Shown here in pieces: positions 1-38,808 of a DNA stretch of 38,808 bases. The notes under the pieces were generated by a model. That model saw nothing but the letters and a program-made list of their open reading frames with translations, had not been told where the DNA came from and did not search any database. The translations under genes were made by a program, and so were the position numbers. Origin of the DNA: a virus; the IMG/VR virus record IMGVR_UViG_3300013093_000108, positions 1 to 38,808 of that record. The stretch is one strand, 5' to 3'. Every line of letters starts with the position of its first letter. The first letter of the stretch is position 1.

Positions 1-483
1 GGTCTTCATCCCACCCTTCCAATGACTTTTTCCAACGCATACTAACTCGTCTTCGTCATTAAATTTCCAATGTTGGAAAGGAGGAAAGTTTACTTTATCG
101 TGACCGTCTGCTGTGCTCTTTACGGTTTTTTTGCGTCCAGGTGCTAACGGTATATGATCGAACGTCATGATACGTATTACTACATCTGTCTTGGCTATCG
201 TTTTATAGTCTGGTAAGAATTCTGATAGTTTACTTTTCTTATCTCCGGCTGCTCTAGCCTTCATAAAAGCTTCTAATCCCATCCTTTTAGCCCTAGCACG
301 TTTGGCATCTGCTATCGTGCGTATGTTAATTTTATCTAAACTGGTTAAAATTATATCGTGTTGGCTATATTCAGGTTTAATAAAACTTGAAAAACTACAT
401 TTGCTCTTGTGTATCTCTGCTAGTAAATCTCTGTTGTTAAGGTATTTGACTCTTCTTCCGGTGGGTGATATTATACTGGTCAT
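1..483 (-). CDS. Conserved phage protein of unknown function (5' part, runs off left edge)
   Basis: An open frame of 161 codons on the minus strand starts at ATG 483-481 and continues without a stop to base 1, so the C-terminus is missing. The start is well supported: an AGGAGAG Shine-Dalgarno lies at 493-499, nine bases upstream, behind a sigma70-type promoter at 508-537. The protein begins MTSIISPTGRRVKYLNNRDL. It is basic in its first 90 residues, with a lysine/arginine-rich helix (AKRARAKRMGLEAF). It ends in the window with an aromatic/histidine stretch (FPPFQHWKF, then SHWKGG). I know of similar proteins of unknown function in marine T4-like phages but cannot name a domain. It is transcribed divergently from the structural operon, which fits an early or regulatory gene better than a virion gene. 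The plus-strand frame at 302-514 is its antisense shadow. Confidence 0.85.
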   Translation of the reverse strand, partial: MTSIISPTGRRVKYLNNRDLLAEIHKSKCSFSSFIKPEYSQHDIILTSLDKINIRTIADAKRARAKRMGLEAFMKARAAGDKKSKLSEFLPDYKTIAKTDVVIRIMTFDHIPLAPGRKKTVKSTADGHDKVNFPPFQHWKFNDEDELVCVGKSHWKGGMKT

Positions 484-507
484 TTATTATGACTCTCCTT
501 TTTTTGT

Positions 508-537
508 AGTATAGGCTCTTTGGCTATACATTGTCAA
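508..537 (-). promoter_or_regulatory. Sigma70-type promoter for the left-edge minus-strand gene
   Basis: On the minus strand, TTGACA (532-537) and TATACT (508-513) are separated by 18 bases. The -35 is perfect and the -10 matches five of six consensus positions. A start near base 501 would give a short leader containing AGGAGAG and then ATG at 483. This is the pattern of a host-polymerase early promoter. Confidence 0.8.
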
Positions 538-556
538 CCGAATTAACTACGCACTT

Positions 557-564
557 TATTTATA
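557..564 (-). promoter_or_regulatory. T4-late-type promoter motif TATAAATA
   Basis: The minus strand reads TTATAAATAAAG here, containing the exact T4 late -10 consensus TATAAATA. The same 12 bases occur again at the 33326 site on the minus strand. Initiation about six bases downstream would give a leader of roughly 65 bases to the ATG at 483, passing through the sigma70 promoter. Function is inferred from the T4 consensus only. Confidence 0.5.
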
Positions 565-593
565 AGGTAAATACTGCTGAGGAACAATTATTT

Positions 594-1349
594 ATGGCTA
601 TTAAACCTGCTACTGCTATTGCTATTGGTGTTGCCGCCGCTGGAATCGCTAGCTTGGCATTCGGTAAAAAACCTAAGCCACCTACAACAGTAAATTGGCC
701 AGGTACTACTCCCGATAGGAGAGCTAAATTATTATTGCCCGCTAACTCACCTTACCTACTAAGCTCTTATACTGTAGGACCTAATGACGAAATATTTAAT
801 GCAGGTGGGATAGTATTCCCTTATACTCCATTGATATCATTTGAAAATGCGGCAACGTATACTCCTATGCAGTTTGTTCATTCTAATTACAATTATTATT
901 CTTATAAAGGCAGTGCTGTTAATCAAATAAATCTTACAGCTAAATTTACAGTTAACAATGATTCAGATGCTGGTATGTATCTTTCTATACAGCACCTATT
1001 AAGAGTGTTAGTTAAAATGCCATTTGGTGGAGACCAGAATGCAGGAAGTCCTCCTCCTATCCTAAGGCTAACTGCCTATGGTCCCTATATGTTACAAAAT
1101 GTTCCTGTAGTTATAGGCAGTTTCAAAACAGAGTTTCCTGATAATGTCGATTACTATCAAACAGCTTCATTAAACAAGACAGCAGCCAACGGGGGAAGTT
1201 ATTCTCAGTTTGGTTCCACTACAAATATGGTTCCGACTATAAGTACCATGGCGATAACTCTATATCCTGCTTATTCACGATACGAGCAAGCATCATACAG
1301 CGTTGATAATTGGTTGAATACAGGCCCCAATAATACAGGGTATCTATAA
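594..1349 (+). CDS. Baseplate tail-tube cap protein, gp48/gp54-like
   Basis: The protein has 251 residues if started at ATG 594. That start has GAGGAA nine bases upstream, whereas the longer frame from TTG 531 has no ribosome site and overlaps the divergent promoter. Residues 4-24 are strikingly hydrophobic (ATAIAIGVAAAGIASLAFG) and are followed by a basic patch, KKPKPP. The rest is beta-rich. The motif YGPYMLQNVPVVIGSF, followed by a later beta hairpin, recalls the C-terminal half of T4 gp48 (FGPCQIQSIRF), whose tube-like fold joins baseplate to tail tube. It is shorter than T4 gp48 (about 364 residues) and gp54 (about 320). It opens the baseplate operon and its stop overlaps the start of the gp53-like gene by one base (TAATG). 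Assignment rests on synteny plus this motif. The hydrophobic N-terminus is unexplained. Confidence 0.6.
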   Translation: MAIKPATAIAIGVAAAGIASLAFGKKPKPPTTVNWPGTTPDRRAKLLLPANSPYLLSSYTVGPNDEIFNAGGIVFPYTPLISFENAATYTPMQFVHSNYNYYSYKGSAVNQINLTAKFTVNNDSDAGMYLSIQHLLRVLVKMPFGGDQNAGSPPPILRLTAYGPYMLQNVPVVIGSFKTEFPDNVDYYQTASLNKTAANGGSYSQFGSTTNMVPTISTMAITLYPAYSRYEQASYSVDNWLNTGPNNTGYL

Positions 1350-1651
1350 TGTCTGCATTATATTCGCAAACCAGCCCCTATCGTTATACTACATCAACTA
1401 ACGGCTATCTCGGAGTACTTAATTTAATAGATCTTCCTGCTTCTGCTGAAGATGCTCAGTTTTCTATATTAACAAAATACGCCAACCGACCTGATCTATT
1501 AGCATACGATCTATACGGAGACAGTAGATTATGGTGGGTGTTTGCTGTAAGGAATAAATCTGTTATTAAAGATTCTATATATGATTTCGTTCCTGGAACT
1601 ATTATATACATCCCCTCTATACAAAGTATCAAAGCAGCCATAGGTAGTTGA
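1349..1651 (+). CDS. 53: Baseplate wedge protein gp53-like
   Basis: This 100-residue protein has the LysM-like signature of the T4 gp53 family: a DLLAYDLYGDSRLWWVFAVR segment (residues about 49-68) followed by N, then a PGTIIYIPS end. In T4, gp53 clamps the wedges around the hub and starts the sheath-proximal part of the baseplate. The protein is about half the length of T4 gp53 (196 residues), keeping only the core. It is translationally coupled to the previous gene by a TAATG overlap. The antisense frame at 1456-1641 is a shadow. Confidence 0.75.
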   Translation: MSALYSQTSPYRYTTSTNGYLGVLNLIDLPASAEDAQFSILTKYANRPDLLAYDLYGDSRLWWVFAVRNKSVIKDSIYDFVPGTIIYIPSIQSIKAAIGS

Positions 1652-1652
1652 T

Positions 1653-3788
1653 ATGACCACTAAATTAAATTTTGCCGCGATAACAACATCGAGCAATATT
1701 CTAAATCATTTCAGATCTTATAATTGTATTTGGACATTATCTGCGGCACGTTCTACTTCACTAGGTCCTCCCGCTGATTTACAAGCGTTAGATCAAGATT
1801 TGTCTAATCCTAATTTTGTTATAGCGAAATCCGGAGGCAAAGGACCTAACTTTACAAAGATAACAACTAATGACAATGGCTCGATCTCTAAAGAAGCACA
1901 ACAACAGACGGGATTATTTTCTGGCCAATATGATTTTTATTTTGATGATGTAGAAATAGAAGCATTGCCGGCATTTGATTCTCGTACTGGTTATAGTAAA
2001 TCTACTAAAATATCTTTTACATTGCACGAACCTTACGGTATCGGTGGATTTATTGAAGCGTTACAAGCTAGTGCTGTACAGGCAAATAATTCAGATTATA
2101 GATCTTCGATATTTGTTTTAAGATTACAGTTTAATGGATATCCAGAAGATGATGACTCTACTCCTATTACTCCTGGAATATTTGGTACAAGATATTTTCC
2201 TTTGGTATTTACGAGTATAGAAGTAAAAATAGATCAGGCAGGAACTGTTTACCACTGTAAGGCTGTTCCAGCAAATGAATTATCATTCGCGGATGCTAAT
2301 AAATTAACAGCTAATGTCAATGTACAAGGAACTACAGTAGGCGATATAATAAAAAATTTATTCATTAGCTTAAACGAAACATCAAAAAAACAGCGATTTA
2401 ATGTTACACAAGATCCAAATGATATTAATTATGATGAGTATAGGATCAAATTCGCTACATTGAATTCTGACGGTACTGTAACTATTCCGCCAGGGATGAA
2501 TTTAGACGATACAGGGTCAAATCCATTTTCTTTATCAAAGACAGTTCCTGACCCGGAAAAAAATAACTATGATTATCAGTATTATCAACCCGATGAATCT
2601 GGTGTAAGTAATAAGGGGACGATAACCAATGCCGGTGCGACTAAACTCCCGGCACTTACGCAGGCCCAGTTAGCGGCCATACAGGCTAATCCCTCATTGG
2701 CAAATACTGAAGCTTCTAGAAGCCCGACTCTCGCCCAATTAAAGCAGTCGATTCCTACAGATCCTATCGTGCAATTTTCTGGAAAAGCAAATATCCACGA
2801 TTGCATAAGTGCTGTAGTTAGAGATTGTGATCTGATCCAAAAGACCTTAATAGCACTAGCAGGGAGTGATCCAAATAGCGTATTAGATAGCCAAGACATG
2901 GTTACTTATTTTTATATCACTATACAGGTAGCAGACAAAGAAGGAACATACGATCCTATAAGCGGTCTTCCAGCTAAGATACATACCTATATCCTTATGC
3001 CCTATAAAATGCATATCAGTAGATTTCCTCAGTTTCAGAATGTTCCTTTAAGGCCGGGATCATTACAAAAAAGAATAAGACGTACATATGATTATCTATA
3101 TACTGGAAAAAATACAGATATCTTAAGTTTTGATCTTAAATTTAATAATTTGTATTTCCAAACTAGACCAATTAATAGTGGAGCCAGCGACGTTAATAAT
3201 GCTGCCAATGCACTACAACCTGACGGTAATCCTCTCCTTCCTCCAGAAAAATATCAAGTGGCAGAAAATATCGTCCAACGCCGATCTGGTGCTACGCAGA
3301 TACGTACAAGGAATGCTCTAAATTCTCAATATGTAGGATATGGCGGAGATGCCACTAGAGGATTTAATGCCAGTGTCTGGTCAGCAGTTGCTAAAAATGT
3401 ACATCATGAATTATTAGATGATGTGGGAATGTTTAGTGTAGAGATTGAAATAGTAGGAGATCCTTATTATATACTACAAGGAGGAGTTGGCAATATTATA
3501 ACAACTCCTGATCCAAAAAATTTAGGAATCACAACTATAGGAGAAGCTGATCATCAGTCATCTGAAGTGTATGTACAGATTAATGTTGCTAATATCACTG
3601 ATATGAATGTACAGACCGGATTAGCGATAAAAGATACTGCTCCGGCATTTAGTGGGATTTATAGATTAATACACATAACAAACTATTTCCAAGGCGGAGT
3701 ATTTAAACAGAGATTAAAGTTAATTAGAATGCCAGAACAAAATAACGACGTTAATCCATGGAATCAAAACGGATGGGGAGAAGGATAA
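1653..3788 (+). CDS. Putative baseplate hub protein (gp27/gpD-like)
   Basis: A 711-residue beta-rich protein starting two bases after gp53, with a weak AGG ribosome site. Around residue 470-500 it has the segment RRTYDYLYTGKNTDILSFDL followed by KFNNLYF, which I associate with hub proteins of marine T4-like phages. Near the C-terminus, SGIYRLIHITNYFQGGVFKQ and RLKLIRM form the closing beta hairpin typical of phage late-control-D/gp27-type hub domains. Immediately before a gp5-like spike is where a hub subunit is expected. T4 gp27 is only 391 residues, so this version would carry about 300 extra residues, including a proline/threonine-rich stretch around residues 300-370. No catalytic motif is visible. 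Assignment is by position and C-terminal resemblance. A different baseplate structural role cannot be excluded. Confidence 0.5.
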   Translation: MTTKLNFAAITTSSNILNHFRSYNCIWTLSAARSTSLGPPADLQALDQDLSNPNFVIAKSGGKGPNFTKITTNDNGSISKEAQQQTGLFSGQYDFYFDDVEIEALPAFDSRTGYSKSTKISFTLHEPYGIGGFIEALQASAVQANNSDYRSSIFVLRLQFNGYPEDDDSTPITPGIFGTRYFPLVFTSIEVKIDQAGTVYHCKAVPANELSFADANKLTANVNVQGTTVGDIIKNLFISLNETSKKQRFNVTQDPNDINYDEYRIKFATLNSDGTVTIPPGMNLDDTGSNPFSLSKTVPDPEKNNYDYQYYQPDESGVSNKGTITNAGATKLPALTQAQLAAIQANPSLANTEASRSPTLAQLKQSIPTDPIVQFSGKANIHDCISAVVRDCDLIQKTLIALAGSDPNSVLDSQDMVTYFYITIQVADKEGTYDPISGLPAKIHTYILMPYKMHISRFPQFQNVPLRPGSLQKRIRRTYDYLYTGKNTDILSFDLKFNNLYFQTRPINSGASDVNNAANALQPDGNPLLPPEKYQVAENIVQRRSGATQIRTRNALNSQYVGYGGDATRGFNASVWSAVAKNVHHELLDDVGMFSVEIEIVGDPYYILQGGVGNIITTPDPKNLGITTIGEADHQSSEVYVQINVANITDMNVQTGLAIKDTAPAFSGIYRLIHITNYFQGGVFKQRLKLIRMPEQNNDVNPWNQNGWGEG

Positions 3789-3789
3789 T

Positions 3790-5805
3790 ATGGCAGAGCT
3801 AAAACGTTCCCCGCAGACACTAAAGTATCCGGGCCCCTACCTAGCAGTAGTTAAAAATAATCTAGATTCTGCATTTAATGGGGGACTTGAAGTCGCCCTT
3901 ATAAGAGGAACAACAGACGACACTGATCATGTAATCGGACAAGCGATAAAAGTAAAATATCTAAGTCCATTTGCAGGAACTACGTCGATTAATTTTGCTG
4001 GAAAAACCGACACAACAGATAGCATTACTAGATTTAATGAAACCCAAAAAAGCTATGGAATGTGGATGGTTCCTCCCGACGTAGGTGCAACAGTTATGGT
4101 ATTTTTTATCGAAGGACAGATTAGCCAAGGGTATTGGTTTGGTTGCGTCTTAGATAAAATGCAAAATCAAATGGTACCGGGTATTGGATCAGTTACACTG
4201 CCGGTGTCAGCTTTAGATCCTAACTACCTTTCTTTTTATGGAACCGATCCCTTAGACCCCTCAGGGCAGTCATATTTCCTTCCTGTAGCAGAAATTAACA
4301 AAAATTTATCTACAGGAGCAAATAGCGGCCCGCCTGTGCATGTGCCTTTTGCTACTCAATTGGCTGTACAGGGATTGTTATATGATCGTGTTAGAGGAGC
4401 AACATCTAGTAGTGCTAGAAGAGAAGTACCTAGTAGTGTATTTGGAATTAGTACACCAGGTCCTCTTGATGTAACTACAAATAACTATCAAAAACGTACA
4501 GGATTTTATTCCGGTAATAGCGTCGATAACATGAATAACAATAAAGGATTTCCTGCCAGCAGACTAGGAGGAAATACTTTTGTAATGGATGACGGTGATG
4601 CCAACGGAGATAATGAACTTATTAGATTAAGGACTCGTAATGGTGTACAAATATTATTACATAATTCTAAAGATCTAGTATACATCACTAACAGCCAAGG
4701 AACCGCTTGGATAGAAATGACCAGCCAAGGCAAGATAGATATCTTTGCACAAGATAGCGTTAGTATTCACAGCGAAGCCGATTTTAATCTACGTGCCGAT
4801 AGGAATTTTAATATAGAGGCAGGACAAAACGTAAACATAAAAGCGTTTAACAACATGACTATCGATGTATCTGCTGGATTAAATTTGTTATCTTCGGCTG
4901 ATACTACTATACAAACCGCCAATCTTTATGTCAATAGTATAGGAAGTGTATTACTCACAGCAACTAAAGAAGTAGGACTTACAGGAAGTGCTGTTAATTT
5001 TACAGGACCTGTACAAGGAGACAGTGCTAATTGGTCAGTTCCTAACGCCGCAACTTCAGCGGCCAGCAAGACAGCCACAAACTTACCTTTAAATGATTTG
5101 CCCTATAATCAAGCAGGTGCTGGATGGTCGAACAGCGTTCAATATAACGCAGGCACTCTTTCAACTACTATGTTAAGGATGCCAGTGCACGAACCTTGGA
5201 GCCTACATGAGGACCTTGACCCAGTTGGTACTAATTCAGCACTTACTGATAATACTCCAGGTGCAACAGCTTTATCTACTTCAACAAGTAACACGCCTCA
5301 ACCATTAACTGTAACAATGGCACCACAGCCAGCTTCCTCATCCTGGTCTCCTGCACTAAATGTTCTTAAATCTTTAAGTTTCGGAGAAGACGGAACATCC
5401 GGTAGCATGGCTAATTTTATGCAGACAGACCCGGCCTTACAGATAGCTATGCAATGGGCGGCAGATACATATAAATTATCAACTGGACTTCCCGTAAAAA
5501 TTACCAGTGCATATAGATCACCTCAACTGCAACAGCAATTCTATAATGCATGGGCCGCTTCTACAGTCGTTGATTCTAATAATCCTAGGAGGAAATTTAC
5601 TACGCAGTTTGGTTGGTTGATATCTCCAGCTAATCCGGCAGCAGGACAAACAGCTCCTCATACACAAAAAATAGCAGTAGATACTCCGCAGGCTCAATGG
5701 TTATATAGTCACGGTGTATTACCAGTAGTAGGATTATCATGGCCATTAGGCCTCAAAGATAGTGTACACCTAACGCTATCTAGTAGCCCATCACCTCAAG
5801 AGTAA
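3790..5805 (+). CDS. 5: gp5-like hub/spike: OB-fold, beta-helix and C-terminal M15-type peptidase
   Basis: This 671-residue protein has a strong ribosome site (GGAGAAGGA) just before ATG 3790. The N-terminal 130 residues look like the gp5 OB-fold (WMVPPDVGATVMVFFIEGQ, then GYWFGCVLDKM). Residues about 300-420 form a spike-type beta-helix with short VgrG/gp5-like repeats (DIFAQDSVSIHSEADFNLRA and so on). The last 140 residues resemble D-Ala-D-Ala carboxypeptidase/VanY (M15) enzymes. Visible signatures are ITSAYRSPQLQQQF (about 569-582), HTQKIAVD with the spacing of the zinc-binding HxxGxAxD motif (about 623-630), and DSVH near 656 in place of ExxH. T4 gp5 instead carries an inserted lysozyme domain, so the wall-cutting activity appears to have been replaced. 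The catalytic Glu-to-Asp and Gly-to-Lys changes leave activity uncertain. Confidence 0.8.
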   Translation: MAELKRSPQTLKYPGPYLAVVKNNLDSAFNGGLEVALIRGTTDDTDHVIGQAIKVKYLSPFAGTTSINFAGKTDTTDSITRFNETQKSYGMWMVPPDVGATVMVFFIEGQISQGYWFGCVLDKMQNQMVPGIGSVTLPVSALDPNYLSFYGTDPLDPSGQSYFLPVAEINKNLSTGANSGPPVHVPFATQLAVQGLLYDRVRGATSSSARREVPSSVFGISTPGPLDVTTNNYQKRTGFYSGNSVDNMNNNKGFPASRLGGNTFVMDDGDANGDNELIRLRTRNGVQILLHNSKDLVYITNSQGTAWIEMTSQGKIDIFAQDSVSIHSEADFNLRADRNFNIEAGQNVNIKAFNNMTIDVSAGLNLLSSADTTIQTANLYVNSIGSVLLTATKEVGLTGSAVNFTGPVQGDSANWSVPNAATSAASKTATNLPLNDLPYNQAGAGWSNSVQYNAGTLSTTMLRMPVHEPWSLHEDLDPVGTNSALTDNTPGATALSTSTSNTPQPLTVTMAPQPASSSWSPALNVLKSLSFGEDGTSGSMANFMQTDPALQIAMQWAADTYKLSTGLPVKITSAYRSPQLQQQFYNAWAASTVVDSNNPRRKFTTQFGWLISPANPAAGQTAPHTQKIAVDTPQAQWLYSHGVLPVVGLSWPLGLKDSVHLTLSSSPSPQE

Positions 5806-5812
5806 ATAAATT

Positions 5813-6253
5813 ATGCCATATGTAAGTATCACCGTTAACCCTACACAGTATAGTCCTCAATTTGCCAATCAAAAGACGCAGATATATAAAGGATTTAGTA
5901 CTATAGATAATACTAAATCTAGTAGCCAATTGTATGATTATGATCTTATCAAGCAGGACATCTTAAATCAGTTTAATGTATCTAAAGGCGAACGTGTCAT
6001 GCGTCCAGATTATGGAACTGTGATATGGCAATTATTATTTGAGCCATTTACTGATAGCATTAAATCACAGATTATCGACGATGTAACACGTATCGTAAAC
6101 AGCGACCCGAGAGCAAATGCTTTACAGATCGATGTAGTAGAACAAGAATATGGAATATTATTAGAAGTAACATTACAGTATGCGGGAACTGATCAGACAG
6201 ATGTATTAAAGGTTAATTTTGATTCTTCTGTAGGATTAATAAAACAGTCTTAA
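5813..6253 (+). CDS. 25: Baseplate wedge protein gp25
   Basis: The 146-residue product is a clear GPW/gp25 family member. After a variable 45 residues come YDYDLIKQDILNQFNVSKGE and RVMRPDYGTVIWQLLFEPFT, then a conserved helix and the terminal ALQIDVVEQEYGILLEVTLQ strands. Length matches T4 gp25 (132 residues) and the family generally. In myophages gp25 links the inner baseplate ring to the sheath and is one of the most conserved contractile-machine parts. It lies seven bases after gp5 and 49 bases before gp6, the usual pairing. Confidence 0.95.
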   Translation: MPYVSITVNPTQYSPQFANQKTQIYKGFSTIDNTKSSSQLYDYDLIKQDILNQFNVSKGERVMRPDYGTVIWQLLFEPFTDSIKSQIIDDVTRIVNSDPRANALQIDVVEQEYGILLEVTLQYAGTDQTDVLKVNFDSSVGLIKQS

Positions 6254-6273
6254 TATACCATGATTATGTATCC

Positions 6274-6281
6274 AATAAATA
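6274..6281 (+). promoter_or_regulatory. Late-promoter-like AATAAATA motif upstream of gp6
   Basis: The gap 6254-6302 contains CCAATAAATA (6272-6281) and, a few bases on, TATAAAAATA. The ten-base word recurs exactly upstream of the fourth fibre gene (29164-29173). The T4 late consensus is TATAAATA, so this is a one-mismatch match. gp6 has no recognisable Shine-Dalgarno. Support is sequence resemblance and repetition only. Confidence 0.35.
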
Positions 6282-6302
6282 CGCTATAAAAATAAATTAC
6301 CT

Positions 6303-9300
6303 ATGATACCATCAACTACTAACCAATATCTGACTACAGAAGATTGGACTAAAATATATCAAAGTTTCCCCAACGCTGAATTTCAAAGCTATGATTTTGA
6401 AACATTGCGTCGGTCGATGATAGCTTATCTACAAGAAAACTATCCAGAAGATTTTAATGATTATATTGACAGTAGTGAATATTTGGCTCTAGTTGACCTT
6501 ATAGCATTTATGGGGCAAAATTTAAGTTTCCGTGTTGATCTAAATGCACGTGAAAACTTTTTAGAAACAGCACAGCGTAGAGACAGTATATTAAATTTAG
6601 CAAAATTGATAGGATACAATCCCAGCAGGAATACTCCTGCTAATGGTTTTTTGAAAATTGTCAGCGTGTCTACATCTGACATAGTTCTCGATCGAAACGG
6701 TATTAATCTTTCAAATGCATCGATAAATTGGAACGATCCCACTAACAGCAACTGGTACGAGCAATTCATAACAGTATTGAATAGTGCCATGCCGTCGGGG
6801 ACCGTATTCGGTCGTCCAGCCGATAGGAATACCATAGGCGGAATTGACACACAGCAATACATATTAAACAGCACTAATACAGGCGTACCTGCTTACTCGT
6901 TCTCTTCAAATATAAACGGCACATCGATGTCCTTTGAGGTAGTTAGCAGTTTATTCTCAGGTGAAAATTTTATATACGAACAATCTCCGAGGCCCGGAAA
7001 TCAATTTAGTTTTGTTTATAAAAACGATAACCAAGGCAACGGATCTGCTAACACAGGATTCTTTGCACATTTCAGGCAAGGCATTTTAGGATCAGCTAAC
7101 TTTTCTGTAACCCAACCGGTGCCGGATGAATTAATTTCTATAAATGCATCTGGAACAAATAATTCAGATGTGTGGTTATGGCAATTAGATGCTAATGGAA
7201 ATTACAGTACGTTATGGACACAGGTTCCTAACACGATCGGTAACAACGTTATCTACAACAGTATCGCTAGTAACGTAAAAACTGTTTACAGCGTTCTTAC
7301 AAGAGACAATGATCAATTTGATCTAAGTTTTGCAGATGGTAGTTTCGGTGCATTGCCATTGGGTAACTTTGTTGTATATTATAGACAGAGTAATGGTTTG
7401 AATTATACGATCAGGCCAGATCAGTTATCTAATATCGCAGTGACCATTCCTTATACAAATAAAAATGGTCAGGCCTGTACTATTAAGTTAACATTAAGCC
7501 TGCAGGAAACTGTAAGTAATAGCCTGCCTACTGAAAGCAACGACGATATTAAATTAAAAGCACCACAAACATACTATGTACAGAATAGGATGGTAACTGG
7601 TGAGGATTATAATATCGCTCCATTAACTGCTGGCACTGATATATTGAAAATACACAGTATCAATAGGACTGCTAGTGGAATAAGCAAATATTTTGAATTG
7701 ACCGATGTGAGTGGAGAATATAGCAGTACTAATATTTTTGCTACAGATGGTATGCTTTATAAAGAATATAAAGACAGTACATTTAATTTTACATTTGTAA
7801 ATCAAAATGAAATAATAGGAGTATTAGATAATCAAGTGGCTCCTATATTAGCACTTCCTGCTACACGAAATTTTTATCTTGACAAATATCCTCGGATAGA
7901 AACATTTGGTATTGGTGCATACTGGACACAATCAACATATGGAGTAAATCAATCTACTGGATATTTTAACGTATCCGGATCTCCGATCGCCGTTGGAGCA
8001 TTTTCTGGAAATAATCTTTCATATCTATCTCCAGGTGCGATGGTTAAATTTGCACCGCCACAAGGTAATTTTTTCTTACCTAACAATAAATTAACTACAG
8101 TAGAAGATACAAATACTTCTAACTATATTTGGGCACAGGTTATATCTATAGCAGGTGATGGATCAAATGGCGGAAAAGGTTCACTATCAGACGGAACAGG
8201 TCCTATAATTTTTTCAGAAGTAATTCCGTCATTAGCAGTTCCTTACGAAATTATTCCTGCATTTGAAACAGCTATACCTACTGCCATACAATCTGAAATA
8301 GTAGATATAGTATTAGAAAATAGAAATCTGGGATTGGCCTTTGATGCTATATCGAGAAGTTGGTATATAATCACAGACAGTAATATTGATTTCCTATCAC
8401 CATTTAGTTTAGATTTCCAAAATGATATTTCTAATCTAGGAAAAGATAATAGCTGGTTTGTAAGTTTCCAATGGACTGGAATTAATTATAAAGTTAGATA
8501 TAGAACATTAAATTATGTTTTCGAAAGTGAAAAACAAACTGCATTTTTTGTTGATGAAACAGAAAAGAATTATGATTTTGTGAATGATACTGTGATTAAA
8601 GATCAAGTAATTGTTCTAGCAGTAAATGAAACACTAGCCACATCGGAATTAACAGTAAACACCTCGACTTTCTTATCAATCTTAACGACAGCAACTGCCG
8701 GAGCAAGTTCCGTAGGATCAGTGAATCCTCCATGGCCAGCAGGACAACTAACAATAAATTCTAGTTGGCTAACTAATAACAACCTCACTATAGGTGACAC
8801 TTATTATGCTGTACATCCATATATATCGGGCGGAAGTTCTATTATAACTTCGGTGGTCGGAAATACGGTTAATCTAGTGAATACTTTAACAAATACTATA
8901 GGATCGGGGGATTTAGTTACCTTTCTTCCGATAACAATTAATTTTGTTACTACAAACACATTTACTCCTACTGAGATCAGCCAAAATATTAGCTTATCGA
9001 AAGATTATCCTTGGCAGATAGATTCAGCTATAGTAGAATCAGATGGTTATGTCGATCCTAATAAAGTTGTCGTAAGTTTCTTTGATTATAACGATTCGGG
9101 ACAATTGAAAGATCCTGATGCATTTAACAATATAGTACAACCAAATTCTATTTCTCCCCAAACCGGGTATCTGTATAACTTTATATTCTTTGAATATATG
9201 GCAGACGGAGTTTCGTATAAATTGGCAGATCCTGAATTATTTTCTATATATCCTACTCCCGACACAGTAGATTTCAATCCAGTAGATGGACAATTATTTT

Positions 9301-10040
9301 ATTTTTACGATCCTAGCATCAATGTTATACAGACTTGGTCCGCTACAGAACAGACATATATCCTTAACACAAATTATTTTACCTATCCCGGACGAAGCGG
9401 ATTAAAATTCCAATACCTGCATAACAGTGCTAGGGACCGCAGGATAGATCCAAGTAAAACAAATTTAATTGATATCTATCTATTAACTGGTACATATGAT
9501 ACATTATACAGAGCATGGCTAGCATCGGGGACAGGATCAGAACCATTGCCGCCTACCAGTAATGAGCTAGCCAGTCAATTTGAGCCTATTTTAAATCCTA
9601 TAAAAAGTATCAGCGATGAATTGGTATTCCAGCCTGCTGTTTATAAAGTGTTATTTGGTTCTCAGGCAGAACCAGCACTACAAGGCACATTCAAAGCAGT
9701 ACAGAATTCTACCATATCTAATAGCACAAATAATTTAAAAACAAGAATCTTGAAAGCTATAGAAGATTTCTTTGCCCTTGAAAATTGGAATTTTGGAGAT
9801 ACTTTTAATTTTAGTGAATTGTCTACTTATGTTATGAATGTCATGACACCAGACATTACTAATTTTATTATAGTTCCTGCATCCGGAGGAGCTTTTGGTA
9901 GTCTATATGAAATAACTAGCCAAAGCAATGAAATTTTTATAAATGGTGCCACAGTGGATAATATTGATATTATAGATGCTATTACCGCCAGTCAACTACA
10001 GACGACCGGTAATGTTATAACAAATACGGCTGGAGCATAA
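6303..10040 (+). CDS. 6: Baseplate wedge protein gp6 (enlarged)
   Basis: At 1245 residues this is about twice T4 gp6 (660). The first 130 residues carry the gp6 signature (TLRRSMIAYLQENYPEDFND, then YLALVDLIAFMGQNLSFRVD and ETAQRRDSILNLAKLIGYNP). The last 110 show the gp6 C-terminal domain (LKAIEDFFALENWNFGDTFN, then SLYEITSQSNEIFINGATVD). A baseplate-J-like core with QNRMVTGEDYN lies around residue 425. Between about residues 500 and 1100 is beta-rich material I do not recognise in T4 gp6. gp6 dimers form the inner ring of the baseplate. The start is firm because the next methionine is residue 39 and lies inside the conserved region, but there is no clear ribosome site. It is followed by the giant gene after five bases. 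Confidence 0.9.
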   Translation: MIPSTTNQYLTTEDWTKIYQSFPNAEFQSYDFETLRRSMIAYLQENYPEDFNDYIDSSEYLALVDLIAFMGQNLSFRVDLNARENFLETAQRRDSILNLAKLIGYNPSRNTPANGFLKIVSVSTSDIVLDRNGINLSNASINWNDPTNSNWYEQFITVLNSAMPSGTVFGRPADRNTIGGIDTQQYILNSTNTGVPAYSFSSNINGTSMSFEVVSSLFSGENFIYEQSPRPGNQFSFVYKNDNQGNGSANTGFFAHFRQGILGSANFSVTQPVPDELISINASGTNNSDVWLWQLDANGNYSTLWTQVPNTIGNNVIYNSIASNVKTVYSVLTRDNDQFDLSFADGSFGALPLGNFVVYYRQSNGLNYTIRPDQLSNIAVTIPYTNKNGQACTIKLTLSLQETVSNSLPTESNDDIKLKAPQTYYVQNRMVTGEDYNIAPLTAGTDILKIHSINRTASGISKYFELTDVSGEYSSTNIFATDGMLYKEYKDSTFNFTFVNQNEIIGVLDNQVAPILALPATRNFYLDKYPRIETFGIGAYWTQSTYGVNQSTGYFNVSGSPIAVGAFSGNNLSYLSPGAMVKFAPPQGNFFLPNNKLTTVEDTNTSNYIWAQVISIAGDGSNGGKGSLSDGTGPIIFSEVIPSLAVPYEIIPAFETAIPTAIQSEIVDIVLENRNLGLAFDAISRSWYIITDSNIDFLSPFSLDFQNDISNLGKDNSWFVSFQWTGINYKVRYRTLNYVFESEKQTAFFVDETEKNYDFVNDTVIKDQVIVLAVNETLATSELTVNTSTFLSILTTATAGASSVGSVNPPWPAGQLTINSSWLTNNNLTIGDTYYAVHPYISGGSSIITSVVGNTVNLVNTLTNTIGSGDLVTFLPITINFVTTNTFTPTEISQNISLSKDYPWQIDSAIVESDGYVDPNKVVVSFFDYNDSGQLKDPDAFNNIVQPNSISPQTGYLYNFIFFEYMADGVSYKLADPELFSIYPTPDTVDFNPVDGQLFYFYDPSINVIQTWSATEQTYILNTNYFTYPGRSGLKFQYLHNSARDRRIDPSKTNLIDIYLLTGTYDTLYRAWLASGTGSEPLPPTSNELASQFEPILNPIKSISDELVFQPAVYKVLFGSQAEPALQGTFKAVQNSTISNSTNNLKTRILKAIEDFFALENWNFGDTFNFSELSTYVMNVMTPDITNFIIVPASGGAFGSLYEITSQSNEIFINGATVDNIDIIDAITASQLQTTGNVITNTAGA

Positions 10041-10045
10041 TTAAG

Positions 10046-13000
10046 ATGGTAAGACAAACATCGAATTTATTGCCAGCTTACTATCAGACAGATAAAAATT
10101 ATAAATTCTTAGCTAGCACATTAGATCAATTAATACAAACTCCAGAAATACAGAGACTTAATGGATATATAGGTAGTTTCTTAAGCCCTATGTTTATCCC
10201 ATTAACGGATATTTACATTTCTGATCCTCAACCTTTAAGAAACAATTATCAATTATTGCCTGCATTGGTAATTAGAAATGATGATACCTCTGTCGCTAAA
10301 GCGTATGGATATGATGATCTTATTAACCAATTGAGTTTTTATGGAAGTAATGTAAGTAATCTTAATAGATTATTTAGACCAGACTATTATAGCTATGATC
10401 CTAAAATAGATTGGGATAAATTTGTAAATTATAATCAATATTATTGGTTGCCAACTGGACCTGATACAGTTACGATAACAGGTGCTGAAAAAGAAATTAC
10501 TAGTACATATACTGTTACTGACAGTGAAGATAAAAGTTTCTTTGTATTTTCTCCTGATGGATTGACGATTGATCCATTAGTTACATTATACAGAGGTGTT
10601 ACATATGTTTTTAATGTAGATAGCGATTACAATTTTTATATTAAGACTGGCCCCGAATCAGGACCCAATGATCTATATAATATAGATATTATAAACAATG
10701 GAATCAAAAAAGGACAGATAATCGTAACGGTTACTGATTACACTCCTAACACTTTATATTATACCAGTGATGATGGAAGATTTGCTAGTGGACAGTTTGT
10801 AGTAAAGAGTGTAACTGAAGATAGCTACATTGACATTTCCTCAGAAATACTAGGTAAAGCACAATATACATCAGCCAACGGAATTAAATTTATCAATGGT
10901 TTACAAGTTACTTTTGGTGGTAGTGTATATCCTTCTACATATGCCAAGGGTGTATACATCGTCGAGGGTGTTGGTTCTGCTATATCTTTGGTAGATATAT
11001 ATTCATTGAAAACTCCGGAAGACATAGCTGATCAATATGATGATAATTTTGACGGAGAAGCGTTTGACGATTTTCCTTTTGATGACTTTGAAACTTTACC
11101 TTTAGTTCCAGAATATATTACTATTAATCGTGCCAGCAAGGATCTAAATCCTTGGACCAGATATAATAGATGGTTCCATATTGATGTATTAAAAACTACA
11201 GCGGCAGCCAATGGCCGAGATTTTGTTGCACCGTCGACTGGTATAGCACAACGCCCTATTATTGAATTTAAAGCCAATCTACAACTTTATAATTTTGGAA
11301 GTATAGGTATCCAACCAGTAGATTATATAGACACTATAACCAAAGATGCTTTTTCTCAAGTAGAGAATAGTTCTGGATATTGGATAGATGGCAGTCAGAT
11401 CGAAGAAGGTGATCGAGTTATATTCAATGCTGACCCGGATCCTTTAGTACAAGGTCGAGTATTTCGAGTACATTTTGTAATAGTCGACGATACAAGTAAA
11501 GATCGATATAGAACGGCTAGTCCGATTATTAGCCTTGTTCCTACAGATGATAATATCCCTCCAACCTATGCCTCTGTTGTGGCTAAAAAAGGAAATACAT
11601 ATGGAGGAACCAGTTGGTGGTTTAACGGAACAAAATGGATTGAAGCACAACAACACAAGACGAGAAACGAAGCTCCTTTATTTGATGTAGTAGATTCAAA
11701 TAGAAATAGTTTTAGCGGAAGTAATTATTCAGGAACATTTAAAGGAACAAAAATATTCGGTTATAAAATCGGATCAGGACCAGTTGATTCGGTGTTAGGA
11801 TTTCCATTAAGTTATCAAAGTACAGCATTAGAAAGCACCTATTTGTTTGAAAACTATTTCATGACAGATTCTTTTGTTAATGTAGTTTCTAACGTAGGAA
11901 CGACTATTCCTGTAAGTTCTGGTTATCTAGTTGACTATACTAATACGATTACTAATTATGTCAATGTATGGACTCAGGCCGAACCTTACCAATTGGCCGT
12001 GCAACAATTCCAAGTAGTTTATAATCCAACTAGCAGTATACCAATAACTGTTTTTGATAATCCTAGTACTATAACAGATCTTTCAGCAAATGTTTTTGTA
12101 AACAATGTTAGATATAGTTCGACAGAATATTCTATAACAACATCAACAACGGGTACAGTATCGATTAATTTTACTACTCCCCTGTCTGCATCTGATACTG
12201 GAAATTCTATACTGTTTAATTTATATACTTCTCATGTACCAAATAGTACAGGAGTGTATGAAGTTCCTATAAATTTAACAAACAATCCCTTAAATGGTAC
12301 TATCAATGAATTTACTCTTAGTGAAATAATAGACCATGTTAGAGATATGGCTAACAGAGATCCTGAGTTTGAAGGAAAATTTCCAGGATCTGGAAATTTG
12401 GGGATGTTACCGAACGCTTCAAAATACGGTGCTAGATTTGTAAGTAATAAAAATTCAATAGCGTTCTCACAATATTTTATATCTGATAGAGAACATAATT
12501 TAATTTCTGCTATTAGAAAAGGCGGCGATGATTATAATCAATTTAAATTAAATTTCATCAAAACTATAACATCTATACAAGATTCATTCACTCCAGCAGA
12601 TGCTGTAGATTATGTATTAGATCAATTAAATCAAAATAAAAATACATCGTTTCCATATTTTATGAGCGATATGGTTCCTTACGGGACAAACAAAAAGATG
12701 CGTAGACACACAGTAACTGATCCACGCAATGTCGCTTATCCTATTACTGATGTTTTTGATATAACTAATCTATCAAATAATTCTGTATTAATTTATCTAA
12801 ATGATGTGCAGTTAGTTTATGGATTACATTATACATTTGATTCCCTAGATCCTGCTGTTATAATACAGGCTCCTTTGACTAAAGGAGATGTGATCGTTAT
12901 ATATGAATATCTAAATACCGACGGATGTTATATTCCTCCTACTCCTACAAAATTAGGATTATATCCTAAATTCGTTCCTATGATGATGGTAGACGATTCT

Positions 13001-16000
13001 TATGTAGGCGGTCCTCAAAATGTCATACAAGGACATGATGGTAGTCTGTTGCTAGCCTTCAATGATTATCGAGATGCTATTATTCTAGAATATGAAACAC
13101 GTATCTTTAATAATATTAAAGTTAATTACGATCCTAATTTATTTGATATCAATAGTGTAACTCCCGGAAGATTTAGAAATAATGATTATTCATATTCTGA
13201 AATACAGTTATTGATACAAGACATGTTCATTAAATGGACAGGAATGTATAACGTTACATATGATAAGAATTTAACATACGATATAAACGAGCACAAAACT
13301 TATAATTATAAATCCGCCACAGATTATATATTCGGAGGCAATTTTACCGGTAGTTGGAGAAGTATATACAAATATTATTTTGACACAGATAGACCGGATC
13401 TCTGTCCATGGGAAATGTTAGGATTTTATATCAAACCCGATTGGTGGGATAGCTATTATGGACCATCTCCATATACAGCAGGAAATGCCCAGCTTTGGAC
13501 CGATCTAGAAGAAGGTTATGTAGCACAAGGACCCAGACAGGGATTTAATCCTTTATATGCACGTCCTGGGTTGAGCCAAGTTATTCCTGTTGACGATAGC
13601 GGAAATCTTTTAGATATTAGAGAATGGGGAGGACTAAAATTAAATGATAGTATTCCTAATCAATCTCAAGATTGGGCATTTGGTGATATAGGTCCTGCTG
13701 AAAATGCTTATCGTAGAAGTAGCAATTGGCCTTTCGCTGTACAGATAATCTCTGCATTAGCAAAACCAGCTGATTACGCAAACAAATTATTTGATACAAG
13801 CCGGATGACATTAAATCTAGCAGGTCAATATACATATAGTTCTGCAAATAAATTTGCATCTCCTAGTTCATTATTTTTACAAGGAGATACAGTTAATGGA
13901 AAAACTATTAGGACTTCTGGATACGGAGTATATGTATTAGAAAACGGAACTATAAGGCAAAGCAATTATCTATCATATCTAAAAGATCAATTAGCGAATG
14001 GTAATTTTAATCTGTTTTATAAGGTTGGTGGATTTGTTAATCAGAACCAATTAAACATCAGCGTAGATTCTTATAATTTATCTACACAGAGCGTTACTCC
14101 GTTTTTACCTAACGAAAATTATAGCATATTCTTTAATACAAGTAATCCTGTATTATCGATAGGAATCTCCGGAGTTATAATAATAAAAACTAATGGCAAG
14201 TATCTAATAAAAGGATATGATAAACAGGATTTATATTTTACTATAAATGAACCTCTGCATAATTTAAGAGATACTACTATCACAGTTGGCGGACAATCAG
14301 CGACTTATCTCAATTGGGCATCTGGACAGGCCTATCAAGCCGGTCAGATAGTGTTTTATGAAAATAGTTTTTACAGAGTTAACAGTAACTATGTAAGTTC
14401 TATTTCTTTTGATGCTACCTATAATCAACTATTATCTGGATTACCAACTATAGGTGGAATAACCGTACAAAAATCTGCATCATTTTCGACAGCAGAAACA
14501 AAAATACCTTATGGATCTGTATTTGAAACTGTGCAGGAAGTTTATGATGTGCTACAAGGTTATGGTAATTGGTTAACTACACAGGGTTTTGTGTTCGATG
14601 AATTTAACAATGATTTCGGTCAAGTTATCAATTGGGATTTTACCACATCAGAGTTTATCTATTGGACTACACAGAACTGGGCTAATAACAGCGTTATAAC
14701 ACTGAGTCCTTTTGCAGATACGCTAACTTTTAACTATAAAGAAGGCGTAGTTGATAATTTACTAGATAGTTTTTATGATTATGCCGTATATCAGGCAGAC
14801 GGGACACCATTTCCTGCTAATAATTTTAGTATCGTTCGTTCTTCGGGAATTATATCTATTAAATCAAATTCTACCACACAAGGTATATTTTTTGCTAGAT
14901 TGAATCTTGTACAAAAAGAACACACATTAATATTTGACAACACTACTGTTTTTAATGATGTTATATATGATATAGAATCTGGTTATAGACAGTTAAGGAT
15001 GAAATTACAAGGATTTAAAACCGGAGGTTGGACGGGAGATTTCTTTAGTCCTGGATTTGTTTATGACAACGCTACAGTACAACAATGGACTCCCTATGCC
15101 AGTTATATGCCTGCTGATGTGGTCCGCTATGTAGGAAAATATTATTCTGCCATCGGTAAGATTACAGGATCAGAAACATTTGATTTTACTAAATGGTATG
15201 CCCTTCCGGAAATTCCAAAGGCCCAACTACTACCTAACTTTGATTATAAAATAAATCAATTTGAAGATTTTTATAGCCTAGATATTGAAAATTTTGATGC
15301 TAGCCAACAAAAGATGGCACAACATCTGACAGGATATAGCCCTCGTCCTTATCTCGACAATATATTTTCAGATCAAACCGCACAATATAAATTCTATCAG
15401 GGATATATCAAAGAAAAAGGTACACTCAACGCTTTAACAAAATTAGAAAAAGCCGCTGCCTCTAACATGCTAGGTACGATAGATGTCAATGAAGAATGGG
15501 CATTTAGGATGGGAGCTTATGGTTCATTTAGCAGTTATAATGAATTAGAATTTCCATTACGTGAACATGATTTCATAGAAAATAATCAAGCGATACAATT
15601 TGTGGGGTCCACACCTGTTAACCCTACTCAAACTATTTCTTATATATCATCTAGTGATTTATTAATATCTCCGAAACATTATTCTTCTACACAACCGTTC
15701 GCTACAGTTACCGGTACCTATAAAAATAATACACTATCACTACCATATGCTGGTTATGTAAGGTTAGACGATGCTACCTATACATTTACAAATACCAATG
15801 CGATCCTTGCAATAACAAATAATTCATTATTAAACGATGGAGATAAATTATGGATAGGATTTGATTATGCCAATGATTGGTCTATCTATAGATATACTAG
15901 GACGCATTGTAATGTTATTGGTGCTAACCAGTCAGGTGCTGACATTATTTTTACTACTAATAAACCGCATGGATTGTATATTGGCCAATTAGTTTCCATT

Positions 16001-19000
16001 ACCGAATTGTCTGATACTCTTAATAATGTCTACCAAGTATCTGATATTACTACTCCGTCATCATTTACAGTAGTATCTAATAAGAATGTACCAACGAATT
16101 TAAAAACCAGAGGAGTATTATTTCAGTTTGCTAAATCTAGATTTGATGTAGTTGATGATATAGCAAATATTCCTTTCCCTACTTCTTTAAAAGAAGGTGA
16201 ATTATTTTGGGTAGATGATAATGGACACGGGCTTTGGTCAGTATATAGGAAACAAAATAATTTTAGAGATTATGTTTATCCTGCTCCTAATACCTACGAA
16301 CAATATAAACAACAATACGGGTATAAAATAACCAAACGTGCTAGTAGCACAACTGTTATCGTTTCTGCAGCCGGATATTATGATCCTACGGCAGGGTATG
16401 GAAGACTATTTGTCTATGAAGCTGATCCTGCCACAGGTGCTCTTTCACCGATCAACAATTACGGATTAAACACAAAATTAGATCAATACAGGCCTACGTC
16501 AGATCCTACTCCATTCGGGGATGTGGTATTTTATGACGACACTGATGATTTAATTTTTGCGGCAGCTAGTGCAGGAACTACCGGAACTGCTATCACAGAC
16601 ATCAATCCTTCTACTGGAATTTATAGCACTGATTTTACAAATGATATTATTAATTGCGGTCTAGTAAAAATAGCAGAACCTAACCGATTAGGAACAGCCT
16701 CATTAGAACTAGAAGCTGTAACATTACAGGTGTTATATAATCCGGGACATCCTGTAGCAGGTTCTTATTTTGGTTCTAGTATATATGTACAGGGAATACA
16801 AGGAAATAAAACTGTACTAATCGGTGCACCAGGAAAACTTAATAGTACGGTTACATCAGGAACGGTATATGTCTACAATCTTTCTATAAGTGAGAGTGCC
16901 AATACCTATGGACCTTTTACAGGAACAGTTTATGGATCTGGATCAGGTGCTAGTTTTAATATTACTATTTCTAATAGAGGGTATACAGCAAGTGTTATCA
17001 ATAGCGGAACAGGATACACTACCGCAAGTGTTATAGTCATAACAGGCGATCAGCTCGGCGGTATATCTCACGAAAATGATGTATTCTTGCACGTTAATTC
17101 AGCTACATCTAACGGTTCTATTGTAAATCTAGCACCTATATCTACAAATTTTGTAGCCGCATATAGGTCGATGGAGGTAGTTAATAATAACTCTATATAC
17201 CCACCTAGTTATATTACTACTGCTACTGGTTCTCAATTTGGTTATAAGATATCGGGTAGCAGAGACGGAAGTGTAGTCGCTATATCTGCTCCGGGCTATG
17301 ATTATAATAGAGGAATAGTATTCATTTATAAAAATATAAATGGAGTCTATCAGATGTGCCAGACGATAGATCCGTCTTCGCTAGCTGTTAATTCAAATTA
17401 TAATAATTCTAGTAAAAAAGGAGATCGGTTCGGTAATGATCTTGCTATCAATGAAGATGGAACATACTTATTTGTAACAGCAGATAGGATGAGCGACGGA
17501 GTTACTGAAGCCGGTAAAGTGGGTGTTTACACATGGAATGGATCTACATTTGATTTTGCTCAATTGTTAGATAATCCTGCTATTTCAAATATCAATTTTG
17601 GAAATTCTATAAGCGTAAATCCAGATGCTTCGACTATTGTAGTGACCGGTCAGGGTGCTCCTTTCTTCAATGATGTTACATTTGATCAGAATAAAACTAC
17701 ATTTGATAACCACTCAACTAATTTTGGAGATATAATAACTGGATCAGGTAGTGCTTATGTATATGAGAGATACAATAAGAAATTTATATATAACCAGGAA
17801 TTACTAGATACCAGCGTTAACAAAGGTGGTAACTATGGATATAGTGCAGTTATTGATGACGCATTGATATATGTGGGTAATCCAGATATTACTTCTGGAT
17901 TAGAAGGTTCTGTACATCTATGGAATAAACAAGATACTACCGCAGTCGGTTTAGGCGAATATAGAGTAGAAGAACCGTTAGTAGATTTAGATCTAATAGA
18001 TAAATCATTTACGATCGATACACTAAAAGGTCAAGTATTAGACTACTTAGACATAATTGATCCTATCAAAGGTAGGATCGCCGGCGTTGCTGAACAAGAA
18101 ATAACTTATAGAAATAATTCTGATCCTGCTATATATGACACAGGACCTAACGTGGTTGTAGATTCTACTAAATCGTGGAAAGACGAACACGTTGGTGAAA
18201 TATGGTGGGATATATCTACTGTAAAATATGTTTGGTATGAACAAGGTGACATATTATATAGAAAAAATGCCTGGGGGTTAACATTCCCTGGATCGACAAT
18301 AGATATTTACGAATGGGTTGAAAGTACCTACCAGCCCAGTACTTGGGCATCATTGGCAGATACTCCTGCCGGACTAACACAAGGAATAAGTGGACAACCA
18401 AAATTTCCTGATAATTCGGTATACTCAACAAAACAGTTGTATGATAAGAGTACAGGACAATTTACAACCTACTATTATTACTGGGTAAAAAATAGTACAG
18501 TGGTTCCAAGCAACACAACACGTAGGATGTCATCTAATGATGTATCTAAATTAATATATAATCCCGAGTCATACGGTGCAGAATATATATCAATTACTGG
18601 ACCTGACTCTATTAATGTAACAAATTATGGCTCTCATCTAATAGCTGATAGAATAAGCCTTAACATAGGATATGATTCATTTAAGACTAATATAAACAGG
18701 CATACTGAGTGGGCAATTATACAAGAAAACAGTGAAAATAGTATGCCCACGTCTGCACTTAATCAGAAATTAATTGACAGTCTATTGGGACACGATACAC
18801 TAGGCAATCCAGTTCCTGATCCTAATTTAACATTTAGGCAATCATACGGTATTGAGATAAGGCCAAGACAGAGCATGTTTGTTAACAGATTATCTGCTCT
18901 AAGAAATGTCATAAGTTTTGCTAATGATACATTACTTAAATTAAGAACCAAAGGATTTGTAAACTTTGATATTCTTAATAGCAAAGAAGAAATACCAAAT

Positions 19001-22000
19001 ATTATAACAGGACTATATGATCAGGTAGTTGAGGATATCGTATATAGAGATATAGTAATGACAGACCATCTAAGACAGGCACAGATTTCTTGTACTGTTA
19101 TAAATGGCAAGATCGATTCTATAACTATAGATGATCCCGGCTATGGATATATGACTGCACCTACAGTTACTGTAGGCGATGGATTAAATTCTGTTATTTT
19201 ACAAACATCAATTGATGGTAATGGACGTATAAATTTTGTTGAGATAATAAATCCCGGATCTGGGTTTGTTACTGCACCGACGATAACTGTAAGACCTTAT
19301 ACCGTAATATTATTAGTGGATCCAGAATTTAATAATAAATGGAGCGAGTATCAATGGGTAAACAGTAGTTGGGTGAGAATACATACACAGACATTTGATA
19401 CCACGAAATATTGGAAATATGTAGATTGGGTAGATCCTACTTATAATCCATTGAAACCTATTTCTTATTCTGTAGGACAGGTCTATGAAGTCGTAGAACA
19501 AGAATCATCTCTTAGCACAGGTGACTATGTTAAAGTTTTAAATGGCGGTGATGGAAATTATATTATCTTAAGAAAAACAGCGGCAGGAACATCGGGCACA
19601 TTTGATAACGATTTTGATATCATTTATAGCCAAAACGGAACTATACAGATATTAGAAGGTGCGTGGAATGTAACTACAGATGATTATGGATATGATCAAG
19701 TTATTCCTTTTGATGAAACATTGTTTGATCAAAATGCTGATATAGAATTAAGTAATATATTAACAGCATTGAAACAAGATTTATTCTCTGGCGTTAATAG
19801 ACTATACTGGAATCAATTCTTTTTCGCCGCAGTAAGATATGCAATTACAGAACAGCCATTATTAGATTGGGCTTTTAAGACCAGTTTTATCAATGTTACT
19901 AATAAAGCAGGTGTGTTAGATCAGAGAATTAATTATAGATACCAAGACCCTACATGGTACCAAGATTATTTGAATGAAATTAAACCTTATCATACACAGA
20001 TAAGGAATTATCAGGTTAATTATCAAATAGGTCAAAACAATAGTACTCCTTGGGAGCCTACACAGACATTTACTAGCGATTTTGATTTACCTGCTTATTT
20101 TAATACAGCATTGAATACATTTACAGTAGTAACAATATCTAGTTCTTTACTATCTCAATATCCTTATAAATCATGGATTGATAATTATACATCTAGTATT
20201 GAAAAGATCATATTAGAGACTCCGGGTTCGGATTATAAAACAACTCCTATAGTTACGATCGTATCGGCTCCGGGAGATACAGGTGCTGGTGCTACTGCAC
20301 AGGCATACATATCTAATGGTAAATTATCATTTATACAATTAACAAATCCTGGATCGGGATATTTTATAACACCTACAGTTGTAATATCAGGGGGCGGCAA
20401 TTTAAATCTTACAACCGCTACTGCGTATGCTCAACTTACCGGAAGCCTAGTAAGAAGTAACTTTATTAGGATGAAATTTGATAGAATAACAGCTACTAGA
20501 GAACTTGGTAATACAACTGCGGCTATTACAACCACAACTAATGGAACAAACAATGTATTTGATTTACAGTGGGCATCTAGCCCATTAAAGAACGATACAA
20601 AACTTACACTCGACGGATTACCTGTTCTTAAATCTACCTATACGATAACAAACTATACAAAGGTAATAACAGGTAATGGTACAGATTATACTAAATGGTA
20701 TAGTAAGGTAACTTTAAATTTTGTTCCTAAAAAGGACCAAGTATTAACTATATCCTATAAAAAGAATATAGAATTATATAATGCTGTGGAACGCATAGAA
20801 GATTATTATAGTCCGACAGTTGGTATGTTAGGAACAGACACAGCACAATTGATGTATGGAATAGAATACCCTGGAATTACTGTACAGGGATTACCGTTCA
20901 ATGTTAATCTAGGATTCGGTGATTTTGTCTTTGGTGGTGCTGATTGGGATGATCCAACTGCAAATATAGATACTGAAATTGACGGTGGTAATCTTACCAC
21001 AGCAACTAATGGTCAATTCTTGACTGCACTTGGATATAGGCCAAGTGATATCGTCCTAGATGGGGACGGTTTTGTAACTCCATATACTAGTTATGCACCT
21101 GAAGAATGCGTACCTGGTCAGATGCAAGATACATTATCTATGAATGTGTTTACTAGATCTCCAGAAGGGTCACCTGTAATTGTATCTCAAAGTATATTAA
21201 TAACTTCTACAACATCTAATACTACTGCTAATTTAACATTTGAACCTCCTTCGATTGATTCTGTTTTAGTATCATTTAATAATACATACTTACACTATGG
21301 AATTGATTATGAAATTGATCTTGTTAATACTACATTAACGATCAATACACAAACAACAACTGGAGTGGCATCGATCACAGTAGTAGGAGTTGGCGGCACT
21401 GAACTATATGGTTCTACTTTTGTTACAACTACTTCTAATGTAATCAGTTTTAATAGTAGAAATTTATATAATGAAGTCGGAAGTGTATATGTAACAGTGA
21501 ATGGTCGGACGATTAACGAAAATACCGGAACTCTATACTATACATTTGTTGAGCAATCTGATCTAACAGGAAAGATAACTGTATATGGAATGCCTGAGGG
21601 TACAAATACAGTTCAGGCTTGGTATTTTGAACCTAGCTACAAGGCTTATAGTGAACTAAAACAACAGGTTATACAAGTAGAAACTACATCATCAGTGTTC
21701 AATCTTATACAAGTTCCAGGAATATTGGGACCATTTGAAGATCAAACTATAGTGACAGTAAATGGATCTAGACTAGTTCCTCCTAATACCACATACTATC
21801 AGGTTGAAAATAACCAAACTACATTTATTATACATCCTAATGAAGATAGTGCATCAGGTGCATATTCTTTAAATGCTTTAAAAGTATATCAAAATGGTAT
21901 AAAATTAAATAATCTTAAAGATTTTATATTAGATCAACCTGCAAATAGTATTGTATTCAATACAGGGTTCCTATCTAATGGCGATGTATTAGCTATAGAA

Positions 22001-23170
22001 ACATTAAATGATGCCGCATATATCATAGATGTACTAGCAGAAACTATAACATTCACTAACCCAGTACAGCCTGGTGATATAATTGATATATTAACATTTA
22101 CCAACGGTGATGCTTCTGGTATACGGACTGAACAATTCCCAGCTAACCAGTCCGGACAATATGTTATGGCACGTCAAGTATTCAACGATAATTATGTTTG
22201 GGTGTCAATCGATGGTAAACCTTTAATTAAAGATTACGATTATGCTATACTATCAGACGGTATAACTGTATCTATTAACAAAAATTATTCTTATTCTTTA
22301 TCTAGTAGAGTAGTTATTACTAGTATCAGCGATCAGTTAGTAACTAATGTCATTGGATTTAAGTTATTCCGAGATATTTTAGGGCGTACTCAGTATAAGA
22401 GATTTAGTAATTTAAATTCTACAGTATTAACTAGCCCATTAAATCTTACAGATACAGAAATATATGTTAAGGATAGCAGTACTTTAACATTACCTAGTCC
22501 GACACAAAATCTACCGGGTATTATATTCATAAATGAAGAACGTATAGAGTTTATGACAGTTAGTGGTAATGTTCTAGGACGTATTAAACGTGCTACTTTA
22601 GGCACAGGAGCATTATCTGTATATCCTACCGGAACTCCTGTAGTTGATATGGGTACAGAACAAACTATTCCTGATCTAAGTTTTACATTAAAACAGATAC
22701 AGATAACAACATCTACTACTACAACATATGTATTGAACACTATAACTAATAGTACATCTACAGGAGATGGTATAGTATTGAATCCTTACGTAAATGGGTC
22801 GGATCAGATCGAAGTATATTATGCTGGTATATTATTAAACAAAACTACCACTACCTATCATTATGCTGAAATAGGATTTGATACCGGCGATAACGATAGC
22901 GATACCATAATACCGCCTCAATTTACAGTAAATGTTGCTGATAATTCTGTAACAATTAATTTACAACCAGAAAGCGGTTTAACATTTTCACCAGGAATGA
23001 AATTAACAGTTATACAAAGAAAAGACGCTGTTTGGTATACAGCGGGTCAGAATACCCCAAGCAACGGTGTTAGTTTATTAAGTTCTATAACACCTCAAGC
23101 ACAATTCCTATTAGAAAGGCAGTCTGGAATACCGGATAAATATCTTTATGAACACAACTTCAACCAATAA
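10046..23170 (+). CDS. Giant baseplate/tail protein (4374 residues) in the gp7 position, with FG-GAP propeller
   Basis: A single uninterrupted 13.1-kb frame, one third of the window, starts at ATG 10046 with GGAG upstream. The N-terminus (LPAYYQTDKNYKFLASTLDQ, then RLNGYIGSF) resembles the short wedge-binding domain of gp7/P2-I type proteins. YYWLPTGPD follows near residue 140. Residues about 2095-2620 form repeated FG-GAP-like blades: AGYYDPTAGYGRLFVYEA, FGDVVFYDDTDDLIFAAAS, YFGSSIYVQG with VLIGAPG, FGYKISGSRDGSVVAISAPG, RFGNDLAINEDGTYLFVTAD, NFGNSISVNPDASTIVVTG and NYGYSAVIDDALIYVGNPD. These suggest a seven-bladed propeller. Glycine-rich G-x-GY units occur near 2290-2350, 3013-3085 and 3385-3465. 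The C-terminus (QAQFLLERQSGIPDKYLYE) resembles ends of marine phage tail proteins. It sits exactly where T4 has gene 7 (1032 residues), so a peripheral wedge or receptor-binding scaffold is likely. Function is inferred. Confidence 0.75.
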   Translation: MVRQTSNLLPAYYQTDKNYKFLASTLDQLIQTPEIQRLNGYIGSFLSPMFIPLTDIYISDPQPLRNNYQLLPALVIRNDDTSVAKAYGYDDLINQLSFYGSNVSNLNRLFRPDYYSYDPKIDWDKFVNYNQYYWLPTGPDTVTITGAEKEITSTYTVTDSEDKSFFVFSPDGLTIDPLVTLYRGVTYVFNVDSDYNFYIKTGPESGPNDLYNIDIINNGIKKGQIIVTVTDYTPNTLYYTSDDGRFASGQFVVKSVTEDSYIDISSEILGKAQYTSANGIKFINGLQVTFGGSVYPSTYAKGVYIVEGVGSAISLVDIYSLKTPEDIADQYDDNFDGEAFDDFPFDDFETLPLVPEYITINRASKDLNPWTRYNRWFHIDVLKTTAAANGRDFVAPSTGIAQRPIIEFKANLQLYNFGSIGIQPVDYIDTITKDAFSQVENSSGYWIDGSQIEEGDRVIFNADPDPLVQGRVFRVHFVIVDDTSKDRYRTASPIISLVPTDDNIPPTYASVVAKKGNTYGGTSWWFNGTKWIEAQQHKTRNEAPLFDVVDSNRNSFSGSNYSGTFKGTKIFGYKIGSGPVDSVLGFPLSYQSTALESTYLFENYFMTDSFVNVVSNVGTTIPVSSGYLVDYTNTITNYVNVWTQAEPYQLAVQQFQVVYNPTSSIPITVFDNPSTITDLSANVFVNNVRYSSTEYSITTSTTGTVSINFTTPLSASDTGNSILFNLYTSHVPNSTGVYEVPINLTNNPLNGTINEFTLSEIIDHVRDMANRDPEFEGKFPGSGNLGMLPNASKYGARFVSNKNSIAFSQYFISDREHNLISAIRKGGDDYNQFKLNFIKTITSIQDSFTPADAVDYVLDQLNQNKNTSFPYFMSDMVPYGTNKKMRRHTVTDPRNVAYPITDVFDITNLSNNSVLIYLNDVQLVYGLHYTFDSLDPAVIIQAPLTKGDVIVIYEYLNTDGCYIPPTPTKLGLYPKFVPMMMVDDSYVGGPQNVIQGHDGSLLLAFNDYRDAIILEYETRIFNNIKVNYDPNLFDINSVTPGRFRNNDYSYSEIQLLIQDMFIKWTGMYNVTYDKNLTYDINEHKTYNYKSATDYIFGGNFTGSWRSIYKYYFDTDRPDLCPWEMLGFYIKPDWWDSYYGPSPYTAGNAQLWTDLEEGYVAQGPRQGFNPLYARPGLSQVIPVDDSGNLLDIREWGGLKLNDSIPNQSQDWAFGDIGPAENAYRRSSNWPFAVQIISALAKPADYANKLFDTSRMTLNLAGQYTYSSANKFASPSSLFLQGDTVNGKTIRTSGYGVYVLENGTIRQSNYLSYLKDQLANGNFNLFYKVGGFVNQNQLNISVDSYNLSTQSVTPFLPNENYSIFFNTSNPVLSIGISGVIIIKTNGKYLIKGYDKQDLYFTINEPLHNLRDTTITVGGQSATYLNWASGQAYQAGQIVFYENSFYRVNSNYVSSISFDATYNQLLSGLPTIGGITVQKSASFSTAETKIPYGSVFETVQEVYDVLQGYGNWLTTQGFVFDEFNNDFGQVINWDFTTSEFIYWTTQNWANNSVITLSPFADTLTFNYKEGVVDNLLDSFYDYAVYQADGTPFPANNFSIVRSSGIISIKSNSTTQGIFFARLNLVQKEHTLIFDNTTVFNDVIYDIESGYRQLRMKLQGFKTGGWTGDFFSPGFVYDNATVQQWTPYASYMPADVVRYVGKYYSAIGKITGSETFDFTKWYALPEIPKAQLLPNFDYKINQFEDFYSLDIENFDASQQKMAQHLTGYSPRPYLDNIFSDQTAQYKFYQGYIKEKGTLNALTKLEKAAASNMLGTIDVNEEWAFRMGAYGSFSSYNELEFPLREHDFIENNQAIQFVGSTPVNPTQTISYISSSDLLISPKHYSSTQPFATVTGTYKNNTLSLPYAGYVRLDDATYTFTNTNAILAITNNSLLNDGDKLWIGFDYANDWSIYRYTRTHCNVIGANQSGADIIFTTNKPHGLYIGQLVSITELSDTLNNVYQVSDITTPSSFTVVSNKNVPTNLKTRGVLFQFAKSRFDVVDDIANIPFPTSLKEGELFWVDDNGHGLWSVYRKQNNFRDYVYPAPNTYEQYKQQYGYKITKRASSTTVIVSAAGYYDPTAGYGRLFVYEADPATGALSPINNYGLNTKLDQYRPTSDPTPFGDVVFYDDTDDLIFAAASAGTTGTAITDINPSTGIYSTDFTNDIINCGLVKIAEPNRLGTASLELEAVTLQVLYNPGHPVAGSYFGSSIYVQGIQGNKTVLIGAPGKLNSTVTSGTVYVYNLSISESANTYGPFTGTVYGSGSGASFNITISNRGYTASVINSGTGYTTASVIVITGDQLGGISHENDVFLHVNSATSNGSIVNLAPISTNFVAAYRSMEVVNNNSIYPPSYITTATGSQFGYKISGSRDGSVVAISAPGYDYNRGIVFIYKNINGVYQMCQTIDPSSLAVNSNYNNSSKKGDRFGNDLAINEDGTYLFVTADRMSDGVTEAGKVGVYTWNGSTFDFAQLLDNPAISNINFGNSISVNPDASTIVVTGQGAPFFNDVTFDQNKTTFDNHSTNFGDIITGSGSAYVYERYNKKFIYNQELLDTSVNKGGNYGYSAVIDDALIYVGNPDITSGLEGSVHLWNKQDTTAVGLGEYRVEEPLVDLDLIDKSFTIDTLKGQVLDYLDIIDPIKGRIAGVAEQEITYRNNSDPAIYDTGPNVVVDSTKSWKDEHVGEIWWDISTVKYVWYEQGDILYRKNAWGLTFPGSTIDIYEWVESTYQPSTWASLADTPAGLTQGISGQPKFPDNSVYSTKQLYDKSTGQFTTYYYYWVKNSTVVPSNTTRRMSSNDVSKLIYNPESYGAEYISITGPDSINVTNYGSHLIADRISLNIGYDSFKTNINRHTEWAIIQENSENSMPTSALNQKLIDSLLGHDTLGNPVPDPNLTFRQSYGIEIRPRQSMFVNRLSALRNVISFANDTLLKLRTKGFVNFDILNSKEEIPNIITGLYDQVVEDIVYRDIVMTDHLRQAQISCTVINGKIDSITIDDPGYGYMTAPTVTVGDGLNSVILQTSIDGNGRINFVEIINPGSGFVTAPTITVRPYTVILLVDPEFNNKWSEYQWVNSSWVRIHTQTFDTTKYWKYVDWVDPTYNPLKPISYSVGQVYEVVEQESSLSTGDYVKVLNGGDGNYIILRKTAAGTSGTFDNDFDIIYSQNGTIQILEGAWNVTTDDYGYDQVIPFDETLFDQNADIELSNILTALKQDLFSGVNRLYWNQFFFAAVRYAITEQPLLDWAFKTSFINVTNKAGVLDQRINYRYQDPTWYQDYLNEIKPYHTQIRNYQVNYQIGQNNSTPWEPTQTFTSDFDLPAYFNTALNTFTVVTISSSLLSQYPYKSWIDNYTSSIEKIILETPGSDYKTTPIVTIVSAPGDTGAGATAQAYISNGKLSFIQLTNPGSGYFITPTVVISGGGNLNLTTATAYAQLTGSLVRSNFIRMKFDRITATRELGNTTAAITTTTNGTNNVFDLQWASSPLKNDTKLTLDGLPVLKSTYTITNYTKVITGNGTDYTKWYSKVTLNFVPKKDQVLTISYKKNIELYNAVERIEDYYSPTVGMLGTDTAQLMYGIEYPGITVQGLPFNVNLGFGDFVFGGADWDDPTANIDTEIDGGNLTTATNGQFLTALGYRPSDIVLDGDGFVTPYTSYAPEECVPGQMQDTLSMNVFTRSPEGSPVIVSQSILITSTTSNTTANLTFEPPSIDSVLVSFNNTYLHYGIDYEIDLVNTTLTINTQTTTGVASITVVGVGGTELYGSTFVTTTSNVISFNSRNLYNEVGSVYVTVNGRTINENTGTLYYTFVEQSDLTGKITVYGMPEGTNTVQAWYFEPSYKAYSELKQQVIQVETTSSVFNLIQVPGILGPFEDQTIVTVNGSRLVPPNTTYYQVENNQTTFIIHPNEDSASGAYSLNALKVYQNGIKLNNLKDFILDQPANSIVFNTGFLSNGDVLAIETLNDAAYIIDVLAETITFTNPVQPGDIIDILTFTNGDASGIRTEQFPANQSGQYVMARQVFNDNYVWVSIDGKPLIKDYDYAILSDGITVSINKNYSYSLSSRVVITSISDQLVTNVIGFKLFRDILGRTQYKRFSNLNSTVLTSPLNLTDTEIYVKDSSTLTLPSPTQNLPGIIFINEERIEFMTVSGNVLGRIKRATLGTGALSVYPTGTPVVDMGTEQTIPDLSFTLKQIQITTSTTTTYVLNTITNSTSTGDGIVLNPYVNGSDQIEVYYAGILLNKTTTTYHYAEIGFDTGDNDSDTIIPPQFTVNVADNSVTINLQPESGLTFSPGMKLTVIQRKDAVWYTAGQNTPSNGVSLLSSITPQAQFLLERQSGIPDKYLYEHNFNQ
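23135..23142 (+). promoter_or_regulatory. Late-promoter-like GATAAATA motif before the 217-residue gene
   Basis: GGATAAATATC (23134-23144) lies inside the 3' end of the giant gene. The same 11 bases occur on the minus strand upstream of the gene starting at 36513. If it works as a late promoter with initiation near 23148, the downstream ATG 23172 rather than ATG 23148 would be the usable start. Tentative. Confidence 0.25.
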
Positions 23171-23801
23171 AATGCAAGAAACATCACGCAAACCTGACGA
23201 GCAAGGCAGTATAGCTATTCGAGGACACATCAAAATCTCTGATGTAACTGATCCGACTCCTGTTGTTTTGATAGATAAATTCAATGCCATACACTATGAA
23301 AATTTTAGTATAGCATTGGCACAAAGTATAAGCGATCAAAATCAAGGATGGATTGCTGAAATGGCATTCGGAAACGGAGGAAGTCTTGTAGATCCTACAG
23401 GTATTATAACTTATCTCACTCCAAACACAGTTGGTACTAATGCTAGCCTATATAATCAAACATATTATAAAAATGTTGATGCTAATAGCGTATTAAACAA
23501 GGATCCTAGTAGGAATTTTATGGAAGTTAGGCACGTTACGGGAGCTTTCTATACAGATGTACTAGTAACATGTTTATTAGATTTTGGAGAACCAGCAGGA
23601 CAAAGTGCATTTGATAACAGCACCAACCAACAAGATCAATATGTTTTTGATGAATTAGGATTAAGGGGCTATAGTCCCAACGGTCCTGGAACAGGTCCAT
23701 TATTAACACACGTTATTTTCCACCCTACACAAAAATCTCTCAATAGATTAATACAGATAGATTATACTGTAAGGATACAGAGTCTTTCAACCGGAATATA
23801 A
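23148..23801 (+). CDS. Conserved virion-associated protein following the giant tail gene (gp8 position)
   Basis: The frame encodes 217 residues from ATG 23148, which overlaps the giant gene by 23 bases. An alternative ATG at 23172 gives 209 residues and starts just after the giant gene's stop. Neither has a good ribosome site. Residues 20-70 read IAIRGHIKISDVTDPTPVVL, then HYENFSIALAQSISDQNQGW and IAEMAFGNGG. The C-terminus is THVIFHPTQKSLNRLIQIDY followed by TVRIQSL. I recognise this as a conserved, unassigned protein of marine T4-like phages next to tail genes. It occupies the T4 gene 8 position but shows no sequence resemblance to T4 gp8 (334 residues). It is probably a baseplate or fibre-attachment component, since the beta-rich make-up and operon position fit. 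No enzymatic motif is visible. Confidence 0.7.
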   Translation: MNTTSTNKMQETSRKPDEQGSIAIRGHIKISDVTDPTPVVLIDKFNAIHYENFSIALAQSISDQNQGWIAEMAFGNGGSLVDPTGIITYLTPNTVGTNASLYNQTYYKNVDANSVLNKDPSRNFMEVRHVTGAFYTDVLVTCLLDFGEPAGQSAFDNSTNQQDQYVFDELGLRGYSPNGPGTGPLLTHVIFHPTQKSLNRLIQIDYTVRIQSLSTGI

Positions 23802-23803
23802 AA

Positions 23804-25714
23804 ATGGCTGACTATACAGTAAATTATTCTAATAGTATTAAAAATATAAACGGTCCGAGCAATAATGTTGGAGTAGTAATTCCATCAGGAGGAAACGCAC
23901 CTGTTAGTTCTATAAATTTAATAGGACAAAATTATCCATTATATGCTCAAACAATTGATCAGAATTTTTTATACCTTCTAGAAAATTTTGCTTATTCTTC
24001 TCCACCTGCTAATCCTGCTGAAGGACAGTTATGGTATGATAGCGGATCTTTTACATTAAAAGTTAGGACTTACTCTAATGGGTGGATTCCTGCGAACGGT
24101 GTCTATGAAATGGATACAGATCCTACACAGACTACTCCCGCGAATCTTGTACAGCCCGGATTTATATGGGCAGACACTGCTAATAATATATTAAAAATGT
24201 GGAATGGTAGTGAATGGATACAGGTAGGACCAACTGGGACTAGCGGAGCTAAAACAGGTTCTTATCCTACAGTAGTGACAGATTCATCGGGAAACACCCA
24301 CAACGTAGTAATAACATATATCGATGATCTCGCTATTGAAATCGCTGCCAAGGAAGCATTTACTCCTACACCAATAATCGATGGATTCACAAATTTAGTA
24401 CCCGGTATAAACATTAGTTCAAAACAATTCACTACTAAACCTATATTCAACGGAGTAGCAAACATAGCTACTCAACTACAACAAGTGAATGCCAATGGAA
24501 CAATACAAACAGTACCAGGAAGTTCATTTATAAGAAATGATGTAAGCCATCCGTCAGTTAACGGTACTTTTATTGTTAATAATGATAACGGAATTTTAAT
24601 TGGATTAAACACATCAACAGTCTCTATACAGAAAAGTGGTAATAGGGCAATATTTAGTAATGTATCGGCCGGTAGTCAATTTGTTTTTAGAGGATGGAAT
24701 ATTAACAGTGATCTAAAAACAGGATTACTTATTGATTTTTCGCAACAGGTTGGCTCTAATCCTAATCTAAATCCAAGGGTAGGAATTAACAATCTTAATC
24801 CCGCAGTTGAACTGGACGTATCCGGTAGTGCAAATATAAACAATCAAGTAACTGTAAATTACACTCCTAATTCTCAATTAGCTAGTGATAAAGCTAATAA
24901 ATTAATCGTCGGTGGTAATAGTCATATTACCGGAAATTTACAATTAGACGGAAGCATATCAGTAGCTAATTCTGCTACATTCGCAGGAACGATAACCGTT
25001 TATTCAAATATAGTACCAGGTCCTAATGCTAATATTTCTATTGGATCTAGTGCTACTGCATTTTCTAGTATTGCGGCTCAAACAATATTTGCCAAATCGA
25101 TAGGTGGAATAGGAGGTTCAACCGCTACACTTTATGGATCTGCCTCTCAACTACTAAATCCTCAAAAGTTTAGTTTAACTGGTCCTATACAATCAGTAGA
25201 CTCAGCAATTTTTAATGGAACATCCCCAGTAGGATTAGTTACTACTATTACAAATCGTCTTATAACTGATGCTCCTTCTTATCCTATAAATTTTGATACA
25301 GGTCTGCAAAAAGTTCCGGATGTTACTGATGAAATTTTAGTTTATTCGACTGTTGTTAGTACATCTCCTCAAATATATAGTGTAAGTAAAGAAAAATTCT
25401 TACAAGATGTATACACTAACATTTTTATGACAGGAATGATAATTCCTTATGCAGGAACAGAATTACCTCCTAATGATCCTAATACTAATTTACCCACTTG
25501 GTTATGGTGTGACGGTAGTGCACAACTCAAGACTACCGCTCCTAATTTAAGTAATATGATTGCAGGAGTATATGGACCGTTTGATGGAGTTAATTTTTAT
25601 CTACCAAATCTCAATGGTAATGTAGTAAGAGGCGGAGAAAATACTTTATATACTAATACTTCAACTAGTCCTCCTGCATTACCTATAGGAATACCTTATA
25701 TAATAAAGACTTAA
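23804..25714 (+). CDS. Tail fibre protein A with collar-type C-terminal domain
   Basis: This 636-residue protein is the first of four related fibre proteins. Residues about 35-160 hold the shared N-terminal module: SSINLIGQNYPLYAQTIDQN, LLENFAYSSPPANPAEGQLW, YD, then a W-containing repeat. This presumably attaches the fibre to the baseplate. The middle is a low-complexity beta-rich shaft (SGSANINNQVTVNY, GGNSHITGNLQLDGSI). The C-terminus (about 540-620) has the phage tail collar pattern: MIIPYAGTELPP, WLWCDGSAQ, NLSNMIAGVYGPFDG, YLPNLNGNVVRGGEN. T4 gp12-type short fibres carry this before the receptor-binding tip, but here the protein ends soon after, so the tip is minimal. It begins three bases after the preceding stop with a weak ribosome site and is followed by fibre B after three bases. 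Confidence 0.85.
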   Translation: MADYTVNYSNSIKNINGPSNNVGVVIPSGGNAPVSSINLIGQNYPLYAQTIDQNFLYLLENFAYSSPPANPAEGQLWYDSGSFTLKVRTYSNGWIPANGVYEMDTDPTQTTPANLVQPGFIWADTANNILKMWNGSEWIQVGPTGTSGAKTGSYPTVVTDSSGNTHNVVITYIDDLAIEIAAKEAFTPTPIIDGFTNLVPGINISSKQFTTKPIFNGVANIATQLQQVNANGTIQTVPGSSFIRNDVSHPSVNGTFIVNNDNGILIGLNTSTVSIQKSGNRAIFSNVSAGSQFVFRGWNINSDLKTGLLIDFSQQVGSNPNLNPRVGINNLNPAVELDVSGSANINNQVTVNYTPNSQLASDKANKLIVGGNSHITGNLQLDGSISVANSATFAGTITVYSNIVPGPNANISIGSSATAFSSIAAQTIFAKSIGGIGGSTATLYGSASQLLNPQKFSLTGPIQSVDSAIFNGTSPVGLVTTITNRLITDAPSYPINFDTGLQKVPDVTDEILVYSTVVSTSPQIYSVSKEKFLQDVYTNIFMTGMIIPYAGTELPPNDPNTNLPTWLWCDGSAQLKTTAPNLSNMIAGVYGPFDGVNFYLPNLNGNVVRGGENTLYTNTSTSPPALPIGIPYIIKT

Positions 25715-25717
25715 ACT

Positions 25718-27559
25718 ATGGCCTATACAATTTATAACAATGATGGAAGTATTTTACTTACTCTAGCTGACGGCCAGATAGATGATATTTCTACCAGTCT
25801 TACACTAATTGGTAAAAACGTATCATCATACGGTCAATATTTTAATAACGACCTAATTAAATTGATGGGGCATTTTGCAGGCCCTAATGAACCGACTAGC
25901 CCTATAATAGGACAATTATGGTATGATACATCCGAGGGTAGAGTTAAAGTATATGATCTTACGCAGATTTTTAGACCTATTACTAGCACTATAGCTGGGC
26001 CATCTATCCCTGTGAATCTAGTTCCTAATGATTTTTGGTATGATACCACTAATCAACAATTATATTATTCCGAATCGGGATTAACAAATCCTGTATTAGT
26101 AGGTCCAAAAGATTCTGCACTTTATGGAAATACAGGATGGATAACTGAAACTGTATTAGATAGTGGTCAAGCTAGCCATGTTGTGAATAAATTGTACAAT
26201 GGTGGAGACCTAGTAGGAATATTATCCGAATCGGCATTTACTCTAAATGTAAGCACGGCAGGATTTACAACTGTTGCAGTAGGATTAAACTTAAATCCTA
26301 CTATACCTGGTATTAGATTTGTTGGTACTGCAACCAGTGCAGATGCTATAGCGGGAATAAATGTAAATCAATTTTTAAGAAATGATCAAACACAGACTAT
26401 CCAAGGTTCATTTACAGTAGCCGGAAGTCAATTTAATGTTATTAATAGTACCGATGATCAGATTACGATATATTCTGATCCTAACACTCATGTAGGTACG
26501 ATACAATATGGATCTAGCAGAAATCCTTTAAGATTACAAGTTACTACAAATCTAGGATTGGCCACAGCAGTATATATGGAATCTGCTAATAAAAATGTAG
26601 GTATATGGACAGAAAGTCCCCAATACCCGTTAGATGTTGCAGGCGATACACGTATACAGGGTAATTTAATAGTACAAGGTACGTTAACAAACGTAACAAG
26701 TCAAAATTTAGAAATTAACAGTTCTACTATACAGTTAGGTTATGGACAGATTACTCCATCTGATGCCTATGCTAATGGTGGTGGAATTGAATTATATGGA
26801 GCAACACCCCATAAATTGTCTTGGTTAAATGATGGGACAGGTTGGAATAGTAATGATAATTTTAATCTTACATCTAATAGTTCTACATATAAGATTTCCG
26901 GAACAACAGTTTTAACACAAACAGGTTTAGGAATAGCGATTACCAGTGCTACAGGATTAACGTCGATAGGAACATTAACAAATTTATCAGTTGGATCTTT
27001 ATATCTTTCTACAAATACTATATATTCCACAGGTACTATAGCTATATCTACTACTGCTACACTCAGCATGAATGGTAGTAGGATATCAAATCTAGGAACG
27101 CCGCAAGATAATAATGATGCCGCTACAAAAGAATTTGTTATTAACAGTTTTTATCTATCACATGCAAATGCATTGTCATTAACATTAGACGTGACAAATT
27201 TCTCAACTCAATTTGCCAGTGTTGATATAGGAGTTAAATATTATCTAGATTTAATGTTCCCTGTAACTAATCCTTCTGCGGATAGTCAATTTGATCTGCC
27301 TGACGGTTCTAGAGCAAAAGTTCTTTATGCTACTATAAATGTTCCTGCACCATCATATACAGTTAATGTAGGATTTAGTTCTATCACAGCAGTTGAATCG
27401 GTAAATTTCTACAATAGTACAACCGTTACGGCACCTGCAGTATCTGGTTTAACAGGTGCTATAGCGGCATCGACTACTCCTCAAACATTTACTCCTGTAA
27501 CTTCATATGCCGTACATACATGGAAGGTAGAGGCCGGTGTATGGACCAAGATATCCTAA
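25718..27559 (+). CDS. Tail fibre protein B
   Basis: A 613-residue paralogue of its neighbours. The N-terminus carries the shared module, MAYTIYNNDGSILLTLADGQ, then STSLTLIGKNVSSYGQYFNN and PIIGQLWYDT. A second W/YD repeat (NDFWYDTTNQQLYYSESG) follows. The shaft is rich in Thr, Ser, Asn and Gly. Around residues 445-475 it has MNGSRISNLGTPQDNNDAAT then KEFV, a motif common in fibre shafts just before a distal domain. The last 130 residues (to WKVEAGVWTKIS) differ from the C-termini of fibres A, C and D, so this fibre probably has its own tip. It starts three bases after fibre A without an evident ribosome site. The minus-strand frame at 26767-27069 is an antisense shadow. Confidence 0.8.
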   Translation: MAYTIYNNDGSILLTLADGQIDDISTSLTLIGKNVSSYGQYFNNDLIKLMGHFAGPNEPTSPIIGQLWYDTSEGRVKVYDLTQIFRPITSTIAGPSIPVNLVPNDFWYDTTNQQLYYSESGLTNPVLVGPKDSALYGNTGWITETVLDSGQASHVVNKLYNGGDLVGILSESAFTLNVSTAGFTTVAVGLNLNPTIPGIRFVGTATSADAIAGINVNQFLRNDQTQTIQGSFTVAGSQFNVINSTDDQITIYSDPNTHVGTIQYGSSRNPLRLQVTTNLGLATAVYMESANKNVGIWTESPQYPLDVAGDTRIQGNLIVQGTLTNVTSQNLEINSSTIQLGYGQITPSDAYANGGGIELYGATPHKLSWLNDGTGWNSNDNFNLTSNSSTYKISGTTVLTQTGLGIAITSATGLTSIGTLTNLSVGSLYLSTNTIYSTGTIAISTTATLSMNGSRISNLGTPQDNNDAATKEFVINSFYLSHANALSLTLDVTNFSTQFASVDIGVKYYLDLMFPVTNPSADSQFDLPDGSRAKVLYATINVPAPSYTVNVGFSSITAVESVNFYNSTTVTAPAVSGLTGAIAASTTPQTFTPVTSYAVHTWKVEAGVWTKIS

Positions 27560-27569
27560 GGAATAAAGA

Positions 27570-29159
27570 ATGGCATATATAATTAAAAATTATGACGGTA
27601 GTACTAAATTAACTATTGGAGATGGTCTAGTAGATCGATCTACTAGTCTTAGTCTTGTTGGTAAAAATGTTAGTAATTTCGGTACATTACAAAATGAGAA
27701 TTTTTTATACCTATTAGAAAATTTTGCTAGTAGTTCTCCTCCTGTTAATCAAGTAACTGGGCAATTATGGTATAAGACTGATAGCGGATCATTAAATTTC
27801 TATAATAGTAATAATTGGATAACTGTTCCTGGATTCACAACCGATACAGGCAGTACACAGCCTGGTTATTTTTATTTCGATACAATCACTGATCAATTAT
27901 ATATTACTAAATCAGATAATACTTATGGACTTATTGGACCAGAGGCACTACCTGGATTTGGAACAACTAAATTATCATCTACTATTTTATATGATAATGC
28001 ATCTAACAAATATGCTGTAATAGAAATTTTAACTAATGGAGAATTAGTTGGAATTATTTCTACTGCTTCATTTATGATGTCCGGTATGGCACCTAATGGA
28101 TTTAGTCCTCAACTTAATAGAGGTATAACTCTAAAGAATGCCAATTCAAATGACTTTGCTCTAATAGGAACTAGCCTTTACAGTAACCTGGCTACTACAG
28201 CTACAAATTTAGGAAATGGTGATGTGGGATCTATCCCTTATCAATCTAGTTTTGGAAATACTGCATATTTAGGTATAGCATCGTCTGGGACTATATTAGT
28301 GTCTAATGGAACAGCACCGATATGGACGTCAACCAGTAGCTTATCGATTAATCATGCATCTAATGCTGATAATTTAACAGGTGGCCAGCAGGGATATATA
28401 CCTTATCAACAAAATGCAGGATCTACTACATTCTTAGGATTAGGTAATATAGGATGGGTGTTAACAGCCGGTGCGACAAGACCAACATATACTAATCCAG
28501 GAACTTTTTCAGTATACAGTTCACAATATTCAAATACATCCACTACCTCTACATATGCCGCAACAGTACCTTGGGGAGGAGTAACTAATACTCCAACTAC
28601 AATAGCAGGATATGGTATTACTGACATGATTAATCAATCAGTGTTATATGCCATTACAGCTAATACGGCTACAACAGTAGTTTCTCAGATAGGCCAAAAT
28701 TCACAAACAAATGGAACTGTTTATGGAACTTGGGTATTAACTACAGGAACTACATTTAATGCTACATATGCTGACCTAGCAGAAAAATATCTACCTGATG
28801 CAGAATACGAACCAGGTACTGTTTTAGTATTCGGGGGTGAAAAAGAAGTTACTATATCTACTACCAGAGTTGATACAGCGGTAGCAGGAATAGTATCTAC
28901 AAATCCTGCTTATACATTAAATGATAGTTTAGAGGATGGAGTATATATCGCTCTTATTGGGCGTGTTCCTTGTAATGTTATTGGACCGATAAAGAAAGGT
29001 GATAGACTAGTTACAAGTAATATACCGGGTGTTGCTACAGCATTAAAAAATGTCGTGTTAACTCACCCAGATCCTGGAACGATAATTGGAAAAGCTATAC
29101 AAGATTACGATAATACTACTGATGTTGGTGTTATCGAAGTAATGGTTAGAAGCTCATAA
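27570..29159 (+). CDS. Tail fibre protein C with G2-like C-terminal beta domain
   Basis: The 529-residue product starts at ATG 27570 behind a good ribosome site (AAGGAATAAAGA). Its N-terminal module (STSLSLVGKNVSNFGTLQNE, LLENFASSSPPVNQVTGQLW) matches the other three fibres. Residues about 215-320 hold two tandem copies of a unit starting GSIPYQSSFGNTAYLGIASS and GYIPYQQNAGSTTFLGLGNI. TTIAGYGITDMINQS (about 345) is a common fibre motif. The last 135 residues (ATYADLAEKYLPDAEYEPGT to GVIEVMVRSS) form a beta domain nearly shared with fibre D and resembling the Peptidase_G2-type domain of some phage appendage proteins, which act as trimerising or self-cleaving ends. Cleavage is not evident from sequence. 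The gene is followed by a 36-base gap with a late-promoter-like motif. Confidence 0.85.
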   Translation: MAYIIKNYDGSTKLTIGDGLVDRSTSLSLVGKNVSNFGTLQNENFLYLLENFASSSPPVNQVTGQLWYKTDSGSLNFYNSNNWITVPGFTTDTGSTQPGYFYFDTITDQLYITKSDNTYGLIGPEALPGFGTTKLSSTILYDNASNKYAVIEILTNGELVGIISTASFMMSGMAPNGFSPQLNRGITLKNANSNDFALIGTSLYSNLATTATNLGNGDVGSIPYQSSFGNTAYLGIASSGTILVSNGTAPIWTSTSSLSINHASNADNLTGGQQGYIPYQQNAGSTTFLGLGNIGWVLTAGATRPTYTNPGTFSVYSSQYSNTSTTSTYAATVPWGGVTNTPTTIAGYGITDMINQSVLYAITANTATTVVSQIGQNSQTNGTVYGTWVLTTGTTFNATYADLAEKYLPDAEYEPGTVLVFGGEKEVTISTTRVDTAVAGIVSTNPAYTLNDSLEDGVYIALIGRVPCNVIGPIKKGDRLVTSNIPGVATALKNVVLTHPDPGTIIGKAIQDYDNTTDVGVIEVMVRSS

Positions 29160-29165
29160 TCCACC

Positions 29166-29173
29166 AATAAATA
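29166..29173 (+). promoter_or_regulatory. Late-promoter-like AATAAATA motif upstream of fibre D
   Basis: The 36-base gap before fibre D holds CCAATAAATA (29164-29173), identical to the word before gp6, followed by TATAGAAT. Initiation about six bases downstream would give a leader of about 17 bases before ATG 29196. GGA at about 29184 is the only ribosome-site candidate. Confidence 0.35.
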
Positions 29174-29195
29174 TATAGAATTTGGAAATTTAATA

Positions 29196-31109
29196 ATGCC
29201 TTACATCTTATACAAGTCAAACGGTACACCTTTAGCTACAATAGCAGATGGGTCTTTGAATGCTTCATCGACTTCTTTAACGTTTGTGGGAAAAAATTAT
29301 GCAGGATATGGGCAGATATTAAATCAAGACATATTAAAATTATTAGAAAACTTTTCTAATACTACAAGTCCTAATAATCCTATCACTGGGCAATTATGGT
29401 ATGATTCCGTAAATCGAAGATTAACAGTGTATGATGGAACACAATTCAAACCTTTGTCAAATATCAGTTCGGGATCTGTTACACCTAATGACAATTCAAA
29501 AGGTGATTTTTGGTTTAACGATACAGAGCAAAAATTATATTTTTACAACGGATCAAAATTTTTAGCTATAGGTCCAGAGACATCTACTTTTAGCGGAACT
29601 AAAATAAATTCTGCATTGGTTACTGATGTAAACAATATAAGTCATTATGTATTAGAATTTACTGTAACAGATGACACAGGTATTCCTAGGATAATAGCAG
29701 TAGCATCTAAAGATGAAATATCTTCAGTAAGCCCTACTGATCCGTTATATACACAAAATTTTACAACATTAAAACAAGGTTTAACATTACCAACTAGTGA
29801 TCCTGTTAATGGAAATAGTATTTCAAATCTTAACGAAGGTGCTTATTATTTCTGGGGAACAGCGGCCAATGCTAGGGGATTGGTATATGCTACTAATGCT
29901 GGAATACCGGCGGTATTCCACCAGGCAGAAGATTTCTTCTTATATGCAGATTATATAAACGCATTAGCTAATGGATTAAAAATTAATAATGATTTTGGAC
30001 TTTATCTCGGTGGCGGATATGATTTCCATTTCCACTATTCCGGATCGGGTGCACATATAGGGCAAATTACCAATTTGACCGGTAACAAGATAGCATTTGC
30101 AGTAGGTGATTTAGCTAATACCAGTACCAATGTACTAACAATAGACGGACAATCTCTAGTTCCTGGAAAAGGTGTAACAGGAGATAGTGGTAATAGTATA
30201 GCGGTTAGTTATTTTGATTTAGGACAAAGTACAAATGGGTTTGCTAATTTGTATGTGAATACAGTTACATCTACAGTGATAAATGTAACTACCATGACCG
30301 GTACTGATCTACTACTAACAGATTCATTCACGACTTTAAACGCTTATGTAACTAATCAAACATCGACCAATATAATTTCTACAAATGTGTTGTCGATTTT
30401 ATCTACTACTACTAATCTAACAGTTGCTAATGATGCTACAGTTGGAAACAATCTCTCTATTACCGGTAATGCTAACGTACAGGGAAACATTATATTAACT
30501 GGTGCTAATAGCACATTACAAGGAAATATATCTGGAAATGTATCTGGAAATATTTCGGCTAGTGCTGTAACAGCCACTAATGTATATGCCAATTCTATTA
30601 ATGTAACATCTCAAGTAATAACATCTGGTACCGTTGTCACTGCGAATCTTGTAGCATACGGAGGCGGATATGCTAGCCCAGGTATTATAACTGGTGCTTG
30701 GTCGTTAGCTGGTAGCAGTACGATGGCAGCTACTTATGCTGACTTGGCGGAAAGATATCATGCAGATGCAACTTATGATTATGGAACTGTATTAGTAGTG
30801 GGCGGAACTAAAGAAGTAACAGCTACTACTACAAGGGCCGCAGTTAACGTAGCAGGAGTAGTTAGTGAAAGACCTGCGTTCAAGATGAATCAAACAGCAG
30901 GTAATGATACTACACACCCATACATAGCACTAAAAGGTCGATTACCTTGCAAAGTTGTTGGTATAATACACAAGGGTGATAGATTAGTAACTAGCTCACG
31001 TTCCGGATACGCAGAAGCATTTCAAGAAGGCGATAGTGAAAACGCAGTTATCGGAATCGCTCTAGAGGATAATCTTTCCGATACAGGAAAGATCGAAATC
31101 AAAGTTTAA
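29196..31109 (+). CDS. Tail fibre protein D with G2-like C-terminal beta domain
   Basis: A 637-residue fibre paralogue and the last gene of the structural block. The N-terminal module reads STSLTFVGKNYAGYGQILNQ, LLENFSNTTSPNNPITGQLW, YD, then a second GDFWFNDTEQKLYFYNGSKF repeat. Residues about 360-480 are a regular Thr/Asn/Val beta-helical shaft (TVANDATVGNNLSITGNANV, QGNISGNVSGNISASA). The C-terminal 130 residues (AATYADLAERYHADATYDYG to DTGKIEIKV) align with the end of fibre C, keeping GRLPCKVVGIIHKGDRLVTS. The stop TAA at 31107-31109 overlaps the stop of the convergent thymidylate synthase gene, with no terminator between. Confidence 0.85.
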   Translation: MPYILYKSNGTPLATIADGSLNASSTSLTFVGKNYAGYGQILNQDILKLLENFSNTTSPNNPITGQLWYDSVNRRLTVYDGTQFKPLSNISSGSVTPNDNSKGDFWFNDTEQKLYFYNGSKFLAIGPETSTFSGTKINSALVTDVNNISHYVLEFTVTDDTGIPRIIAVASKDEISSVSPTDPLYTQNFTTLKQGLTLPTSDPVNGNSISNLNEGAYYFWGTAANARGLVYATNAGIPAVFHQAEDFFLYADYINALANGLKINNDFGLYLGGGYDFHFHYSGSGAHIGQITNLTGNKIAFAVGDLANTSTNVLTIDGQSLVPGKGVTGDSGNSIAVSYFDLGQSTNGFANLYVNTVTSTVINVTTMTGTDLLLTDSFTTLNAYVTNQTSTNIISTNVLSILSTTTNLTVANDATVGNNLSITGNANVQGNIILTGANSTLQGNISGNVSGNISASAVTATNVYANSINVTSQVITSGTVVTANLVAYGGGYASPGIITGAWSLAGSSTMAATYADLAERYHADATYDYGTVLVVGGTKEVTATTTRAAVNVAGVVSERPAFKMNQTAGNDTTHPYIALKGRLPCKVVGIIHKGDRLVTSSRSGYAEAFQEGDSENAVIGIALEDNLSDTGKIEIKV

Positions 31110-32128
31110 ACAGCAAACGGAAATTCTATCGCAGGTTGGGGATCGTAATCTTCCAATTTGATATCTTCCATCGTAAATTTAGCGATATCTTTTATTTCGG
31201 GATTTAATACCAACTTAGGAATTTGTCCAGGAATTCTTTTTAACTGCTCCTTAACACCCTTAACCTGATTCTCATAGATATGTGCATCTCCAAAACTGAT
31301 AATTAGTTCACCCACATCTAGATCGCATACCTGTGCAACCATATGCGTTAGTAAGGAATAGCTAGCAATATTAAATGGCACACCTAGAGGAAAATCTGCA
31401 CTACGTTGGTACATATGGCAACTTAGTTTACCAGTTGGTAAACCAAACGCTTTTAAATCATCAATAGTTTTAGCACGGCCTTCTCGTCCAACATCCATGG
31501 CTGCTTTTTCGCTATTACTTCGAGTAGCACGATAATCCATGTATTGCTTATTAATTTCTTCTTGGCTAGGCCGACTAACATAGAACTGAAACATAATATG
31601 GCACGGAGGTAATGCCATCATATCAATTTCTCCAGGATTCCATGCACTGACAATATGTCTACGTCCATATGGATCAGCTTTAATCCCTTTAATAACATCA
31701 GCCAGTTGATCGACTGTATGTAATATAACTGTCCTTACACCTACTACAGGTTTCCTCCAACTACGCCATTGTACTCCGTATATGCGTCCTAGGTCACCTT
31801 TATGTCTAGCTACTCTACGATTCACCCAATAATCAGCTTCGAGATTATCACTCCAAATAGTGCGTTTTTCTGTATAACGTTCTCCGTGTAATATTTCTCT
31901 TAATCGAAACTCATCTCCGCTTCCTTCTATAAACCAAAGTAACTCACTTACTACCGCTCTCCATGCTAATTTTTTTGTAGTAAGTGCGGGAAATCCTTTA
32001 CTTAGATCAAATCGCATTTGAGGACCAAATTTACTGATAGTACCTACTCCTGTCCTATCGGGCCTATGTTCGCCATTGGTTAATATATCTTTTAGTGTAT
32101 CGAGGTATTCTTGTTCTGGATGTTTCAT
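31106..32128 (-). CDS. td: Thymidylate synthase (ThyA type, T4 Td-like) with an insertion
   Basis: The enzyme makes dTMP from dUMP with methylenetetrahydrofolate. From ATG 32128 it has 340 residues. That start has AAGGA seven bases upstream and aligns with the usual N-terminus. A 25-codon in-frame extension to ATG 32203 (ATGA overlap with the upstream gene) has no ribosome site. Visible ThyA landmarks are DRTGVGT (24-30), PYGRRHIVSAWNP (153-165), the catalytic ALPPCHIMFQFYV with Cys176, RSADFPLGVPFNIASYSLL (242-260) and GDAHIYENQ. Length exceeds E. coli ThyA (264) and T4 Td (286), mainly because about 45-50 residues (SRPSQEEINKQYMDYRATRS onward, 185-233) are inserted between the active-site strand and the GKLSC strand, with a smaller insert near 75-110. 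It is the last gene of the minus block. Confidence 0.95.
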   Translation of the reverse strand: MKHPEQEYLDTLKDILTNGEHRPDRTGVGTISKFGPQMRFDLSKGFPALTTKKLAWRAVVSELLWFIEGSGDEFRLREILHGERYTEKRTIWSDNLEADYWVNRRVARHKGDLGRIYGVQWRSWRKPVVGVRTVILHTVDQLADVIKGIKADPYGRRHIVSAWNPGEIDMMALPPCHIMFQFYVSRPSQEEINKQYMDYRATRSNSEKAAMDVGREGRAKTIDDLKAFGLPTGKLSCHMYQRSADFPLGVPFNIASYSLLTHMVAQVCDLDVGELIISFGDAHIYENQVKGVKEQLKRIPGQIPKLVLNPEIKDIAKFTMEDIKLEDYDPQPAIEFPFAV

Positions 32129-32199
32129 TTCTTTGTCCTTTGAGGCGAATAAAGGCATCAGAAAACTAATGCCTTTAATCTTATCTACTACTAAACCAA

Positions 32200-32793
32200 T
32201 CATTCAGCGGCTTCAGCCACTTTCTTAGTTTTAGCCTTACTTTTAGGAGGATCTAAAAGATCAGCCTCCTTGCGTAACTGTGCCGCTTCTTTATAAAGTG
32301 CATCAGCTCTGCTACGTAAATCAGAAGCTGTCATTGGCTTGGGATCGATCTCAATTTCTTTAGCTTTGATCTCTGCGGCCTTTTCCTTAGCTGTTTTCTT
32401 AGGAGGTTGACTTCCATCTGTAACTGCTAAATCTCCAATATCAACACCCTTTTGCTCTGCAATAATTTCGTTTAATTTATCTAACGATATCTGTGTTTGA
32501 GCATCAGGAGTCATGAATACTGAAGAAGTTGGAACTTTTTTCAAGTGTCCGTTGTTATGTAGATAACCTAACATAACACTACCATCAGCGAATCGACGTG
32601 TGGCCAAAATGTCTGCAAGTTCATTCGCTTGTTGACCGGCCTCGCTTTCAATTGTTGTCATAAGGAAATCGTGATAACTATCTCCTAATCCTTGTACACC
32701 TAATATTAGGCAACTATGCGGGTCTCCGGGAAGCGTTCTATAAACGACTGCTACCCTAGCCGAATTGTTCTTCATTTTACCAACGTGTTTCAT
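32200..32793 (-). CDS. Conserved phage protein of unknown function, Lys/Ala-rich C-terminus
   Basis: A 197-residue product with a strong ribosome site (AAGGAGA, four bases before ATG 32793). The first 100 residues look folded: VAVVYRTLPGDPHSCLILGV then a QGLGDSYHDFLMTTIESEAG segment, followed by LADILATRRFADGSVMLGYL. The rest is a charged, probably disordered and coiled region rich in Lys, Ala and Glu (KKTAKEKAAEIKAKEIEIDP, ADALYKEAAQLRKEADLL), ending KAKTKKVAEAAE. I associate the N-terminal part with a conserved unnamed protein of T4-like marine phages. No catalytic motif is seen. The stop overlaps ATG 32203, an alternative thymidylate synthase start (ATGA). It is likely co-transcribed with the two small genes upstream. 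Confidence 0.8.
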   Translation of the reverse strand: MKHVGKMKNNSARVAVVYRTLPGDPHSCLILGVQGLGDSYHDFLMTTIESEAGQQANELADILATRRFADGSVMLGYLHNNGHLKKVPTSSVFMTPDAQTQISLDKLNEIIAEQKGVDIGDLAVTDGSQPPKKTAKEKAAEIKAKEIEIDPKPMTASDLRSRADALYKEAAQLRKEADLLDPPKSKAKTKKVAEAAE

Positions 32794-32802
32794 GTGGTCT
32801 CC

Positions 32803-33021
32803 TTAGGCTGCTGGTTGTTGATCAGCAGGTTGTTGTGGTGCGACTGCTTCGAGAAACTTAACTAATTTGTTAAATTGTGTTCCGATAGCCTCCATCTCTG
32901 CGGCACGAAACGCACCGCGTTGTGCTGCCACCTCGATAATTGATTTAAGATTTTGTAAATCAATAACTGTTAACTCTGGTTGAGCTGGTGCCGCTGTTTG
33001 ATCTTGTTGTTGTTCTGCCAT
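32803..33021 (-). CDS. Small conserved protein of unknown function
   Basis: 72 residues. The ATG at 33021 overlaps the previous stop (TAATG), with AAGGAT upstream. The centre, ELTVIDLQNLKSIIEVAAQR then GAFRAAEMEAIGTQFNKLVK, predicts two amphipathic helices. Both ends are Gln/Pro/Ala-rich and likely disordered. Similar short proteins occur in marine T4-like phages without known function. A protein-binding adaptor would fit the helices, but that is a guess. Confidence 0.75.
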   Translation of the reverse strand: MAEQQQDQTAAPAQPELTVIDLQNLKSIIEVAAQRGAFRAAEMEAIGTQFNKLVKFLEAVAPQQPADQQPAA

Positions 33022-33305
33022 TATAAATCCTTATTTTCTAAATAGGGGCATCCTAAAAGAAACATAGTTACTTCTTTAGAATCTTCTATGCCCAATTCGA
33101 TAATCTCTATAATTTTATTTTGATCATCTACCTTTTGTCCTTTTTTGATGCAATATCTGCTGTCTAAATTAGTATATATCCAGCTGTCAATTTCGTCAAT
33201 AGAAGAATTATTGATAGTTAAACTTTCAAAATGAGGAGGAATGTAATTGAGCCTTCTCAGGCCCAATACGTTTAACGGGTTCACTCTTCCTCTAACTAAA
33301 GCCAT
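33021..33305 (-). CDS. Small conserved protein of unknown function
   Basis: 94 residues beginning MALVRGRVNPLNVLGLRRLN, a basic segment, followed by an acidic half (SSIDEIDSWIYTNLDSRYCI, then IIEIIELGIEDSKEVTMFLL). No domain is recognised. The gene follows the VWA protein stop by 12 bases. A TATAAATA motif at 33319-33326 lies just upstream, so this gene and the three after it (ending in td) might have separate late expression. The ribosome site is weak (TAGG). Confidence 0.7.
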   Translation of the reverse strand: MALVRGRVNPLNVLGLRRLNYIPPHFESLTINNSSIDEIDSWIYTNLDSRYCIKKGQKVDDQNKIIEIIELGIEDSKEVTMFLLGCPYLENKDL

Positions 33306-33317
33306 TATCTACCTACT

Positions 33318-34586
33318 TTATTTATAATGTGCAGTCTGGCCGAAGGGTGCGATTATGGTTTCATTACCGTGTACGATAAACAGGCTTTCGCAGTAATTTT
33401 CATCACCCCAACTACCACAAGGATATCCGTCTGTGAACATGATAAAGCGTTTTGGTTCGATACCCTGTTCTTTCATAAACTCGTAGTTTACATCAAAATC
33501 AGTACCGCCGCCGCCCTTGCATTCATATTCTAAAATCTCGTCGGCTATGTCGCCAGTAAATCTTTTGTATCCATATACTTTAGTATCGAATGTCCAAAGA
33601 TCTAATTTGAAATCTACGTATTCGTCCATAATACCTTTAACTTCGCTTAGGAAATCTTTAGCCATAGTGTCGCTGATACTGCCCGACATATCAATAGCTA
33701 CTGATATATCGATAGTTTCTTCGTTCATCATTCCCGGTAATACAGCACCGCTATGCATACTCTTACGATTAGGACGGCTAAAACTAAAATTGCTTTTTAA
33801 GATACTCTGGATGTTCATGCGTAGCATCTGTCTCCAGTCCATTTTAGGTTCTGTAAAATCAGAAATAAGGCGTTGGATGCCGGATGGTACTCGACCTGCT
33901 CCTGCGGCCTGAGCGGCAGCTACCATGGCTTCTTTAATCTCATCGCGGATAGCCTTCTTTTCTTCAGCGGTTAATCTTGGGCGACCCTTACCGTCTTTAT
34001 TTCCATCTCCGCTACCGTTGCTGTCATCGTCGCCTTCTTCGCCATCGAGATGCTCGTCTAGTAATTCACCTAATGAATTCATATCTATCTTAACAGCGTT
34101 TTTCTCAATCTCTTCGTAAATCTGTTCGTAACTCCATCCTCGATATTTGTTATCTTGGAAAATCTGTATCCAGCTAGGAACTACTCCGATACGCTCATCG
34201 ACTAAGATTTGATTAGCGGCATAATCAGCGGCAATATTTGATAGTTGAGGATCGCGTCCGTTGCGACGTCCCATATGATCAAATACATTATGTAATACTT
34301 CATGTGCGAAAGCAAACTCAGTTTCTTTTGGTTTTAACTGATCTACGAAATCATTGCTGTAATAAAAATTACGACCATCTGTAGCTAATGTTTGGCACCA
34401 GTGTGATGCATCTATTAACTTCATACGTGTTGCTAAATTACCAAAGAAAGGATGACGCAGTAAAAGACCGATACGTGCTTGTACTAGTTTTTCTACGATT
34501 TTACTTTTTTCAGCCTCGCTAAAAACTTTAGGAGCCTTAACTTTTTTAGTTTTTTCCTGTTTCATTACACTTGAACTAGAAGCCAT
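33318..34586 (-). CDS. Metallopeptidase-like plus VWA domain protein (MoxR partner)
   Basis: 422 residues from ATG 34586, preceded by AAGGA at six bases. The longer frame to 34619 is excluded because it would begin inside the promoter. Residues 95-104 read HEVLHNVFDH, an HExxHxxxxH zinc-peptidase pattern within a domain like that of VWA-containing metallopeptidase-like proteins. A very acidic linker (LDGEEGDDDSNGSGDGNKDG) follows around residues 180-200. The C-terminal VWA domain has a complete MIDAS: DMSGSIS (about 300), GGGGTDFD and FTDGYP. Proteins of this design usually pair with MoxR ATPases, encoded here next door upstream. The substrate is unknown. It could remodel or cleave a phage or host complex. 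A T4 counterpart is not known to me. It has its own sigma70 promoter and lies downstream of a terminator, so its dose can differ from that of the ATPase. Confidence 0.85.
   Translation of the reverse strand: MASSSSVMKQEKTKKVKAPKVFSEAEKSKIVEKLVQARIGLLLRHPFFGNLATRMKLIDASHWCQTLATDGRNFYYSNDFVDQLKPKETEFAFAHEVLHNVFDHMGRRNGRDPQLSNIAADYAANQILVDERIGVVPSWIQIFQDNKYRGWSYEQIYEEIEKNAVKIDMNSLGELLDEHLDGEEGDDDSNGSGDGNKDGKGRPRLTAEEKKAIRDEIKEAMVAAAQAAGAGRVPSGIQRLISDFTEPKMDWRQMLRMNIQSILKSNFSFSRPNRKSMHSGAVLPGMMNEETIDISVAIDMSGSISDTMAKDFLSEVKGIMDEYVDFKLDLWTFDTKVYGYKRFTGDIADEILEYECKGGGGTDFDVNYEFMKEQGIEPKRFIMFTDGYPCGSWGDENYCESLFIVHGNETIIAPFGQTAHYK
33319..33326 (-). promoter_or_regulatory. T4-late-type promoter motif TATAAATA
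   Basis: The minus strand reads TTATAAATAAAGT, identical over 13 bases to the motif near 557-564, and contains the exact T4 late consensus. It overlaps the VWA gene's last codons (CAT TAT AAA TAA), so it could partly be coding coincidence. Predicted initiation is near 33313, eight bases before ATG 33305. Confidence 0.45.
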
Positions 34587-34610
34587 ATACATTCCTTTCA
34601 ACAAAACATT

Positions 34611-34639
34611 ATTATACACTCTAATTTACCAAAGAGCAA
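34611..34639 (-). promoter_or_regulatory. Sigma70-type promoter for the VWA/metallopeptidase gene
   Basis: On the minus strand TTGCTC (34634-34639) and a perfect TATAAT (34611-34616) are 17 bases apart. Initiation near 34604 gives a leader of about 18 bases with AAAGGA. The 14 bases from the -10 onward (TATAATAATGTTTT) are identical to those of the MoxR promoter. Confidence 0.75.
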
Positions 34640-34642
34640 GTT

Positions 34643-34661
34643 AAAAAGGCCCCGTAGGGCC
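34643..34661 (-). terminator. Intrinsic terminator after the MoxR gene
   Basis: On the minus strand GGCCC, loop TACG, GGGCC is followed by TTTTT. The closing C-G pair around UACG makes a very stable UNCG-type tetraloop. It starts five bases after the MoxR stop and ends just before the -35 of the next promoter. The plus-strand reading has a less stable CGTA loop, so minus is the likely direction. Confidence 0.8.
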
Positions 34662-34666
34662 CTTTT

Positions 34667-35749
34667 TTAAGACTCCATCGCTTGGATAATAAATTTTCCG
34701 TATTTGTCATGGAACTTATCAAAGTACTTGAGCTTACTAGCATCAAACGGTAGTTGATAGTTAGTAAGTGCTACCTTAGCACCCATAACAACTAGTTCAG
34801 TTGGGAAATTATCCATCATAAACTTAAAGAAGTTATCTGCCTTGCTATTCCACTCTTTGTCTTTCTTCTGATCAGCTGTTTGAAGTTCATAACACATACT
34901 GATAGTTAAAGAGTACATAGCTGAGATTTCTTTGATGTCAAATTTGTTAACTTTACCATCTAGGATATCTTCTGGCTTAGGCATCTGTTTAGCTACCTTA
35001 CGGTGTGCCATAAACTTAACAGCAAGACCTTCTCCGATAGCACCTGCTACTAAATCAGTTAATGTACCTTCTTCTAAATCGTCATCGTGTAACAAGTTAC
35101 TTACGAATGACCAGCTACGTGGTGTAGCAAAGGCACGTGAACTAGAACGTGGATCAAAATCATACAAATCATTCTTAGCAAATGACACATAACCCACTAC
35201 CTGCTCGTGTACTTTGTTCATAACTGCCCACTCTAACCAGTCATCAAAGTTACGCTCTAGTTCAATGTGTACGAAACGATTAGCCAACGGAGCAGGCATA
35301 CGATAAGTAACACCTTTATCTGTTTCTCTGTTACCTGCGGCAACGATTGAAACGCCTTCTGGCAATTTATAAGTACCTACACGACGATTTAGAACCAATT
35401 GATAAGCGGCAGCCTGTGTAGCAGGAGCCGCAGAGTTAAGTTCATCTAAAAACAAAATAGCAGTAGATTCTGGATCTGTAGGCAATTCTGCAGGAGGTGC
35501 CCAAGTCATAGTACCTGCATCACTATTGTAGTAAGGGATGCCCTTAATATCTGTGGGTTCCCAAAGACTTAAACGTACATCGATAACTTCACGACCTTGC
35601 TCGTTACCAATCTGTTTAACGATATCTGATTTACCAATACCTGGAGGACCCCACATAAACAGTGGTTGTTTAATCTTTACAGCCTTGCGAATGCTTTTTT
35701 TAGCATCGTTTGGACCAACTGTACGATTACCGGAGATTTCTTTAGCCAT
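34667..35749 (-). CDS. MoxR-type AAA+ ATPase
   Basis: A 360-residue AAA+ ATPase. Visible parts are Walker A GPPGIGKS (34-41), Walker B ILFLDE (98-103), sensor 1 AAGNRE (137-142) and the arginine-containing LANRF (155-159). AAAYQLVLNRRVGTYKLP and VSIVAAGN place it in the MoxR/CbbQ-like branch. MoxR ATPases work as hexameric chaperones that, with VWA partners, insert cofactors or remodel complexes. The adjacent VWA gene provides such a partner. The C-terminal third (from about residue 200) is an all-helical lid that I do not match further. The ATG at 35749 has AAAAGG six bases upstream and follows a consensus promoter with a leader of about 41 bases. Its terminator follows directly, so it is probably made as a monocistronic early transcript as well as by read-through from upstream. 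Confidence 0.9.
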   Translation of the reverse strand: MAKEISGNRTVGPNDAKKSIRKAVKIKQPLFMWGPPGIGKSDIVKQIGNEQGREVIDVRLSLWEPTDIKGIPYYNSDAGTMTWAPPAELPTDPESTAILFLDELNSAAPATQAAAYQLVLNRRVGTYKLPEGVSIVAAGNRETDKGVTYRMPAPLANRFVHIELERNFDDWLEWAVMNKVHEQVVGYVSFAKNDLYDFDPRSSSRAFATPRSWSFVSNLLHDDDLEEGTLTDLVAGAIGEGLAVKFMAHRKVAKQMPKPEDILDGKVNKFDIKEISAMYSLTISMCYELQTADQKKDKEWNSKADNFFKFMMDNFPTELVVMGAKVALTNYQLPFDASKLKYFDKFHDKYGKFIIQAMES

Positions 35750-35796
35750 TTTGTGCCTTTTAAAAGAATGTTAATAATTACTGCTCTAAAAACATT

Positions 35797-35825
35797 ATTA
35801 TACAGGTATTTAGGTAAATTGTCAA
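35797..35825 (-). promoter_or_regulatory. Perfect sigma70 promoter for the MoxR gene
   Basis: The minus strand has TTGACA (35820-35825), a 17-base spacer and TATAAT (35797-35802). Both hexamers and the spacing match the consensus exactly. The -35 overlaps the stop codon of the upstream gene. This should be the strongest host-polymerase promoter in the window. Confidence 0.9.
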
Positions 35826-36229
35826 CTAATATCTGTAGTGTTGTTTTCTCGCAACTTCTGTTTAGCTAGAAGATATTTTTGTATATCTCCTTCATATAGT
35901 ATAAGCTCTACAGCAGTCTTTTCTTTGAAAACTAAGATATTTTTGCCCGTTTCGTCTAGATAATATGGTGCATCTATTAGTTTATCTAACTTTATTATTA
36001 ATCCAGATGTCCATTCTACGCCGGGTGGTAAAACGATCTTGTATGATTTAACTGATAATTTTTCGGATAACATCACGAAACCTTTATCAGTTAATCTAAA
36101 ACTTTTAGAATCTCCCATATTGCGGGGATTCATCCACCAGACATAATGGTGTTTGTTTATGCTCTTGCTGTGTGTTTCCCATCCGAGCTCTTTTAAAAAC
36201 TTCTTAGTTAGTGCTCGTTTGTCTAACAT
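35822..36229 (-). CDS. Conserved protein of unknown function
   Basis: 135 residues, starting at ATG 36229, which overlaps the previous stop (TAATG). It opens MLDKRALTKKFLKELGWETH, then KHHYVWWMNPRNMG and SFRLTDKGFVMLSE, resembling a short helical/winged fold but without a match I can name. The second half is beta-like (YKIVLPPGVEWTSGLIIKLD). The end is charged. The context is a run of small overlapping genes between RNase H and MoxR, likely one operon. No function is assigned. Confidence 0.75.
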   Translation of the reverse strand: MLDKRALTKKFLKELGWETHSKSINKHHYVWWMNPRNMGDSKSFRLTDKGFVMLSEKLSVKSYKIVLPPGVEWTSGLIIKLDKLIDAPYYLDETGKNILVFKEKTAVELILYEGDIQKYLLAKQKLRENNTTDIS

Positions 36230-36513
36230 TATTGTAGCCGTTCGCCTGTTGTAAGTTTATATACACTAAAATCGGTAGAATTAAACATTTTGTTTAATTT
36301 CTCAGCCAGATTAATAGCGTGTCCGCTGTTTGAAAATGATACTTTCTTGTATTTTGGACCTATCTGCTGTGCTACGAGACTAGATGTCTTGAGATTCACA
36401 GGCTGGTCCTTGTAGAATACCGCCCAAATTGCCTCGGCTTCCAATACTTGCTCAGTTTTGTAAGTTTTTTTGTTGGTTAGTTCTAATAGAACCGTTGGCT
36501 TTGGCCTTGACAT
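36229..36513 (-). CDS. Small conserved protein under an apparent RBS hairpin
   Basis: 94 residues from ATG 36513. The frame extends two codons further to a TTG at 36519, but that lies only four bases from the Shine-Dalgarno. The product reads MSRPKPTVLLELTNKKTYKT, then a central YKDQPVNLKTSSLVAQQIGP and SNSGHAINLAEKLNKMF. It is small, basic and probably alpha/beta. I do not recognise it. Its GGAGA ribosome site lies in the loop of a perfect 9-bp stem (36515-36542), with a late-type motif just upstream, so it is the gene in this run with the clearest sign of dedicated regulation. Confidence 0.75.
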   Translation of the reverse strand: MSRPKPTVLLELTNKKTYKTEQVLEAEAIWAVFYKDQPVNLKTSSLVAQQIGPKYKKVSFSNSGHAINLAEKLNKMFNSTDFSVYKLTTGERLQ

Positions 36514-36514
36514 G

Positions 36515-36542
36515 ATCAACGTATCTCCAAATGTACGTTGAT
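36515..36542 (-). promoter_or_regulatory. Hairpin enclosing the ribosome binding site
   Basis: On the minus strand the arms ATCAACGTA and TACGTTGAT (9 bp, perfect) flank the ten-base loop CATTTGGAGA. The loop holds the GGAGA Shine-Dalgarno, and the ATG of the 94-residue gene follows one base after the stem. Read-through mRNA would form it. The late-type motif at 36542-36549 would start transcripts near 36536, leaving out most of the 5' arm. Confidence 0.5.
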
Positions 36543-36549
36543 ATTTATC
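36542..36549 (-). promoter_or_regulatory. Late-promoter-like GATAAATA motif
   Basis: The minus strand reads AGGATAAATATCAACG, with GATAAATA one base off the T4 late consensus. GGATAAATATC also occurs at 23134-23144 on the plus strand. Predicted initiation is near 36536, inside the 5' arm of the hairpin. Confidence 0.4.
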
Positions 36550-36556
36550 CTGCTAT

Positions 36557-36781
36557 CTAGAATCCACCACCGTCTATTTTAACTTCAATAGGGCCTATAT
36601 CCTGTTTTTGTGTAGCTATTTGGTCTAATTCGCCAGCTAATCGTGTCATAACTATGCTTAAACTGTCGCTAAGTGCCTGTGCTTCTTTGATAGATAGGGT
36701 AACGGACTGTTTATTACCCTTAATAGCTATTCTAGCTGTATTTAGAAAGTCTTCTATTGGTAGTGTGTTTAATTGTCGCAT
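36557..36781 (-). CDS. Small helical protein of unknown function
   Basis: 74 residues. The ATG at 36781 lies 13 bases inside the preceding gene. It reads MRQLNTLPIEDFLNTARIAI, then a beta strand (QSVTLSIKEAQALSDSLSIV) and a helix (MTRLAGELDQIATQ), and ends IEVKIDGGGF. The heptad-like hydrophobic spacing suggests a small dimer. No family is recognised. The overlap with its neighbour and the clean TAG stop support it as a real gene. Confidence 0.7.
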   Translation of the reverse strand: MRQLNTLPIEDFLNTARIAIKGNKQSVTLSIKEAQALSDSLSIVMTRLAGELDQIATQKQDIGPIEVKIDGGGF

Positions 36782-37263
36782 TGTTTGCTCACAGTGTTTA
36801 ATACAGATCGCATCTCGATTTCTGTCTTGAAAGGGCCTTTATAAGAGTATCGTTCTAATGTAATTAATTTTGGACAGAAACTCTTAACCCACCCTTTGCG
36901 GAATTGTATAACGTAGTAGCCCGCACAATAAAGACTTTTGCTTTTATTGCTTTTCGCATAAATCGGGAGTTTTTTAACTATGTTATATACCGGATTATGA
37001 GGCTTTGAAGATGTAGGATAGTCATAAACATTTAAATCCACAGTCTTCTTTATATTGTTTTTTTGTACTTTGCTAAGACCTTCTTCAAACAAAGCTACTC
37101 CAAATCTCATTTCTATCTCTTTGGCATCTTTAAGATCTACTTTAGTGCCCTGTCTATAAAAACTAAATCCCTTTTTCTCTTTATTGATAGTACCAACCTT
37201 AATACCTTCGTCTTCTACTATCCAACTTTTATTAGGTACCACGACCTTGGCTACTGCATTCAT
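36769..37263 (-). CDS. Conserved phage protein of unknown function
   Basis: 164 residues, translationally coupled to RNase H by an ATGA overlap at 37260-37263. The N-terminus (MNAVAKVVVPNKSWIVEDEG, then GTINKEKKGFSFYRQGTKVD) is a small beta domain. The C-terminal half has SLYCAGYYVIQFRKGWVKSF and CPKLITLERYSYKGPFKTEI, an aromatic, basic segment with two cysteines. I recall similar proteins in marine T4-like phages but know no function. Nucleic-acid binding would fit the charge and the neighbouring nuclease, as inference only. Confidence 0.8.
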   Translation of the reverse strand: MNAVAKVVVPNKSWIVEDEGIKVGTINKEKKGFSFYRQGTKVDLKDAKEIEMRFGVALFEEGLSKVQKNNIKKTVDLNVYDYPTSSKPHNPVYNIVKKLPIYAKSNKSKSLYCAGYYVIQFRKGWVKSFCPKLITLERYSYKGPFKTEIEMRSVLNTVSKQCDN

Positions 37264-38246
37264 TGTTTATACCTTGCATTTAATGGTTCTGCATAACTCT
37301 GTACCTGATCACTGATACGTTGTAGATCATATTCTGAACAAAGTTTAAGCAATCTAACTCCTACCTGGCTGACATTTTTATCAGCTTGTACGGCAGTATC
37401 TATAGTATCTTGTATTAACAGTTTAATGTCAGCAGGCTGTGCGGTCAAGTCACATAATACAACATTTCGATTGTAATCCTCTAGCACACGATGTTCTATA
37501 CCTTCGTGATCGGACCAACGCTGGAGCATGAGATTGTTCCAATTATATCCTTTGGTATTTCTGTCAGCGAATGCCTCACGGAGACCAACTTTATTCTTTG
37601 TCCCTTTCTCACGTACTCCTGGATAAGCACTAAAGACATTGTCGGAGGTGTCCCCACGCATACACTTCTCAAATAATAACCACTGCGGATCCGGTGCGGC
37701 CTTGACTTGTTTAGTTTTTTTATCAACGACAGGTTTACCTTTAGCATCGAAGTATCCTTCATGTGTAGTTGTTATTTCCATTACACCATTGTATTGTCTG
37801 ACTTTAGGTGATATTAATTGTGCATAATCTCCGTCAGTTGATATAATAACATGCTCATCGTCTGGATGGCTTTGAATAAAACCTGCGATTAGATCATCTG
37901 CTTCTAATCTTTCATTTTGTAATACAGTACAGTTGGTCTTTTCTCTAATGAAGTTGGTGAACTCGTCATATGTTTCCCAGAATACTTTTTCTTCTTCTGC
38001 TTCTCTTGGACTATGTGCCGCACGAGCATCACTACGTTGTCGTTTGTACGGTGCATAGTAATCTTTACGCCAACTACGTCCTTCTAAACAGAATACAACA
38101 TGGTGACCTTTAAAATCACGCCATGCCTTGCGGATACCATTTAAGGTAATATGAAATGCCATTCCAACCTTTTCACTAGTGTCGCCTCTTATGGCATGCC
38201 TAGCACGGAAGAATGTATTTGCTGTATCAACTAGTATATATGTCAT
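37260..38246 (-). CDS. rnh: T4-type RNase H (5'-3' flap/exonuclease)
   Basis: The 328-residue product belongs to the FEN/5'-3' exonuclease family, closest in layout to T4 RNase H (305 residues), which removes RNA primers and 5' flaps on the lagging strand. The acidic metal ligands are visible: D7 (ILVDTAN), E55 (CLEGRSWRKD), E115/D117/D118 (LEADDLI), D138/D140 (STDGDYAQL) and D199/D202 (MRGDTSDNV). The conserved basic arch segment YYAPYKRQRSDARA is present at 63-76. The start overlaps the upstream stop (TAATG). It sits in the minus block with nucleotide-metabolism genes, as expected for an early or middle replication gene. The plus-strand and alternative minus frames across it are shadows. 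Confidence 0.93.
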   Translation of the reverse strand: MTYILVDTANTFFRARHAIRGDTSEKVGMAFHITLNGIRKAWRDFKGHHVVFCLEGRSWRKDYYAPYKRQRSDARAAHSPREAEEEKVFWETYDEFTNFIREKTNCTVLQNERLEADDLIAGFIQSHPDDEHVIISTDGDYAQLISPKVRQYNGVMEITTTHEGYFDAKGKPVVDKKTKQVKAAPDPQWLLFEKCMRGDTSDNVFSAYPGVREKGTKNKVGLREAFADRNTKGYNWNNLMLQRWSDHEGIEHRVLEDYNRNVVLCDLTAQPADIKLLIQDTIDTAVQADKNVSQVGVRLLKLCSEYDLQRISDQVQSYAEPLNARYKQ

Positions 38247-38623
38247 TAGCCTATTTCTGATAAACCATCGTCTCGAAGTGCTCGTTGTACATATCCAGAA
38301 TTTCTATTCTGCATATCTACTCCTGCCTCTGATCCGATATTCCTGCACAAATCTTGGAACCATTGATCGACTATTTCTTCTTCAGTAGATCCTATGTATC
38401 CTTGCGTTCTTAATTGTAACACAAAATACTCATTCCAGTCAAGTTCGAAAAATCCATTTCGAATATTATCTTTATTGACATGTGTGTCAAGAACTGCTAC
38501 CCAGGGTTCTTTCTTAGCAGTAGCTTCTTCCTTGGTTATTTTTTTAGGTTCGGGAGATGTATATTTCTTGGCTTCTTTATAAGACTTCCATTTACGTTTA
38601 ATATTTTCAAAAAATCCAAACAT
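38246..38623 (-). CDS. Conserved phage protein of unknown function
   Basis: 125 residues from ATG 38623, chosen because GGGGGA lies six bases upstream and the previous gene ends one base earlier. The frame can extend to GTG 38671 but would then overlap queE. It begins MFGFFENIKRKWKSYKEAKK, a basic amphipathic helix, then a charged linker, then EPWVAVLDTHVNKDNIRNGF and FELDWNEYFVLQLRTQGYIG. The C-terminal part is common in T4-like marine phages, function unknown. The helix could be a membrane-surface or protein anchor, as inference. Confidence 0.75.
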   Translation of the reverse strand: MFGFFENIKRKWKSYKEAKKYTSPEPKKITKEEATAKKEPWVAVLDTHVNKDNIRNGFFELDWNEYFVLQLRTQGYIGSTEEEIVDQWFQDLCRNIGSEAGVDMQNRNSGYVQRALRDDGLSEIG

Positions 38624-38624
38624 A

Positions 38625-38808
38625 TTAAGTCCCCCACTCATTCTTAAATAACGGTACCTGTAGCCTATCACTATATCGCAAACCGTGTTTCATTGCCATT
38701 AATGCTACTGATTTAGCATTTAAGTTATATACACTTTCAACGCCTCCAACTGGCATAAAGTAAACATGCCCGTTAAATCCTGCCGCACGATATTCACTTG
38801 CGGCTTTA
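38625..38808 (-). CDS. queE: QueE-like 7-carboxy-7-deazaguanine synthase, C-terminal end (runs off right edge)
   Basis: Only the last 60 codons are in the window. The frame is open from the right edge to TAA 38627-38625. The visible part contains GFNGHVYFMPVGGVESVYNL and ends RYSDRLQVPLFKNEWGT. The closing SDRLQVPLFKNEWG pattern is the C-terminal signature of QueE radical-SAM enzymes (the host form ends LQvH...W). QueE makes 7-carboxy-7-deazaguanine, the step before preQ0, used by phages for queuosine precursors or for deazaguanine DNA modification. The radical SAM CxxxCxxC motif lies outside the window, so activity cannot be judged. It appears to be the upstream neighbour in the same operon as RNase H. 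Confidence 0.75.
   Translation of the reverse strand, partial: KAASEYRAAGFNGHVYFMPVGGVESVYNLNAKSVALMAMKHGLRYSDRLQVPLFKNEWGT

Follow-up and report, generated by a model that had tools for sequence, protein, structure and literature searches.

A conserved MoxR ATPase and VWA–metallopeptidase gene pair in a fragment of a jumbo myovirus genome

The Locus and Its Genes

The window, a virus fragment of 38,808 bases (IMG/VR record IMGVR_UViG_3300013093_000108), carries across its left 31 kb the genes of T4-like proteins of the baseplate, wedge, and tail fibres. As its close relatives include contigs of 323–355 kb, the source is a jumbo myovirus, and the window is a piece of its genome. Among the baseplate and tail-fibre genes lies a single ORF of 4374 amino acids (10046–23170, plus strand) that looks like a giant baseplate- or fibre-like protein; Pfam gives it one sub-threshold match, to CBM_5_12. 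Our focus was on a MoxR gene followed, after 80 bp, by a gene encoding a VWA/HExxH protein, with a run of further genes behind them:

34667–35749, minus strand: gene for a MoxR-type AAA+ ATPase, 360 aa (Pfam, PHROG, structure matches of the model)
33318–34586, minus strand: gene for a DUF2201 protein with a metallopeptidase-like domain, an acidic linker, and a VWA domain, 422 aa (Pfam, PHROG, model)
31106–33305, minus strand: downstream run of orf94, orf72, orf197, and thymidylate synthase, with gaps of at most about 12 nt or overlaps

The VWA/HExxH ORF as listed spans 33318–34619 and begins with GTG. Because this GTG at 34619 overlaps a promoter −10 element, we prefer the ATG at 34586, which stands behind AAAGGA and is almost certainly the true start. 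The order of the genes downstream of the VWA gene is kept in relatives. Together with the four same-strand genes behind it, the last of them thymidylate synthase, the VWA gene seems to form an operon in which it comes first. The sequence-only reading had regarded the pair as a stand-alone module; since the VWA gene leads this tight run, the description is valid for MoxR, apparently a monocistronic unit, and fails for its partner. The thymidylate synthase gene (31106–32203, minus strand) overlaps orf197, apparently with translational coupling, and its product is longer than the Pfam model (365 aa versus 266 positions).

Expression Signals

The following signals were found around the two genes:

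35797–35825, minus strand: MoxR promoter, sigma70-type TTGACA-N17-TATAAT, a perfect 12/12 match and the best in the region
34643–34666, minus strand: intrinsic terminator after the MoxR stop, hairpin GGGCCC-TACG-GGGCC plus T tail
34611–34639, minus strand: VWA gene promoter TTGCTC-N17-TATAAT, its −10 TATAAT found in 59/61 relatives

That each gene has its own sigma70 promoter, with a terminator between the two, had been read from the sequence and is borne out here, the terminator and the promoter between the genes (TTG-N20-TATAAT) being kept in about 60 relatives. The element TGTATAATAATGTTTT occurs as two exact copies, which are the −10 regions of the two promoters. The hairpin between the genes has a folding energy of −16.4 kcal/mol (z −3.4), with 1 of 200 shuffles equally good. 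We compared 61 distinct MoxR–VWA intergenic regions from relatives and found TATAAT retained in 59, with TTG at −23 in 58–59 of those 59, and a terminator-like element in 60. With a chance expectation for TATAAT of about 0.13 per 100 nt, the conservation of the promoter elements and terminator across relatives puts these signals well beyond chance. The T4-like late promoter TATAAATA, sought to contrast expression classes, gave few matches and was uninformative.

The MoxR ATPase and Its VWA–Metallopeptidase Partner

The first protein matches AAA_3 (2.9e-7), AAA_5 (1.6e-6), and AAA above the Pfam cut-offs, as well as PHROG 1297 (6e-105). The MoxR sequence hallmarks Walker A and B, the sensor 1 Asn, the arginine finger, and sensor 2 are present, with P210–R211 conserved. 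Its nucleotide-binding motifs and the main features of the partner protein are located as follows:

35627–35650, minus strand: Walker A GPPGIGKS, residues 34–41, K40 invariant in 82/82 nonredundant relatives
35441–35455, minus strand: Walker B LFLDE, residues 99–103, D102 99% and E103 98% conserved
34275–34304, minus strand: HEVLHNVFDH, residues 95–104, HExxH zinc motif plus H104, invariant in 92/92
33978–34064, minus strand: acidic linker, about residues 175–203, modelled as disordered (184–199 with pLDDT <50)
33678–33692, minus strand: MIDAS DMSGS, residues 299–303, with T362 and D386, VWA fold Z ~13

Besides K40, the residues N140 (sensor 1), D144, R158, and R211 are invariant in the 82 nonredundant MoxR proteins. 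The MoxR model (pLDDT 88) had its best Foldseek matches in NorQ, including NorQ–NorD VWA complexes, and CbbQ (E ~1e-9), a fold that supports the earlier likening to NorQ and CbbQ, and midasin was the best solved relative by sequence profile (2e-33). A RavA-type C-terminal LARA domain had no Pfam match in the 360 residues. The bpMoxR profile of the MoxR–vWA ternary conflict systems stayed below its cut-off (18.4 versus 27), and the scanned neighbours included no Pfam-named partner of the VMAP, beta-propeller, iSTAND, or FtsH kind as a third component. A role in anti-phage defence was rejected, as PADLOC gave weak P-loop matches only (best 1.9e-4) and none for the VWA protein.

The second protein combines, in the same chain, DUF2201_N (PF13203; 1.5e-44, 153.1 bits against a cut-off of 23.2) and the VWA-like DUF2201 (PF09967; 6e-15, 55.9 bits against 26.4), and it matches PHROG 1314 at 1.8e-107. 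PHROG 1314 and RefSeq call such proteins "HNH endonuclease," a label that we reject, since DUF2201_N and DUF2201 were the only domains above the Pfam cut-off and no HNH domain was among them. The label is widespread (e.g., NC_071039, NC_008720, and NC_027364), is probably a propagated error in a family name, and conceals the VWA-metallopeptidase in databases.

The arrangement first read from the sequence, a MoxR ATPase followed by a protein joining HExxH, an acidic linker, and a complete VWA MIDAS, was confirmed by Pfam, by the motifs, and by the model. The MIDAS of the window protein is complete (DMSGS..GGT..TD); across 92 nonredundant proteins D299, S301, S303, and E315 are invariant, and T362 and D386 are 98–99% conserved. 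The model of the VWA-side protein (pLDDT 82.6) has a C-terminal VWA fold with a best Z of 13.3 over 135 residues (rmsd 2.3), and its Foldseek matches include midasin MIDAS domains. With fold matches on the MoxR as well as the VWA side, the resemblance to a MoxR–VWA pair extends to both parts. Structure-library matches to the whole-chain model were confined to the VWA domain; the lack of one for the peptidase domain does not mean that its fold is new. The HExxH segment aligns weakly but in register with MJ1213 (E 0.0045), which we take to be the minigluzincin selecase, and with an M48 peptidase (0.045). On the peptidase side N117, A119, D121, and N125 are also invariant in the 92 proteins. Judged from these sequences, H95 and H99 would be the zinc ligands and H104 or D121 the candidate third, and the zinc-metallopeptidase site appears to be intact. 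The invariance of catalytic residues in 92 VWA-side and 82 MoxR proteins indicates strong selection on both active sites; evidently, neither activity is dispensable.

Whether the HExxH domain performs a protease step is a question separate from the identity of the client. The domain could be a metal-binding adaptor that does no protease work, the pair then being a plain MoxR–VWA chaperone; consistent with this, we found no DUF2201 proteolysis in the searched papers naming the family, nor a protease assay of any DUF2201 protein, and the third zinc ligand has two candidates. We consider an inactive adaptor improbable, however, as H95, E96, H99, H104, N117, D121, and N125 are wholly invariant across phages, HExxH is kept in nearly all bacterial relatives, and the similarity to MJ1213 and the M48 peptidase, weak as it is, lies in register around HExxH. 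Conversely, a protein that joins MIDAS to HExxH need not cut the client of its AAA partner. It is conceivable but doubtful that the two genes make an ATP-dependent protease of a new type, with which unrelated lytic phages (N4, RaK2-like phages, vequintaviruses, phage G, and Staphylococcus jumbo phages) cleave a single specific client in infection. If true, a MoxR ring would work with a zinc peptidase guided by the VWA domain; we know of no earlier MoxR-driven proteolytic machine.

Linkage and Spread of the Pair

MoxR lies directly upstream of the VWA gene and on the same strand in 80/80 close IMG/VR relatives, at gaps of about 45–490 nt, and wherever a more distant viral locus has the VWA gene, profile searches placed MoxR nearby. 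The arrangement is looser in vequintavirus slur16 and a phage closely related to it, where MoxR is about 3.6 kb from the VWA gene on the opposite strand, and in GAP31, where it is likewise on the opposite strand. A search of 50,697 phage records gave 739 with a match to the VWA protein and 808 with a match to MoxR; we judged the linkage of VWA given MoxR from these record counts by host genus, and the tallies are nearly equal. The pair was found in N4, vequintaviruses, cyanophages, phage G, and Staphylococcus jumbo phages, and jumbo phages of many hosts retain it. The peptidase–VWA gene is single-copy in each of 22 whole records (70 to 519 kb), the second rows in three of them being fragments of the same frame. 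The sequence-only reading would have been refuted had the two genes not been conserved together in related phages; they do stay together, in the close relatives as at every distant viral locus with the VWA gene, and the pair is confirmed as real and conserved.

N4 gp24 and gp25 are homologous to the pair by profile, and they are adjacent and in the same order. With these as the same pair, the system extends well past jumbo phages. Bacterial DUF2201_N genes (Thermotoga, Deinobacterium, and others) are adjoined by MoxR in most genome-contig loci; outside phage-like contigs their products are about 23–37% identical, and nearly all of the bacterial relatives retain HExxH.

In a distant branch the pair has a further gene nearby, of about 300 aa, with a weak match to PF11348 (DUF3150) and 24 homologues on viral and bacterial contigs, often accompanied by phage-type replication genes; the system may exist there in a ternary form. 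As the DUF3150-like gene is absent near the pair in the window clade and from 21 of the 22 whole records, we rejected it as a third partner for the window system.

Earlier Descriptions and Related Systems

The pair had been put forward as an undescribed system, a claim that does not stand. Iyer et al. (2021, PMC7824862) described for group 2.2 jumbo phages a MoxR and vWA chaperone–cochaperone pair with the vWA fused to an N-terminal metallopeptidase, and proposed for it virion assembly with proteolytic processing. Two MoxR-type chaperone subunits were noted in Bacillus phage 0305phi8-36 in 2007 (PMC2147016), and N4 gp24 and gp25 are known as middle-expressed core genes of N4-like phages (PMC4193335). 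The window pair is one more member of a described pair, sharing with the jumbo-phage pair of Iyer et al. both genes, the fusion of N-terminal peptidase and C-terminal vWA, and a T4-type jumbo tailed phage as carrier. New here are the N4 link, the invariance of the active sites, the conserved expression signals, the correction of the HNH label, and the wider phage range.

The N4 genes differ in belonging to a podovirus, in their low sequence identity, and in being middle genes, transcribed in N4 by the phage RNAP II. In the archaeal virus ATV, the MoxR protein p618 is a virion protein that strongly binds its VWA partner p892, which boosts the p618 ATPase (review PMC4124505). The ATV proteins are, like ours, a viral MoxR–VWA pair, theirs an interacting one implicated in tail development, but p892 is without a peptidase domain (PMC7824862), whereas the window protein has DUF2201_N. 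The cellular systems NorQ–NorD, CbbQ–CbbO, and RavA–ViaA share the MoxR protein, a ring in those systems, and the VWA partner, but have known client enzymes. To our knowledge, NorD, CbbO, and ViaA lack the DUF2201 peptidase domain. The Thermotoga and Deinobacterium genes share the DUF2201_N family and a mostly adjacent MoxR, one bacterial branch differing by its extra DUF3150-like gene.

Our literature search found no experimental paper on the function of the pair in a tailed phage. One article names N4 gp24/gp25 rIIA/rIIB-like (PMC9525291), whereas in the N4 record rIIA/B are gp33/gp34 and gp24/gp25 are MoxR/VWA.

Possible Clients of the Pair

Building on the gene pair, its predicted MoxR and VWA folds, the invariant catalytic residues, the linkage, and the expression signals, we infer a ring, a docking step, proteolysis, and a client. 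The MoxR protein would assemble as an ATP-driven ring on which the VWA domain docks, offering the client via its MIDAS metal; the ring would pull on or remodel the client, and the HExxH domain might clip it and so make the step irreversible. By analogy with the proposal of Iyer et al. (2021) and with ATV p618/p892, the client may be the phage's own particle or assembly protein. We tentatively favour this reading, in which the pair is a MoxR–VWA protein remodeller with a zinc-peptidase partner and the client is most likely a phage particle or assembly protein, and hold it as plausible at somewhat below even confidence.

Evidence for a particle or assembly client comes from virion preparations. 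The phAPEC6 virion proteome includes an ATPase, gp265c, of 49.52 kDa (6 peptides, 19% coverage; PMC7247149). We argued its orthology to MoxR via the masses and gene order of PBECO4, of which phAPEC6 (MK817115) is a near-identical relative: the PBECO4 MoxR computes to 49.50 kDa, and the flanking masses agree between PBECO4 and phAPEC6 (thymidylate synthase 35.48 versus 35.51, gp007 25.03 versus 25.02, and sheath 97.04 versus 97.05). The PA5oct MoxR is annotated as detected by ESI-MS/MS (virion preparation), and the MoxR of Staphylococcus phage DC4, whose pair is homologous to the window pair, was found in virions by a single peptide (PMC10638138). In PBECO4 and GAP32 the pair comes directly after the tail sheath, tube, and head-closure/completion genes. 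On the other hand, soluble thymidylate synthase was detected alongside MoxR in the phAPEC6 preparation, which makes carry-over of MoxR possible, and the VWA/peptidase protein is absent from the listed virion proteins where MoxR appeared.

The timing of expression points elsewhere. N4 gp24/gp25 are middle, not late, genes (PMC4193335), and the window pair is driven by host sigma70-type promoters; both facts count against a virion client and would suit a MoxR–VWA-peptidase that takes part in host takeover by remodelling or cutting a conserved bacterial protein in the early or middle phase of infection. The pair also occurs in phages that differ widely in morphology and host, as would fit a universal host target, and each whole record tested (n = 22) keeps a single copy. 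Yet a host target does not readily explain the recovery of MoxR from phAPEC6, PA5oct, and DC4 virion preparations or the position of the pair beside the tail and head-closure genes of RaK2-like phages, and the active sites are strictly conserved and not of the kind turned over in an arms race. We regard a host target as unlikely, and between host and virion client the limited evidence leans modestly towards phage assembly.

Replication or nucleotide-metabolism neighbours, seen in most lineages, also speak against a virion client. By analogy with CbbQO and NorQD, the pair could assemble or activate a phage replication or nucleotide-synthesis complex: thymidylate synthase and a 5′–3′ exonuclease are neighbours in the window and its relatives, dCTP deaminase and the gp30 thymidylate synthase in N4, ThyX in S-TIM5, and thymidylate synthase in PBECO4 and GAP32, and a dUTPase adjoins the VWA gene in RG-2014 (PMC5735904). 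Such genes, however, are plentiful in large phages and the independent lineages few; the neighbouring enzymes vary and need no known activator, and the peptidase site is left without explanation. A client of this kind seems to us quite unlikely.

Of the five core genes of N4-like phages that have no known function, the pair accounts for two (gp24 and gp25; PMC4193335). As N4, a phage of laboratory Escherichia coli, carries the pair, the role of a viral MoxR–VWA-peptidase is directly testable, and the N4 link supplies a tractable model. The accessible text of the CRISPRi-ART study covers genome-wide screens of T4, T5, SUSP1, and PTXU04 and holds no N4 gp24/gp25 data (PMC11879866).

Among the genes downstream of the pair, orf197 (32200–32793, minus strand) is without a Pfam match and is kept near the pair in jumbo phages. 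Its homologue in PBECO4 is gp007 (25.03 kDa), directly downstream of the MoxR–VWA pair of that phage, and the phAPEC6 virion list includes gp262c, of 25.02 kDa, at the position matching PBECO4 gp007. An orf197-type protein is a possible client or helper of the pair.
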